Virus record (IMG/VR): IMGVR_UViG_3300043410_000599
Span: 1 to 44,707 of that record
Strand: one strand, 5' to 3'
Origin: a virus
DNA: 44,707 bases
The position numbers were made by a program, and so were the translations under genes. The notes under the pieces were generated by a model. That model was not told where the DNA came from. It made no database searches and saw only the letters and a program-made list of their open reading frames with translations. This document shows, one piece after another, positions 1 to 44,707 of this stretch; position 1 is the first letter of the stretch, and every line of letters starts with the position of its first letter.

Positions 1-1
1 A

Positions 2-3000
2 GTTGAGTTAGGGATGCCAGCAATTGCCATCACTGACCACGGTACTTTATCTGGGCATAGGGAACTGCACCGTATTGCAAAAGCGAAGGGTATTAAGCCT
101 ATACTTGGTGTAGAAGGCTATATGTGTTCTGATAGATTTGATACTAGAGACAAGTCTGAAAGAGACGGAGATCTAGATTTAGTCTATAACCATATAGTCC
201 TTCTCGCCAAGAACCAAATTGGTTTGGAAAATCTTAATAAGATTAACGAGATTGCGTGGACAGAGGGATACTTCAAGAAGCCACGATTTGACTTTGAGAT
301 CCTAGAAAAGTATTCAGAAGGTATTATTGTTACATCTGCATGCCCAAGTAGCGTACTTGTCAAGGCACTGGAAAATGAAGAGTTTGCTGTTGCTAAAAAG
401 CACATCGAATGGTTTAAGCGTGTATTTAATGATGACTACTACATTGAAGTAATGCCACACAATGAGGCAGAAATCAACAAGCAACTCATTAATCTAGCGG
501 ACGAGTTTGGGGTACAGGTTGTTGTCACACCTGACTGTCACCACAGTTCTGTTGATCAAAAAGAAATTCAAGAATTTAAACTTCTTCTCAATACACATGT
601 CAAAATTGACAAAGAGCACACATTTGAGAAGTCAAAGAAATACACAAACATGATGGAGCGACTTGACTATCTTTATGGTCATGATCGTCAGATTACATTT
701 AATGAGTTTGATATTCACCTTCTTTCTTATGAAGAAATGAAAGCAGCCATGGAAGCCCAGGGTATTGATAGAGCAGACATCTATGCTAATACTCTAAGTA
801 TTGCTAACAAGGTAGAAGATTATGGCATTCAAGAGGGGCTAGATTTACTTCCCGTACAATATAAGCATCCAGACAAAGAGTTAAAAGAACTTGCACTAGA
901 GGGACTCAAGTTGCGTGGTGTAGATACACAGGAGTACTTTGACAGACTTGATGAAGAGTTGAAGGTTATTAAGGACAAGAAGTTTGGTCCATACTTTCTT
1001 GTTGTTCGTAACATGATTACATGGGCAAAGAAGGAAGGAATCATGGTGGGTCCTGGTCGAGGATCTGCTGCAGGTTCACTTCTATGTTATGCGCTTGGAA
1101 TCACAGACATTGATCCAATCAAGCATGGACTTTTGTTCTTCCGCTTTATTAATCCAGAGCGTAACGACTTCCCAGATATTGATACAGATATTCAAGACTC
1201 TCGTCGTGAAGAAGTAAAAGATTATCTAGTTAGACAATACCGACATGTTGCATCTATTGCTACATTCCTTTCATTTAAAGATAAAGGTGTTGTACGAGAT
1301 GTTGCACGAGTATTAAACATTCCTTTACCAGATGTAAACAAGGTATTGAAGTTGGTAGATACATGGGACGACTTCTGTACTTCTAAATCAACAAGAGAGT
1401 TCCGTGAGAAATATCCAGAGGTAGAAATTTATGGTGAACAACTTCGTGGCCGTATTAGAGGCACTGGTATTCACGCTGCTGGTGTTGTCACTAGTAAAGA
1501 CCCAATCTTCAGATTTGCACCAATGGAAACAAGATCTTCTACTGGTAGCGATGAGCGTATTCCTGTTGTTGCTGTGGATATGGAAGAGGCAGAACGGATT
1601 GGTCTAATCAAGATTGACGCCTTGGGACTAAAAACACTTTCTGTTCTCAAGGACACGCTTGACATTATTGAAGAAAGAGACGGTAAAAAGATTGACCTTC
1701 TTAAAATCAATATGGACGATGCAAATGTTTATCAGATGCTATCTGATGGATATACAAAAGGTGTGTTCCAGTGTGAAGCAACACCATACACGAACCTTCT
1801 AGTTAAGATGGGTGTTAAGAATTTGGCAGAACTTGCAGCATCAAATGCACTTGTTCGTCCAGGTGCGATGAATACAATCGGTAAAGACTATATTGCAATT
1901 AAGCATGGCCGTCAAAATCCTAATTACAAGCACCAAGTAATTAAGTCATTTACGGAGGAAACTTATGGCTGTATTCTTTACCAGGAACAAGTTATGCAAG
2001 CATGCGTACAACTTGGCGGTATGTCCATGTCGGAAGCAGATAAAGTTAGAAAGATCATTGGTAAGAAGAAGGATGCTAAGGAATTTGATGTATTCAAGGA
2101 CCAGTTTATTAAAGGTGCTTCTCAGTATATTAGTCCTAATGATGCCTTGGATCTATGGCACGACTTCGAAGCACACGCAGGATACTCGTTCAACAAGTCT
2201 CATGCGGTTGCTTACTCTACGCTCTCATATTGGACGGCGTGGCTAAAGTATCACTACCCACTTGAGTTTATGTACTCCCTACTAAAGAATGAAAAGGATA
2301 AAGATGCAAGAACTGAATATCTCATTGAGGCGAAGCGTATGGGCATTTCGATTAAATTGCCACATATTAACGATTCGGATATTGATTTTAAAATTGAAGG
2401 CAAAGGTATTCGGTTTGGGTTATCAGGAATTAAGTTCATCTCTGATAAAATTGCAGAAAGATATATTGCATCTCGCCCGTTCTTATCCTACAAAGAACTT
2501 GAAGAGTTTACCTTTACAAAGGGTAACGGGGTTAATTCTAGGGCTCTTCAAGCATTAAGAGTTATCGGAGCAGCAACATTCCAGGATAATCCTAGAAATG
2601 ATGCAGAGATTAAAGAAAACCTGTATGAGTATTTAAACCTACCAGAGTTTAACATCTCTGTACCGTCTCACTATCATGCATTCATAACTCCTTCAGAAGA
2701 CTATGAGGAGAAGGGCTCATTTATCCTTATGGGCATGGTGAAGGGCATTAAGAGAGCAAAGGGCTGGTCAAGAATAGAACTATTAGATAAAACAGGAAGC
2801 GTAGGTATCTTTGATGATGAAAACACCACTATTGAAGCAGGCATATCGTATATCATTCTTGCTAATGATAATAGGGTTCTTTCTGCTGTCCCTGTCGATC
2901 AAGTAAAGGGTTCGGATAGTGCACTCATTAAGTTTTTAAATTACAAGATGTTGCCATATAAGGATGACGATATGTTTGTAGTTTCGTTTAAGCCAAGAGT

Positions 3001-3187
3001 TACTAAGGCTGGTAAAAAGATGGCATCTCTAACACTAGCAGATGCTTCTAGAGAACTTCACTCTGTAACTGTATTCCCTACAGCATTTGCTAAGGCATAC
3101 ATGAAAATTGAAGAAGGTAATACATATAAGTTTAGTTTTGGAAAAACTAAAGATGGAACAGTTATATTGGAGGATGTAAATGCTTGA
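2..3187 (+). CDS. dnaE: DNA polymerase III alpha subunit, 5' end outside window
   Basis: Replicative polymerase of the bacterial C family. The reading frame is open to the window edge: V-E-L-G precedes the first ATG at base 14, so the true start and first PHP metal ligands lie upstream. Counting from that ATG, the PHP domain covers about residues 1-210 (TDHGTLSGH, VVTPDCHH). The palm follows, with GPGRGSAAG at 346-354 and the catalytic acidic triad in PDIDTD (D388, D390, D392). Other family signatures are GTGIHAAGVV, KGVFQCEA, YQEQVMQ and FNKSHAVAYS. A short OB-like C-terminal part ends the protein, so it resembles a compact DnaE rather than PolC. It overlaps the next gene by 8 nt. Identity is very secure; that it replicates the phage genome is inference. 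Confidence 0.97.
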   Translation, partial: VELGMPAIAITDHGTLSGHRELHRIAKAKGIKPILGVEGYMCSDRFDTRDKSERDGDLDLVYNHIVLLAKNQIGLENLNKINEIAWTEGYFKKPRFDFEILEKYSEGIIVTSACPSSVLVKALENEEFAVAKKHIEWFKRVFNDDYYIEVMPHNEAEINKQLINLADEFGVQVVVTPDCHHSSVDQKEIQEFKLLLNTHVKIDKEHTFEKSKKYTNMMERLDYLYGHDRQITFNEFDIHLLSYEEMKAAMEAQGIDRADIYANTLSIANKVEDYGIQEGLDLLPVQYKHPDKELKELALEGLKLRGVDTQEYFDRLDEELKVIKDKKFGPYFLVVRNMITWAKKEGIMVGPGRGSAAGSLLCYALGITDIDPIKHGLLFFRFINPERNDFPDIDTDIQDSRREEVKDYLVRQYRHVASIATFLSFKDKGVVRDVARVLNIPLPDVNKVLKLVDTWDDFCTSKSTREFREKYPEVEIYGEQLRGRIRGTGIHAAGVVTSKDPIFRFAPMETRSSTGSDERIPVVAVDMEEAERIGLIKIDALGLKTLSVLKDTLDIIEERDGKKIDLLKINMDDANVYQMLSDGYTKGVFQCEATPYTNLLVKMGVKNLAELAASNALVRPGAMNTIGKDYIAIKHGRQNPNYKHQVIKSFTEETYGCILYQEQVMQACVQLGGMSMSEADKVRKIIGKKKDAKEFDVFKDQFIKGASQYISPNDALDLWHDFEAHAGYSFNKSHAVAYSTLSYWTAWLKYHYPLEFMYSLLKNEKDKDARTEYLIEAKRMGISIKLPHINDSDIDFKIEGKGIRFGLSGIKFISDKIAERYIASRPFLSYKELEEFTFTKGNGVNSRALQALRVIGAATFQDNPRNDAEIKENLYEYLNLPEFNISVPSHYHAFITPSEDYEEKGSFILMGMVKGIKRAKGWSRIELLDKTGSVGIFDDENTTIEAGISYIILANDNRVLSAVPVDQVKGSDSALIKFLNYKMLPYKDDDMFVVSFKPRVTKAGKKMASLTLADASRELHSVTVFPTAFAKAYMKIEEGNTYKFSFGKTKDGTVILEDVNA

Positions 3188-3503
3188 TGATATGGCAACT
3201 GAGTTGCACAAGAATGCAGTAATAAAAGGTTTCTGGCCTGAGCCAGAGGATGTAGACGATATTTTTATAGCAAAACAGTTAATGATGATTGTGTCAGAAG
3301 TTGTTGAGGCTATGGAAGCAATTCGTAAAGATAAGGGTGAAGAAGAGATTACAGCAGAGTTTGCAGATATCATTATTCGCACTCTAGATCTTTATGCTGG
3401 AGTTGTTGAGGCAGGATATACCAGATTGTCTCTAGATCACGCATTGAGTGAAAAGGTAGAGTTCAACAAGACTAGACCAGAGAAGCATGGAGTAAGATTT
3501 TAA
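3180..3503 (+). CDS. MazG-like nucleotide pyrophosphohydrolase
   Basis: Protein of 107 aa with the all-alpha NTP pyrophosphatase pattern: EVVEAMEA supplies one E-x-x-E pair and EFADII the second acidic pair, followed by a conserved C-terminal KVEFNKTRPEKHG found in phage MazG-like proteins. Such enzymes hydrolyse (d)NTPs to monophosphates. In phages they have been proposed to clean nucleotide pools or alter alarmone levels. GGAGG at 3169-3173 sits 6 nt before the ATG, inside the end of dnaE. The downstream junction is TAATG, so translation is coupled through dnaE, this gene and recA. Substrate is unknown. Confidence 0.85.
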   Translation: MLDDMATELHKNAVIKGFWPEPEDVDDIFIAKQLMMIVSEVVEAMEAIRKDKGEEEITAEFADIIIRTLDLYAGVVEAGYTRLSLDHALSEKVEFNKTRPEKHGVRF

Positions 3504-4516
3504 TGACACTAACAGTTGAAGAAGTATTAGCACAACTTAATCCTAAGTTGCGTAAAACCATTTTGGTTGGAGACTCAATTCCACCAACTGAATATGCAGC
3601 AACACCAAGCGTTGGCTTAAACCGTGCCCTAAACGGTGGACTTCCATATGGTAGACAAGTCCTCATCTGGGGTTCAAAGTCCTCTGCAAAGTCCTCTCTA
3701 TGCCTCCAAATGATTGGTTTGGCACAGAAAGAGGGAAAGGTTTGTGCATGGATTGATGCAGAAATGTCCTATGATAAGGCTTGGGCAGAAAAACTTGGGG
3801 TAGACACATCAAAGTTAATCGTATCTCAATGTCGTACTATCAATGAGATGGTAGATATTGGTACAAGCCTAATGCAAGCAGGCGTCGATATGATCGTGGT
3901 TGACTCAATAACATCACTTCTTCCAGCAATTTACTTTGAAAAAGATTCAGATGAACTTAAGCAACTAGAAAACACTAAGCAGATTGGTGCAGAGTCTCGT
4001 GACTTTAGTAATGCATGGAAGATGATTAATTATGCTAACAATAAAGTTAAGCCTACATTGTTTGTATTAATTTCTCAATCAAGAAATAATATTAGCGCTA
4101 TGTATACTAGCCAACAGCCAACTGGTGGTCAGGCTACAAAGTTCTATTCATCAACAGTTATTAAACTGTTTTCATCAGAATCAGACAATCAGGCAATTAA
4201 GGGAAAGATTCATGTTGGGGATAAACTCATTGAAGAAAAAATTGGTCGCAAGGTACGCTGGGAACTTCAGTTCTCTAAAACATCTCCTGGTTTCCAATCT
4301 GGAGAGTATGACTTTTATTTTCGTGGCGATGATGTCGGCATTGATAGTATTGGCGATTTGGTGGACACGGCTGAGTTAGCAGGTCTTGTAAATCGTACAG
4401 GTGCTTGGTATCAACTAGAAGATGGCACAAAGGTACAGGGTAGAGAAGGTTTTATTAACCGTGTTAAGGAAGACCTAGGTCTTCAAGAAGACTTAAGAAA
4501 GAAACTTAATGGCTAG
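3503..4516 (+). CDS. recA: RecA/UvsX-family recombinase
   Basis: Protein of 337 aa with the RecA ATPase core. Walker A is GSKSSAKSS at residues 57-65: the usual glycine before the lysine is alanine, reminiscent of T4 UvsX where this position is also not glycine. Walker B is MIVVDSITSLL around 130-140 (D134). A later ISQSRNN segment matches the sensor/L2-like region. It should form filaments on single-stranded DNA and drive strand exchange, serving recombination-dependent replication with the neighbouring nuclease and resolvases. The start overlaps the upstream stop (TAATG). Family is secure; classification as RecA versus UvsX is not. Confidence 0.92.
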   Translation: MTLTVEEVLAQLNPKLRKTILVGDSIPPTEYAATPSVGLNRALNGGLPYGRQVLIWGSKSSAKSSLCLQMIGLAQKEGKVCAWIDAEMSYDKAWAEKLGVDTSKLIVSQCRTINEMVDIGTSLMQAGVDMIVVDSITSLLPAIYFEKDSDELKQLENTKQIGAESRDFSNAWKMINYANNKVKPTLFVLISQSRNNISAMYTSQQPTGGQATKFYSSTVIKLFSSESDNQAIKGKIHVGDKLIEEKIGRKVRWELQFSKTSPGFQSGEYDFYFRGDDVGIDSIGDLVDTAELAGLVNRTGAWYQLEDGTKVQGREGFINRVKEDLGLQEDLRKKLNG

Positions 4517-4682
4517 TTATACTGTTTATAAGGGCCAGTTTCTTTGTCACACATGTAAAACAGAAGTGTCAACTCTTAGACTATATCCAGACACATACGA
4601 AATGACCTGGATGTGTAAAGACAAACACTTAAGCAGGGTGCTATTAAAGAAAAAGAAAAGGGATTATGAGCGAGAAGAGTGA
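4509..4682 (+). CDS. small putative zinc-finger protein, 57 aa
   Basis: Starts 8 nt inside the end of recA and runs 17 nt into the next gene, so it fits the operon's translational coupling. An N-terminal CHTC and a later MCKDKH could form a CCCH zinc site; the C-terminus is basic (LLKKKKRDYERE), suggesting nucleic-acid contact. No family recognised. Support comes from the exact overlaps and Cys/His spacing. Confidence 0.65.
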   Translation: MASYTVYKGQFLCHTCKTEVSTLRLYPDTYEMTWMCKDKHLSRVLLKKKKRDYEREE

Positions 4683-4953
4683 GTCTAGGAGAATTGGTGC
4701 CAAACAGCACAAGAATTCTGGACGCAATACCCATAAGGGAGATGCTACTTGGAGAAACTTCACCGTTGATTTCAAAGAGTATCCCAAGGGTATAACTATC
4801 AACAAGGAGATATGGGCTAAGGCTGTTACCGATGCTATTCGTAATGGAAACGATCCAGCAATATTTCTTGTTCTTGGCGAGGGTAATGCCAAGGTTAGAC
4901 TTGCAGTAATTGAAGTAGAGATGCTAGAACAGTTAACAGAGGAGAACTCATGA
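4666..4953 (+). CDS. Hjc-like Holliday junction resolvase / PD-(D/E)XK endonuclease
   Basis: Protein of 95 aa. The stretch SGRNTHKGDATW followed by FTVDFKEYPKG and then INKEIWAKAVTDA resembles the small archaeal-Hjc-like resolvases of actinobacteriophages: acidic residue, D-F-K-E core, then a Trp-containing helix. The later PAIFLVLGEGN-KVRL matches the final core strands of that fold as I remember it. It would cleave branched DNA during recombination or before packaging. It overlaps both neighbours (17 nt and ATGA). A different fold of resolvase lies at 6343-6933. Fold assignment is from memory of the family. Confidence 0.65.
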   Translation: MSEKSESRRIGAKQHKNSGRNTHKGDATWRNFTVDFKEYPKGITINKEIWAKAVTDAIRNGNDPAIFLVLGEGNAKVRLAVIEVEMLEQLTEENS

Positions 4954-5255
4954 CAGAACAACAGACAACACTAGAGATGGTAAATGGTCTTGCCGATATT
5001 GCAGACTTTATGGAGGATGAGGAGTTAACTCAGGCTTTATCCTTTATTGCTAAGTTGATCATTAAGCCAGATATTCCTACACAGGTAGCAACTATAGAGA
5101 TTGTAAGGCTTCAGGCAATCGCAGCAAAAATGTCTTTAAAGGCTACCTGGATGGCAAATGTTGATAAGTCTGACAGGGCAAAGAAGAATCTTTATTTTAC
5201 TTCAGCAGAGGCTATAAATAATCTTGTGTCCGCTTTAAAGTACATCACACGATAA
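4950..5255 (+). CDS. hypothetical protein, 101 aa
   Basis: No family recognised. Mostly helical sequence with an acidic N-terminal half (DIADFMEDEELTQA) and a C-terminal helix ending in VSALKYITR. It starts by ATGA overlap with the resolvase-like gene and ends 35 nt before the nuclease gene. Position in the recombination operon suggests a DNA-metabolism accessory role, but nothing in the sequence shows it. Confidence 0.75.
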   Translation: MTEQQTTLEMVNGLADIADFMEDEELTQALSFIAKLIIKPDIPTQVATIEIVRLQAIAAKMSLKATWMANVDKSDRAKKNLYFTSAEAINNLVSALKYITR

Positions 5256-5257
5256 TC

Positions 5258-5266
5258 TGCTATACT
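5258..5266 (+). promoter_or_regulatory. extended -10 promoter (TGC-TATACT)
   Basis: TGC directly before TATACT gives an extended -10 box, 24 nt before the nuclease ATG and just after the previous stop. No good -35 is visible. It could give internal transcription of the nuclease-terminase segment. Confidence 0.45.
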
Positions 5267-5290
5267 TATACTAATAGAAACGAGAAACAA

Positions 5291-6085
5291 ATGACAAAAA
5301 GTTTATTACAGCAGGTTATGTTAAAGCGGGAACCAAAGAAGGAGTCCTTCCTTGATACAGATGCCTTAATTGAGAAGATTAACTCTGGTTATACAATTAA
5401 TAGAGTTGACAAGCATACTCAAAAGAAAACCTTTGCACCATCTACAATTGCTTACTCTCATGGTGAGTGTCCAAGATACTGGTATCTAGCATTTGATGGA
5501 CAGGTGTTTGAAGATAATGCAGATGCATATGGCGCAGCAAATATGACTGCAGGAACTAAGTCTCATGAAAGAATTCAAGAGGCTATGAGTAATATTCCAG
5601 GATTCCTGGTTGACTCAGAATTTAAGATTACATATCCAGATCCTCCAATCTTTGGTTATGGTGATGTAATGCTAAACTGGGAAGGCGAAGAACTTCTTGG
5701 TGAAATTAAGACAATGCTTAATGAAGGGTTTGAATATCGTAAAGCATCGATGAAGCCAAAAACTGGTCACCTCATTCAGTTGCTTATCTATATGAAGATT
5801 CTTAAGAAGGCAAAGGGAGTTCTAATTTATGAAAATAAAAATAATCATGAATTGCTAGTTCTCCCAGTAGAAGTAAACGATCATTACCGTCGGTGGGTAG
5901 ACCAGGCATTTGATTGGATGCGTGAAGTTCGCAAGGCATGGACAGATAGAACCATCCCTAAGAAAAACTATAGATCTAATTCAAAGATCTGTAAGACATG
6001 TCCAATTCAAAAGGCTTGTGCATCAGCAGATGCAGGAGACATTAAAATAAATTCTCTGGAGCCACTGAAAGATGAAACATTGTAG
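5291..6085 (+). CDS. Cas4/RecB-like PD-(D/E)XK nuclease with Fe-S cysteines
   Basis: Protein of 264 aa. Motifs in order: C in GECPRYWYL (first cluster ligand), AGTKSHERIQ helix, D in GYGDVML, E-x-K in LLGEIKTM, the HLIQLLIYMKIL helix with the Q-x-x-x-Y signature, and a C-terminal triad in CKTCPIQKAC. One N-terminal plus three C-terminal cysteines is the 4Fe-4S arrangement of Cas4 and AddB-type nucleases. No Cas genes or repeats are nearby, so a recombination exonuclease preparing ends for the RecA-like protein is more likely than CRISPR adaptation. Overlaps the next gene by 14 nt. Confidence 0.88.
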   Translation: MTKSLLQQVMLKREPKKESFLDTDALIEKINSGYTINRVDKHTQKKTFAPSTIAYSHGECPRYWYLAFDGQVFEDNADAYGAANMTAGTKSHERIQEAMSNIPGFLVDSEFKITYPDPPIFGYGDVMLNWEGEELLGEIKTMLNEGFEYRKASMKPKTGHLIQLLIYMKILKKAKGVLIYENKNNHELLVLPVEVNDHYRRWVDQAFDWMREVRKAWTDRTIPKKNYRSNSKICKTCPIQKACASADAGDIKINSLEPLKDETL

Positions 6086-6356
6086 TTGGTGCGATAAACA
6101 ATTTGAGACATCAGTAAGTTATCAAATTTACTGTTCTGCCGAATGCCGTGATGCAGCGACAAAAGAAAAGATTGCTATGCGATATGTTCATATTCGTCGT
6201 CAAAAAAGAAAGGGTAAAGAGCGCAAATGTAAATCTTGTGGCAACAACCTTTCTATCTATAACGATGAATCTTTGTGTGAAGCATGTGTAATTAATCCGT
6301 CAGATGTCAAGAAAACCTTAAAGCAGATAAAAGGAATGATAAATGGTAAAGAATAA
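6072..6356 (+). CDS. double zinc-ribbon small protein
   Basis: Protein of 94 aa with two Cys clusters: CSWCDK plus YCSAEC near the N-terminus, and CKSCGNN plus LCEAC near residue 60-70, separated by a strongly basic helix (HIRRQKRKGKERK). This suggests two zinc sites and nucleic-acid binding. It overlaps both the nuclease gene and the RuvC-like gene by 14 nt. No function assigned. Confidence 0.75.
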   Translation: MKHCSWCDKQFETSVSYQIYCSAECRDAATKEKIAMRYVHIRRQKRKGKERKCKSCGNNLSIYNDESLCEACVINPSDVKKTLKQIKGMINGKE

Positions 6357-6933
6357 GTGGGGCATAGAGTTACAGCCAGAGAGAATTTGTGCAATTGATG
6401 CTAGCACTAACAGTCTTGCATATGCAACATTCCATGGAGGCTACCTCAAAGAAGTTGGAAAGATTAACTTTGAGGGTAAGGATATCTATGAAAAAGTTAT
6501 AGATGCTGGAAGAAAGTCAATTGGTTTGTTTCAGCACATAGTCAATGTTGATGCAATAGTTATTGAGCATACAGTATTTATGAATAGTCCTAAGACCGCT
6601 GCTGATCTAGCATTAGTACAGGGAGCATTGCTGGGCGCAGCAGGTCAATCAGGCATTAGAACTATTGGCAAGGTTGCACCTATTACTTGGCAAAACTTTA
6701 TTGGCAATAAGAAAATATCTAAAGATGAAAAACTATATATTAAGTCTCAGAATCCTGGAAAGTCTGAATCTTGGCTTAAGAGTTATGAGAGAGAACTCCG
6801 CAAACAAAGAACCATTAATTTTATCAACATCCAGTACGATAAAACTATCACTGATAATGATGTTGCAGATGCCTGTGGTATTGGTCATTGGGCTGTAAAA
6901 AACTGGGGTAAAGCAGTTGGAGTTGACAAATAA
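6343..6933 (+). CDS. RuvC-like Holliday junction resolvase (RNase H fold)
   Basis: Protein of 196 aa. The first strand AIDASTNSLAYA carries the first catalytic Asp, IVIEHTVFMNSPKTAAD the Glu, and DNDVADACGIGHW the last acidic pair. This order and spacing match RuvC-like resolvases common in phages. The conserved helix LALVQGALLGAA lies between. It should resolve four-way or branched DNA before packaging by the terminase 0.4 kb downstream. Start overlaps the upstream gene by 14 nt. RuvC superfamily is well supported; exact subfamily is not. Confidence 0.85.
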   Translation: MVKNKWGIELQPERICAIDASTNSLAYATFHGGYLKEVGKINFEGKDIYEKVIDAGRKSIGLFQHIVNVDAIVIEHTVFMNSPKTAADLALVQGALLGAAGQSGIRTIGKVAPITWQNFIGNKKISKDEKLYIKSQNPGKSESWLKSYERELRKQRTINFINIQYDKTITDNDVADACGIGHWAVKNWGKAVGVDK

Positions 6934-6937
6934 TACT

Positions 6938-7093
6938 ATGGCTGCTAAACTGTATACAAGTGAGACATGGCTTCGTAAGCGGTTTCTAATGGACAAGAAA
7001 ACACCACAAGAAATTGCTAAGGAGTGTGGGGCAAGCGTAGAAACAATCTATGTTTATCTTGCAAAGTTTGGACTAAGAAAGAGTAAACGATGA
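6938..7093 (+). CDS. 51-aa helix-turn-helix protein
   Basis: Starts 4 nt after the RuvC-like stop and ends by ATGA overlap with the DUF3310 gene. WLRKRFLMDKKTPQEIAKE and CGASVETIYVYLAKFGL form a homeodomain-like helix-turn-helix of the kind seen beside phage HNH proteins and transposases. Probably binds DNA; target unknown. Too short to be more than a single domain. Confidence 0.75.
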   Translation: MAAKLYTSETWLRKRFLMDKKTPQEIAKECGASVETIYVYLAKFGLRKSKR

Positions 7094-7332
7094 GTGATAA
7101 TTTGAACATTACGGTTGACCAGGTTAACCACCCACAACACTATACCTCTGATCCTTCTGGAGTTGAGTGCATCCAAATTACAAGACACCGCAACTTTAAC
7201 ATTGGTAACGCTTTTAAGTACCTTTGGAGAGCAGGACTTAAGGATGAGTCCAAAACTATCCAAGATCTTGAAAAGGCTATCTTTTATATTAAGGATGAGA
7301 TTAATAGATTGGAGGGTAAGTATGTCAACTGA
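7090..7332 (+). CDS. DUF3310 family protein
   Basis: Protein of 80 aa. VNHPQHYT at the start of the domain, then GVECIQITRHRNFNIGNAFKYLWRAGLK and DLEKAIFYIKDEI, are the signature of DUF3310, a short phage protein usually found near nucleotide metabolism and replication genes. Biochemical function is not established in what I know. It overlaps the small terminase gene by 11 nt. Confidence 0.9.
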   Translation: MSDNLNITVDQVNHPQHYTSDPSGVECIQITRHRNFNIGNAFKYLWRAGLKDESKTIQDLEKAIFYIKDEINRLEGKYVN

Positions 7333-7855
7333 AGAAGATATGATTAAGCACCTTGATCAAGTAAATCAAGTGGTAGAAGAATACCTAAAGGGTAATGATC
7401 CAACACAGATTTCAAAGCAGTTAACTATTCCAAGACAAAGAGTTGTTGCCTATATCGATGAGTGGAAGGTAAGCGCATCAAATAATGCAATGATTCGTGC
7501 TCGTGCAAAAGAAGCACTGTCAGGCGCTGATGCACACTACAGCAAACTAATTTCAAAATCATATGAGGTAATTGATGAAGCCTCCATGACTAATAATCTT
7601 AGTGCAAAGACTGCTGCAATTAAACTAGTTATGGACATTGAGTCAAAAAGAATTGACATGCTACAAAAGGCTGGCCTACTTGAGAACAAAGAATTAGCAG
7701 ATGAAATGGTTGAGATAGAAAAAAGACAAGAGGTTCTTGTTGGAATTCTGAGAGACATTGCATCTTCCCATCCAGAAGTTCGTGATCTAATTATGCGTAG
7801 ACTATCTGACATATCAAAAGACAATGAAGTTATTACGGTGATTGCTGATGTTTGA
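7322..7855 (+). CDS. terS: terminase small subunit
   Basis: Protein of 177 aa from the ATG at 7322, which has GGAGG at 7311-7315. Upstream in-frame codons overlap DUF3310 and lack a ribosome site. An N-terminal helix-turn-helix (NDPTQISKQLTIPRQRVVAY) is followed by long helices (SAKTAAIKLVMDIESKRIDML) suited to oligomerisation, and the gene sits immediately before the large subunit with an 8-nt overlap. Small terminases recognise the packaging site and load the motor. Identification rests on architecture plus position. Confidence 0.8.
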   Translation: MSTEEDMIKHLDQVNQVVEEYLKGNDPTQISKQLTIPRQRVVAYIDEWKVSASNNAMIRARAKEALSGADAHYSKLISKSYEVIDEASMTNNLSAKTAAIKLVMDIESKRIDMLQKAGLLENKELADEMVEIEKRQEVLVGILRDIASSHPEVRDLIMRRLSDISKDNEVITVIADV

Positions 7856-9617
7856 TGACTTTCTGGAAGTACTTAAAGATAATAACTTTAAGGAAATGCC
7901 AGTAGATGCTAAGACATTTGTTGAAGGAGAAGGCTATCTTGGTCAGCCACCGCTATCAGATATTCAGTATGACATTGTTGAGGCTATGAGTCAGATCTAT
8001 AAATTAGAAGATGTTATAGAAATTTTAGGGGAAGTTGAGGGAACAAGATATTATAAGAAGTACACTAAGAATGAAGTTATCCTCCAATTGGGTAAGGGTT
8101 CTGGAAAAGATTTTACTTCTACTGTTGCTTGTGCTTACATCGTGTATAAGTTATTATGCCTTAAGGACCCAGCAAGATATTTCGGTAAACCCAGTGGGGA
8201 TGCCATAGATATTATCAATGTGGCTATTAACGCACAGCAGGCTAAGAATGTTTTCTTTAAAGGATTTAAAACAAAGATTGAAAAGTCCCCTTGGTTTGCT
8301 GGCAAGTATAATGCTAAGGCAGAATCCATTGAGTTTAATGATTCTATTACAGTTTATTCTGGTCACTCAGAGCGTGAATCACATGAGGGTTTGAACCTTA
8401 TTCTTGCAGTGCTTGATGAGATTTCTGGTTTTGCTCAGGAAGTTGGAACAGGTAATGAGCAGGGAAAGACTGCTGATAATATCTATAAAGCCTTCCGTGC
8501 ATCTGTAGACTCTCGTTTCCCAGATCTTGGTAAGGTAGCACTACTCTCATTCCCCCGTTACCCTGGAGACTTTATCTCACAAAGATATGATGATGTTATT
8601 GCTGAGAAAGAAGTTATCAACTACACTCATAAATTTATTATGAACCCAGATCTTCCAGAAGATGCAGATGGAAACTCTTTAGAAATTAACTGGGATGAAG
8701 ACACAATTGTTTCATACAAATATCCAGGAGTTTTTGCGTTAAAGAGACCAACATGGGTTGTAAACCCTACAAGAAAGATTGATGATTTTAAGTTAGCATT
8801 TTATACAGATCTTGGAGATGCTATGCAACGCTTTGCATGTGTTCCAACATACTCATCGGATGCATTCTTTAAGCAGATTGATAAGGTTAGATCATGTATG
8901 ACATTAAGAAACCCTTTAGATCAGCATAGAAGATTTGATGAAACATTTAAGCCTGACCCAGAAAAAGTTTATTATGTCCACGCTGACCTTGCACAAAGGC
9001 ATGACAAGTGTGCGGTAGCAATAGCGCATGTTGATAAGTGGGTAAACATTCAGGTAATCAAAGACTATCAACAGGTTGCTCCAGTAGTTGTTGTAGATGC
9101 CGTTGCTTGGTGGGAGCCAAAGGTAGAGGGTCCAGTAAACCTATCTGAAGTAAAGCAATGGATTCAAAACTTGCGTAGACAGGGATTCAATATTGGCATG
9201 GTTTCATTTGACCGTTGGCAGTCATTCGACATCCAGAATGAGTTGAAGCAGGTAGGAATGAGAACTGATACTGTTTCTGTTGCTAAAAAGCATTATGAAG
9301 ATATGGCAATGCTTGTATATGAGGAAAGACTTGCAATGCCAGCAATTGATCTTTTGTTTGAGGAACTCACAGAACTAAAGATTATGAAAAATAATAGAGT
9401 TGACCACCCAAGAAAATCTTCTAAGGACTTAGCAGATGCCGTGTGTGGTGCAATCTTTGGGGCTATATCTCATACTCCAAAAGATAACAATACTGAAATA
9501 GAGATTCATACATTTAGCGATAGGCCTAAAGTTGACACCCCTGTTTCAAATGTGATACAATATAAACCTATGCCAGATGATGTCAGAGATTATCTGGATA
9601 GATTCAACCTAATATAA
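7848..9617 (+). CDS. terL: terminase large subunit (ATPase and nuclease)
   Basis: Protein of 589 aa starting at ATG 7848; a TTG six bases earlier is possible but less likely. The N-terminal motor has Walker A GKGSGKD at residues 82-88 and Walker B LAVLDE around 187-191. The C-terminal RNase H-like nuclease shows Asp in VHADLAQRHD, Asp in VSFDRWQSFD and a final Asp in KDLADAV. It pumps DNA into the prohead and cuts it. A portal gene normally follows, but here a secreted-protein gene does, so the head genes lie elsewhere. A promoter is embedded near its 3' end. Confidence 0.96.
   Translation: MFDDFLEVLKDNNFKEMPVDAKTFVEGEGYLGQPPLSDIQYDIVEAMSQIYKLEDVIEILGEVEGTRYYKKYTKNEVILQLGKGSGKDFTSTVACAYIVYKLLCLKDPARYFGKPSGDAIDIINVAINAQQAKNVFFKGFKTKIEKSPWFAGKYNAKAESIEFNDSITVYSGHSERESHEGLNLILAVLDEISGFAQEVGTGNEQGKTADNIYKAFRASVDSRFPDLGKVALLSFPRYPGDFISQRYDDVIAEKEVINYTHKFIMNPDLPEDADGNSLEINWDEDTIVSYKYPGVFALKRPTWVVNPTRKIDDFKLAFYTDLGDAMQRFACVPTYSSDAFFKQIDKVRSCMTLRNPLDQHRRFDETFKPDPEKVYYVHADLAQRHDKCAVAIAHVDKWVNIQVIKDYQQVAPVVVVDAVAWWEPKVEGPVNLSEVKQWIQNLRRQGFNIGMVSFDRWQSFDIQNELKQVGMRTDTVSVAKKHYEDMAMLVYEERLAMPAIDLLFEELTELKIMKNNRVDHPRKSSKDLADAVCGAIFGAISHTPKDNNTEIEIHTFSDRPKVDTPVSNVIQYKPMPDDVRDYLDRFNLI
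9532..9561 (+). promoter_or_regulatory. sigma-70-like promoter inside terL 3' end
   Basis: TTGACA at 9532-9537 and TACAAT at 9556-9561, 18-nt spacer. It would give the signal-peptide protein gene its own transcript with a leader of about 67 nt. Confidence 0.6.
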
Positions 9618-9634
9618 ACAAGAAAAGGAATACA

Positions 9635-10636
9635 ATGAATTCATTTAAGAAATCCGCCGTTGTCATCGCTGCAGCCTTGACTGGCTCAGTTCTTGCAATT
9701 CTTCCTGCACAGGCAGCATCAACTGCTCTCTCTGTAGGTGGATCGTCTGTATCAACAGGTACAGTTGCATCAAACCCAACAGTTCTTCCAGTTCCAGCAG
9801 ACAACTCAGTTGACTCTGCAGACGCACTGAAGATTGCTATTACAGGTCTTGATACAGGAACAGTAGTCACTGCATCAGCGACCAACGCATCAATCGTGCC
9901 AGCACTTGCAACAGTGTCAGCACCAGTTACTGCATCAGCAGGAACTTCAACACTTTCAATTAGCACAGGAACAGGCACAACTGCTGACTTCTATGTGTTT
10001 ACAAAGACAGTAAATCCAGGAACAATTGTAGTAACAGTTGGTGGAAACACAACAACTTACTATGTTAAGGGTTCAGCAGGAGCAGCATACAACCTTTCAG
10101 TTGTAGGTGCAGATACTGCAGCAATCTCAACAGTTTCAAAGGTTTACGCTAAGACAACAGATATTTTTGGAAACCCAGTTGTTACAACTACTCCAACAGT
10201 ATCAGCAATCAATGCAACACTTGGATCAGTTTCTGTATCTGATACAGCAACAGGTACATTTGTATTTGACCTAACAGCACCAGCAGTTGCTGGAACAGCA
10301 GCACTTTCAGTAGCAATTACAGCAACAGATGTTGCAGGTTTTGCTCCAGCAGTTAAGACTGTTACAAAGTTTGCTTCTGTTACAAATCCAGCAGATGCTC
10401 TTGCATCACTTAATGCACAACTTGCACAGGCTAAGGCAGATCTTGCTACAGCAGCAGCAGCGCTAGCAGCAGAGAAGGCAGCACATGCTGCTACTAAGAC
10501 TGCAGCAGATGCAGCAAGTGTAACTGCAAAGGCAGCAGCAGATGTTGCAACAGCAGCATACAAGGCAGAGTACAATGCTCTTGCTAAGAAGTGGAATGCT
10601 AAGAATCCAAAGGCAAAGGTTGCTCTTAAGAAGTAA
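9635..10636 (+). CDS. secreted Ala/Thr-rich surface protein
   Basis: Protein of 333 aa. A clear Sec signal peptide (basic KK, hydrophobic VVIAAALTGSVLAIL, cleavage after PAQA near residue 27) precedes Ser/Thr/Val-rich beta-sandwich-like sequence of the Ig or adhesin type. The last 90 residues are an Ala-rich coiled coil (LNAQLAQAKADLATAAAAL) ending with a basic tail, KKWNAKNPKAKVALKK. Basic tails after coiled coils occur in actinobacterial surface proteins. AAAGGA precedes the ATG. A signal peptide on a presumed phage protein implies export through the host during infection, perhaps to the envelope. Codon use is GCA/ACA-rich. It ends just before a strong terminator. Confidence 0.75.
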   Translation: MNSFKKSAVVIAAALTGSVLAILPAQAASTALSVGGSSVSTGTVASNPTVLPVPADNSVDSADALKIAITGLDTGTVVTASATNASIVPALATVSAPVTASAGTSTLSISTGTGTTADFYVFTKTVNPGTIVVTVGGNTTTYYVKGSAGAAYNLSVVGADTAAISTVSKVYAKTTDIFGNPVVTTTPTVSAINATLGSVSVSDTATGTFVFDLTAPAVAGTAALSVAITATDVAGFAPAVKTVTKFASVTNPADALASLNAQLAQAKADLATAAAALAAEKAAHAATKTAADAASVTAKAAADVATAAYKAEYNALAKKWNAKNPKAKVALKK

Positions 10637-10654
10637 CTTAATCCAACAACTAAG

Positions 10655-10685
10655 GGGGTTAGCCAAGTGCTAGCCCTCTTTTTTG
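10655..10685 (+). terminator. rho-independent terminator
   Basis: GGGTTAGC, 5-nt loop, GCTAGCCC (8 bp with one G-T pair) followed by CTCTTTTTT. Located 18 nt after the stop of the secreted protein. Confidence 0.85.
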
Positions 10686-10695
10686 TTTAATAAAA

Positions 10696-10704
10696 TGGTA
10701 TAAT
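10696..10704 (+). promoter_or_regulatory. extended -10 promoter (TGG-TATAAT)
   Basis: Consensus extended -10 directly after the terminator, 40 nt before the predicted coding start of the PA14 protein. The expected transcript begins at a small hairpin (TTAGAC-ATCC-GTCTAA, 10712-10727). Confidence 0.7.
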
Positions 10705-10744
10705 CATTCTATTAGACATCCGTCTAACTAAGGGGTGAAGGGAA

Positions 10745-12895
10745 ATAAAAAGATTAATACTAAGATCAGCATTTATAACAGCACTTTTAGCCCTATGGCT
10801 ATTGCTATTTCCACAGGATACAGCACATGCTGAAGAGATCACTACTGTCCAAACACCACCATCAGATACATCTACAGCAACAAGTTTAACGCCCACAGCC
10901 ATCATTGAGTCAGCACAGACTGCTATAACTCAGGCTGAAACAACCACGGCACAGATAGAGACCCAGGCAGAAGCCATTACAAGCCCTACAGAGACCATTA
11001 CAGCCACTATCACACAGGCTCAGGACTCTATCATACAGGCTCAAGCAGTAGTAGATAGTGCTACTGTGGCTTTGTCTCAGGTAGATGGTGCAACGGTGCT
11101 AGTTCAGGATGCCCAAGAAAATGTACAAATTGCCCAAATAGCAGTAGATTCACAAACAGCAACAGTTGAAATTAAATTAGACATTGTTGATTCTGCAACT
11201 GCAGTAGTTAATGCTAATACAACTCCTGGTTTGACCATGACTGTATATCAGGATCGTGGATACAACAATGCTCCTCCACAGGGTGCTGGAACTGTTGTTT
11301 CTGTAACTACTGATACTAATGGCATTAATGAGCAATGGGGTGGGTCTGGTCCTGCTAATACATACCCTGAAGATTTTCAGGTAAAGTGGGAGGGCCTATG
11401 GACACCACAATATACAGGAACACAATATGTTTATGCACCAGCAGATGACGGAGTACGACTCTACCTTGATGGAGAATTAGTAATTAATGATTGGTATGAC
11501 AAAGGTGGTGGAGGATCTACTGCTGATGTAATGACTACTGCTGGCGTATCTAAAATATTTGAAATGTGGTATTACGAAAATGGCGGAGGTGCAAATGTTG
11601 CTCTGTACAGATACACTGGCAATGGTTGGGAATTAATACCAGCAGCAGAGTTTTCTACAACCTCTGCAAGTCCAGAGCAGGTTGCTGCGCTAAACACAGC
11701 ACAAACAGATTTAGAGATTGCACAAGAAACCCTTGCCGTACTAGAAACCGATCTTGAAGTATCACAAGAAGATTTAGTAGAAGCCCAAACTAATTTAACA
11801 ACTGCAGAAAATAATTTGGTGTCTGCATTAATTGCAGTAGATGTTGCAGTTACAGTAATGAATAATAATGTAACAGCAGCACAAAATCTAGTTGTTTCAA
11901 CACTTGCTGCAGAAGAAGCAGAGAGAGCAAGAATTGCAGAAGAAGCAAGACAAGCAGAGATTGCTAGACAGGCAGCGATAGCAGCAGAGGCTGCAAGGGT
12001 TGCTGCACAGCAAGCATATGAAGCAGAGCAGGCAAGGATTGCTGCAGAACAAGCAAGAATTAAAGCAGAAGCAGAAGCCAAGGCAGCAGCAGAAGAGGCT
12101 GCAAGACTAGAGGCAGAAAGAATTGCTGCTGAAGAAGAAGCAAAAAGATTAGAAGCAGAGCGGATTGCTGCTGAAGAGGCTGCTAAAAAGGCTGAGGAAG
12201 AAGCAAAAGCAAAGGCAGAAGCAGAAGCAAAAGCATTAGCGGAGGCAGAGGCACAGGCTAAAGCAGAGGCAGAAAGATTAGCAGAGGAAGAAGCAAAGGC
12301 AAAGGCTGAGGCAGATGCCAAGGCAAAGGCAGAAGAGGAAGCAAAAGCATTAGAAGCAAAGAAAGCAGAAGAGGCAGCAAAAGCCAAGGCAGAAGAAGAA
12401 GCCTTAAAGAAGGCTGCTGAAGATGGCAAGTTAACTGAAGCACAAAAAAAAGCAGTAGTAGAAAATCTAGTAGCAAACTTACAACCAGGAGAATCTATAT
12501 CAGCAGCAGAAATTAAAGCATCTGGAATATCGTATTCAGATCTTCCACCATCAACTCCAGTTGAGGTTAGAACAGATGAAAATGGAAACGCATTAATTAT
12601 TACAGCAGAAGTTGCTGCACAGGTTGAGTTGGTTTCAGATCCAGCAGCATTAGTTGAAGAATTATTTACAGATCCAGGAGCAGCAATCGCAGCACTTGGA
12701 AGTATTGGAGCGGATATGACTCCAGAAGAAAGAGAAGAGGCAACCGATATGGTTGTAGCAACAGTAGTAGCAGCAGGTGCAGCACTTAATGCTGTAGGTG
12801 CAGCAACTGGTGGATCAGCACCAACAGGTGGTGGTTCATCTGGACCAAGTGGTGGAACAAATTCAGGCGGTTCAAGGAGGAATGAAAGATGGTAA
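10745..12895 (+). CDS. secreted PA14-domain coiled-coil protein, apparent ATA start
   Basis: Protein of about 716 aa. The open frame begins after a TGA at 10736. No ATG, GTG or TTG precedes the signal sequence (KRLILRSAFITALLALWLLL then cleavage near AHA-E); the first plausible initiation codon is ATA at 10745, 9 nt after AGGGG. A TTG at 10802 would delete the hydrophobic core. After an Ala/Thr/Gln-rich stretch, a PA14 carbohydrate-binding domain is recognisable (VYQDRGYN, WTPQYTGTQYVYAPADDGVR, LYLDGELVINDW). Then come about 230 residues of Ala/Glu/Lys-rich coiled coil of TolA type, and a Gly/Ser-rich, basic tail. Likely an envelope-spanning or surface glycan-binding protein. Export is inferred from the signal peptide. 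Confidence 0.75.
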   Translation: MKRLILRSAFITALLALWLLLFPQDTAHAEEITTVQTPPSDTSTATSLTPTAIIESAQTAITQAETTTAQIETQAEAITSPTETITATITQAQDSIIQAQAVVDSATVALSQVDGATVLVQDAQENVQIAQIAVDSQTATVEIKLDIVDSATAVVNANTTPGLTMTVYQDRGYNNAPPQGAGTVVSVTTDTNGINEQWGGSGPANTYPEDFQVKWEGLWTPQYTGTQYVYAPADDGVRLYLDGELVINDWYDKGGGGSTADVMTTAGVSKIFEMWYYENGGGANVALYRYTGNGWELIPAAEFSTTSASPEQVAALNTAQTDLEIAQETLAVLETDLEVSQEDLVEAQTNLTTAENNLVSALIAVDVAVTVMNNNVTAAQNLVVSTLAAEEAERARIAEEARQAEIARQAAIAAEAARVAAQQAYEAEQARIAAEQARIKAEAEAKAAAEEAARLEAERIAAEEEAKRLEAERIAAEEAAKKAEEEAKAKAEAEAKALAEAEAQAKAEAERLAEEEAKAKAEADAKAKAEEEAKALEAKKAEEAAKAKAEEEALKKAAEDGKLTEAQKKAVVENLVANLQPGESISAAEIKASGISYSDLPPSTPVEVRTDENGNALIITAEVAAQVELVSDPAALVEELFTDPGAAIAALGSIGADMTPEEREEATDMVVATVVAAGAALNAVGAATGGSAPTGGGSSGPSGGTNSGGSRRNERW

Positions 12896-13059
12896 AACTA
12901 TTAAAAGACCTATTTGATCAACAATGGACACTCCTAGGCATGTTTATCGCCTGGGTGGTTTTAGACGGTAGTGCTAAAACAGTTGTTGGTTATGGAATTA
13001 TTATTACATGTCTAACTTGGATATTAAGTTATCCAATTAGAAATAGAGAGGAGGACTAA
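12889..13059 (+). CDS. 56-aa membrane protein, holin-like candidate
   Basis: AGGAGG at 12875-12880 and a 7-nt overlap with the PA14 gene support the ATG. Two hydrophobic segments (LLGMFIAWVVLD and VVGYGIIITCLTWILSYP) and a charged tail (RNREED) give a small two-helix membrane protein. With the next gene it may form a holin pair, but no family match is certain. Confidence 0.65.
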   Translation: MVKLLKDLFDQQWTLLGMFIAWVVLDGSAKTVVGYGIIITCLTWILSYPIRNREED

Positions 13060-13061
13060 AT

Positions 13062-13361
13062 ATGAATAGCATAACAAATATTTGGAATATCCTTATGCGT
13101 ATTGTTGCTACCTTCGCAGCAAACGCACTAGCAGTTATTGGTGCAGGAGCAGTCGCAGGAGTTCCTGTAGCAAAAGCAATGGCAGTTGCTGGACTTAGCG
13201 CAGTTGCAGTAGTTGTTGAGAAGTTGTCTCGTGCATTTATGGATGACGGAAAACTTACAAGAGATGAGATTAATGCAGCATTTTCTACAACAGACAAAAA
13301 TGCAATAACTGTACAAGATGCAGCAGTAGAAACACGCAGAGCAAAATCAAAAACAGCATAA
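13062..13361 (+). CDS. putative holin, 99 aa
   Basis: Small membrane protein following the previous gene by 2 nt. A long Ala/Val/Gly-rich hydrophobic region (FAANALAVIGAGAVAGVPVAKAMAVAGLSAVAVVV) forms one or two helices, followed by a charged domain with LTRDEINAAFS. Size and topology resemble actinophage holins. The endolysin is 3.6 kb away, and a second holin-like protein exists at 21877-22173, so which one triggers lysis cannot be told. Confidence 0.55.
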   Translation: MNSITNIWNILMRIVATFAANALAVIGAGAVAGVPVAKAMAVAGLSAVAVVVEKLSRAFMDDGKLTRDEINAAFSTTDKNAITVQDAAVETRRAKSKTA

Positions 13362-13381
13362 TTACTCATATTTGAGGGTAT

Positions 13382-13410
13382 TTGACTCCCCCCTTAAGTG
13401 ATGGTATACT
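13382..13410 (+). promoter_or_regulatory. sigma-70 promoter TTGACT-N17-TATACT (extended -10)
   Basis: TTGACT at 13382-13387, TGG-TATACT ending at 13410. The preceding GGGTATTTGACT is identical to the one before the Hsp20 promoter at 22202, so the two promoters are related. The transcript leader contains a CCCC/GGGG hairpin. Confidence 0.85.
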
Positions 13411-13462
13411 AGATATACCCCATCTTAGAGGGGGATTCAGCATACTACTCGATGGGATTAAC

Positions 13463-15109
13463 ATGGCTAAGTCACGCTCACTAGTGTTTAAACTATGTGA
13501 TGAGTATTTCAATAAAACATTAGAGTATGACGCAATCGCATCTACCTATGCCAATCTAACTGACCAAAATATTCATTGGAACGACTATAGTTTTCACAAG
13601 GTAGATCCATTTATCCGTATAGCAAAATCATATCACAAGAAAATATCTGAGGCAAAGTGCATAGATTCACATGATGAGTTAGCCAAAAAGATTATCCTTA
13701 GAGACATTCAGTCTTATATAGATGATGCAGAAGACTTTTACCCATATGCAGACTTTGGGTCTGTTTATTCTGAGCCACAGGCTATCTTTGAAGTATTTGA
13801 TGTAATGCCACGCAAAACAAGAAGGGATGTTCTTGACATTATCAAAAGAATGGAAAAGATTCCTTCAGCCTTTGCTGAGTGGACTACTGCACTAAACGAT
13901 GTTGCAAGACTTAATGTTGTTAATGCAAAAGATCGTGTGAGATTTTTAGTAGAGATACTAGATAATTATTCATCTGGATCATTTCAAGAGTTTGCAAAGA
14001 AAATAGATGCAACAGATAAACGATTGATAAAGGCTGCAAGAGTTGCAGATGCTTCTTGTGAACAACTTTCAGCATGGCTGGAGGTAAAGTACATGCCAAT
14101 GGCAAAAGACAGTCCTGCTGTTGGCAAAGAAAGATATGTTAAGAATGTAAAAGATTATTCAGGACTTGATATTGACCCATTAAGACTTTATCAGTGGGGC
14201 ATTGACGAACTTAACCGTATTAATGTAGATATGTGGCAACTATCAAAGCAATGGGGGGAGTTTAATAGTTTAACTGAAGTTCGTGACTACCTAAACAACA
14301 ACCCTAAGTACTACATTGATGGACGAGATAACTTTAAATCATTTCTTGAGGGTGTAACAAAACAAGCCGTTAAAGAACTAGGCGGTAAAGTGTTTACAAT
14401 CCCAGTTGCAATGAAGCAATGTGATGTAGAACTAGATGACGATACAATTGATGAGTCGCCATATTATAAATCACCTTCAGATGATATGACACGCCCAGGA
14501 AAAACTGTGTATCCAACTCTGGGTCGCACACGATTCACAACATGGGAGAACTATTCTACATGGTTCCATGAATCAGTTCCTGGACACCATATGCAGATTG
14601 CTTATTCTATTTTAAATAAGGAAACACTTACTCGTTACCAGCGTGAACACGCATGGAATTCAGGGTACGGTGAAGGATGGGCATTATATTCAGAACGCCT
14701 AATGGATGAACTTGGATACTTTGAAGACCCTGGATATAAAATGGGGTACTTAATGTGCCAAGCAATGAGAGCAGCAAGACTGGTAGTAGACATTGGACTA
14801 CATCTAGAATATACTGATCCATATGATGGTGATGTTTGGAACTTTGATAATGCCGTTAAATTTATGGAAGAGTTTGCTCTTCTTAATCATGATTATGCTG
14901 TTAGTGAAGTAAAGCGCTACCTATCTTGGGCAGGCCAGGCAATCACATATAAGATTGGCGAGAAGGTTTGGCTTGATGCTCGTGAAGATGCAAAGAAGCG
15001 CCTTGGCGATAAGTTTGACCTTAAGAAATTTCACAACTATGCGCTTAAACTTGGTCCAATGGGGCTTGATCTTTTGCAAGATGAATTAGCAAAATGGAAC
15101 GGTAAGTAG
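13463..15109 (+). CDS. DUF885 family metallopeptidase-like protein
   Basis: Protein of 548 aa from ATG 13463. Upstream in-frame codons overlap the promoter, so a longer start is unlikely. The DUF885 signature is complete: WFHESVPGHHMQ (H369, E370, H375, H376), REHAWNSGYGEGWALYSERLMDELGY, then the AMRAARLVVDIGLH helix. This family has a gluzincin-like His/Glu site and is common in cellular bacteria. It has no signal peptide, so it acts inside the cell or after lysis. Length matches the cellular family and no frame damage is visible. A phage copy is unusual; peptidase activity is inferred from the family. Confidence 0.9.
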   Translation: MAKSRSLVFKLCDEYFNKTLEYDAIASTYANLTDQNIHWNDYSFHKVDPFIRIAKSYHKKISEAKCIDSHDELAKKIILRDIQSYIDDAEDFYPYADFGSVYSEPQAIFEVFDVMPRKTRRDVLDIIKRMEKIPSAFAEWTTALNDVARLNVVNAKDRVRFLVEILDNYSSGSFQEFAKKIDATDKRLIKAARVADASCEQLSAWLEVKYMPMAKDSPAVGKERYVKNVKDYSGLDIDPLRLYQWGIDELNRINVDMWQLSKQWGEFNSLTEVRDYLNNNPKYYIDGRDNFKSFLEGVTKQAVKELGGKVFTIPVAMKQCDVELDDDTIDESPYYKSPSDDMTRPGKTVYPTLGRTRFTTWENYSTWFHESVPGHHMQIAYSILNKETLTRYQREHAWNSGYGEGWALYSERLMDELGYFEDPGYKMGYLMCQAMRAARLVVDIGLHLEYTDPYDGDVWNFDNAVKFMEEFALLNHDYAVSEVKRYLSWAGQAITYKIGEKVWLDAREDAKKRLGDKFDLKKFHNYALKLGPMGLDLLQDELAKWNGK

Positions 15110-15111
15110 AC

Positions 15112-15140
15112 TTGACAAGCAATATCTGAAAGGGTATACT
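15112..15140 (+). promoter_or_regulatory. consensus promoter TTGACA-N17-TATACT, leaderless start
   Basis: TTGACA at 15112-15117 and TATACT at 15135-15140. The next ATG is at 15147, 6 nt after the -10, so transcription should begin at or next to the start codon. Confidence 0.88.
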
Positions 15141-15146
15141 TATAAT

Positions 15147-15341
15147 ATGAACGAAGAGTTATCTATAGAAGAACAAGAGTTTGGTATCTGGCTACTCAAT
15201 GGCGTTGAGCGAGGATGGATCACAGAACCATATTGCGATACGCATGATGGTGGATACCAGTTTATGAGTGAAGAAGAGATTGAAGAGTGGGACCAAGGTG
15301 GCGACCCATGTTGTCATGTCGTAAGACTGATGATTTCGTAA
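15147..15341 (+). CDS. small acidic Cys/His protein, 64 aa
   Basis: Conserved-looking pattern EPYCDTHDGG, an acidic helix (MSEEEIEEWDQGGD) and PCCHVVRL. I recall similar short proteins in actinobacteria and their phages, with CATHDG and DPCIHVLR motifs. Cys and His residues could bind a metal. Start is leaderless under a consensus promoter. It precedes the protease gene by 15 nt and probably shares its transcript. Confidence 0.75.
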   Translation: MNEELSIEEQEFGIWLLNGVERGWITEPYCDTHDGGYQFMSEEEIEEWDQGGDPCCHVVRLMIS

Positions 15342-15356
15342 TAGAAAAGGAATAAA

Positions 15357-16313
15357 ATGAAGAAAGTAATTCTAGCAGTATTGGCATCAACACTTGCATT
15401 TTCAGTGGTAAGTCCAGCACAGGCAGAAGATCAGAAGGTTCTAGCAATTATTGATACTGCTATTAATTCTGATCTTGTACCATCTGTAGTATATGAGGCA
15501 TGCTTTACTACTTCAAAGTCTACAGGTTGCTCTAATGGGCAAACATTTATGGAAGGCAAGGGAGCAGCCAAGTCTGCATTCCCACTATCCCTAAACAGTG
15601 TTACCTATCACGGAGATAGTATGGTAAAGGCTGCACTTGCAGTTAATCCAAATGTTAAGATTGTTTTTGTACGAGTTGCAGATGTAACATCTACTGGAAA
15701 CAGTTCTATCTTTAATAACTCACTTATTTCTGCAATTGATTGGGTTTCAAAGAACGCTCAAAAGCATAGCATTGATGCTGTATCTATTAGTCTTTCTGGA
15801 GTAAACACTACTCTAGATGTTGCCAACTCTACTACTAAAGTAGTTTCACTTTCATCTAAGTGTACAGATACTTCTACCACTCAGTCTGTTGCATTTTTAG
15901 GTTCTCAAAATATCCCAACATTTGCAGCAACAGGAAATAATGGATCTAAAACTATTGTAGGATTTCCAGCATGTATTCCTGGCGTAATCGGTGTCGGGGC
16001 ATTGTCATCTCAGACCGATGGCGCAGACAAGTTGGGTGAGACTGCAACTAATCGTGGGCCTGGACTAGATGTTGTTGCTATTGGTAGCATTAATATTACA
16101 AAGTACAACGGTTCACCAACTACACTATCTGGTTCATCAGGAGCAAATGTTGTTACAGCATCTACATATGTTGGCAAGAATGCATACACCAACTTTGGTG
16201 ATTATGTAGCAGGGCTGTCAAAGACTTCTGTCAAGTTCCTTGATTACAAGGATCCTAAAACAAATCTCCTTGTTTGGGAACCAGCAAGAGTTTTGCCTCT
16301 TGGATCAAACTAG
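15357..16313 (+). CDS. secreted subtilisin-like (S8) serine protease
   Basis: Protein of 318 aa. Signal peptide: MKKVILAVLASTLAFSVV then SPAQA-E, cleavage about residue 23. The catalytic triad is readable: Asp33 in AIIDTAI, His85 in YHGDSM, oxyanion Asn near 194 in AATGNNG, Ser261 in LSGSSGANV, which replaces the usual GTSMAAP. VSISLSG matches the substrate-binding strand. Four Cys in the mature part could pair outside the cell. The catalytic domain follows the signal with little or no propeptide. It would be exported and might trim host surface proteins or assist exit. RBS AAAAGGA precedes the ATG. Confidence 0.85.
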   Translation: MKKVILAVLASTLAFSVVSPAQAEDQKVLAIIDTAINSDLVPSVVYEACFTTSKSTGCSNGQTFMEGKGAAKSAFPLSLNSVTYHGDSMVKAALAVNPNVKIVFVRVADVTSTGNSSIFNNSLISAIDWVSKNAQKHSIDAVSISLSGVNTTLDVANSTTKVVSLSSKCTDTSTTQSVAFLGSQNIPTFAATGNNGSKTIVGFPACIPGVIGVGALSSQTDGADKLGETATNRGPGLDVVAIGSINITKYNGSPTTLSGSSGANVVTASTYVGKNAYTNFGDYVAGLSKTSVKFLDYKDPKTNLLVWEPARVLPLGSN

Positions 16314-16326
16314 CCATATAAAAAGT

Positions 16327-16351
16327 CCTAGGCATGACTAAAAACTGCCTA
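16327..16351 (+). ncRNA. hairpin element copy 1 (CCTAGGCA...TGCCTA)
   Basis: CCT, then stem TAGGCA/TGCCTA around the 11-nt loop TGACTAAAAAC. It lies between convergent genes, so it might act as a bidirectional terminator. Its loop differs by two bases from the copy at 22760, while the stem shows a paired G-C/A-T exchange, implying a selected structure. Confidence 0.5.
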
Positions 16352-16906
16352 CTTTAATTTTATAAAACTTGTCATAGAGTATCTTGTACCAGACGATACT
16401 TCTTTTACTCCATGCCTATATGCTTCGTGTGCTGGGTGCAAAACCAAACTGTATGCCTCTGGTTTAAACTCTAGCCCAATGTTTGGGTAAAATATTTCGC
16501 CACCTAGATAATCATCATTTAGGTATAAAACAACTCCATACTTAAACTTTGGACCAAGGCCAGAGTCGCTATGAGTTTTCATTGCTTGCCCTACTACTGA
16601 GCGGTAGATTGTGTTAAATCCAGTGTATTCATATATATCTTTGTTAAGTATAGAATTAATCTCTTTTTTTATCTTGTCAAAAAGGGTAGATACGGCTTGT
16701 CTTTTTTCTTCATCAAAGCCAGAGCAATTATTTAAAAGCAAGATGCGATCTTCCCATTCGTTGTGCTCATCTCTATCTGTATAGTTATAGTTAGCCCACT
16801 CCTCAGCACTTGCAGTCTTTGCTAAATTTACAAGGTCAGTTGCTTGATCTGCATGTATAAAGTTTTTGATTACAAAAATATTGGGATCTGGATTTTCAAT
16901 TATCAT
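16349..16906 (-). CDS. 2OG-Fe(II) oxygenase (prolyl 4-hydroxylase-like)
   Basis: Protein of 185 aa from ATG 16906; an upstream in-frame ATG at 16924 lies on top of the -10 box and is rejected. The iron site is HSD in MKTHSDSGLG (H-x-D), with the distal His in AYRHGVKEV and the 2-oxoglutarate Arg in SSGTRYSMTSF. GVVLYLNDDYLGGEIFYP is the typical core strand pair. Such enzymes hydroxylate protein side chains or nucleobases and are frequent accessory genes in aquatic phages. It is the only leftward gene in the first 25 kb, with its own promoter. Substrate unknown. Confidence 0.9.
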   Translation of the reverse strand: MIIENPDPNIFVIKNFIHADQATDLVNLAKTASAEEWANYNYTDRDEHNEWEDRILLLNNCSGFDEEKRQAVSTLFDKIKKEINSILNKDIYEYTGFNTIYRSVVGQAMKTHSDSGLGPKFKYGVVLYLNDDYLGGEIFYPNIGLEFKPEAYSLVLHPAHEAYRHGVKEVSSGTRYSMTSFIKLK

Positions 16907-16912
16907 ATATAT

Positions 16913-16918
16913 AGTATA
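16913..16918 (-). promoter_or_regulatory. -10 box TATACT, leaderless start for oxygenase
   Basis: Reverse-strand TATACT ends 6 nt before ATG 16906. No good -35 is visible on this strand. It is back to back with the consensus promoter at 16935. Confidence 0.6.
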
Positions 16919-16934
16919 CAGCAAAACTATATAC

Positions 16935-16963
16935 TTGACATGGTTTATCGCCTATGCTATAAT
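16935..16963 (+). promoter_or_regulatory. perfect consensus promoter TTGACA-N17-TATAAT
   Basis: TTGACA at 16935-16940, 17-nt spacer ending TGC, TATAAT at 16958-16963. It drives the endolysin gene through a 5' leader with AAAGGAGG. It is the strongest promoter by consensus in the window, suiting a late lysis transcript. Confidence 0.92.
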
Positions 16964-16989
16964 TGAGTAGAACTAAAGGAGGCCAAAAC

Positions 16990-17775
16990 ATGGCAGCAAA
17001 AGGAACAAGAGAACTTCTTCTAGAGATCATTCAGAAGGAAGTTGGAACCGTAGAAGGTCCAAAGGACAACGAAACAAAGTACGGAGCATATACAAAGGCA
17101 AACTTCTTGCCATGGTGTGGATCATTCGTAAACTGGTCAGCAAATCAGGCTGGTGTTAAGGTCCCGAATACTGTTTATACACCAGCAGGTGTAGCAGCAT
17201 TTAAGAAGGCTGGCAAGTGGGTTCCTGTAAAGGGAAACAAGCCTCAAGCAGGTTGGGTTGTTTACTTTGACTTCCCTGGTGGTCGTGACATTGACCATGT
17301 TGGTTGGATTTTAAAGGATAACGGAGACGGTACTGCTTGGTGTATTGAAGGAAATACTTCTGCTGATGGCAAGAAGGGTAGCCAGTCAAATGGTGGAGAA
17401 TGTGCAAAGAAACTTCGTGCATATGGTCCAAATAAAAAGAACCTTCCAGTATTTATTGCAGGGTATGGAGTAGTTGACTACCCCGATGCACCTGTAACAG
17501 AGGTAAAGTCATTAGAAGAAAAGAAGGTAGCACTTGCTGAAGTTGCAAAATCACAAGGTGTTGAAGTTCCACCAGTTAAACTATTTAAGGCAATTAAAAA
17601 GGGTTCAAAGGGTCAGGCTGTTAAAAATGTTCAGTCTCTACTTAAAATTAATGCAGACGGTGAGTTTGGTCCAGGAACTGAAAAGGCTGTTAAGGCTTTC
17701 CAAACAAAAGAAAAGATCAAGCCAACGGGAATTGTTGACGAAGAGACTTTCCGCAGATTAAAGGGAGTTAAATAA
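16990..17775 (+). CDS. endolysin: CHAP amidase/peptidase with PG-binding domain
   Basis: Protein of 261 aa starting at ATG 16990 behind AAAGGAGG (16975-16982). Residues 5-160 form a CHAP domain: Cys43 in PWCGSFVNW, His103 in DIDHVGW, and Glu/Asn in IEGNTS about 120-122. A linker rich in Lys/Glu/Val leads to a peptidoglycan-binding 1 domain near 195-259 (KGSKGQAVKNVQSLL, DGEFGPGTEKAVKAFQ, VDEETF). It cleaves host peptidoglycan at lysis. No signal peptide, so release needs a holin. Next gene starts by TAATG overlap. Confidence 0.93.
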   Translation: MAAKGTRELLLEIIQKEVGTVEGPKDNETKYGAYTKANFLPWCGSFVNWSANQAGVKVPNTVYTPAGVAAFKKAGKWVPVKGNKPQAGWVVYFDFPGGRDIDHVGWILKDNGDGTAWCIEGNTSADGKKGSQSNGGECAKKLRAYGPNKKNLPVFIAGYGVVDYPDAPVTEVKSLEEKKVALAEVAKSQGVEVPPVKLFKAIKKGSKGQAVKNVQSLLKINADGEFGPGTEKAVKAFQTKEKIKPTGIVDEETFRRLKGVK

Positions 17776-17975
17776 TGGAGTCAACAAAAAGAACTTTGCT
17801 TAAGACACTTAGTTGGGAAACCTTCCATCTGATTGGTGTAGCAGGTGTCATTTATCTATTTACAGGAGAGTGGGAGTATGCAAGTCTTGGTGCTCTTCTC
17901 TATATTGCCTGGGAATCACTTGGCTACTTCTTGCATGAAAGAGTGTGGGCTAAGTTTGGAAATGGAGTTAAGTAA
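17775..17975 (+). CDS. DUF2061 small membrane protein
   Basis: Protein of 66 aa. RTLLKTLSWETFHLIGVAGVIYLFTG and SLGALLYIAWESLGYFLHERVW match DUF2061, with two transmembrane helices and the conserved C-terminal YxLHERVW. Position directly after the endolysin with overlapping stop/start makes a lysis role (holin or helper) attractive, but that is inference. Confidence 0.82.
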   Translation: MESTKRTLLKTLSWETFHLIGVAGVIYLFTGEWEYASLGALLYIAWESLGYFLHERVWAKFGNGVK

Positions 17976-18079
17976 TGAAGTTTAAAATTATTAGATTTGT
18001 TGCCAAGATTCTAGGTTATGAGTTGGGTAAGCAATTCCCAAACTCACCAGTATGGATGCTAAAAGAAAAGAAAAAGTAA
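17975..18079 (+). CDS. 34-aa basic peptide
   Basis: Starts within the DUF2061 stop (TAATG) and ends 3 nt before the FmdB-like gene, so the operon frame supports it. Sequence starts MKFKIIRFVAKILGYELG and ends in a KEKKK tail: an amphipathic, basic peptide. No family recognised. Confidence 0.55.
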   Translation: MKFKIIRFVAKILGYELGKQFPNSPVWMLKEKKK

Positions 18080-18082
18080 ACA

Positions 18083-18271
18083 ATGGCGCTATATGAATAT
18101 GAGTGTACTGGTGGATGCGAAGGGATTGTTCCAATTAAACGCCCAATGGCAGAAGATGATCCAGGATACTCATGCGAAACTTGCAATTCACCACTAACTC
18201 GTGTATACTCTAATGTAGGAGCAATTTTCAACGGCAGTGGCTTTTATAGCACAGATAATAGAAAGAAGTAG
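18083..18271 (+). CDS. FmdB-type zinc-ribbon protein
   Basis: Protein of 62 aa. MALYEYECTGGCEG and YSCETCNSPLTRVYS give two Cys pairs, followed by the family's IFNGSGFYSTD ending. FmdB-like proteins are short zinc ribbons frequent in actinobacteria; their role is unclear. The spacing in the first knuckle (C-x3-C) is one longer than the usual CxxC. Confidence 0.82.
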   Translation: MALYEYECTGGCEGIVPIKRPMAEDDPGYSCETCNSPLTRVYSNVGAIFNGSGFYSTDNRKK

Positions 18272-18279
18272 AGTATACT

Positions 18280-18534
18280 ATGAGTACTATGGCAAAGGTT
18301 CGTAACACAGCAGCATATCAACTTGGTCCTAAAGATCGTTGTGATTCATGTGGAGCGGAAGCACTTGTTCAAGTTACTGGATTAAACGGAGACCTGATGT
18401 TTTGTGGTCACCACTATAATAAAATTATGGATGATGCAAATGGATACAAGAATATGATGAAGTTTGCTATTACGATTCTTGATGAAAGAGATAAGTTGGT
18501 TCAAGATAAAATAAAGGATGAAGATTATGTATGA
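18280..18534 (+). CDS. DUF7455-like zinc protein
   Basis: Protein of 84 aa. DRCDSCGAEALVQVTGLNGDLMFCGHHYNKI has the two-Cys plus CGHH pattern of DUF7455, an actinobacteria-associated family. A TATACT at 18274-18279 abuts the first ATG; the second ATG at 18289 would give an almost leaderless transcript, so the start is uncertain by three codons. Function unknown. Confidence 0.8.
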   Translation: MSTMAKVRNTAAYQLGPKDRCDSCGAEALVQVTGLNGDLMFCGHHYNKIMDDANGYKNMMKFAITILDERDKLVQDKIKDEDYV

Positions 18535-18934
18535 GTACTATGTTAGAAAAGTAGAGAATGTTGTTGATGGAGATACCATCGATGTTCTTATTGATTTAGG
18601 TTTTGATATCCTATTTGCATCCCGTGTAAGACTTGCAGGTATTGATACCCCTGAGTCACGCACATCTGATAAGGCTGAGAAAGTTCTTGGACTTGAAGCA
18701 AAGGAATACCTTAAAAAGAATTTAAAGGATGCTAAGTCTGTTGTAATTAAAACTGAGAAGATGGACTCATCTGAAAAGTATGGTCGCATCTTGGGCTGGG
18801 TATATGTAGACGGCAATACTATTTCCCTTAATGATATGATGATCAATGACGGGTATGCCTGGGGATACTTAGGAGATACCAAGGTTAAGGACTTTGAGGC
18901 ATTGGCTAAGGCTAGAAAGAAGTCTGGCAAATGA
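18527..18934 (+). CDS. staphylococcal-nuclease-like thermonuclease
   Basis: Protein of 135 aa from ATG 18527, overlapping the upstream gene by 8 nt. SNase features: VDGDTIDVLIDLG (calcium-binding Asp), RVRLAGIDTPESR (catalytic Arg and Glu), KYGRILGWVYVDG (second Arg), then LNDMMINDGYAWGY. No signal peptide, so it acts intracellularly, perhaps degrading host DNA to feed replication. Some family members bind rather than cut DNA, but the catalytic residues are present here. Confidence 0.92.
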   Translation: MYEYYVRKVENVVDGDTIDVLIDLGFDILFASRVRLAGIDTPESRTSDKAEKVLGLEAKEYLKKNLKDAKSVVIKTEKMDSSEKYGRILGWVYVDGNTISLNDMMINDGYAWGYLGDTKVKDFEALAKARKKSGK

Positions 18935-19182
18935 GCCATGTTCTTTATTTTACTGCTGAATGGTGCAACCCCTGCCAGCGTACCAAGCCAATTGCAGAAG
19001 AGTTAAAGCGTGATGGAGTCATTGACTTCATGTTTGTAGACGCTGACTCAGAATCAGATTTGGTTCAAAAGTTTGGCATTAAATCTATCCCAACATATAT
19101 CCTTATTAAGGATGGGGAAGAAGTCAAACGAATGAATGGCGCTAAAACAAGAGAAGACTTTTTAAACTTTATCGGAGAGTAA
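18931..19182 (+). CDS. thioredoxin-like protein
   Basis: Protein of 83 aa, one thioredoxin fold. FTAEWCNPCQRTKPI holds the active site CNPC; the cis-proline segment is IKSIPTYILIKDGEE. Slightly shorter than cellular thioredoxins, as is common in phages. It could reduce ribonucleotide reductase or act with the actinobacterial thiol system. Starts by ATGA overlap with the nuclease. Confidence 0.93.
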   Translation: MSHVLYFTAEWCNPCQRTKPIAEELKRDGVIDFMFVDADSESDLVQKFGIKSIPTYILIKDGEEVKRMNGAKTREDFLNFIGE

Positions 19183-19403
19183 TGAATCCAAAAACAGATG
19201 CAATGATTGAGCATTTAATCAATCAGGGTGCTGTAGAGATGTTTGACATTGACCAAGACGGACATATGTTGTACAAAATTACAGACAAACTTAAGCAGGT
19301 AAGTCCTGAATTATATGAAGACCTTCGTGATCAATATGAAGATCACTTATTTAAACTTGTAGATCAGGGTCCTACTACTATGGTTTGGAGATTAAATGGA
19401 TGA
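19182..19403 (+). CDS. hypothetical protein, paralogue A
   Basis: Protein of 73 aa overlapping the thioredoxin stop (TAATG). The segment IEHLINQGAVEMFDIDQDGHM then LYKITDKLKQVSPELYEDL aligns with the next gene, so the pair arose by tandem duplication. Predicted helical with an Asp-rich turn. No function recognised. Confidence 0.75.
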   Translation: MNPKTDAMIEHLINQGAVEMFDIDQDGHMLYKITDKLKQVSPELYEDLRDQYEDHLFKLVDQGPTTMVWRLNG

Positions 19404-19728
19404 CGATAAGATCTTTGAAGATTTGATTCTAAGTGGTGCACTGGAGTTTGCTGGTCTAGATGTAGATAGCGGAGAGATGCTCTATAACTTTACTGAAAAG
19501 TTAAAAGATGTTAATCCACAACTACACAATGAATTCTCAACCTACTTATACTCAGAGGTATCTGAGTTGTGGGCTAATGGATTTTTGGATATGTATATCA
19601 CAGACAGCAATCCTCAAGTAACACTAACTGCAAAAGCCCTAGATCCAGAGCAGGTTGCAAAACTTGATAAGGATAAACAGTATACTCTAAAAGAGATTAT
19701 ACGAATAATCATGGACTCTAATAAGTAG
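19396..19728 (+). CDS. hypothetical protein, paralogue B
   Basis: Protein of 110 aa. Residues about 6-47 (FEDLILSGALEFAGLDVDSGE, then LYNFTEKLKDVNPQLHNEF) match the preceding protein; the C-terminal 60 residues are extra and acidic/lysine-rich. Overlap of 8 nt with the upstream gene. Function unknown. Confidence 0.75.
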   Translation: MDDDKIFEDLILSGALEFAGLDVDSGEMLYNFTEKLKDVNPQLHNEFSTYLYSEVSELWANGFLDMYITDSNPQVTLTAKALDPEQVAKLDKDKQYTLKEIIRIIMDSNK

Positions 19729-19737
19729 GAATTTGCA

Positions 19738-20163
19738 ATGGATTTTATCTTAGGTTCACTTATAACTGCAACAGTTATTTATGCTGCTACAAGGTATTTT
19801 GAAAAAATATATCATGTTGCAAATAAACCTATTAGATATAGATTTAGTCAAAGTTCTTTGCATGAACTTATTAAGCCACTTCTTCCAGATGACTTGTTTA
19901 TTTCAGATGAAAAAATAACTCAGTCATTTTTGCATGAGCAAAGAACAAATTTAAGAGTTATTATTTTAGATGGTTTTGCATACTGGATTAAGGACAATAC
20001 ATTCTTTAGGTCTCAGATGAATGGCTACGATATAGACAGAGATTCTGCTGAGGTAGTTGACATCATGGGGCTTAATAAGGTACAATTAGACAAGATGATT
20101 TTTGTCATAGACAAACTAAGAGAAGGGTTGCCAAATGATAGTGGCAGTGCAGGGAACGAATAA
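19738..20163 (+). CDS. membrane-anchored hypothetical protein
   Basis: Protein of 141 aa with one N-terminal transmembrane helix (FILGSLITATVIYAATRYF) and a cytosolic region of mixed helix and strand. No family recognised. Its 3' end overlaps the following SLOG-like gene by 29 nt. Confidence 0.7.
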   Translation: MDFILGSLITATVIYAATRYFEKIYHVANKPIRYRFSQSSLHELIKPLLPDDLFISDEKITQSFLHEQRTNLRVIILDGFAYWIKDNTFFRSQMNGYDIDRDSAEVVDIMGLNKVQLDKMIFVIDKLREGLPNDSGSAGNE

Positions 20164-20485
20164 CTTTTCAGACTACAAGGTATTCCTTCGTAGCATGGCA
20201 GTTGCAATGTCAATGCTTCAGGAGGATGATCCAGAGTTTGAAATCTATTCTGCTGGGCCAGGCAATATCAATGACATGGTTTCTGAGTTTACAAATTTAT
20301 CAGAGCGTGGCATGAAGGCTCGTGGAAAAAGGATTAAGTTTTATAAGGTTGCTCCATCATGGATCAGCGAAAACATTCAGTCGTTTAGATACATCGTTTA
20401 CTTGGCAACCCCAAATGAGCAGTCATCTAAACTAGTTTTAGAAGCACAAGACAACAATGTCGAAGTGGGAATATTCAAATACTAA
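20135..20485 (+). CDS. SLOG/YspA-like nucleotide-binding protein
   Basis: Protein of 116 aa. MIVAVQGTNNFSDYKVF is a Rossmann-type first strand and loop; FEIYSAGPGNINDMVSEFT and GKRIKFYKVAPSW follow in the order of small YspA/DUF2493-like SLOG proteins, which bind nucleotides or derivatives. The glycine-rich loop GPGN is visible. Assignment is tentative because the classical GGR motif is absent. Confidence 0.6.
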   Translation: MIVAVQGTNNFSDYKVFLRSMAVAMSMLQEDDPEFEIYSAGPGNINDMVSEFTNLSERGMKARGKRIKFYKVAPSWISENIQSFRYIVYLATPNEQSSKLVLEAQDNNVEVGIFKY

Positions 20486-20495
20486 GGGGTATAAA

Positions 20496-20705
20496 ATGGT
20501 CGTAACATCACTTGAAAAGATGGAAGAGATTGTTTCAAACAATAAGGCTTTGAGTTGGAATGGTTGGACAGTGGTTCATTCGTATCCATCTGATAAGGCC
20601 CGTACATCCAAGTTTGGGGCATTAGTTAATGGAAAGTGGCAGATGCAAAAGCACTTTGAACCTACAAATTCTGGGTGGGAGATTCCAGATAAGTTTGTGA
20701 GGTAG
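20496..20705 (+). CDS. hypothetical protein, 69 aa
   Basis: ATG 20496 is chosen because AAGGGG lies 6 nt upstream; a longer frame begins inside the previous gene. SWNGWTVVHSYPSDKARTSKFG and GKWQMQKHFEPTNSGWEIP suggest a small beta-rich domain of the kind seen beside phage WhiB genes. Not recognised. Confidence 0.7.
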   Translation: MVVTSLEKMEEIVSNNKALSWNGWTVVHSYPSDKARTSKFGALVNGKWQMQKHFEPTNSGWEIPDKFVR

Positions 20706-20708
20706 TTC

Positions 20709-20990
20709 ATGAAGCATGATTGGAAAGATGATGCTTTGTGTTTAGATTATGACACAAATCTATTCTTTGATAAGTATGAAGAGGATGAGTTACTTAGACC
20801 AGCAATAGATAAGTTTTGCTCTGAATGTCCAGTAGCAAAGACCTGTTTTGCAGTTGGTGTATCTCAAAAAGAGTGGGGAATTTGGGGAGGAGTCTACCTA
20901 GAAGGTGGCGGAATCTCTAAAGAATTTAGTAGGCATAAGACAAAGGCTGACTGGGCTACAACCTGGCAGTACCTAACAATGGAGCAATAG
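20709..20990 (+). CDS. WhiB-family Fe-S transcription factor
   Basis: Protein of 93 aa with the four-Cys cluster site: C11, then CSECPVAKTC (C37, C40, C46), followed by the WGIWGGVY turn that contacts sigma factor region 4 in the family. WhiB proteins are confined to actinobacteria and their phages, so this gene is the best host indicator in the window. A basic C-terminal patch (SRHKTKADW) could contact DNA. It may redirect host sigma-A transcription. Confidence 0.93.
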   Translation: MKHDWKDDALCLDYDTNLFFDKYEEDELLRPAIDKFCSECPVAKTCFAVGVSQKEWGIWGGVYLEGGGISKEFSRHKTKADWATTWQYLTMEQ

Positions 20991-20991
20991 T

Positions 20992-21201
20992 ATGTGGTCA
21001 TGGATATTAGCAGCAATTGGTGTAACTGGCATATTCCTTGTTGGTCGTAAGACTATATGGGGGTGGGCAGTTCTATTGCTTAATGAATGTATTTGGATTG
21101 CTTATGCTATTGCTACAGATCAATATGGTTTTATTGCTATGGCTACGGCATACTCATTGGTTTATATTAAGTCTTTTATTCATTGGAGAAGAGAGGAATA
21201 A
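20992..21201 (+). CDS. small three-helix membrane protein
   Basis: Protein of 69 aa, starting 1 nt after WhiB. Hydrophobic stretches ILAAIGVTGIFLVG, GWAVLLLNECIWIAYAIA and FIAMATAYSLVYI form two or three helices; the NExxWxAYA pattern resembles half of a PnuC-like transporter and similar short actinophage membrane proteins. Function unknown. Confidence 0.72.
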   Translation: MWSWILAAIGVTGIFLVGRKTIWGWAVLLLNECIWIAYAIATDQYGFIAMATAYSLVYIKSFIHWRREE

Positions 21202-21440
21202 TGTATACACCACAAATGAGTTCAGCCTTCCACTCAATCAAGCATTTTTGCCCACAAGGATTTGTGCTTGAAGTTATTGATAATGAACACTTTATAACTT
21301 TAAGGGCAAGTGAGCCTCACTTTATGAGACTAACTGGAGAAGATAAACTTCGTGCTGTTGAATATATGGTTCGTGCAAAAAAGGCTTTAGAGGATAATGG
21401 AGCAATCGTTCTGCTAGTAAGAGAAGGCGGAAAAGAATAA
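21201..21440 (+). CDS. hypothetical protein, 79 aa
   Basis: ATG 21201 overlaps the previous stop (TAATG) behind GAGAGGAA. Compact mixed alpha/beta sequence with CPQGFVLEVIDNEHFITLRAS and a lysine-rich helix. No family recognised. Confidence 0.7.
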   Translation: MYTPQMSSAFHSIKHFCPQGFVLEVIDNEHFITLRASEPHFMRLTGEDKLRAVEYMVRAKKALEDNGAIVLLVREGGKE

Positions 21441-21455
21441 TATGGAGGTAATAAA

Positions 21456-21860
21456 GTGATACTAACAATAACATTAAGTGTGCTACTTGCTTTTTTTGTA
21501 ATGCTGTCTGCAATAATGGGACTTAGACTAATCACATTAAGAAACGATGTCGCAGAGTTTTCGCTTCGTGTAGCACTTCTTGAACAAGGAGTAAAAAAGG
21601 CTTTAGACACATCTCCACCAATTGAAAACAGTGAAGGGTTCTTGCGCTTTATTTCGGAATCCCGTGACTGGGCATTTCAATACATTGAAGAATTTCAGGC
21701 TGGATTAAAAGATTTTATATCTTCAGTTGAGCCAGAAATCAACTATTTTAAAGAGTACGGTGATATAATGTCAATGCAACCAAACTATTTCTCTTTAAAG
21801 AAAATAGTTGAAGAGTACGAAAAGTTAAAAGAGTTGCTTCCTAAAGAAGAGCAACACTAA
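21456..21860 (+). CDS. membrane-anchored coiled-coil protein (GTG start)
   Basis: Protein of 134 aa. GGAGG lies 7 nt before the GTG start. N-terminal transmembrane helix (ITLSVLLAFFVMLSAIMGL) followed by helical, charged sequence. Topology is like an inner-membrane spanin, but actinobacterial hosts lack a classical outer membrane, so that name is not applied. It precedes a holin-like gene. Confidence 0.7.
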   Translation: MILTITLSVLLAFFVMLSAIMGLRLITLRNDVAEFSLRVALLEQGVKKALDTSPPIENSEGFLRFISESRDWAFQYIEEFQAGLKDFISSVEPEINYFKEYGDIMSMQPNYFSLKKIVEEYEKLKELLPKEEQH

Positions 21861-21876
21861 AATCCTAGGAGGAAAA

Positions 21877-22173
21877 ATGGACAGTACACAACTAAAGGCA
21901 ATTGTTGCATCATACGGACGATCAGTTCTTGCTGCTGCAACAACACTATACATGGCAGGGGTAACAGATCCAAAGGATCTTGCATACTCTCTCGCAGGAG
22001 CAATTGTTCCAGTAGTGATTCGATATGCTAACCCTAATGATAAGGCATTTGGTCGCATGCCAGAGGTGGCAGAAGTTGAGTTAGCACTCAAGAATGTAAA
22101 GCCAGTAAAGGCACCTGCAAAGAAGGCTCCAGCGAAGAAGGCTGTAGCAAAAAAGAATACGCCAAAGAAGTAA
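21877..22173 (+). CDS. holin-like protein with Lys/Ala/Pro tail
   Basis: Protein of 98 aa. AGGAGG precedes the ATG. Two hydrophobic segments (SVLAAATTLYMAGV and YSLAGAIVPVVIRYA) separated by a PKDL turn, then a histone-H1-like tail of repeated APAKK units. Similar N-terminal parts occur in actinophage proteins annotated as holins, and the basic tail could regulate pore formation or bind nucleic acid. Confidence 0.6.
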   Translation: MDSTQLKAIVASYGRSVLAAATTLYMAGVTDPKDLAYSLAGAIVPVVIRYANPNDKAFGRMPEVAEVELALKNVKPVKAPAKKAPAKKAVAKKNTPKK

Positions 22174-22201
22174 AACTATATAGATTAGCAGGCTAGGGTA
22201 T

Positions 22202-22230
22202 TTGACTAGTCTGTTTTTCTATGTTATAAT
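22202..22230 (+). promoter_or_regulatory. promoter TTGACT-N17-TATAAT (extended -10)
   Basis: TTGACT at 22202-22207 and TGT-TATAAT ending at 22230. It gives hsp20 a leader of about 48 nt with GAAAGGGG as ribosome site. Confidence 0.9.
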
Positions 22231-22284
22231 ATTGTTACCTGCCCATTAGGGGGGTATAACTTATTCGCTTGAAAGGGGAATAAA

Positions 22285-22689
22285 ATGGTAGAAACAATGC
22301 TGGGTCTTTTAGACGACCCATTCTTTAATAGGTTCAATCAAACAATCAGAACAACAACACAAAATAATTATCCACCTTATAATGTAATTAAGGTTGAGGA
22401 TAGTTTGTTTATTTTGGAGTTTGCTCTAGCAGGATTTGATAAGGACGAAGTATCAATCACAGTAGAAAATGGTCAACTAAAAATTAGTGGACAAAGATCT
22501 GAGGTTGAAGAAGATCAGTATGTAACCTATTTGCACAAGGGAATCGCAGCAAGAAAGTTCTCAACTGTATTTAACTTGCCAGAATATATGGAAGTTGAAA
22601 CAGCAATTTTTTCAAACGGTATCCTAGAGATCACACTTGAAAAGCGCATCCCAGAAGAAAAGAAACCGAAGACCATCCAAATTCAGTAG
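22285..22689 (+). CDS. Hsp20 / small heat-shock protein
   Basis: Protein of 134 aa with an alpha-crystallin domain at about 35-125: YNVIKVEDSLFILEFALAGFDKDEVSITVENGQL (read in parts), AARKFSTVFNLPEY and the signature NGILEITLEKRIPEEKKPK with I-x-I tail (IQIQ). Small Hsp20s are known from cyanophages and other aquatic phages, where they are thought to protect structural proteins. It has its own strong promoter, separated from the lysis genes. Confidence 0.93.
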   Translation: MVETMLGLLDDPFFNRFNQTIRTTTQNNYPPYNVIKVEDSLFILEFALAGFDKDEVSITVENGQLKISGQRSEVEEDQYVTYLHKGIAARKFSTVFNLPEYMEVETAIFSNGILEITLEKRIPEEKKPKTIQIQ

Positions 22690-22705
22690 TATAATAAAAA
22701 TCTAT

Positions 22706-22785
22706 ACACCCAGACACCTGGGCAGTGTAGTAAAAGGGTCGCTACCCCTTGGATGGAGTCCTGAGCATGACTTTAAACTGCTCTT
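22706..22785 (+). ncRNA. putative structured RNA with three hairpins
   Basis: After the hsp20 stop, no reading frame covers this stretch. Hairpin 1: ACAC-CCAG/CTGG-GTGT (22706-22728); hairpin 2: AGGGT-CGCT-ACCCCT (22735-22749); hairpin 3: CCTGAGCA, loop TGACTTTAAAC, TGCTC (22760-22783), which is copy 2 of the recurrent element. A TATAAT at 22690-22695 lacks a -35. It may be an independent RNA or the hsp20 3' end. Confidence 0.5.
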
Positions 22786-22788
22786 TCT

Positions 22789-22796
22789 GGTATAAT
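22789..22796 (+). promoter_or_regulatory. extended -10 promoter (TGG-TATAAT), leaderless start
   Basis: TATAAT at 22791-22796, with TGG partly overlapping upstream; the ATG at 22803 follows after 6 nt. Confidence 0.72.
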
Positions 22797-22802
22797 TAAA
22801 AT

Positions 22803-22976
22803 ATGACAAGAAAAAGCCATGAGTATAAAGAAGAGGATAGCGCTGTAGACCTTCTTATTCATACAAAGTCACCAACAAAATGGCTATTAATTGATAGAGA
22901 GACTGGTCAGGTTTATCAGGGTAATGTTAATGGTTATTGGGACAGATTGGACCCAGTTTCTAAACCGATGATATAA
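22803..22976 (+). CDS. hypothetical protein, 57 aa
   Basis: Leaderless start 6 nt after TATAAT. TKSPTKWLLIDRETGQVYQGN and NGYWDRLDPV form one small beta-rich domain. The last codons contain the next gene's -10 box. No function recognised, though similar short proteins often sit near tail-fibre genes in freshwater phages as far as I recall. Confidence 0.7.
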   Translation: MTRKSHEYKEEDSAVDLLIHTKSPTKWLLIDRETGQVYQGNVNGYWDRLDPVSKPMI

Positions 22977-22977
22977 T
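22972..22977 (+). promoter_or_regulatory. -10 box TATAAT, leaderless start
   Basis: Overlaps the stop of the 57-aa gene; ATG of the next gene follows 7 nt later at 22985. Extended by TGA upstream (GATGA-TATAAT). Confidence 0.6.
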
Positions 22978-22984
22978 ACATAGT

Positions 22985-23260
22985 ATGACGACTCATGCCC
23001 TAACACAATTAAGTAATACAGAGGCTACACGCCTAACACCACCAGGACTTCACTCTGGAATGGATATCACTCTTCAAAATGTTAATACAGATGCTTATGT
23101 ATTTGTTGGAGGAGAAGGCGTTACTACAACAAATTATGGTTATCGCATTTCTCCTAATAATGGATGGGCAATTGAACTACCTGGTAAAGATGCACTATAT
23201 GCAATCTCAGATGTAAATGGAGCAAATGTAGCAGTGCTACAGACTGGACTTGAGCCATAA
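22985..23260 (+). CDS. putative virion decoration / minor structural protein
   Basis: Protein of 91 aa, all-beta looking. The run DITLQNVNTDAYVFVGGEGV, then NGWAIELPGKDALYAI and VAVLQTG is the pattern of small phage structural proteins that carry a DNADAxVYVGGxxVT-type strand pair. It overlaps the tail-fibre gene by 1 nt (TAATG), so the two are co-translated. Role inferred. Confidence 0.65.
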   Translation: MTTHALTQLSNTEATRLTPPGLHSGMDITLQNVNTDAYVFVGGEGVTTTNYGYRISPNNGWAIELPGKDALYAISDVNGANVAVLQTGLEP

Positions 23261-24306
23261 TGTCACGCTTCACTAGCCCTGACGCAAATGGTGCACCAGG
23301 CCCAATGGGGCCAACTGGCCCTGCAGGTGCCGATGGAGAAAATGGTGTTGGCGTTCCACCAGGTGGAGACGCTGGAGATATTCTTGCAAAAGTCGACGGT
23401 ACAGATTACAATACTGAATGGATCCAAAACTATACAAGTACAGTAAAGCATGAAGTAAAGTATATTGGAGATCCAACTATTCCTGTAGGAACACCAGTAT
23501 ACACAGTTCTTAATGGCAATGGAAATAGTTCAACAAACATCCCAGTAAACATTGCATCCAATGCATCTGAGGCAACATCATCAAAGACTATGGGATTAGT
23601 TGAAGCATCAGTTGCAAAGAATGGTTTTGTATATGTTGTCACAGAAGGTTTAGTAGATGGCATTGATACCTCTACCGCAAATACTGGAGATCCAGTTTGG
23701 CTTGGAGTAGATGGTGCTTATATCTTTGGTCTTGCAAATAAACCAAAGGCTCCAGCACATTTAGTATTTCTTGGAGTTGTTACAAGAGGACAACAAGTTA
23801 ATGGTGAGATATTTGTTAAAGTACAAAATGGTTTTGAACTAGATGAACTACATACAGTATCACTTGAGTCATCTATAGCGGATAATGAAATACTTGCTTA
23901 CGATACCGCTTCAGGATTATGGAAAAATCAAACCCTTGATGAATTATTATTGAAAGCAAGTGGATTTGTTAATGCTGGTGTTGATGTAACATTGGGTAAC
24001 TTAAAGGCAAGAATTCCAGCATCTGGCAATCGCAGCCTACAACTATCCACAATTACAGGAACTTATAGTGTATATGGTAGTGGTATTTATTCACAAAATG
24101 GGGTAAGTGGGACTACAATTACAGAAGGAAATTTTATCACAATAACAACAACACCAACATATCTTGTACCTAGTTACCAGTTTACAGTTGCTGGTGCCAC
24201 AGATACATGGGTTTTGAGAGACCTAAGCAACACTATTGCTTGGAGAATAACCTTGGTTATTGGTGGAAGTTTTAACAATAACTTTATTAGTATTGAAAGA
24301 TTATAG
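23260..24306 (+). CDS. collagen-like tail fibre protein
   Basis: Protein of 348 aa. An N-terminal Gly-X-Y stretch (GPMGPTGPAGADGENG, residues 12-27) is followed by GDILAKVDGTDYNTEW, a motif shared by aquatic phage fibre proteins, then beta-rich repeats. A second fibre-like unit reads SSIADNEILAYDTASGLWKNQTLDELL. The C-terminal 110 residues form a beta-sandwich candidate for receptor contact. It should trimerise and sit at the virion surface, fixing host range. No chaperone gene was identified beside it. Confidence 0.85.
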   Translation: MSRFTSPDANGAPGPMGPTGPAGADGENGVGVPPGGDAGDILAKVDGTDYNTEWIQNYTSTVKHEVKYIGDPTIPVGTPVYTVLNGNGNSSTNIPVNIASNASEATSSKTMGLVEASVAKNGFVYVVTEGLVDGIDTSTANTGDPVWLGVDGAYIFGLANKPKAPAHLVFLGVVTRGQQVNGEIFVKVQNGFELDELHTVSLESSIADNEILAYDTASGLWKNQTLDELLLKASGFVNAGVDVTLGNLKARIPASGNRSLQLSTITGTYSVYGSGIYSQNGVSGTTITEGNFITITTTPTYLVPSYQFTVAGATDTWVLRDLSNTIAWRITLVIGGSFNNNFISIERL

Positions 24307-24309
24307 TCT

Positions 24310-24317
24310 GGTATAAT
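24310..24317 (+). promoter_or_regulatory. extended -10 promoter for dps
   Basis: TGG overlapping TATAAT (24312-24317), just after the fibre stop; ATG at 24325 follows after 7 nt, so this transcript is predicted leaderless. Confidence 0.7.
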
Positions 24318-24324
24318 AAATGGT

Positions 24325-24774
24325 ATGAACGATCTTATTAACCTACTAAAAGTCCTTCTTGCGGACAACATTACCTTGAAGTTAAAGGCCCACGGCTATC
24401 ACTGGAATGTAGAGGGTGATGATTTTCCACAATTCCACGACTTTTTCGGGGATATTTATGCAGATTATGAGTCAGCAACAGATACCTATGCAGAATGGCT
24501 TCGTAAGTTAGATGCATATGCACCATTTAAGTTATCTAGATTTATTGAACTTAATGAAGTAGGAGAGCCAGAAATATCTTCTGATCCAAAGATGATGTGT
24601 GCTGATTTACTTATGGCAAATGATATGGTTCTTGCAAAACTTATGGATGCAGTTGATATGGCTACAGCAGGAAGACAGCATGCACTTGCAAACTTCTTTG
24701 CAGAGCGTATGGACCAACATCAAAGATGGCACTGGATGCTATCTGCATCACTAAAAGAAAATGAGATGGACTAA
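24325..24774 (+). CDS. dps: Dps-like ferritin
   Basis: Protein of 149 aa, four-helix ferritin-like. The Dps ferroxidase signature is present: LKAHGYHWNVEGDDFPQFHDFFG (read in parts, His23/His26, His38) then YADYESATDTYAEWLRKLDA with acidic ligands. Dps oligomers bind iron and protect or compact DNA. A phage copy could shield the genome from oxidative damage or sequester iron. It has its own leaderless promoter and overlaps the next gene by 1 nt. Confidence 0.9.
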   Translation: MNDLINLLKVLLADNITLKLKAHGYHWNVEGDDFPQFHDFFGDIYADYESATDTYAEWLRKLDAYAPFKLSRFIELNEVGEPEISSDPKMMCADLLMANDMVLAKLMDAVDMATAGRQHALANFFAERMDQHQRWHWMLSASLKENEMD

Positions 24775-25379
24775 TGCCATACCATATTGGCGAAAAGGGT
24801 TCTAACGGTTGCTCTGGATATCCAGTAGTAAGCGATGAAGGACATGTCGCAGGATGCCACGGCACAGAAGCAGAAGCAGGTGCACAAGTAAGAGCACTAT
24901 ATGCAAATGTACCAGATGCAAGTAAGTCAGAAACTCCAATGGATGTTGCTTATAACGCAGTTGTTACTGATCCAACTCCAGCAACTCCATCATCTAACAT
25001 TAACCCAGGTGCAGGAATGAAGAAGCCACAATACATGATGAACTTTGGAAGACAAATAGGATCAGGAATCAAAGATAAAAGAGTTGTAGATATTTGGACA
25101 GTAAAAGCAGATGCACCAATGCCAGAAAATCCAATCATGCCAACACAAACATATGAAGGTTGTGAGTGTGATTACTGTACAGCAAATGAATTAACATGTT
25201 CTCAATGCCCACAATGTGGCGGAATGGATGGAGAAAGAGAAATGGCAGCATACGATGCTTCACTAGGTAAGTCTGATGAGACACCACAAGAACAACCACA
25301 AGAACCAGCAAAGCCAGAATCATTCTTTAACTTTAGAGACATGAGAGCAACACGCAATACAGTTAGATTAGGGGAATAA
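24774..25379 (+). CDS. phage protein with N-terminal CSGY/GCH domain and zinc cluster
   Basis: Protein of 201 aa. N-terminal 45 residues (NGCSGYPVVSDEGHVAGCHGT, then EAEAGAQVRALYAN) match a short domain found at the end of phage head or protease proteins, where it precedes variable tails. The middle is Pro-rich; CECDYC then CSQCPQC (about 125-145) could bind zinc. Probably virion-associated; function unknown. Confidence 0.65.
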   Translation: MPYHIGEKGSNGCSGYPVVSDEGHVAGCHGTEAEAGAQVRALYANVPDASKSETPMDVAYNAVVTDPTPATPSSNINPGAGMKKPQYMMNFGRQIGSGIKDKRVVDIWTVKADAPMPENPIMPTQTYEGCECDYCTANELTCSQCPQCGGMDGEREMAAYDASLGKSDETPQEQPQEPAKPESFFNFRDMRATRNTVRLGE

Positions 25380-25380
25380 A

Positions 25381-25509
25381 ATGCCAAAGAAAAAGGCTGG
25401 AGCCTTTAATGATACACAGATCAAGAATGGGTGGATTGTAAAGGTCCGTAAAGATGGCACAATAAAGGCTTTGGTGGCCCCATACGAGCCAAAACACCCT
25501 ACCAAGTAG
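25381..25509 (+). CDS. 42-aa basic protein
   Basis: Starts 1 nt after the upstream stop, behind GGGGAA. WIVKVRKDGTIKALVAPYEP forms a small beta hairpin with Lys-rich ends. Last gene of the rightward block; it faces the tRNA array convergently with 6 nt to the encoded CCA of tRNA-Glu. Confidence 0.65.
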   Translation: MPKKKAGAFNDTQIKNGWIVKVRKDGTIKALVAPYEPKHPTK

Positions 25510-25515
25510 GATAAC

Positions 25516-25590
25516 TGGTAGCCCCAACGGGAATCGAACCCGTCTTGCCAGATTGAAAATCTGAAGTCCTAACCGATAGACGATGGAGCC
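25516..25590 (-). tRNA. tRNA-Glu (TTC), CCA encoded
   Basis: Cloverleaf on the minus strand: acceptor GGCTCCA/TGGGGCT, anticodon loop TTTTCAA giving TTC, T-arm with GTTCGATTC. A3' CCA follows the discriminator, the only gene-encoded CCA seen in the array. Confidence 0.95.
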
Positions 25591-25594
25591 ATTG

Positions 25595-25667
25595 CTGGGG
25601 ATGCAGGCCTCGATCCTGCGACTTGCGAATTAACAGTTCGCCACTCTACCAACTGAGTTAATCCCCA
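25595..25667 (-). tRNA. tRNA-Asn (GTT)
   Basis: Acceptor TGGGGAT/ATCCCCA, D-arm ACTC/GAGT, anticodon stem GCGAA/TTCGC with loop CTGTTAA. T-loop is ATCGAGG rather than the usual TTCGAAT-type. Ends in CAA, not CCA. Confidence 0.92.
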
Positions 25668-25701
25668 CTGCATTAAAAGTATAGCATATTAAGTTGTTTT
25701 G

Positions 25702-25773
25702 CGTCCCCGATAGGATTCGAACCTATGGCCTACACCTTAGAAGGGTGTCACTCTTCCGCTGAGTTACGGAGAC
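25702..25773 (-). tRNA. tRNA-Arg (TCT)
   Basis: Acceptor GTCTCCG/CGGGGAC, anticodon stem ACACC/GGTGT with loop CTTCTAA, T-arm ATAGG-TTCGAAT-CCTAT. Reads AGA, a codon common in these AT-rich genes. Confidence 0.95.
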
Positions 25774-25777
25774 TTAG

Positions 25778-25851
25778 TACAACAGGTAGGACTTGAACCT
25801 ACGATAACCGAATTATGAGTTCGGGGCCTTGACCAACTTGGCTACTGTTGC
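25778..25851 (-). tRNA. tRNA-Met (CAT), elongator-like or Ile2
   Basis: Acceptor GCAACAG/CTGTTGT, anticodon stem CCGAA/TTCGG with loop CTCATAA, A73. It lacks the three G-C pairs of an initiator anticodon stem. A lysidine-modified Ile tRNA reading ATA cannot be excluded. Confidence 0.93.
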
Positions 25852-25893
25852 TTATATACTAAGTATATCCCATCGCTATTCAATTGTCAATTG

Positions 25894-25964
25894 CTTCTCC
25901 CCTAGGACTCGAACCTAGATTGCTGGTGCCAAAAACCAGAGTCCTGCCATTGGACGAAGGAGAA
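25894..25964 (-). tRNA. tRNA-Gln (TTG)
   Basis: Acceptor TTCTCCT/GGGAGAA, anticodon stem CTGGT/ACCAG with loop TTTTGGC, T-arm CTAGG-TTCGAGT-CCTAG. A degenerate copy of the recurrent hairpin lies just 5' of it. Confidence 0.95.
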
Positions 25965-25968
25965 TCAT

Positions 25969-25996
25969 GAGCCTTTTTTACATCTGCATACTCAGG
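25969..25996 (-). ncRNA. degenerate hairpin element before tRNA-Gln
   Basis: Reverse strand keeps the 5' CCTGAG, a TAAAA run and a 3' GGCTC, but only a three-base-pair GAG/CTC stem is left. Placed 4 nt before the tRNA-Gln 5' end, the same position as the Asp and Trp copies. Confidence 0.3.
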
Positions 25997-26040
25997 CAGG
26001 GCTTAAAGTGTAGACTCATCCATGGTAATCTACTACTTTG

Positions 26041-26120
26041 TCCGCCATCTTGGAATCGAACCAAGCATGCCATAAGCGGGGGATTTACAGTCCCCTGTCC
26101 CACCTTGGAACATATGACGG
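26041..26120 (-). tRNA. tRNA-Tyr (GTA)
   Basis: 80 nt with long variable arm. Acceptor CCGTCAT/ATGGCGG, anticodon stem GGGGA/TCCCC with loop CTGTAAA, A73, T-arm CTTGG-TTCGATT-CCAAG. Confidence 0.94.
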
Positions 26121-26125
26121 AAGAG

Positions 26126-26212
26126 CGGAAGATATAGGATTCGAACCTATGGTAAGTTTTACCCTACGATCAGTTAGCAACCGATTGCTTTAGACCACTC
26201 AGCCAATCTTCC
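26126..26212 (-). tRNA. tRNA-Ser (GCT)
   Basis: 87 nt class II tRNA. Acceptor GGAAGAT/ATCTTCC, anticodon stem ATCGG/CTGAT with loop TTGCTAA, long variable arm with GGGTAAAACTTACC, T-arm ATAGG-TTCGAAT-CCTAT, G73. Confidence 0.95.
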
Positions 26213-26217
26213 ATGAG

Positions 26218-26328
26218 GGCGTATCCTACTGCCAACAGGTCCAGTGTAGTGTGCACTCAGGGACTGGGTTGCTGTTGGGCCCTACCACGACTGTACTAGA
26301 CGCTATCTAGCCTTCCATCGGATACGCC
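26218..26328 (-). ncRNA. 111-nt structured non-coding element in tRNA array
   Basis: Its ends pair over 9 bp (GGCGTATCC/GGATACGCC). Inside, CCAACAG/CTGTTGG encloses CCAGT/ACTGG, and a second arm is CTAGA-TAGCG-TCTAG, making a three-way RNA. There is no T-loop, so it is not a tRNA, and no frame of useful length crosses it. Strand is taken from the flanking tRNAs. It has the size and placement of a processed small RNA. No known family recognised. Confidence 0.6.
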
Positions 26329-26332
26329 TTCG

Positions 26333-26406
26333 TGCTTCATGTAAGACTCGAACTTACAACATCATGATCCTAAGTCATGTGCCTCTACCAATTGGGCCAA
26401 TGAAGC
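26333..26406 (-). tRNA. tRNA-Leu (TAG), short variable loop
   Basis: Acceptor GCTTCAT/ATGAAGC, A73, anticodon stem CATGA/TCATG with loop CTTAGGA (TAG, then G37). The variable region is only 5 nt, so this is a class I tRNA with a leucine anticodon, unlike normal class II leucine tRNAs. Confidence 0.88.
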
Positions 26407-26581
26407 ATGTAAGCAGCAGATGACTAATCCGCCCCTACCGACTCTACACTAGAAATCCTACGAGTAGTAGCAACCATGGCCAATCTAGGCACTGCGCCAA
26501 GGTTAGTGGCGTTTGCTGGCTTTCGTCCAGTTCCTACACCATTATGACACTAATGGTAGCGAGTGTATAGTCACTACACTG
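26407..26581 (-). ncRNA. 175-nt structured non-coding element between tRNAs
   Basis: No coding frame. Reverse-strand hairpins: AGTGTA/TACACT, ACCATTA/TAATGGT, CTGG/CCAG, CGCCA/TGGCG, and GCGGAT/ATCTGC. It begins directly at the 3' end of tRNA-Trp and ends at the 5' end of tRNA-Leu, so RNase P/Z processing would release it. Too small for GOLLD or ROOL RNAs. No family recognised. Confidence 0.5.
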
Positions 26582-26652
26582 CAGAGTCTCTAGGAGTCGA
26601 ACCTAGGCTTACCGCTTTGGAGACGGTAGTGCTTCCGTAACACTTAGACCCT
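26582..26652 (-). tRNA. tRNA-Trp (CCA), copy 1
   Basis: Acceptor AGGGTCT/AGACTCT, anticodon stem ACCGT/GCGGT with loop CTCCAAA, T-arm CTAGG-TTCGACT-CCTAG, G73. A second tRNA-Trp is at 44372-44442. Confidence 0.94.
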
Positions 26653-26656
26653 AAAT

Positions 26657-26678
26657 ACCTAACGCACTAGTCGTTAGG
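26657..26678. other. 7-bp hairpin between tRNA genes
   Basis: CCTAACG, 7-nt loop, CGTTAGG. No T-run follows on either strand, so it is more likely a processing or spacing structure than a terminator. Confidence 0.35.
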
Positions 26679-26698
26679 GTGGTTATTTAATTATACAG

Positions 26699-26771
26699 TA
26701 CCCAAAGTGGGATTCGAACCCACGCTGTGTAAATTTTAAATCTACTGCCTCTACCGCTGGGCTATTTGGGC
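26699..26771 (-). tRNA. tRNA-Leu (TAA), short variable loop
   Basis: Acceptor GCCCAAA/TTTGGGT, A73, anticodon stem GTAGA/TTTAC with loop TTTAAAA (TAA), variable loop 5 nt, T-arm GTGGG-TTCGAAT-CCCAC. Second class I tRNA with a leucine anticodon; it would read TTA. Confidence 0.88.
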
Positions 26772-26776
26772 TAAAA

Positions 26777-26935
26777 CTATTTAGCCAATAAGCCGATTAG
26801 TAAACCAATAATAAACATTGACATACCAATCACCCAGTGATATCTGCGAGTTAGATAATCTCTAACAATTTTATCTTGAATATAATCTGGAACTTCAACA
26901 ACTTTATCACGACCCAAATCAATCTCGTACTTCAT
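26777..26935 (-). CDS. 52-aa membrane protein
   Basis: GGAGG lies 6 nt before the ATG. A soluble N-terminal part (EIDLGRDKVVEVPDYIQD) precedes one C-terminal transmembrane helix (WVIGMSMFIIGLLIGLLA). It ends 5 nt before tRNA-Leu, so gene and tRNAs probably share one transcript. Function unknown. Confidence 0.7.
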   Translation of the reverse strand: MKYEIDLGRDKVVEVPDYIQDKIVRDYLTRRYHWVIGMSMFIIGLLIGLLAK

Positions 26936-27029
26936 TGTTTTCCTCCTGATCTACCCCGTAAGTCATTGTTACATAGCATACATAAAACCCTGCAGCAAAG
27001 GCGGGGATAAGAAAAAGTGCATCAATCAT
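26919..27029 (-). CDS. 36-aa membrane peptide, leaderless
   Basis: ATG at 27029 is 6 nt after TATACT (27036-27041). One hydrophobic helix (DALFLIPAFAAGFYVCYVTM) and an acidic tail; overlaps the next gene by 17 nt. Likely first gene of the tRNA transcript. Not recognised. Confidence 0.6.
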   Translation of the reverse strand: MIDALFLIPAFAAGFYVCYVTMTYGVDQEENNEVRD

Positions 27030-27035
27030 ATATTA

Positions 27036-27041
27036 AGTATA
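27036..27041 (-). promoter_or_regulatory. -10 box TATACT for tRNA-array transcript
   Basis: Reverse-strand TATACT, with TTACAA 16 nt upstream as a poor -35. Downstream lie two small membrane genes and then ten tRNA genes without another clear promoter. Confidence 0.55.
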
Positions 27042-27070
27042 CTCCATTCAAGTGATGTTGTAAAGTTGGT

Positions 27071-27193
27071 TTAGATTAATTCTGGCATGGTCTGGCCACA
27101 TGGACAGATAATAGATTCAGGAAGATCATGAACTTCTGTCTCAATTGTAATAGCAGTAGAACATTCTTGGCACTTATAAGTAATTTTTGTCAT
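27071..27193 (-). CDS. 40-aa zinc-ribbon protein, leaderless
   Basis: YKCQECSTA and ICPCGQ supply four cysteines for one zinc ribbon. ATG 27193 is 6 nt after TATCAT (extended by TGG). Divergent from the 54-aa gene at 27229. Function unknown. Confidence 0.65.
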   Translation of the reverse strand: MTKITYKCQECSTAITIETEVHDLPESIICPCGQTMPELI

Positions 27194-27199
27194 GTATTA

Positions 27200-27222
27200 A
27201 TGATACCAGACTATGGTATGAT
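27200..27222. promoter_or_regulatory. palindromic bidirectional promoter
   Basis: ATGATACCA, 5 nt, TGGTATGAT: two extended -10 boxes back to back, one for each strand. Each ATG starts 6 nt beyond its box, so both genes are leaderless and only 35 bp apart. Confidence 0.7.
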
Positions 27223-27228
27223 TGTCAA

Positions 27229-27393
27229 ATGGAATGCGAACATGATAATAAAAAAGCCTATGTTTACGGCTATATGAGCAGTGACTTTATTCAGGCTCAG
27301 TGGGATGGGATGCAGCCTTATGGAGGCCATCGGAAGACTGCTGAGATGCCAGAATACTTCTGTCCAGATTGTCTAGAAGACTTGTACGAATAG
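27229..27393 (+). CDS. 54-aa Cys/His protein, leaderless
   Basis: ATG 27229 fits the promoter; an in-frame upstream start lies before the -10 and is not used. CEHDNKKAYVYGY and YFCPDCLEDLY (C-x-H plus C-x-x-C) suggest a zinc site. It is a rightward island in a leftward region, and its 3' half overlaps a leftward gene. Confidence 0.68.
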   Translation: MECEHDNKKAYVYGYMSSDFIQAQWDGMQPYGGHRKTAEMPEYFCPDCLEDLYE

Positions 27394-27511
27394 GCCTTAG
27401 TCCATCATTAATAATCTTAGCCCTAATCTTTTCTTGCCTACGCTCAAATTTAGACAGTTGTGGCTTAGACTTTTTTCTTTTTAGATTTTTAGATTGGCGC
27501 TTTTGGCTCAT
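27287..27511 (-). CDS. basic 74-aa protein, antisense overlap
   Basis: Start by ATGA overlap with the upstream zinc protein. N-terminal half very basic (KRQSKNLKRKKSKPQLSKFERRQ), suggesting nucleic-acid binding. The C-terminal 36 codons run antisense to the 54-aa gene, so that part may have weak constraint. The last portion may simply be read-through. Confidence 0.5.
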   Translation of the reverse strand: MSQKRQSKNLKRKKSKPQLSKFERRQEKIRAKIINDGLRPIRTSLLDNLDRSILASQQSSDGLHKAASHPTEPE

Positions 27512-27642
27512 GAGCCTTCTACATAATTTCTTACATGCTTGGAGCAAACACCAGTGACAATAAAATGGGTGCCCTCATCGGCAAGATCATTGTAAGTTGC
27601 TCTAGCATTACAGTAGAAGCATTTTTCTTCTTTATTGTCCAT
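27508..27642 (-). CDS. 44-aa zinc-finger protein, leaderless
   Basis: CFYCNARATYNDL and VCSKHVRNYV give a C-x-x-C plus C-x-x-H site. ATG 27642 follows TGG-TATAAT (27649-27657) by 6 nt. First gene of a two-gene unit. Function unknown. Confidence 0.68.
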   Translation of the reverse strand: MDNKEEKCFYCNARATYNDLADEGTHFIVTGVCSKHVRNYVEGS

Positions 27643-27648
27643 AATCCT

Positions 27649-27657
27649 ATTATACCA
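27649..27657 (-). promoter_or_regulatory. extended -10 promoter, leaderless start
   Basis: Reverse-strand TGG-TATAAT, 6 nt before ATG 27642. Confidence 0.7.
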
Positions 27658-27680
27658 TTTTGACGGTCTATCTTCTGGCT

Positions 27681-27959
27681 CTACCATACTTCATCCATAT
27701 CAAACTCAGGACCGACAGACTCAAAACTATATCTCATTGCATTTCCAAGATCATTTTCTGGTACATCATTAAAATAATATTTATTTCTCTCTGAACTAAA
27801 TGACCACGATCTCCATCCATCTCCATCGTTCCAGAACAGAGAGCCAGGAGTTGTATCCTTTAGGCGCTCTTCAATCATATCGTATAGATGAACCTCATCC
27901 ATAATGGCATCTCTTAGTGGAGACCACCAAAATAATTTTCTAACTAACCAATCAATCAT
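27681..27959 (-). CDS. hypothetical protein, 92 aa
   Basis: Aromatic-rich: FWNDGDGWRSWSFSSERNKYYFN. N-terminal helix WLVRKLFWWSPL may touch the membrane. Overlaps the upstream gene by 8 nt. No family recognised. Confidence 0.7.
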   Translation of the reverse strand: MIDWLVRKLFWWSPLRDAIMDEVHLYDMIEERLKDTTPGSLFWNDGDGWRSWSFSSERNKYYFNDVPENDLGNAMRYSFESVGPEFDMDEVW

Positions 27960-28086
27960 TTTCCTCTACCTTATCTTTAGGAACCCAAACCTTTTTGCCA
28001 TCTTTCCATACAGGCCAATAGCCAAGGCTACGCCAGTCCATAGACATAATCTTAGGATCTTTTGGCACACCACACCCTGTAATCAC
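27952..28086 (-). CDS. small Trp-rich protein, 31 or 44 aa
   Basis: Frame reads GTG start at 28086 (44 aa) or ATG at 28047 (31 aa). Core sequence DWRSLGYWPVWKDGKKVWVPKDKV looks like a short beta domain. Overlaps genes on both sides. Start undecided. Confidence 0.5.
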   Translation of the reverse strand: MITGCGVPKDPKIMSMDWRSLGYWPVWKDGKKVWVPKDKVEEND

Positions 28087-28153
28087 TCATGGTCTGGTGG
28101 TTATCCCAGTACTCAATATCTTCTTTGTCCATACCGCATTTATCACAAATCAT
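28052..28153 (-). CDS. 33-aa zinc-knuckle peptide
   Basis: MICDKCGMDKEDIEYWDNHQ with a later Cys gives C-x-x-C plus H and C. Starts by ATGA overlap with the 90-aa gene. Typical of the many tiny Cys-rich proteins on this strand. Confidence 0.5.
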   Translation of the reverse strand: MICDKCGMDKEDIEYWDNHQTMSDYRVWCAKRS

Positions 28154-28422
28154 TTTCTCACCTTTGGTTTTGGCATTCTTTCTGTTATTAATAAAACAAC
28201 TTTATCCAGGCCTTCAACATAAGCCATCGCATCATCTTTAGCCCATAAAAGGTTGCCTTTTTTATCAAAAGAACTACCTCTGTACTCAAGATATTCTTTC
28301 TTATGCTCATTAATTAAGTATATCAGTTGTTCTCGTTCATACTTAACAGACTTACTGCAACCTGCACATGGACATGCCCAGTGAAACCTTTCTGGTCCTG
28401 GTGTTTGGTTTGGATCTGCCAT
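28150..28422 (-). CDS. hypothetical protein with Cys cluster, 90 aa
   Basis: ACPCAGCSKSVKYEREQL carries three close cysteines, followed by helices and a basic end (RMPKPKVRK). Lies immediately after the adenosyltransferase gene. Similar Trp-Ala-Cys-Pro-Cys starts occur in other small actinophage proteins, from memory. Function unknown. Confidence 0.7.
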   Translation of the reverse strand: MADPNQTPGPERFHWACPCAGCSKSVKYEREQLIYLINEHKKEYLEYRGSSFDKKGNLLWAKDDAMAYVEGLDKVVLLITERMPKPKVRK

Positions 28423-28938
28423 CTATTCCCCCATTGGTTTCCAAAGTTTTTCGTTACCCTTATTATAGTCCCTAGCCATGACAAATAGCAAATCAGAAAG
28501 CCTATTTAAATAAGTAGCAGTTAATGGATTAATAGTAATATCTAACATTTCTTCAATCTCAATTACATACCACAAATCTCTTTCTGCTCTGCGAACTAGG
28601 CTTCTTGCAAAATGCAAGGGACCAGTAGGTAATACAAAAGAATATAGAGGTTCTTGTGTTACGACATAGCCATCAATCATCTTTTCTAAGTATGTAATGT
28701 GGTTATGTTTAATTTTCACAGTATCGGAACCAGCAACATCTGCACCAAGATCAAATAAATCATTCTGAATTTTATCAAGAATAGGATTAGGAGTCATCAA
28801 CCCAATAGCAGAGTTAGCCTCATCAATTGACCCAATTGCAATAATCTGTGGGCTAAACTTTTCTACACGCATATTGTCTGCGGTAGATGTAGTGCCTTTA
28901 TCACCAGTCTTAGTATAGATTTTAGTTAGGTGCACCAT
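28423..28938 (-). CDS. cob(I)alamin adenosyltransferase, PduO type
   Basis: Protein of 171 aa from ATG 28938 (AAGGA 8 nt upstream); an in-frame upstream ATG at 28974 lies deeper in the previous gene. PduO hallmarks: IYTKTGDKGTTST (ATP site), IGSIDEANSAIG, FVLPTGPLHFARSLVRRAERD (Arg/Glu binding of ATP and cobalamin) and YLNRLSDLLFVMAR. The enzyme makes adenosylcobalamin from ATP and reduced B12. In this phage it could supply cofactor to a B12-dependent ribonucleotide reductase, which would have to lie outside the window. Neighbours are small unknown genes, not a cobalamin operon. Confidence 0.95.
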   Translation of the reverse strand: MVHLTKIYTKTGDKGTTSTADNMRVEKFSPQIIAIGSIDEANSAIGLMTPNPILDKIQNDLFDLGADVAGSDTVKIKHNHITYLEKMIDGYVVTQEPLYSFVLPTGPLHFARSLVRRAERDLWYVIEIEEMLDITINPLTATYLNRLSDLLFVMARDYNKGNEKLWKPMGE

Positions 28939-29170
28939 TTGCATCATCCTTTGTCCACTCGTACTTACTATCATACAGGTAATTGATTACTTCGTCAATA
29001 GCCCCTCCCATAGTTGGAGCGGTAACTTCACAATAATACTCATTAGTATCAGAAAATTCTATATTGGCTTCCCAATGGTTAAAAAATCCACCATAGTTAA
29101 CCTTAGTTACTTTAATAGTAAAATTATCTGAATAATCTAATTGATCTTCAGGCCACTCAATCTTATCCAT
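28922..29170 (-). CDS. hypothetical protein, 82 aa
   Basis: ATG 29170 overlaps the upstream stop (TAATG). Beta-rich sequence: FTIKVTKVNYGGFFNHWEANIEF and acidic ends. Ends 17 nt inside the adenosyltransferase gene. Not recognised. Confidence 0.68.
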   Translation of the reverse strand: MDKIEWPEDQLDYSDNFTIKVTKVNYGGFFNHWEANIEFSDTNEYYCEVTAPTMGGAIDEVINYLYDSKYEWTKDDANGAPN

Positions 29171-29415
29171 TACATACACTCTGTACTGTTTAAAATTGCT
29201 GAGGTTCCCTCGCCATTATAGATTAATGTAGTGCCATCGCATCTTTTAGTAATAGAATTGCCAACCCAAACAATGCCCTTTTTAGGGTCTGTATTTTTTT
29301 CTGAATCACATGCATTAGCAATTATAAAAATTGCTATAAGCGGTACAAAAAAGATTCCAAAAATATAAACTTCGTCTGGAACACGATCAATATATCTTTT
29401 AATTATTTTCCACAT
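29170..29415 (-). CDS. single-pass membrane protein, 81 aa
   Basis: AGGAG precedes the ATG. One transmembrane helix (VYIFGIFFVPLIAIFIIANAC) whose C-terminal Cys suggests a lipobox-like position; the rest is extracytoplasmic, with KRCDGTTLIYNGEGTSAI and a final ECM. Not recognised. Confidence 0.7.
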   Translation of the reverse strand: MWKIIKRYIDRVPDEVYIFGIFFVPLIAIFIIANACDSEKNTDPKKGIVWVGNSITKRCDGTTLIYNGEGTSAILNSTECM

Positions 29416-29575
29416 TTTTTGCTCCTGTTATCCACCTATATATTTTAGAACGCTTCTTTTTTGGTGCTTTAACAATAACTGTATTATTTTCACCAATCTT
29501 AGTTATCAAATCATCTAGATCTTTATTAAGTTGTCCAAAAATTCGTCCAGAATCAGTTTGATATGATGCCATCAT
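29399..29575 (-). CDS. hypothetical protein, 58 aa
   Basis: Start at 29575 gives an ATGA overlap with the upstream gene. A short coiled-coil-like helix (GQLNKDLDDLITKI) is followed by a basic stretch, KAPKKKRSKIYRW. No function recognised. Confidence 0.6.
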   Translation of the reverse strand: MMASYQTDSGRIFGQLNKDLDDLITKIGENNTVIVKAPKKKRSKIYRWITGAKNVENN

Positions 29576-29964
29576 CCATGCCATTCATCAAATGATATGC
29601 CACATAATCCACAGATTCCCTTAGCCTTATTTTCAGGTGTAACAAACATATGACCACAATAAGCATTCTTGGTATCTGCAAATGTACCCTCAGTGTCTGC
29701 AAAAGTCATACCCGCAGTTGGGTATGTACCCTTTTCAACTCCATGAGAACATTCAGTATTCGTAATACTGTACCCACCATTTGGCCAACCAATAGTTAAT
29801 CCTGTATCAGGGCTTTTAGTTGTAGTTGTATCTAGTTTAAACTTATAAAACTCTTTAGCAGTTTCATACCCTGCACGATAAGCAGAATCAAGTGCATCTT
29901 TAACTTGCTTAACTTGATCTTCAGTCAGTCCTGATGGATTAAATACAATAATTGGTGAGTACAT
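29572..29964 (-). CDS. protein with C-terminal zinc-ribbon module
   Basis: Protein of 130 aa from ATG 29964. The C-terminal part CGHMFVTPENKAKGICGLCG-ISFDEW supplies four Cys (C-x-H plus C-x-x-C) and is nearly identical to the end of the gene at 35702-36235, whose N-terminus is unrelated. N-terminal helix DQVKQVKDALDSAYRAGYETA is charged. Suggests a mobile recognition or degradation-tag-like module. Function unknown. Confidence 0.7.
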   Translation of the reverse strand: MYSPIIVFNPSGLTEDQVKQVKDALDSAYRAGYETAKEFYKFKLDTTTTKSPDTGLTIGWPNGGYSITNTECSHGVEKGTYPTAGMTFADTEGTFADTKNAYCGHMFVTPENKAKGICGLCGISFDEWHG

Positions 29965-29965
29965 A

Positions 29966-30898
29966 TTACTTCGCAATCACTGTAGTTGCTGAGTTACCGC
30001 AAGGTGTTGTATAGACTGTTACGCCCTTTTCAATACCCTTTGTAACTACCTGCTGCCATACCTGCATACATACAGACTGCATCTCTGAGGCTGTCATGCC
30101 ACCAGCAGCAGCAGCAGAGCGCTTTAGACCCTGTGCTTCAATAACACGACGCTCTGCTTCAATAGTAGCAGTTTTCTTTGCTTCTTCTGCAATGCGGGTT
30201 GCCTGTTGCTGTGAAGCATACTGTGAGATTGTTGCTGCTGTCTTCTCATCGGGCTCTACAGAACGAAGATTAATATCTTCAATTGTAATTCCATACTTAA
30301 TCAACTGCTGGTCAAGTTGCAACTTAATTGCTTCTGTAGTCTTAACACGATCATTAAGAGCATCTAGGTTTCCTGTAAGAGAATAAACCTGCCCTACAGC
30401 CTGTCGTAGATTCTTGACTACAATATCTTGGCTAATACGGTCATCATCACCAGTACGAACTTGAAGGTACAACTGCTTTGCCTTAGAAGACTCTACACGC
30501 CAACGAGCAGCAATCTCAACAGTCATCTGTCCTGCATCAGCGGTACGAGCAAGAATCTTATCATTACCTGATAGTTCAATTGTAACTGGACGAGTAGGAT
30601 ATGTTTCAACTGTTACCCAAGGTGCAACAAAATGAACTCCTGAGCGTAAAGGATCAGATACCTGACCAAATGCTACTGGTACTGCAACCTCTGTTGCTTT
30701 CACGATTGTAAATGTTGAAAAGAATGTTGCAATGAAAGCAATTGCAATCAATACAGATGTAGTTACCCAAGCAATTCGCTTTGGGTTAATTTGATCCCCA
30801 TACTCTGTTTCTTTCTTAGTTGTCTTAGTTTTAAGTGCTACTACTAATGAAATAACTGCAGCAATAAATAAAACTGCCAAAATACCTGTCTTAAACAT
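29966..30898 (-). CDS. SPFH / band-7 (stomatin-prohibitin) membrane protein
   Basis: Protein of 310 aa. Two N-terminal transmembrane helices (ILAVLFIAAVISLVVAL and VLIAIAFIATFFSTFTIV) precede the SPFH domain: VPVAFGQVSDPLRSGVHFVAPW, QMTVEIAARWRVESSKA, INLRSVEPDEKTAATIS. A long Ala/Glu/Arg helix (RIAEEAKKTATIEAERRVIEAQG) drives oligomerisation. Related proteins scaffold membrane microdomains or control proteases such as FtsH/HflKC. Directly followed upstream by RtcB with no gap. Phage copies are uncommon outside large phages. Role here unknown. Confidence 0.93.
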   Translation of the reverse strand: MFKTGILAVLFIAAVISLVVALKTKTTKKETEYGDQINPKRIAWVTTSVLIAIAFIATFFSTFTIVKATEVAVPVAFGQVSDPLRSGVHFVAPWVTVETYPTRPVTIELSGNDKILARTADAGQMTVEIAARWRVESSKAKQLYLQVRTGDDDRISQDIVVKNLRQAVGQVYSLTGNLDALNDRVKTTEAIKLQLDQQLIKYGITIEDINLRSVEPDEKTAATISQYASQQQATRIAEEAKKTATIEAERRVIEAQGLKRSAAAAGGMTASEMQSVCMQVWQQVVTKGIEKGVTVYTTPCGNSATTVIAK

Positions 30899-32065
30899 TT
30901 AATCTCCCTTTACGTTAATAATTTGTTTGAATGTGTGCTTTACTTTAACTAATTCTACAGCATCTTGCATTACTGTGTCAATAGGCTTGTATGCTCCAGG
31001 ATGTTCATCAAGGAATGCTGAAGAATGTGACCATTCAATACCCTGCATTTTTTCCTCAAGGTCTTCCATCGTAAATGTCTTACGAGCAGAACCACGAGAA
31101 TGCTGACGACCTGCACCATGTGGAGCAGAATTAAAAGACATTGGGTTTCCAAGTCCTTCAACAACATATGACAAATCACCCATTGAGCCAGGGATCAAAC
31201 CAAGTTGTCCAGCCTTAGCAGAGATAGCACCCTTACGAGTAATCCAAAGTTTTTCACCAAAGTGCTCTTCTTGCTGAGTAAAGTTATGATGACAGTTAAC
31301 CTCTTCAAGTACATCAAACTCTCCAGCATGATACTTAAATGCAGCCTTAACACGCTTCATCATTACTTCACGATTCATCATTGCAAATATTTGTGCCCAG
31401 TTCATCTGAGCAATATACTCATTAAACTCTGGGGTGCCTTCAACAAGGTATGCCAAATCTGAATCAGGAAGTATAGTACCGATATCGGAACAATAGTTCT
31501 GTGCAACCTTAATATGCTTAGATGCAATTTTGTTTCCAATACCACGAGAACCAGAGTGAAGGAATAGCCAAACATATCCATCTTCATCCACTGTTACTTC
31601 AATAAAGTGGTTTCCAGAACCAAGTGATCCAAGTTGCACACGCCAATTCTTATCTAATTCATCTGGGTTAAATCCTGCATCACGAGCATACACTTGAAGC
31701 ATTGCTACTTCATCTTGTGCATCATCCTTAATACGATTATTATACTTACCAGCAGACAATGGAATTTGTGATTGAATTGATTCACGAATACCCTGCTTGT
31801 TTAATTCAGGAAGATTCTCAATCTTGTGTGAAGTCTTTACAGCCATCATTCCACAGCCAATGTCTACTCCAACACATGCAGGCATGATAGCACCCTTTGT
31901 AGGGACTACAGAGCCTACTGTAGAGCCACGACCAAAGTGAACATCAGGCATCAATGCAAGATGGGGGTATACAAAAGGCATAGAAGAAGTATTCTTAGCC
32001 TGATTCAAAGCCTCATCTTCTACAATAGAAGCCCAATTAATTAGTTTATCTGTTACTTTATTCAT
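30899..32065 (-). CDS. rtcB: RtcB RNA ligase
   Basis: Protein of 388 aa. RtcB signatures: PDVHFGRG, CVGVDIGCGM (metal ligands D68, C71), GSLGSGNHFIEV (His153), HSGSRGIGN, NCHHNF and the guanylylated His in PHGAGRQHSR (H316). RtcB joins 2',3'-cyclic phosphate to 5'-OH RNA ends using GTP and Mn2+. In phages it could repair tRNAs cut by host anticodon nucleases, in line with the tRNA array 4 kb away. All catalytic residues appear present. Overlaps the upstream gene by 8 nt; SPFH follows directly. Confidence 0.96.
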   Translation of the reverse strand: MNKVTDKLINWASIVEDEALNQAKNTSSMPFVYPHLALMPDVHFGRGSTVGSVVPTKGAIMPACVGVDIGCGMMAVKTSHKIENLPELNKQGIRESIQSQIPLSAGKYNNRIKDDAQDEVAMLQVYARDAGFNPDELDKNWRVQLGSLGSGNHFIEVTVDEDGYVWLFLHSGSRGIGNKIASKHIKVAQNYCSDIGTILPDSDLAYLVEGTPEFNEYIAQMNWAQIFAMMNREVMMKRVKAAFKYHAGEFDVLEEVNCHHNFTQQEEHFGEKLWITRKGAISAKAGQLGLIPGSMGDLSYVVEGLGNPMSFNSAPHGAGRQHSRGSARKTFTMEDLEEKMQGIEWSHSSAFLDEHPGAYKPIDTVMQDAVELVKVKHTFKQIINVKGD

Positions 32066-32510
32066 CTGTTTCTCCTTTTTTAATTCTTTCGCTATATCGG
32101 TTTGATATTCTATCTAATTCAGCAATGATTAATTTTGCATGTTTATGATCTGGATCTTCTTTGAGAAAGTTTACTAGCAATGCTCCAACACTTGGTTGAA
32201 CCATTTGTAAATATTCTCCAGTTTCTTCCCAGTGTGTAATTACATTACCGCCATCTAAATGACCGTCTGGAAGGTGATCTTGTTTTTTTAAAGCATAAAA
32301 TGCAAGAATTAATTTCCACTTAAAAGATGACGGGATATAAGAAGTTTTCTTAAACATCCAACGAAGGCTACGACCAACTCTATATTTAAGGGTATCTCTT
32401 TCTTCATCTTTATATCTAATATGCTTGATATTATGATTTCTAGTATAGTCCCAGTCACGATGAGCAAAATGGTTTGCTAAATCATCTAAGTATTGAACTG
32501 ATTCATTCAT
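32058..32510 (-). CDS. hypothetical protein, 150 aa
   Basis: Helical, His- and Lys-rich. VGRSLRWMFKKTSYIPSSFKWK has an aromatic basic helix. No family recognised. Overlaps RtcB by 8 nt and the upstream gene by 4 nt (ATGA), so it belongs to the same operon. Confidence 0.7.
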   Translation of the reverse strand: MNESVQYLDDLANHFAHRDWDYTRNHNIKHIRYKDEERDTLKYRVGRSLRWMFKKTSYIPSSFKWKLILAFYALKKQDHLPDGHLDGGNVITHWEETGEYLQMVQPSVGALLVNFLKEDPDHKHAKLIIAELDRISNRYSERIKKGETDE

Positions 32511-32746
32511 TTACTTCCCCTAGCAATTGCAGCAGCCTCTTTGTGCACACACCAATCATCAAAGAATTCAATTGATGAACAATGACAAACCATTTTTGTT
32601 TCAATTTCTCTAGCAACAACCTCTCTAGCAGTCTCAGATAAACACTGTAAACAATTAGGCTTAGTTCTTGGTGCTTCGCTGTCTGGTCTATTATGAGGGC
32701 ATGGTCCAGAAAGCATTCTTAATGCTTGTTCCACTTTATCGCTCAT
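32507..32746 (-). CDS. Cys/His-rich protein, 79 aa
   Basis: GPCPHNRPD, NCLQC, MVCHCS and WCVHKEAA provide at least six Cys and two His for one or two zinc sites. Starts by ATGA overlap with the 25-aa peptide gene. Likely a zinc-binding structural protein; function unknown. Confidence 0.7.
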   Translation of the reverse strand: MSDKVEQALRMLSGPCPHNRPDSEAPRTKPNCLQCLSETAREVVAREIETKMVCHCSSIEFFDDWCVHKEAAAIARGSK

Positions 32747-32820
32747 CTATTTAACCTACTCATAAAATAAATAAATACTAATACTGCAATTGTAGTAATT
32801 GTTTCGTTCAAAATAGCCAC
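32743..32820 (-). CDS. 25-aa membrane peptide (GTG start)
   Basis: GTG at 32820, one hydrophobic helix (ITTIAVLVFIYFM), basic end; ATGA overlap with the next gene. Overlaps the upstream membrane gene by 13 nt. Short and weakly supported. Confidence 0.4.
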   Translation of the reverse strand: MAILNETITTIAVLVFIYFMSRLNR

Positions 32821-32966
32821 CTCAATAACCATCCAATAAAATAAGCAAGTCCAATTAAAAGCAAGACAGCAATAGCATCTTCACCCCAATCAAAGGTTTC
32901 TGATATATAAACCAAAAAAGCAATAACTGTAAGCACTGCTAATCCTAATAGTAGATTAATAATCAT
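32808..32966 (-). CDS. 52-aa two-helix membrane protein
   Basis: NLLLGLAVLTVIAFLVYIS and AIAVLLLIGLAYFIGWLL form two transmembrane helices around an acidic loop (ETFDWGED). It starts 1 nt after the previous stop. Holin-like topology, but no context for lysis. Confidence 0.65.
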   Translation of the reverse strand: MIINLLLGLAVLTVIAFLVYISETFDWGEDAIAVLLLIGLAYFIGWLLRWLF

Positions 32967-32967
32967 C

Positions 32968-33336
32968 TTAAGCCTTTCTCAATTCCGCTTTTAGTTCTCG
33001 CTTAATAGTCTTCCATTCATGCTCATGGTAATACCAACGATTAGCGTCTTCTTTTATAGCATAGGCTTCTACTTCTTCTGCAGTCCCCCAGAAAATATCT
33101 TTAACAATTGATTCCTTTAGTTCATCAACTTCTGCTTGGCTATCGCAACTTTGCAGGGCATCACAATAAGAACATGATCCATATCCAACTACAGTAAACC
33201 CAAACTTATCGCCATTTTTTAGCAGGTAAACATAATCACCCTGCCAATCACCAATGTTCCAGTCCTTAATAATAGTTCCAGCAGATGCAACTAGAGAGTC
33301 ATAAGACTCACTTGATTCAAACCATTCGTCTTCCAT
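32968..33336 (-). CDS. hypothetical acidic protein, 122 aa
   Basis: GYGSCSYCDALQSCDSQAEV is a Cys cluster I recall from other actinophage hypotheticals; the rest is acidic/aromatic with a basic C-terminal helix. TAATG-type junction with the upstream gene. Function unknown. Confidence 0.72.
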   Translation of the reverse strand: MEDEWFESSESYDSLVASAGTIIKDWNIGDWQGDYVYLLKNGDKFGFTVVGYGSCSYCDALQSCDSQAEVDELKESIVKDIFWGTAEEVEAYAIKEDANRWYYHEHEWKTIKRELKAELRKA

Positions 33337-33524
33337 TATTTACTCCTATGATAATCTCTAACCATTTTAATATCTTCATCTTGTTCTGAATATGGAATTG
33401 TTGCAGGGGATTGATATAAACAAGTCCTGCAAGGTATATGTTTCATATGTTCTACACATACTATACCCCAATCATATCCTTTTTGAGTTATATTGTCAAA
33501 TAAGTTCTTGGGTAATTCGTTCAC
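33336..33524 (-). CDS. hypothetical protein with three Cys, 62 aa
   Basis: IVCVEHMKHIPCRTCLYQSP offers C, H and C-x-x-C residues for a zinc site. Overlaps the upstream gene by 29 nt. No family recognised. Confidence 0.6.
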   Translation of the reverse strand: MNELPKNLFDNITQKGYDWGIVCVEHMKHIPCRTCLYQSPATIPYSEQDEDIKMVRDYHRSK

Positions 33525-33909
33525 GCCTTGCCTTTCTTATTTCATCACAAGGATCACAAAGTGTTCTATACCAACCATCATCACGAAGTTTTACTGTAAT
33601 GTCATGATATTCTCTGCCACGAAAAGATCCTTTTCCACAGGTTTCACATGTTTCAGAAGCCTTGTAGTAAGCATCTGCTTGGCAATCATACATGATATTT
33701 CTTGCTACCCCAACATTTTCAGTATCAAAGTAAAACCTTAAACCACCAAATTTTTCTTTGATTTGAGCAATCTTGTAGTTAGGATCTAAATAAGTTAGTT
33801 TCTCATCTAACTCATCAAGAATCCAATACCAGCCTTTACCGCAAGAGGCAAGACTATTCCACTTGGAAGGTAATTCCACGACAACATCCGCAGCATCCAT
33901 GGACTCCAT
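33496..33909 (-). CDS. conserved hypothetical phage protein, 137 aa
   Basis: Start taken at ATG 33909 (GGAG 6 nt upstream); an ATG at 33969 would lengthen the overlap with the neighbour to 116 nt. Conserved-looking core: GWYWILDELDEKLTYLDPNYKI then QIKEKFGGLRFYF. A CETCGKG plus CDPC pair in the C-terminal half forms a zinc ribbon. Function unknown. Confidence 0.72.
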   Translation of the reverse strand: MESMDAADVVVELPSKWNSLASCGKGWYWILDELDEKLTYLDPNYKIAQIKEKFGGLRFYFDTENVGVARNIMYDCQADAYYKASETCETCGKGSFRGREYHDITVKLRDDGWYRTLCDPCDEIRKARRERITQELI

Positions 33910-34189
33910 CATCTTCTCCATTCCTAATCCTAAATTCATCTGGGTCAGGGTGTCCTGTCCCATGCTCACAAATTCTTTCCATAATCATTCTATCAAATCT
34001 AAAGTGTTGTGGCAAGTGCCTCATAGGGTGATCTGAGCGATTGTGCAGGGTACAAAAATCACCATAGCAAGTTTGCATATCATGACAATAAATCCAGTTC
34101 TCAGTATGCTCAAGAAATACATTAGTACTTCTTAATGGATCAAACTCAGCAGTCTTATTAATTCGTCTCATCTGTGATTTACTTTTCAT
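33854..34189 (-). CDS. Cys/His-rich hypothetical, 111 aa
   Basis: YCHDMQTCYGDFCTLHNRSDHPMRHLPQH contains many potential metal ligands (read in parts), and the C-terminal HGCCGCC is striking. It overlaps the following gene by up to 56 nt in another frame. ATGA overlap with the upstream 44-aa gene supports the start. Confidence 0.65.
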   Translation of the reverse strand: MKSKSQMRRINKTAEFDPLRSTNVFLEHTENWIYCHDMQTCYGDFCTLHNRSDHPMRHLPQHFRFDRMIMERICEHGTGHPDPDEFRIRNGEDDGVHGCCGCCRGITFQVE

Positions 34190-34320
34190 CCTAACTCCTT
34201 TTCAATAGCCTGAATTTCCTCATCAACTTCCCTTTTCCAAATGCGTTTCCACCAACTGCGGTCAGGAAATCTGCCATTGTTGCAATCCTTGCAATTGCAA
34301 CCGCCTACATTGCGAATCAT
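34186..34320 (-). CDS. 44-aa Cys peptide with QAIEKEL tail
   Basis: GGCNCKDCNNGRF then WWKRIWKR, ending EIQAIEKELG. The tail is shared with three neighbouring genes (34592, 34804 and 35202), whose DNA also keeps the CAATAGCCTGAA string, so these ends arose by duplication. Confidence 0.6.
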   Translation of the reverse strand: MIRNVGGCNCKDCNNGRFPDRSWWKRIWKREVDEEIQAIEKELG

Positions 34321-34595
34321 AAAGCCTCGTAAGTTTCTTCAAAAATATCTACTCTACATGAATAGAATTCGCCTCTAATTCCTTTAATAATCCAATCGCC
34401 TTCTCTAGCAAGCATCTTACCTTCAAGAGTCTCAATCTCAGCCCATAAACGCCCTCTGTGGTAGTCAGAAGGCTCTGATTCATAGGTTAAAGTTCCTAGC
34501 AAACCTTGATCAGCAAGATTTTGGAGTGCTTCAATATTTTCCATTTTTAATTGAATTGCTTCAACTACTACTGGTTTTTTACGGTATTGTTTCAA
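34317..34595 (-). CDS. PGDYG-like phage protein, 92 aa
   Basis: MKQYRKKPVVVEAIQL at the start and GDWIIKGIRGEFYSCRVDIFEETYE at the end (read in parts) are typical of a widespread phage protein domain (PGDYG type). GDWIIKG replaces the canonical PGDYG. Function not established. ATGA overlaps on both sides. Confidence 0.85.
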   Translation of the reverse strand: MKQYRKKPVVVEAIQLKMENIEALQNLADQGLLGTLTYESEPSDYHRGRLWAEIETLEGKMLAREGDWIIKGIRGEFYSCRVDIFEETYEAL

Positions 34596-34807
34596 GACAA
34601 CCCCTTTTCAATAGCCTGAATAGTTGGGCAGGGATAAGGCACATATATTGAATCTAATGGAAAAGAACATTCCCAACATTTATCCTTTGAAGACTTATGC
34701 AATTCCACTACTGCACGAAGGGCATCAGCATTTTTGAAACTGCCACCCATAAAATCAGGGTTTTCTTCTGACTCATCTATCTTTGCCAGCAATTCATCGT
34801 GGGTCAT
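34592..34807 (-). CDS. tandem small protein family, copy 1
   Basis: Protein of 71 aa. N-terminus MTHDELLAKIDE, middle ALRAVVELHK, and end CPTIQAIEKGLS match the gene at 35202-35462. CWECSFP and CPTI add cysteines for a possible zinc site. This family is common in actinophages as far as I recall. Function unknown. Confidence 0.75.
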   Translation of the reverse strand: MTHDELLAKIDESEENPDFMGGSFKNADALRAVVELHKSSKDKCWECSFPLDSIYVPYPCPTIQAIEKGLS

Positions 34808-35205
34808 TTCAACTCCTTCTCAATAGCCTGAAATGCACCATACAATGCAAGTACCGCATTTTCTGTATCTTCCTCTGCCATTGACCTGCAACAGCATTCA
34901 TAGTCATAAATATCTTCTGCGTTATCTAAATAACAACTCAAACAACACCCTTTATCGTGCTGTTTTATTTCTGACCATTGTGTATTCTTTTTTTCAAGTA
35001 TTTTATTATGAATGTAATCGTGAGCCTCTATTGCCTCATTTGGTGATGTTTTATATATTTCCATAAGAAATGAAAACTCACATTCACGGCAATAAAGCGA
35101 AATGCCATTATAATCAAATTCAATATAGTTTATAGAAATATCTAATGGATTAGATTCTAACAATAACGATATTGAAACTGGGCGTGGGATTCTAATTGTT
35201 TTCAA
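34804..35205 (-). CDS. hypothetical protein with Cys clusters, 133 aa
   Basis: LYCRECEFSF, CCLSCYLDNAEDIYDYECCCRS and a family tail AFQAIEKELK. Overlaps both neighbours by 4 nt. Only the tail relates it to the tandem family; the remainder is unique. Probably zinc binding. Confidence 0.7.
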   Translation of the reverse strand: MKTIRIPRPVSISLLLESNPLDISINYIEFDYNGISLYCRECEFSFLMEIYKTSPNEAIEAHDYIHNKILEKKNTQWSEIKQHDKGCCLSCYLDNAEDIYDYECCCRSMAEEDTENAVLALYGAFQAIEKELK

Positions 35206-35462
35206 CTCAACTCCCTCTCAATAGCCTGAATAGTTGGGCAAGGATAATTCCAAAATCCACAAGAGCAAGAATATTTGTCTGATAAATGTAAGACAGCGCA
35301 CCCTGGGTTTCCATCAGGGCAGGGTGTTGCAATTCTTTTTGGCTTATGCAATTCCACTACTGCACGAAGGGCTTTCAATCCAATAGGAAAGTTGCCACAG
35401 GGGTCTGCATAATCAGTTTCTAGTTCTTGGTCTATCTTTGCCAGCAATTCATCGTGTGTCAT
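35202..35462 (-). CDS. tandem small protein family, copy 2
   Basis: Protein of 86 aa: MTHDELLAKIDQELE, ALRAVVELHKPK, SCSCGFWNYPCPTIQAIERELS. Same architecture as copy 1 with a longer Cys-containing insert (CPDGNPGC). Overlaps upstream by ATGA. Confidence 0.78.
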   Translation of the reverse strand: MTHDELLAKIDQELETDYADPCGNFPIGLKALRAVVELHKPKRIATPCPDGNPGCAVLHLSDKYSCSCGFWNYPCPTIQAIERELS

Positions 35463-35701
35463 TTAACATCCTCATAATCTTCTAAGTTTGCAGAAATTTT
35501 CTCAACATGATAGTCTTTCCCAAGTAAGAATAAAAGTCTTTGTGCTGTATCTACTACTCCCCAATCAGGAACATCAATATGGCAGCAAAAAACATTCTCA
35601 CAAATGCCAGTACATTCTAGACCAATAAGCCATTTATTCTTTTCAAATAAATCGTACCAAGCATCATAGAGTTGTTTGTAACTGTAAGTTATGACTGCCA
35701 T
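35459..35701 (-). CDS. hypothetical protein, 80 aa
   Basis: AYDALYDLFEKN-type helix at the start, then CTGICENVFCCHIDVPDW and LLFLLGKDYHVEK. Cys-rich. No family recognised. Adjacent without gap to the next upstream gene. Confidence 0.68.
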   Translation of the reverse strand: MAVITYSYKQLYDAWYDLFEKNKWLIGLECTGICENVFCCHIDVPDWGVVDTAQRLLFLLGKDYHVEKISANLEDYEDVK

Positions 35702-36235
35702 TTATTTATTCCATTCATCAAAAGAAATTCCACACATACCGCAGATTCCTTTAGCCTTATTTTCGGGGGTAACAAACATATGAGGACAATCTAAACTAGG
35801 ATTACTATACTCTTTAATGCTTTCAATACAGGTAGAGACAGCCTTAAACCAGTTCTTAGCGCCTGGATATTCCATATTAGAAGTAACACCACGCCCAGCA
35901 TGTTTGTACCAATTAATAATTAAACCATTTTTCTTGTATAAAAAGTTTGGTGGACATCCATTAGCATGTGGATGATCAGGATTTTCGTCCCAACCAGCAT
36001 CACACCAGCAATAGCAACGCATCTCAAATACATCATTGACATAATCAGGCTCACCAGAGTTTGAAGTAAGTAGATTACCATAGCCATATTCTCCGTAGGT
36101 TTTGCCACGGAATTCAGCAATAGCCTCAGCAATCAATGTAAGTCCAGCATCAGCCCAGTAAGCCTCATAAGACTGCGTAGGCGTATTGCTTAATAAAAGT
36201 CCTAGTTCCACTTTAAATCCAATCCAACATACCAT
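35702..36235 (-). CDS. hypothetical protein with shared zinc-ribbon tail, 177 aa
   Basis: MRCYCWCDAGWDENPDHPHANGCPPNF is a Cys/His-rich core (read in parts) followed by LYKKNGLIINWYKHAGRG, a pattern I associate with phage hypotheticals. The C-terminal CPHMFVTPENKAKGICGMCG-ISFDEW duplicates the end of the gene at 29572. Start lies inside the upstream small gene, overlap 34 nt. Function unknown. Confidence 0.72.
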   Translation of the reverse strand: MVCWIGFKVELGLLLSNTPTQSYEAYWADAGLTLIAEAIAEFRGKTYGEYGYGNLLTSNSGEPDYVNDVFEMRCYCWCDAGWDENPDHPHANGCPPNFLYKKNGLIINWYKHAGRGVTSNMEYPGAKNWFKAVSTCIESIKEYSNPSLDCPHMFVTPENKAKGICGMCGISFDEWNK

Positions 36236-36345
36236 TTAAACAAGTATAGTCCAACTTCCCACTCATGTCTAATTGGGTAGCCCCAATCATTAACATAAAT
36301 ACCTACACAGTAATTAGCAGAGAGTTTGCCATATCTTAGTTTCAT
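36202..36345 (-). CDS. 47-aa aromatic protein
   Basis: GGAGG lies 5 nt before the ATG; TAATG junction with the upstream gene. YGKLSANYCVGIYVNDWGYPIR and EWEVGLYLFKWYVG look like a small beta-sheet. Function unknown. Confidence 0.6.
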   Translation of the reverse strand: MKLRYGKLSANYCVGIYVNDWGYPIRHEWEVGLYLFKWYVGLDLKWN

Positions 36346-36554
36346 TAGTAACCTCCAAGGCACTCATTGCGTGTATGATAAAGTCTATTCTTAATATATT
36401 CTTTTTTGTTTGGTGCATATAGTTCTTCACCACATGCCCCACAGGATCCACTCCATTCACCACCAAAGAAGTCATAGCGCATACCTTTGAAGTTTGCATA
36501 CTTGTTGGCTACAAAAACCTCAAATGGGTCAGGAATCTCAAGACTAGTTAGCAT
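36345..36554 (-). CDS. zinc-ribbon protein, 69 aa
   Basis: ATG 36554 chosen because it overlaps the upstream stop by 11 nt; an earlier in-frame ATG lies deep in the neighbour. SGSCGACGEELYAP and NECLGGY supply cysteines. Function unknown. Confidence 0.6.
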   Translation of the reverse strand: MLTSLEIPDPFEVFVANKYANFKGMRYDFFGGEWSGSCGACGEELYAPNKKEYIKNRLYHTRNECLGGY

Positions 36555-36690
36555 TGACTTTATCCTGTGCTGGTATACATTCCATACAGAAAGCAACACC
36601 AGTTGCTGCAACCCTGCCAGTAGCAGGACCTACATAGAAGGTTGATGAGTCGTCAATATGGCGACGGCATACATAACATTTCCTAGTCAC
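36544..36690 (-). CDS. 48-aa double CxxC zinc protein (GTG start)
   Basis: Starts GTG at 36690 inside the last codons of the membrane gene. KCYVCRRHI and FCMECIPAQ give C-x-x-C twice, around the segment YVGPATGRVAATGV. Compact zinc ribbon. Function unknown. Confidence 0.6.
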   Translation of the reverse strand: MTRKCYVCRRHIDDSSTFYVGPATGRVAATGVAFCMECIPAQDKVNAN

Positions 36691-36862
36691 GAGTATCCAA
36701 GTACTGAATAAAGGCACCAAGGTTAGCAATCAAAACCATAAGCCAGAAGCCAGTCTTGTAGTAGTTGATTGGAGACTCTGTAAGAGAATAGATACCCATA
36801 ACAACTGAGTAAAGTACGAAGAATAGGTTGATATATCCTAAAGTTTTAGTAATTTTTGTCAT
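36683..36862 (-). CDS. 59-aa membrane protein, leaderless
   Basis: ATG 36862 is 6 nt after TATACT of a near-consensus promoter. Two helices (INLFFVLYSVVMGIYSL and WLMVLIANLGAFIQYL). First gene of the leftward transcript running to about 26 kb. Function unknown. Confidence 0.68.
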   Translation of the reverse strand: MTKITKTLGYINLFFVLYSVVMGIYSLTESPINYYKTGFWLMVLIANLGAFIQYLDTRD

Positions 36863-36868
36863 ATACTA

Positions 36869-36897
36869 AGTATACCCTACGGCGCAAAATAAGTCAA
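36869..36897 (-). promoter_or_regulatory. promoter TTGACT-N17-TATACT
   Basis: Reverse strand: -35 at 36892-36897, -10 at 36869-36874. ATG follows after 6 nt. Probably the main promoter for many of the small genes and possibly RtcB/SPFH downstream. Confidence 0.88.
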
Positions 36898-36940
36898 GTA
36901 TTTAAAGTTCGGCGGAAAATAGAGACATCCAAACCATCCC

Positions 36941-36955
36941 ATGCCCTACACGGGC
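36941..36955 (-). terminator. weak hairpin after DUF2384-like gene
   Basis: TGCCC-GTGTA-GGGCA, followed by TGGGATGGTTTGG, so the U-tract is poor. It separates the upstream gene from the promoter at 36892. Confidence 0.3.
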
Positions 36956-36963
36956 ACTAGCGG

Positions 36964-37146
36964 TTAGTAAGGTCCTGCTATATACCAAACAAGATAACTA
37001 ATTACTTCCTCTGACCTACCCTGTTTGATCATCTCATCTGGAGACATGCCAAAATGAGTGTTATGACCATATAGCCATTTCCTGATATTTTCATGGTCTA
37101 CAAAGATATTTCGTAATAGTTCATTAATTATCTGTAGATTGTTCAT
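36964..37146 (-). CDS. DUF2384/MbcA-ParS-like C-terminal domain protein, 60 aa
   Basis: WLYGHNTHFGMSPDEMIKQGRSEEVISYLVWYI matches the short repeat of toxin-binding antitoxin tails (NP..GG.SPLELL..G..E.V..YL), read in parts. No RES-type toxin gene is next to it, so a full toxin-antitoxin pair is not claimed. Overlaps the upstream small gene by 23 nt. Confidence 0.6.
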   Translation of the reverse strand: MNNLQIINELLRNIFVDHENIRKWLYGHNTHFGMSPDEMIKQGRSEEVISYLVWYIAGPY

Positions 37147-37228
37147 CCATATCCTTATCCCAAATAATGAGACACTTAGTGCAAGTAATGCCTTTTTCTC
37201 TCATATACCAAGTATGCTTACACGCCAT
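37124..37228 (-). CDS. 34-aa Cys/His peptide
   Basis: ACKHTWYMREKGITCTKC holds C, H and C-x-x-C ligands. Overlaps genes on both sides. Resembles short zinc fingers in actinophages (CKHxW...C..C). Function unknown. Confidence 0.55.
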   Translation of the reverse strand: MACKHTWYMREKGITCTKCLIIWDKDMDEQSTDN

Positions 37229-37556
37229 TAGTTGCTCTCATAAATGTTCTATGCCTATGGCAGTTAGCACAGACTAGTTCACATTTGGCTATTTCTGCAA
37301 TAATTTGTTCCATAGTCTTATCTCTCATACCTGTGCTGCTAAGTGGGAAAGACTTTTCAAACTTAGGCAAATGATCAAAATCGTAAACATATGGTGGATA
37401 TTCAATGCCACAATCTAGGCAGGACTTGCCCTCTTTAAGATCTTGCACATACTGGCGCTTGGCACTTCTACGCAACCTAATGGCTACACGCCTACGCTCT
37501 TTGTTGCGCTGGTGCCAGAGTGCCTTTAAATGTGCAGTCTTTTCTTTTTGATTCAT
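37218..37556 (-). CDS. HNH endonuclease
   Basis: Protein of 112 aa. N-terminal very basic helices (HQRNKERRRVAIRLRRSAKR), then CLDCGIEYPPYVYDFDH and CELVCANCHRHRT, giving a ββα-metal HNH site with two CxxC zinc pairs. May be a homing-type or packaging-associated nuclease. ATG 37556 follows GATAAT by 6 nt, hence leaderless. Confidence 0.88.
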   Translation of the reverse strand: MNQKEKTAHLKALWHQRNKERRRVAIRLRRSAKRQYVQDLKEGKSCLDCGIEYPPYVYDFDHLPKFEKSFPLSSTGMRDKTMEQIIAEIAKCELVCANCHRHRTFMRATNGV

Positions 37557-37562
37557 ATAACC

Positions 37563-37598
37563 ATTATCCCCTATTTGGCAGGGTATGTCAAGTATAAT
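37563..37598. promoter_or_regulatory. overlapping divergent promoters
   Basis: Reverse strand: TTGACA (37586-37591), 17 nt, GATAAT (37563-37568), for HNH. Forward strand: TATAAT at 37593-37598 abuts the reverse -35. Polymerase binding to one should exclude the other. Both genes are leaderless. Confidence 0.65.
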
Positions 37599-37604
37599 AG
37601 ACCT

Positions 37605-37925
37605 ATGAACGAAGCAATCCTATATATCCTATATAGCCCAGTACATAGGGCTGTTAAGATAGGGATCTCAGATATATCAGGTAAGAGGTTTGCAGCCCAT
37701 AAGACCAAGGGATGGCTATTGGTTTCCTATTGGCATTTTTTTGAGCGGGATAAGGCAAGAGCCGTAGAATCCCTAGTAATACAAACACTTAAGAAGAAGC
37801 ATAAACCATTCCTAAGTAAGGAAGATATGCCCCAAGGAGGCTATACGGAGACATTTGATGCATCACGGATATCTAAGAAAGCACTCATTCGTATGGTCAA
37901 TAAGGCTATTAAATCAATCCCATGA
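37605..37925 (+). CDS. GIY-YIG-like (T5orf172/MUG113) protein
   Basis: Protein of 106 aa from ATG 37605; an in-frame extension starts upstream of the promoter and is not used. ILYILYSPVHRAVKIGISDISGKRFAAH corresponds to the first strands and VKIGxS motif of T5orf172-type GIY-YIG proteins (read in parts); HFFERDKARAVESLVIQTL carries the conserved Glu region. Likely DNA-binding or nuclease. Second rightward island in a leftward region. Confidence 0.65.
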   Translation: MNEAILYILYSPVHRAVKIGISDISGKRFAAHKTKGWLLVSYWHFFERDKARAVESLVIQTLKKKHKPFLSKEDMPQGGYTETFDASRISKKALIRMVNKAIKSIP

Positions 37926-38030
37926 GGACTCTTTATCCCCCTGGCATTTTGGACATTGTTTGGTTATTTCTTTAGTTCCATATGGCATTTCAAACATATA
38001 TCCACAATTAAAACATAGTACTTTAGGCAT
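37914..38030 (-). CDS. 38-aa zinc-ribbon protein, leaderless
   Basis: LCFNCGYMF and QCPKCQGDK give two CxxC pairs. ATG 38030 lies 6 nt after TATACT (38037-38042), with TTGTTA 17 nt further up. Convergent 12-nt overlap with the GIY-YIG gene. Function unknown. Confidence 0.65.
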   Translation of the reverse strand: MPKVLCFNCGYMFEMPYGTKEITKQCPKCQGDKESSWD

Positions 38031-38036
38031 ATCTAT

Positions 38037-38065
38037 AGTATAGCAGAGTTACGGTTTGATAACAA
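38037..38065 (-). promoter_or_regulatory. promoter TTGTTA-N17-TATACT
   Basis: Reverse strand -10 at 38037-38042, -35 at 38060-38065. Drives the leaderless 38-aa gene. Confidence 0.65.
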
Positions 38066-38129
38066 ATACTAGATAGGCACATGTGAATAGGCTGATCAAG
38101 TAGATTATAAGTCCAAAATGTTGTTTCAT
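38049..38129 (-). CDS. 26-aa membrane peptide
   Basis: MKQHFGLIIYLISLFTCAYL: a single hydrophobic helix, basic start, ending in VIKP. A TAAAAT box lies 6 nt before the ATG. It overlaps the promoter of the next gene. Coding status uncertain. Confidence 0.4.
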   Translation of the reverse strand: MKQHFGLIIYLISLFTCAYLVFVIKP

Positions 38130-38717
38130 GTGTCTATTTTATACCCCTATTTTCAGAGAGATTGTACCCCTATATTCAGAGTTATCCACAGGCTAGGGTA
38201 CCATTTCTGCAGTCTATATGGTACCATTTCTACATAGTTATCCACAGGTTTATCCACAGATAAATGTTACTGTTTATTTTATTAGATAGGGTAGAAGTGG
38301 AGGATAATGGAGGGAAGTGGTTTATAGAGCATTTTCATGAAGGGGCGTCGTAATGCCAAACCCCCTACCACATATCCAAACAATTGTCAAACCTTCTTTT
38401 CCACATATCCAAACATGGCATTATATACCAAACATTGGTGTTTGTCAACTTTGATTTGACACAAATCTTTATGACAAATTTGCTCCAAATTATCGACATT
38501 TGTTTGATAAATAAATAATTCTTTAAATAAATAAAAAGAAATAAATAAAAAACAAATTGTTTTATATTATTGTTTTATATCAGATAAAAAGGTTTGTATA
38601 TGTACTATAGGGGATCAGAGATACTTTGTTTGATATCCCCTGGGATTTTTGGGCCCCTTCGTAAAGGGCGGGATTATACCAGGCACCACTGACAAATGAA
38701 AAGTTCGGGGAAAATTT
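38130..38717. other. non-coding AT-rich region, candidate replication origin
   Basis: About 590 bases without a convincing gene. Contents in order: twin CCCCTAT-TTCAGAG repeats (38145-38181), three perfect TTATCCACA DnaA boxes (38182-38190, 38238-38246, 38250-38258), twin GGTACCATTTCT repeats, many TTTGTCAA/TTTGTTTGATA words (38370-38640), a strongly AT-rich stretch with AAATAAATA runs (38505-38590), and the first copy of a 26-bp repeat. This is the composition of a bacterial-type origin. No initiator gene is adjacent. Confidence 0.65.
38182..38258 (+). repeat. three DnaA boxes (TTATCCACA)
   Basis: Perfect 9-mers begin at 38182, 38238 and 38250, all in one direction; the last two are 12 bp apart. 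One further copy is at 42403-42411. Three exact matches within 80 bp are far above chance. Confidence 0.75.
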
Positions 38718-38915
38718 TTAGTCCTTCGTAATGTCGTTTACAGTTTGATCATCGGACGTTTTTGGGCGGGGAGGAAAGAAAGCCTTAAGTGTAAACACAC
38801 TATATAACATACCACATATAGCACCCATGTCTTGAGTAAACTGATCATAGTCATTAGGCGCATCGTGTCGATGCGAAGATTGTTTGTACAACTTAGCGAA
38901 ATGATCCCTACTCAT
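38718..38915 (-). CDS. hypothetical protein, 65 aa, leaderless
   Basis: ATG 38915 is 6 nt after TATAAT (38922-38927). His/Asp-rich N-terminus (SRDHFAKLYKQSSHRHDAPND) and FPPRPKTSDDQTVND end. Lies between iteron copies 1 and 2, so it could be an origin-linked or regulatory protein. No family recognised. Confidence 0.62.
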   Translation of the reverse strand: MSRDHFAKLYKQSSHRHDAPNDYDQFTQDMGAICGMLYSVFTLKAFFPPRPKTSDDQTVNDITKD

Positions 38916-38921
38916 ACCCTG

Positions 38922-38927
38922 ATTATA
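38922..38927 (-). promoter_or_regulatory. -10 box TATAAT, leaderless start
   Basis: Reverse-strand TATAAT 6 nt before ATG 38915. Partly back to back with the forward promoter at 38945. Confidence 0.6.
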
Positions 38928-38944
38928 TCATCCAAACATTATAT

Positions 38945-38973
38945 TTGACAAACAAGGTTTGATATGGTATAAG
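38945..38973 (+). promoter_or_regulatory. orphan forward promoter TTGACA-N17-TATAAG
   Basis: TTGACA at 38945-38950, spacer ending in TGG, TATAAG at 38968-38973. No rightward gene follows, so it may produce a non-coding RNA or an origin transcript. Confidence 0.6.
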
Positions 38974-38977
38974 GTTT

Positions 38978-39125
38978 AGGGAAAAATATTTGATCTTCGT
39001 AATATGGGGAAAATAAATGTTTGTTCGTAATGGGGTTTGTAGAAAATAATGGTTTGGGTGGTTTGTCCGATATGTCCGATTTGACGTACCCACCCCCAGG
39101 CTTTTGTCAAGCCCAGGGGATCGAG
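38978..39125 (+). ncRNA. candidate short transcript ending in a strong hairpin
   Basis: From the orphan promoter, the RNA would contain two iteron copies, a doubled TCCGAT word (39068-39080) and a hairpin with GGCTT-TTGTC-AAGCC flanked by CCCC/GGGG (39094-39120). No coding frame on this strand fits. The hairpin lacks a U-tract. Speculative. Confidence 0.35.
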
Positions 39126-39130
39126 GAGAA

Positions 39131-39436
39131 CTACTCTTCGTCTGGAGCGTTTTGCTTCTTGTTGTGTGCAAACAAAAGGATAGCACCTAAAGTTTTATCA
39201 GGCAACACTTCATCAATCTCTTGCTCTGTTACTTCTACTAACTCAGCGAACATTTTGAAGGTTTCTTCTACCATACCCTCGCCAACTGGTGTGAGTTCTT
39301 TAATCATGCCTTCTGCTACCATGTATGCCATTGGGCAGCCGAGGTCGTTGTATTCCATGAATGCCGAGAAATCTTCATCGTTACGGAACTCAATCCACAA
39401 CTGCCCAATCACTCCAGCCTTATCTGCAAAATCCAT
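39131..39436 (-). CDS. hypothetical acidic protein, 101 aa
   Basis: Helical: QLWIEFRNDEDFSAFMEYNDLGCPMAYM then AELVEVTEQEIDEVL. I recall similar proteins in large actinophages but no function. It is the last gene of a leftward unit and runs toward the origin region. Confidence 0.72.
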   Translation of the reverse strand: MDFADKAGVIGQLWIEFRNDEDFSAFMEYNDLGCPMAYMVAEGMIKELTPVGEGMVEETFKMFAELVEVTEQEIDEVLPDKTLGAILLFAHNKKQNAPDEE

Positions 39437-39439
39437 TTC

Positions 39440-39658
39440 TTAACCTTTCATCTCACTCATTAGTTTATCATACTCTTCCTGTGCAGTCAAGGCTAAAACA
39501 TCAAACCTCCGAAACACAATAACTGGCATATTTCTAACCAAATAATATCCGACTCGTTCTAAGTCAATAGAAAAATCTTCGGTTAGGAGTTTGGCTAGTT
39601 GCTCTGCTTTTTTAGATTCTTTTGTATGTACTGCATTTGTTCTTATTCGTCTAGTCAT
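39440..39658 (-). CDS. hypothetical protein, 72 aa
   Basis: ATG 39658 chosen for the GGAAGGAG ribosome site. Basic N-terminus (MTRRIRTNAVHTKESKKAEQL) and FSIDLERVGYYLVRNMPVIVF strand pair. Function unknown. Confidence 0.7.
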   Translation of the reverse strand: MTRRIRTNAVHTKESKKAEQLAKLLTEDFSIDLERVGYYLVRNMPVIVFRRFDVLALTAQEEYDKLMSEMKG

Positions 39659-39694
39659 GATACTCCTTCCTTCTCCATTGTACCGCAAAAGTTA

Positions 39695-39725
39695 GGGGGA
39701 GGCAAACCCCACGCCTGCCTCCCCA
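39695..39725 (-). terminator. strong hairpin downstream of leftward operon
   Basis: GGGGAGGCA/TGCCTCCCC, 9 bp, loop 11 nt, followed on the reverse strand by CTAACTTTTG. A terminator with a weak U-tract, between the genes at 39764 and 39658. Confidence 0.55.
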
Positions 39726-39763
39726 CTGCCACCCTAGACCCCTCTTAGGTGGCGTATGGCCTG

Positions 39764-40108
39764 CTATGCAGGAACTCTACCATATGCATTAATGAATGCC
39801 TCAAAATCTACAGGCACATTATCAGTAATAGTTTTATTAACAAAGTCAACAACTACGGTCTGCTCACCTAGGTCAAAGTTGTTGCCAGAAACAGCATATA
39901 TACCAAAGCCTGTCTGGTCCAGAATATTATCTTGAATAAGATAACTAATCATCATACGTACTCCATACGATGAATCCATCCAGCGTGGCTTAGAATGCTC
40001 CAGGGCTGCAGCAATGTCATGTTCCCAATCTGTCTGGCCCCAGTGACTGTAAAGGACCACGGAAGAGTCAGTGCCGTCCTTGAATACAAAATTGATTCTT
40101 GCTCCCAT
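39764..40108 (-). CDS. conserved hypothetical phage protein, 114 aa
   Basis: GARINFVFKDGTDSSVVLYSHWG, RWMDSSYGVRMMISYLI and a beta-rich end (TVVVDFVNKTIT). The N-terminal pattern recurs in actinophage hypotheticals from memory. TAATG overlap with the upstream gene. Function unknown. Confidence 0.75.
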   Translation of the reverse strand: MGARINFVFKDGTDSSVVLYSHWGQTDWEHDIAAALEHSKPRWMDSSYGVRMMISYLIQDNILDQTGFGIYAVSGNNFDLGEQTVVVDFVNKTITDNVPVDFEAFINAYGRVPA

Positions 40109-40260
40109 TACTCTTCATCCAATCTCTCTAGTGCTACGATACTAATGTCATATAAGATTTCTCGATATACATCGTCCATCTCTTCAGTGTCAGTGATGGC
40201 CTCAAAATTCATGTACTGGCCAGTGGGCTCGTGTATTACTTCAATTGACCATTTTGCCAT
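40108..40260 (-). CDS. 50-aa acidic protein
   Basis: Start overlaps the upstream stop by 1 nt and its stop overlaps the next start (TAATG), so three genes are coupled. AITDTEEMDDVYREILYDIS is acidic and helical. Not recognised. Confidence 0.65.
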   Translation of the reverse strand: MAKWSIEVIHEPTGQYMNFEAITDTEEMDDVYREILYDISIVALERLDEE

Positions 40261-40781
40261 TAGAGTTTAAACACTCGCTCTCCACCAATACTGTGAAACA
40301 CAGTTTCTTCTTCATCTTCATCAACTTCAATTTCTACATTGTCTTGCATGGGATTCTCCAATCCAACTAGGGTCATTTCTTCAAGTGTAGCACATTGTGG
40401 ACATTTTTCCAAATCGTGGTCTTGGAAAGAATCTCTAATAATATTATCAGGGTCTTCCATTTCTGAATCACAGCCCTCGCAGAAATACCACGGGACAGAA
40501 ACTAAAATCTGAATGGTAGTATCAGCGGGACAGGGAACCTCAGTAATAAAATAACCAATCCTATTAATGAAATGCCAACCATTCCAGATATAAGAACCGC
40601 CATCATCACCATCACCATATGTCCAGATATGTGCAGGGTCTGCCTTCTTGACAAACTCTACCTCTGCTCCATAGGTCTCAAACATCAAACCATCGAATGA
40701 AGCATTTGTATCTATATTATTAGGGATTGGCTTGTAGGTCTCAACAAAGTCCTCAAACTCCATCTCAATAAACTTATCCAC
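40260..40781 (-). CDS. hypothetical protein with CxxC pairs, 173 aa
   Basis: GTG start at 40781 is supported by an AGAAAGAGACCCC leader similar to other leaders here; ATG 40763 is the alternative. ADPAHIWTYGDGDDGGSYIWNG is a characteristic N-terminal core (read in parts); WYFCEGCDSE and KCPQCATLEE form a zinc site. Acidic C-terminus (EIEVDEDEEE). Function unknown. Confidence 0.72.
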   Translation of the reverse strand: MDKFIEMEFEDFVETYKPIPNNIDTNASFDGLMFETYGAEVEFVKKADPAHIWTYGDGDDGGSYIWNGWHFINRIGYFITEVPCPADTTIQILVSVPWYFCEGCDSEMEDPDNIIRDSFQDHDLEKCPQCATLEEMTLVGLENPMQDNVEIEVDEDEEETVFHSIGGERVFKL

Positions 40782-40811
40782 TGGGGTCTCTTTCTACTAG
40801 GGTATATTATA

Positions 40812-40840
40812 AGTATAGTGGTTTGATATTAATCTGTCAA
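40812..40840 (-). promoter_or_regulatory. promoter TTGACA-N17-TATACT
   Basis: Reverse strand -35 at 40835-40840, -10 at 40812-40817, overlapping the 3' end of the upstream 52-aa gene. Leader of about 25 nt with AGAAAGAG. Confidence 0.88.
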
Positions 40841-40987
40841 CTTCATTCGGACAATATCATAGGCATCAATAGCCCCTGCTGTGTAATCAGACATGGAGTC
40901 TTCGTTCTCCTGGATATACTCATCACGCAGTAGGGTTAGTTCTTCAATACGCCCCTTGACAAATGCTAGTAGATCGGTTTGGTTCAT
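40829..40987 (-). CDS. 52-aa acidic helical protein
   Basis: LLAFVKGRIEELTLLRDEYI is an amphipathic helix; the rest is acidic. ATGA overlap with the upstream gene. Its end carries the next promoter's -35. Not recognised. Confidence 0.65.
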   Translation of the reverse strand: MNQTDLLAFVKGRIEELTLLRDEYIQENEDSMSDYTAGAIDAYDIVRMKLTD

Positions 40988-41220
40988 GCTAGGCTCTCCT
41001 CGTACTCGTATGGGTCAAACTCAACCTCAGTTGTATAGTGGTCATTAAAGACAAGCATATAAGCCGCTTCCAGCCCCATAGCGTAGCCTTCAGCCTCTTT
41101 GCGTTCAAAGCCATCCATTGCATCATCATAGCCTGATTCAATCTCAGCCTTGTGAATCTCTACATATTCCTGCCATGCCTTATCAATGGCACTGCGTAGC
41201 ATTTCTTGTGGGGTCATCAT
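40984..41220 (-). CDS. hypothetical acidic protein, 78 aa
   Basis: Helical and acidic: SAIDKAWQEYVEIHKAEIESG, GFERKEAEGYAMGLEAAYM, ending DPYEYEESLA. GGAGA precedes the ATG. Function unknown. Confidence 0.7.
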   Translation of the reverse strand: MMTPQEMLRSAIDKAWQEYVEIHKAEIESGYDDAMDGFERKEAEGYAMGLEAAYMLVFNDHYTTEVEFDPYEYEESLA

Positions 41221-41226
41221 ATCTCC

Positions 41227-41754
41227 TTAGAAGTGAAAATCAATCGGTACTAAAAATTGTATCAGACCACCCTCTTGCTTGTCAAGGCGCTCTTGAATGT
41301 ATCCCATGTGGGCTGTGTATTCAACCATATCATAGAAGTATGAGTCATATGTGTAATGGTCTGATAATAGTTCTCCTGCTTTTCTAATATAGTATGAGTT
41401 CATGTTAAATCTTTGCTCATCAGCAGGTGTTCCACTATTTGAGATATAGTCAACCATGTCGCTTGTGAACCTATCTAGGTTAATCTTAGTAAGATAAGTA
41501 TTCATCTCACCAATACGGTTGTCCTTGCACAGTTGCAGTCTTTGCATAAACAGTTCTGGCTCATCCTTGTAAGACACAATCATGTCATGTGAGTTCTCAT
41601 ACTGTGAGTCAGACCAGCGACCACCACCTACTACATGCCAGTCAGACCATTCAACAAACTGATATCCTTCATCATTAATAAGACGATTAACAACTTGGTG
41701 AAAAGCGTCTTCTTTGTCCTCGGCTTGAACAGCCCACCAATGTAATGTATGCAT
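41227..41754 (-). CDS. hypothetical protein, 175 aa
   Basis: Starts MHTLHWWAVQAEDKEDAFHQV; GRWSDSQYENSHDMIVSY and many aromatic residues follow. VQAEDKEDAF-type motifs occur in phage proteins as a short recognition domain, shared with the next upstream gene's VEAENAQEAEE. TAATG junction. Function unknown. Confidence 0.7.
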   Translation of the reverse strand: MHTLHWWAVQAEDKEDAFHQVVNRLINDEGYQFVEWSDWHVVGGGRWSDSQYENSHDMIVSYKDEPELFMQRLQLCKDNRIGEMNTYLTKINLDRFTSDMVDYISNSGTPADEQRFNMNSYYIRKAGELLSDHYTYDSYFYDMVEYTAHMGYIQERLDKQEGGLIQFLVPIDFHF

Positions 41755-41948
41755 TAGTCTTCTGTCTCCCCGTCTTCGTCCTCATCTTCTTCAACCTCTT
41801 CTGGTTGCTCATCTACATCAATAGAATAAACCTCACCTGAGAAAGCATAGTCCTCATAGTGCCAGCCTAGTTCTTCTGCTTCTTGTGCGTTCTCTGCTTC
41901 TACCTCGTAGTTATACTCTACGATTACTTTAATGTCATATGTTGGCAT
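41754..41948 (-). CDS. 64-aa acidic protein
   Basis: IKVIVEYNYEVEAENAQEAEELG is a small beta-alpha domain; the tail is Glu/Asp-rich (EEVEEDEDEDGETED). RBS AAGGAGA. First gene of a leftward unit with its own promoter. Similar small domains occur in actinophages. Confidence 0.72.
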   Translation of the reverse strand: MPTYDIKVIVEYNYEVEAENAQEAEELGWHYEDYAFSGEVYSIDVDEQPEEVEEDEDEDGETED

Positions 41949-41975
41949 TAGGGTCTCCTTCTTAATGTGTATATA

Positions 41976-42191
41976 TTAATTATAGGGGTTGGTGTTGATT
42001 TTTACAACTTGTGGGAGTGTGAGGTTCGTCACATCGTCTTTAGTTACCGTGGCATCTTCCCACCCCAAAAGGATCAGTTCTTCGGGGTATTCGCAGACAC
42101 ACTTTGGAGCCTTCTTAAAGTCTTTAGTGGTCACTTCAAAAAGGGTATCGCAATAGGTACATAAAAGATTATACTTAGTCCAAGTAGTCAT
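41976..42191 (-). CDS. zinc-ribbon protein, 71 aa
   Basis: ATG 42191 follows GGGGGGAA and the upstream stop (TAATG). LLCTYCDTLFEV and CVCEYPEE supply the cysteines. Its end overlaps the promoter at 41979. Function unknown. Confidence 0.7.
   Translation of the reverse strand: MTTWTKYNLLCTYCDTLFEVTTKDFKKAPKCVCEYPEELILLGWEDATVTKDDVTNLTLPQVVKINTNPYN
41979..42007 (-). promoter_or_regulatory. promoter TTGTAA-N17-TATAAT
   Basis: Reverse strand -35 at 42002-42007, -10 at 41979-41984. Gives the 41948 gene a 30-nt leader. Confidence 0.78.
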
Positions 42192-42355
42192 TATTCCCCC
42201 CAATACTTTAAGATAGTAGCCATAGTAGTATGGATATTACAATCACAGTCTCCACCGTTCATGTTTTCCATGAATTCAATATGCGATAGGTTATCCTCGT
42301 AGATTTCTTGTACGAGTTCTGATATGGTGTATGGTTTATAGGTTGTTTGGGTCAT
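42191..42355 (-). CDS. 54-aa protein, leaderless
   Basis: ATG 42355 lies 6 nt after TACACT. YTISELVQEIYEDNLSHIEF helix then GGDCDCNIHTTMATIL with a Cys/His pair. Function unknown. Confidence 0.65.
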   Translation of the reverse strand: MTQTTYKPYTISELVQEIYEDNLSHIEFMENMNGGDCDCNIHTTMATILKYWGE

Positions 42356-42361
42356 AGATTA

Positions 42362-42390
42362 AGTGTAGCAAATTCCAGGAAAAATATCAA
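42362..42390 (-). promoter_or_regulatory. promoter TTGATA-N17-TACACT
   Basis: Reverse strand -35 at 42385-42390, -10 at 42362-42367. A DnaA box (42403-42411) sits 12 bp upstream and could influence it. Confidence 0.72.
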
Positions 42391-42485
42391 GTCTTCTTAA
42401 AGTTATCCACAGGAAATCTCATGTGATTTAGGTCACAGGCCACGTCCCCGCATTTTTATGCATTGCAGTGCATATTTATTAATTG

Positions 42486-42559
42486 CGATCCGTACGGGAC
42501 TTGAACCCGTGACCTCCACCGTGACAGGGTGGCGAACTAACCAACTATTCTAACGGACC
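42486..42559 (-). tRNA. tRNA-Asp (GTC)
   Basis: Acceptor GGTCCGT/ACGGATC, anticodon stem CCACC/GGTGG with loop CTGTCAC, T-arm ACGGG-TTCAAGT-CCCGT, G73. It lies apart from the main array, with its own extended -10 promoter and a hairpin leader. Confidence 0.95.
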
Positions 42560-42564
42560 TTGCG

Positions 42565-42588
42565 AAGCAGTTTTATATCGTGCTCAGG
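42565..42588 (-). ncRNA. hairpin element copy 3, leader of tRNA-Asp
   Basis: Reverse strand CCTGAGCA, loop CGATATAAAAC, TGCTT (one G-T pair), ending 5 nt before the tRNA. Expected transcription start is at about 42590, so the hairpin would form the very 5' end of the precursor. Confidence 0.55.
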
Positions 42589-42596
42589 ATATTTTA

Positions 42597-42605
42597 ATTA
42601 TACCA
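42597..42605 (-). promoter_or_regulatory. extended -10 promoter for tRNA-Asp
   Basis: Reverse-strand TGG-TATAAT at the 3' end of the DUF932 gene. No clear -35. Confidence 0.65.
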
Positions 42606-43614
42606 GTTGCAACTTGCTTTGTACAACTGTTAGCAAGCGATTCTTCTCTGCGTTAATTGCAGGGTCAAATCCACTTGCACTTGCGAGAATGGATTCATTG
42701 TTTCCACCTCGTGCTGTGCGATACCAGTCAAGGCGCTCTGTAAGTGCATTAAACGCACCCCAGCCTGTGCCAGCAATCATGCCATTGAATTGCCCTGTGT
42801 AGATATCATTGATAGAATCAACTTTATTTTCCCACTTCTTTACCGCACCCTTTGTGTCCTTGTCAGGCTTTGGGTATGCAGCGAGAATAATATCATTAAA
42901 CATTTTAGCATTAACTTCTGTTTCAAAAAGTTGCTTTGCCATGATGTCGAATGAATCCATGTATGCATTAGCAAGACCGAGAGTCTCACGAGCAATTGCG
43001 ACCTTACCGCTAGCGGTTTGAGTGTGACGAATCTTGAATGACTGCTTAACGCCACCCTTTTTCTTTGTGCGACCTAGTGCCATGTTAAGTGTATTAGCAC
43101 ACACAACACGAACGGGAGTAATTGAAGCCTGAATCGCAATAGACCCGTCATGTGATGTGTTAATAAGAAGATAAGTCTTAACCTTATCTGCAACACCGCT
43201 AGGGTCTAGAACTGTCTCACGCTCTAGTGCAAGCGCACCGAATACAACACGACCACCCTTAAGAGAGCCAGCGGTCTCCCAACGACCACCGCCATCGAGA
43301 ATGTTATCAGCAAATGAGAATAAATCTTCATTCTGTAAAGTATGGTAACGCTCACCAACTACACCGAGAATATCTGTTTGAGTATTGTCGGTAGGGTTAG
43401 TGCGAATTACATACTGATATTCTTTATCAGATGTAAGGTGAGCAGGGATAGGCATATCTTCAAGACGAACATTCCAACCATTAAGGTTTGCAGCCTCAAG
43501 CATTTCTGCGGTTGTCTTTTCTTCTGTAAAGACTGTACCGAGACCATGCCATGCAGGTTCACGGAATGAAGCGAATGAAGCCACGCCGTTTTGAGTTTCA
43601 ATTTCATGTGCCAT
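42598..43614 (-). CDS. DUF932 phage/plasmid-like protein
   Basis: Protein of 338 aa from ATG 43614 (AGAGG 8 nt upstream); an in-frame start at 43659 would overlap the promoter. DUF932 signatures: PAWHGLGT near residue 20, LGVVGERYHTLQNEDLF, VKTYLLINTSHDGS, TPVRVVCANTLNMAL and GTGWGAFNALTERLDW. The family is common in phages and plasmids and is probably DNA-linked, but its biochemical role is unknown to me. It has a strong promoter and a leader like that of the 44301 gene. Confidence 0.92.
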   Translation of the reverse strand: MAHEIETQNGVASFASFREPAWHGLGTVFTEEKTTAEMLEAANLNGWNVRLEDMPIPAHLTSDKEYQYVIRTNPTDNTQTDILGVVGERYHTLQNEDLFSFADNILDGGGRWETAGSLKGGRVVFGALALERETVLDPSGVADKVKTYLLINTSHDGSIAIQASITPVRVVCANTLNMALGRTKKKGGVKQSFKIRHTQTASGKVAIARETLGLANAYMDSFDIMAKQLFETEVNAKMFNDIILAAYPKPDKDTKGAVKKWENKVDSINDIYTGQFNGMIAGTGWGAFNALTERLDWYRTARGGNNESILASASGFDPAINAEKNRLLTVVQSKLQLV

Positions 43615-43650
43615 AGGGGATACCTCTTTCATTTTGTTGTTGATAATATA

Positions 43651-43679
43651 AGTATACACACACCCACCGACAAATGCAA
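43651..43679 (-). promoter_or_regulatory. promoter TTGCAT-N17-TATACT
   Basis: Reverse strand -35 at 43674-43679, -10 at 43651-43656. The 36-nt leader ends GAAAGAGGTATCCCCT-ATG, nearly the same as the leader of the gene at 43873-44301. Confidence 0.75.
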
Positions 43680-43774
43680 ATCAGGATAGTTAAATAGGGA
43701 TAAATCGGACATTCTGTAAAAGATCACCCCTTCATAAACGGCGTGTCGATTTGACAAAACCAGATCGGCGGGAC

Positions 43775-43788
43775 GTCGCAAATTTTGC
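43775..43788. promoter_or_regulatory. perfect 13-bp palindrome, operator candidate
   Basis: CGCAAATTTTGCG lies in the 258-bp gap between leftward genes, 100 bp upstream of the DUF932 promoter. A repressor site is possible. Confidence 0.35.
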
Positions 43789-43800
43789 GGGGAAATAAGT

Positions 43801-43826
43801 GAGCAGTTTACATGGCCATGCTCAGG
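43801..43826 (-). ncRNA. hairpin element copy 4
   Basis: Reverse strand CCTGAGCA, 13-nt loop TGGCCATGTAAAC, TGCTC. Preceded by another hairpin (ACCAG/CTGGGT). Located in the gap after the gene at 43873, away from any tRNA. Confidence 0.5.
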
Positions 43827-43872
43827 GCCCTTACCCAGTTTTTAGACATCTGGTAGGTCCATTCATAGCCCC

Positions 43873-44301
43873 CTATGAAATATTATCTGACGCTTGCAAT
43901 GACTGCACATCAACTGTGAAATCATCAATTGAATAATCAAATGAGTCTGCACTGAAGTCAAGTGAGTTGGCCACATCGTCTGCGTCAACATCGAATGGGA
44001 CCTCTAGTTCGATTTCAAAGTCAACAGTTGCAGTGACGGTTACTGTCTTTGTAAGTTCGAAGTCGCAAATCTCTGCAAGAGACTGTGCAACATTCTCGCT
44101 AATATCATTATCACGCAATGCCTCTATTACGTATTCTTTAACTGTATTAATAAGGTTCTGGCGTTCGGCCTTAACGGTGAATGCATATGAAGAATTCTTA
44201 GAGACCTCATCTTGCAGGCGTGTGATGTACTCATCCTTTTTCTCAATGAGTTCAAGTAGTGCAGTTGCTTGGCGCTCTAGATATTCTACTGTTGCTGACA
44301 T
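43873..44301 (-). CDS. conserved hypothetical coiled-coil protein, 142 aa
   Basis: N-terminal coiled coil (YLERQATALLELIEKKDEYI) followed by an acidic, beta-rich domain (TVTVTATVDFEIELEVPFDV). Leader ends GAAAGAGGTAGCCCCC before ATG. The layout is shared by hypotheticals next to DUF932 genes in actinophages, from memory. Function unknown. Confidence 0.75.
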   Translation of the reverse strand: MSATVEYLERQATALLELIEKKDEYITRLQDEVSKNSSYAFTVKAERQNLINTVKEYVIEALRDNDISENVAQSLAEICDFELTKTVTVTATVDFEIELEVPFDVDADDVANSLDFSADSFDYSIDDFTVDVQSLQASDNIS

Positions 44302-44334
44302 GGGGGCTACCTCTTTCGTTTGTTGTTTATATTA

Positions 44335-44364
44335 ATTATACTCGTGGGCACTGACAAAAGTCAA
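44335..44364 (-). promoter_or_regulatory. promoter TTGACT-N18-TATAAT
   Basis: Reverse strand -35 at 44359-44364, -10 at 44335-44340, starting just after the tRNA-Trp 3' end. Confidence 0.85.
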
Positions 44365-44371
44365 GTCCTAG

Positions 44372-44442
44372 CATACCCCCAAGGATTTGAACCTTGACCA
44401 ACGACTTTGGAGATCGTGGTGCTACCGTTACACTAGGGATAT
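44372..44442 (-). tRNA. tRNA-Trp (CCA), copy 2
   Basis: Acceptor ATATCCC/GGGGTAT, anticodon stem ACGAT/GTCGT with loop CTCCAAA, T-arm CAAGG-TTCAAAT-CCTTG, G73. Only the anticodon loop is shared with copy 1; stems differ, so it is not a recent duplicate. Confidence 0.93.
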
Positions 44443-44445
44443 AGA

Positions 44446-44469
44446 GAGCAGTTTTACAACTTGCTCAGG
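44446..44469 (-). ncRNA. hairpin element copy 5, before tRNA-Trp
   Basis: Reverse strand CCTGAGCA, loop AGTTGTAAAAC, TGCTC; 3 nt before the tRNA 5' end. Strongest match to the consensus with the Asp leader copy. Confidence 0.55.
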
Positions 44470-44474
44470 TTAGT

Positions 44475-44519
44475 TTGGGGGAGAGGTTTGAACTAGGTAT
44501 TGCTACCTCTCTCCCCCAA
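44475..44519 (-). terminator. 12-bp hairpin after the last gene
   Basis: TTGGGGGAGAGG pairs with CCTCTC(TC)CCCCAA across a 19-nt loop. No U-tract follows on the reverse strand. It may terminate weakly or protect the 3' end before tRNA-Trp. Confidence 0.45.
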
Positions 44520-44525
44520 TTCTAA

Positions 44526-44707
44526 TTAGAGGTACTGCGCTACCTGCTTGAAAGTTGAGGCATTTACAAACTCCTCATCAGTCATCTTGAGAATACGAAT
44601 TGCGTTCTCAATCTCTTGCGCTTCATATCGTGCAAGTTCTTGTTCAAGTTCCATTGAAGGCTTCTCAGGAAGTTTAACCAAACCAGCAGGAAGTGTAATA
44701 GTTACAT
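44526..44707 (-). CDS. partial hypothetical protein, 5' end beyond window
   Basis: Frame open to the edge, reading ...VTITLPAGLVKLPEKPSMEL then EQELARYEAQEIENAIRIL and ending FKQVAQYL. About 60 residues seen, helical and acidic. No family recognised. Confidence 0.65.
   Translation of the reverse strand, partial: VTITLPAGLVKLPEKPSMELEQELARYEAQEIENAIRILKMTDEEFVNASTFKQVAQYL

Follow-up and report, generated by a model that had tools for sequence, protein, structure and literature searches.

Genes of the block

The window, by which we mean the whole 44,707-base stretch analysed here, is a complete IMG/VR record. In it the gene for the terminase large subunit (terL, 7842–9617, plus strand) forms the left border of a block at 9635–16313, whose genes all lie on the plus strand. 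The initial annotation had described this block as three genes with Sec signal peptides, two membrane proteins and a DUF885 peptidase, and had taken the set of three to point to deliberate remodelling of the infected cell's surface. The three signal-peptide genes (g1, g2 and g6) were recovered with a heuristic scan, g2 only when it is translated from an ATA start, and the two small membrane proteins (g3 and g4) were confirmed. The scan passed 2.3% of shuffled N-termini and six of the 83 window genes; the signal peptides of g1 and g6 are clear, and the remaining four genes that passed resemble membrane proteins rather than secreted ones (including a DUF2061 and a Band_7 protein). Complete signal peptides with n, h and c regions recur among the relatives of g1, g2 and g6.

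g1 (9635–10636) encodes a predicted secreted protein of 333 aa, with a signal peptide at about residues 1–27 (9635–9715). Its AlphaFold model (pLDDT 86) consists of two Ig-like beta domains, a 72-residue helix and a basic C-terminus, AKKWNAKNPKAKVALKK. No usable PHROG or Pfam assignment was obtained for g1, and the nearest solved structures are the Ig-like domains of invasin, InvD, FdeC and the S-layer protein SbsC (Foldseek E 7e-8 to 2e-4). A terminator-like GC hairpin with a T run can be read from the sequence 3' of g1 (10653–10683, plus strand).

g2 (10745–12895) was described as a PA14/coiled-coil protein, and both elements are present: the PA14 domain, at about 11225–11506, scores well above the Pfam cut-off (2.3e-9; 37.6 bits against 24), and an Ala/Glu/Lys coiled coil spans about 11850–12395. 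PA14 is carried by 18 of 28 g2 members. A signal peptide at 10745–10831 (heuristic, and dependent on the ATA start) is combined with a C-terminal transmembrane segment (12749–12808) and the basic tail RRNERW, as would be expected of an exported, membrane-anchored protein. Among 97 orthologues, nearly all of the intact ones finish in the same way, with a hydrophobic stretch and basic tail that by sequence form a membrane anchor. The AlphaFold model of the C-terminal domain was dropped from the fold search (pLDDT 65).

g3 (12889–13059), for a 56-aa membrane protein, starts 7 nt within the end of g2, and in 96 of 96 cases the g2 stop and the g3 ATG either overlap or lie no more than 2 nt apart. 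g4 (13062–13361) encodes a 99-aa, two-helix, holin-like protein that matches the holin family phrog_443 (5.4e-7), the r1t holin (0.024, below the cut-off) and also phrog_26427, which is named as a nuclease. The next gene, g5 (13463–15109), does encode a DUF885 metallopeptidase-like protein (Pfam 3.3e-114). From the ATG at 13463 it has no evident signal peptide, and its presence in only 4 of 162 loci makes it an accessory and rules it out as a member of the conserved set. In the sequence it has a leader of its own (13415–13465), where a TATACT-like box can be read with a CCCC...GGGG hairpin behind it. Between g4 and g6 lies g5b (15147–15341), for a conserved 64-aa protein found in 134 of 162 loci; its conservation nearly equals that of the module.

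The S8 protease assignment of g6 (15357–16313; signal peptide about 15357–15425) proved correct by profile. The window protein itself is missed by Pfam, PF00082 is matched by 22 of 28 relatives, and a profile built from the 28 relatives matches PDB subtilisins at 7e-19. The catalytic D, H and S and the oxyanion N (D33, H85, S261 and N194) show no change in 97 of 97 distinct sequences, nor do two cysteines, and on these grounds g6 is, by sequence, a member of the subtilase family. Downstream lies a plus-strand endolysin gene (g8, 16990–17775; CHAP and PG_binding_1 domains, with no evident signal peptide), and in the window a 2OG-Fe(II) oxygenase gene on the minus strand (16349–16924) stands between g6 and the endolysin.

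The start codon and leader of g2

Read from its first ordinary start codon (TTG, 10802), g2 has no signal peptide. Read from the ATA at 10745–10747, which stands behind the Shine-Dalgarno sequence AAGGGG (together 10730–10747, plus strand; assigned from the sequence and from orthologue starts), the protein opens (M)KRLILRSAFITALLALWLLLFPQDTAHA and carries a textbook signal peptide, MKRLILRSAFITALLALWLLLFPQDTAHA, where the first residue is read as M. A TATAAT −10 box for the g2-g3-g4 operon lies at 10699–10704 on the plus strand, and of 72 distinct 5' regions, 71 have such a box no more than 75 nt from the start. Shine-Dalgarno-guided starts in these 72 regions were ATT (30), ATA (18), ATC (3), TTG (17) and ATG (4), so that 51 of them use AUU, AUA or AUC (ATH). 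Of the 51 ATH cases, 45 lack any in-frame ATG, GTG or TTG from the upstream stop as far as the hydrophobic core, and four have a stop codon immediately 5' of the ATH codon. The same caller assigned ATG starts to 92% of g1, 87% of g6 and 95% of g3 genes. Its ATH calls elsewhere came to about 5–7% for g1, g3 and g6 and to 20 of 86 for g4; the g4 calls are probably spurious, because ATH codons within the first helix may outscore the true start.

Between the TATAAT box and the Shine-Dalgarno sequence lies a predicted hairpin, in the window TTAGAC(ATCC)GTCTAA (10712–10727, plus strand), which was identified by stem scoring across leaders. Because a MAFFT alignment of the leaders left the hairpin arms out of register, we scored each sequence separately against shuffles and against other leaders. 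A stem of at least 5 bp was present in 83% of 59 distinct g2 leaders, compared with 17% of shuffles and 10% of the leaders of 90 other TATAAT-led genes, and the inner arms of the g2 stems make up 20 different pairs. For whole leaders the thermodynamic z-scores averaged −0.9, a value that is only mildly negative. One practical consequence is that gene callers restricted to ATG, GTG and TTG would miss the AUU/AUA/AUC start of g2, whereby the signal peptide would be lost and the system hidden.

Conservation, genome context and likely hosts

The gene set was sought in related phages and recurs in hundreds of IMG/VR relatives: it is a conserved module and not a one-off. There are 392 viral relatives of g1 in IMG/VR and at least 538 of g6. 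Since loci were retrieved through g1 or g6, and many are related or duplicate, counts of co-occurrence are conditional on that retrieval. With this proviso, terL, g3, g4, g5b, g6, g8 and g9 occur in all 23 loci that were found through g6 and span 17 kb or more, and g1 in 21 of the 23, in the order terL-g1-g2-g3-g4-g5b-g6-g8-g9. There is also a second arrangement, in which g2-g3-g4 are separated from g6-g5b-g1 by several kb. Nine relatives of 98–116 kb, like the window, carry one subtilase gene per record.

The window terminase is 53% identical to those of Streptomyces phages of the Stanwilliamsviridae, and the DnaE, MazG, RecA, Cas4-type exonuclease and RuvC-like genes that lie 5' of terL in the window precede it there as well. 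Two Stanwilliamsviridae that resemble the window in terminase and in the gene order 5' of it lack the block 3' of terL; HNH endonuclease, hypothetical and tRNA genes follow instead. Several relatives of the window measure 113–116 kb, and one record of 116,064 bases has a part of the capsid gene at each end, the pattern of a circularly permuted genome; for these reasons the window is probably a fragment of an actinophage genome of about 116 kb. Elsewhere in the window are twelve tRNA genes (25516–26771 and 42485–44442) and, on the minus strand, genes for a Band_7/SPFH protein (29966–30898) and an RtcB RNA ligase (30899–32065).

The hosts appear to be actinobacteria. Low G+C content, the freshwater literature and homologues in actinobacterial genomes of 0.9–2.2 Mb lead us to infer that they belong to the Nanopelagicales, and the phages carrying the module would then probably have hosts that rank among the most abundant bacteria of lakes. 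As a host set we used 201 genomes of the order to which an actinobacterial MAG carrying a g1 homologue belongs. g1-like proteins are encoded in three of the 201, with the full architecture in two, where they lie within ordinary bacterial neighbourhoods. Stand-alone g6-like subtilases of about 300 aa are encoded in about ten; in a genome of 1.43 Mb that forms a single contig, the gene lies in a region of surface/secreted genes. Because homologues of g1 and g6 occur in surface or secreted contexts of the hosts, the proteins of the block would suit that envelope. A search of the 201 genomes for the g2 anchor, run without a positive control, returned no copies. A large Ig-like secreted protein in one host genome (G007) is only suggestive of a protein coat on the hosts; at L092 (3344–6067) of G007 a 907-aa, Ala/Thr-rich secreted protein is encoded, which has a helix at its C-terminus and a basic tail and is a candidate for a surface-layer-like protein of the host group. 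Among the isolated phages searched we found no relatives of g1 and only a weak Acinetobacter phage match for g6.

The subtilase changes faster than its neighbours. In pairs of loci with 80–99.5% g1 identity, median identity was 60% for g6, compared with about 90% for g3/g4 and about 84% for g1. The window and its nearest relative (L002) share 95% identity in g1 and 29% in g6, and L052 and L063 share 99% and 48%, respectively. Between these two the window gene (15357–16313) is replaced by a divergent allele (L002, 15691–16503), the other block genes being 75–95% identical. The subtilases of L012, L017, L033, L034, L052 and L061 are extended at the C-terminus by an Ala-rich helical stretch that ends in LNG. 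In a midpoint-rooted tree the host subtilases are scattered among several phage clades, which suggests that exchange of the gene between hosts and phages has been old and repeated.

Candidate roles at the infected-cell surface

The initial proposal is borne out in part. A deliberate exported surface module is well supported by the conservation and synteny of the block, the intact protease site, the g2 anchor and the distance from the capsid gene; membership of the DUF885 gene does not stand. The initial annotation named superinfection exclusion, receptor shedding or aggregation as possible functions, but the operon with holin-like g3/g4 near the endolysin gene points at least as much to disruption of the envelope at the lysis stage. 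We favor the possibility, at a probability of roughly 0.4, that in a large clade of freshwater actinophages the block serves as an exported module for remodelling the envelope and is tied to the lysis cassette, and that its job is most likely a late one that aids the release of progeny. Our reasons for preferring a lysis-stage role are that g2 is coupled to holin-like genes and that an endolysin gene lies nearby; the presence of g8 in every one of the long g6-anchored loci also counts for such a role, as do the invariance of the g6 active site, the anchor of g2 and the distance from the capsid gene. The absence of the block 3' of terL in the two Stanwilliamsviridae and the surface or secreted contexts of g1 and g6 homologues in likely hosts are counted on the same side. 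Counted against it are the second arrangement, which places g1 and g6 several kb from g2-g3-g4, and the rapid replacement of g6, which is as compatible with a host-facing arms race as with a lysis enzyme.

In the working model g1, g2 and g6 would be exported by the host Sec system. g1 would be secreted, and its helix and basic tail would probably keep it attached to the wall; the C-terminal anchor would fix g2 in the membrane, so that its coiled coil and, in this phage, its sugar-binding PA14 domain are displayed outside. g2 heads an operon with two membrane proteins, one of them holin-like, and its synthesis would be held down by the hairpin leader and the weak AUU/AUA/AUC (or UUG) start; translational coupling to g2 would probably limit synthesis of g3 and g4 as well. 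g6, as a secreted subtilase, would cut cell-surface proteins and so loosen the protein coat while g2, g3 and g4 act at the membrane, as holins and endolysin open membrane and wall and the progeny are freed. The sequences themselves establish the genes, the signal peptides (heuristically), the g2 anchor, the protease residues, the synteny, the operon structure and the conservation of start codon and leader; the time of expression, the target proteins of g6 and the role in release are the parts of this model that we infer. We are slightly more reserved, and clearly short of even odds, about its fullest form, namely that the Ig-like protein, the anchored fibre and the subtilase make up a new Sec-exported surface-remodelling machine, throttled by the AUU/AUA/AUC start and the hairpin, that would act before or at lysis. 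A controlled rebuilding or stripping of the infected cell's surface by these phages is probable.

The main rival to a role in lysis is superinfection exclusion or receptor destruction, where g6 would cut the receptor or other surface proteins, g1 and g2 would cover or replace them, and other phages could no longer adsorb. We consider this possible and distinctly less probable than the lysis-tied module. All three proteins would be surface-bound, g1 resembles surface proteins of the hosts, and quick swaps of g6 alleles are what would be expected where a locus faces variable receptors or competitors; set against this, g2 is coupled to holin-like genes, the block borders on the endolysin, and known exclusion proteins are mostly small single genes. 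Unlikely, in our estimation, is the idea that g1 and g2 make infected cells adhere to other cells or particles, or alter how grazers handle them, since it leaves both the protease and the coupling to holin-like genes unexplained; the PA14 domain, present in many g2 members, and the Ig-like adhesin fold would suit such a function, and interactions of freshwater phages with grazers have been suggested (PMC6802176).

It is marginally less likely again that g6 serves mainly to mature g1 and/or g2 into a self-contained surface structure instead of cutting host proteins: the co-conservation of g1, g2-g4 and g6 would be consistent with this, yet g1 and g3/g4 stay in place where g6 has diverged or been replaced, and this speaks against a close pairing of enzyme and substrate. 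We give least credence to the possibility that these are decoration or tail proteins of the virion that use, or merely resemble proteins with, signal peptides. Ig-like domains are common on virions and g1 follows terL, but in the nine long relatives the block lies about 40–60 kb from the capsid gene and hence outside a head-tail module, related Streptomyces phages have their structural genes elsewhere, the signal peptides recurring in relatives are complete, and g2 ends in a membrane anchor.

To our knowledge Sec-exported enzymes are rare in phage genomes, and here a secreted protease with an intact active site has been kept across hundreds of phages. If it is true that g6 strips host surface proteins, the view of how single-membrane, protein-coated bacteria are lysed, or of exclusion in these hosts, would change. 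We found no description of the module in the open-licence papers searched, and neither the combination of genes in a phage module nor the conserved AUU/AUA/AUC start of g2 was found there; such a module has a fair chance of deserving a category of its own.

Comparison with known systems

In gene content there is a parallel with the lysis cassettes of actinophages and other phages of Gram-positive bacteria (r1t-type holins, phrog_443), with which the block shares two small membrane proteins and a CHAP/PG-binding endolysin that likewise lacks an evident signal peptide. Unlike those cassettes, it is headed by an exported, anchored coiled-coil protein and adds a secreted protease and an Ig-like protein. 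In how it might work, g2 can be compared with the spanins of Gram-negative phages, which act outside the membrane at lysis and in which an anchored coiled-coil protein is also encoded with holins. g2 differs in its signal peptide and C-terminal anchor, its PA14 domain, its size (550–985 aa) and hosts without evidence of an outer membrane. Identity with spanins was rejected, as no second, lipoprotein-like partner was seen in the block and the hosts appear to be actinobacterial. With phage exclusion proteins exported to the cell surface the block has in common that it is phage-coded and exported and that its site of action would be the host surface; it differs in being a conserved multi-gene set with a protease.

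Taken singly, g6 shares with peptidase S8 (PF00082) the fold and active site by sequence (D, H, oxyanion N and S) and predicted secretion, and differs from typical members in being phage-encoded, about 300 aa long and apparently without a separate pro-domain. g1 has tandem Ig-like domains in common with the bacterial adhesins and S-layer proteins invasin, InvD, FdeC and SbsC; TM-scores are low (0.19–0.36), so the likeness is one of fold only, and g1 adds the 72-residue helix and basic tail.

There is precedent for the start codon of g2. In Staphylococcus aureus infC (AUA), cvfC1 (AUU) and ccpN (AUA) have non-canonical starts, and AUU or AUA starts with a strong Shine-Dalgarno sequence give about 10–30% of AUG expression (PMC13009471). 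In Streptomyces, sigR is reported to have a GTC start that is repressed by IF3 (PMC5472188). g2 shares with these cases a conserved weak start codon with a strong Shine-Dalgarno sequence. By analogy, synthesis of g2 and of the coupled g3 and g4 would most naturally be low and tuned, and g2 would offer a clear example from nature of a phage operon controlled by a weak start. What sets it apart from these cases is that g2 is a phage gene for a surface protein, that it heads a holin-like operon and has a leader hairpin, and that the arrangement is found in dozens of phages.
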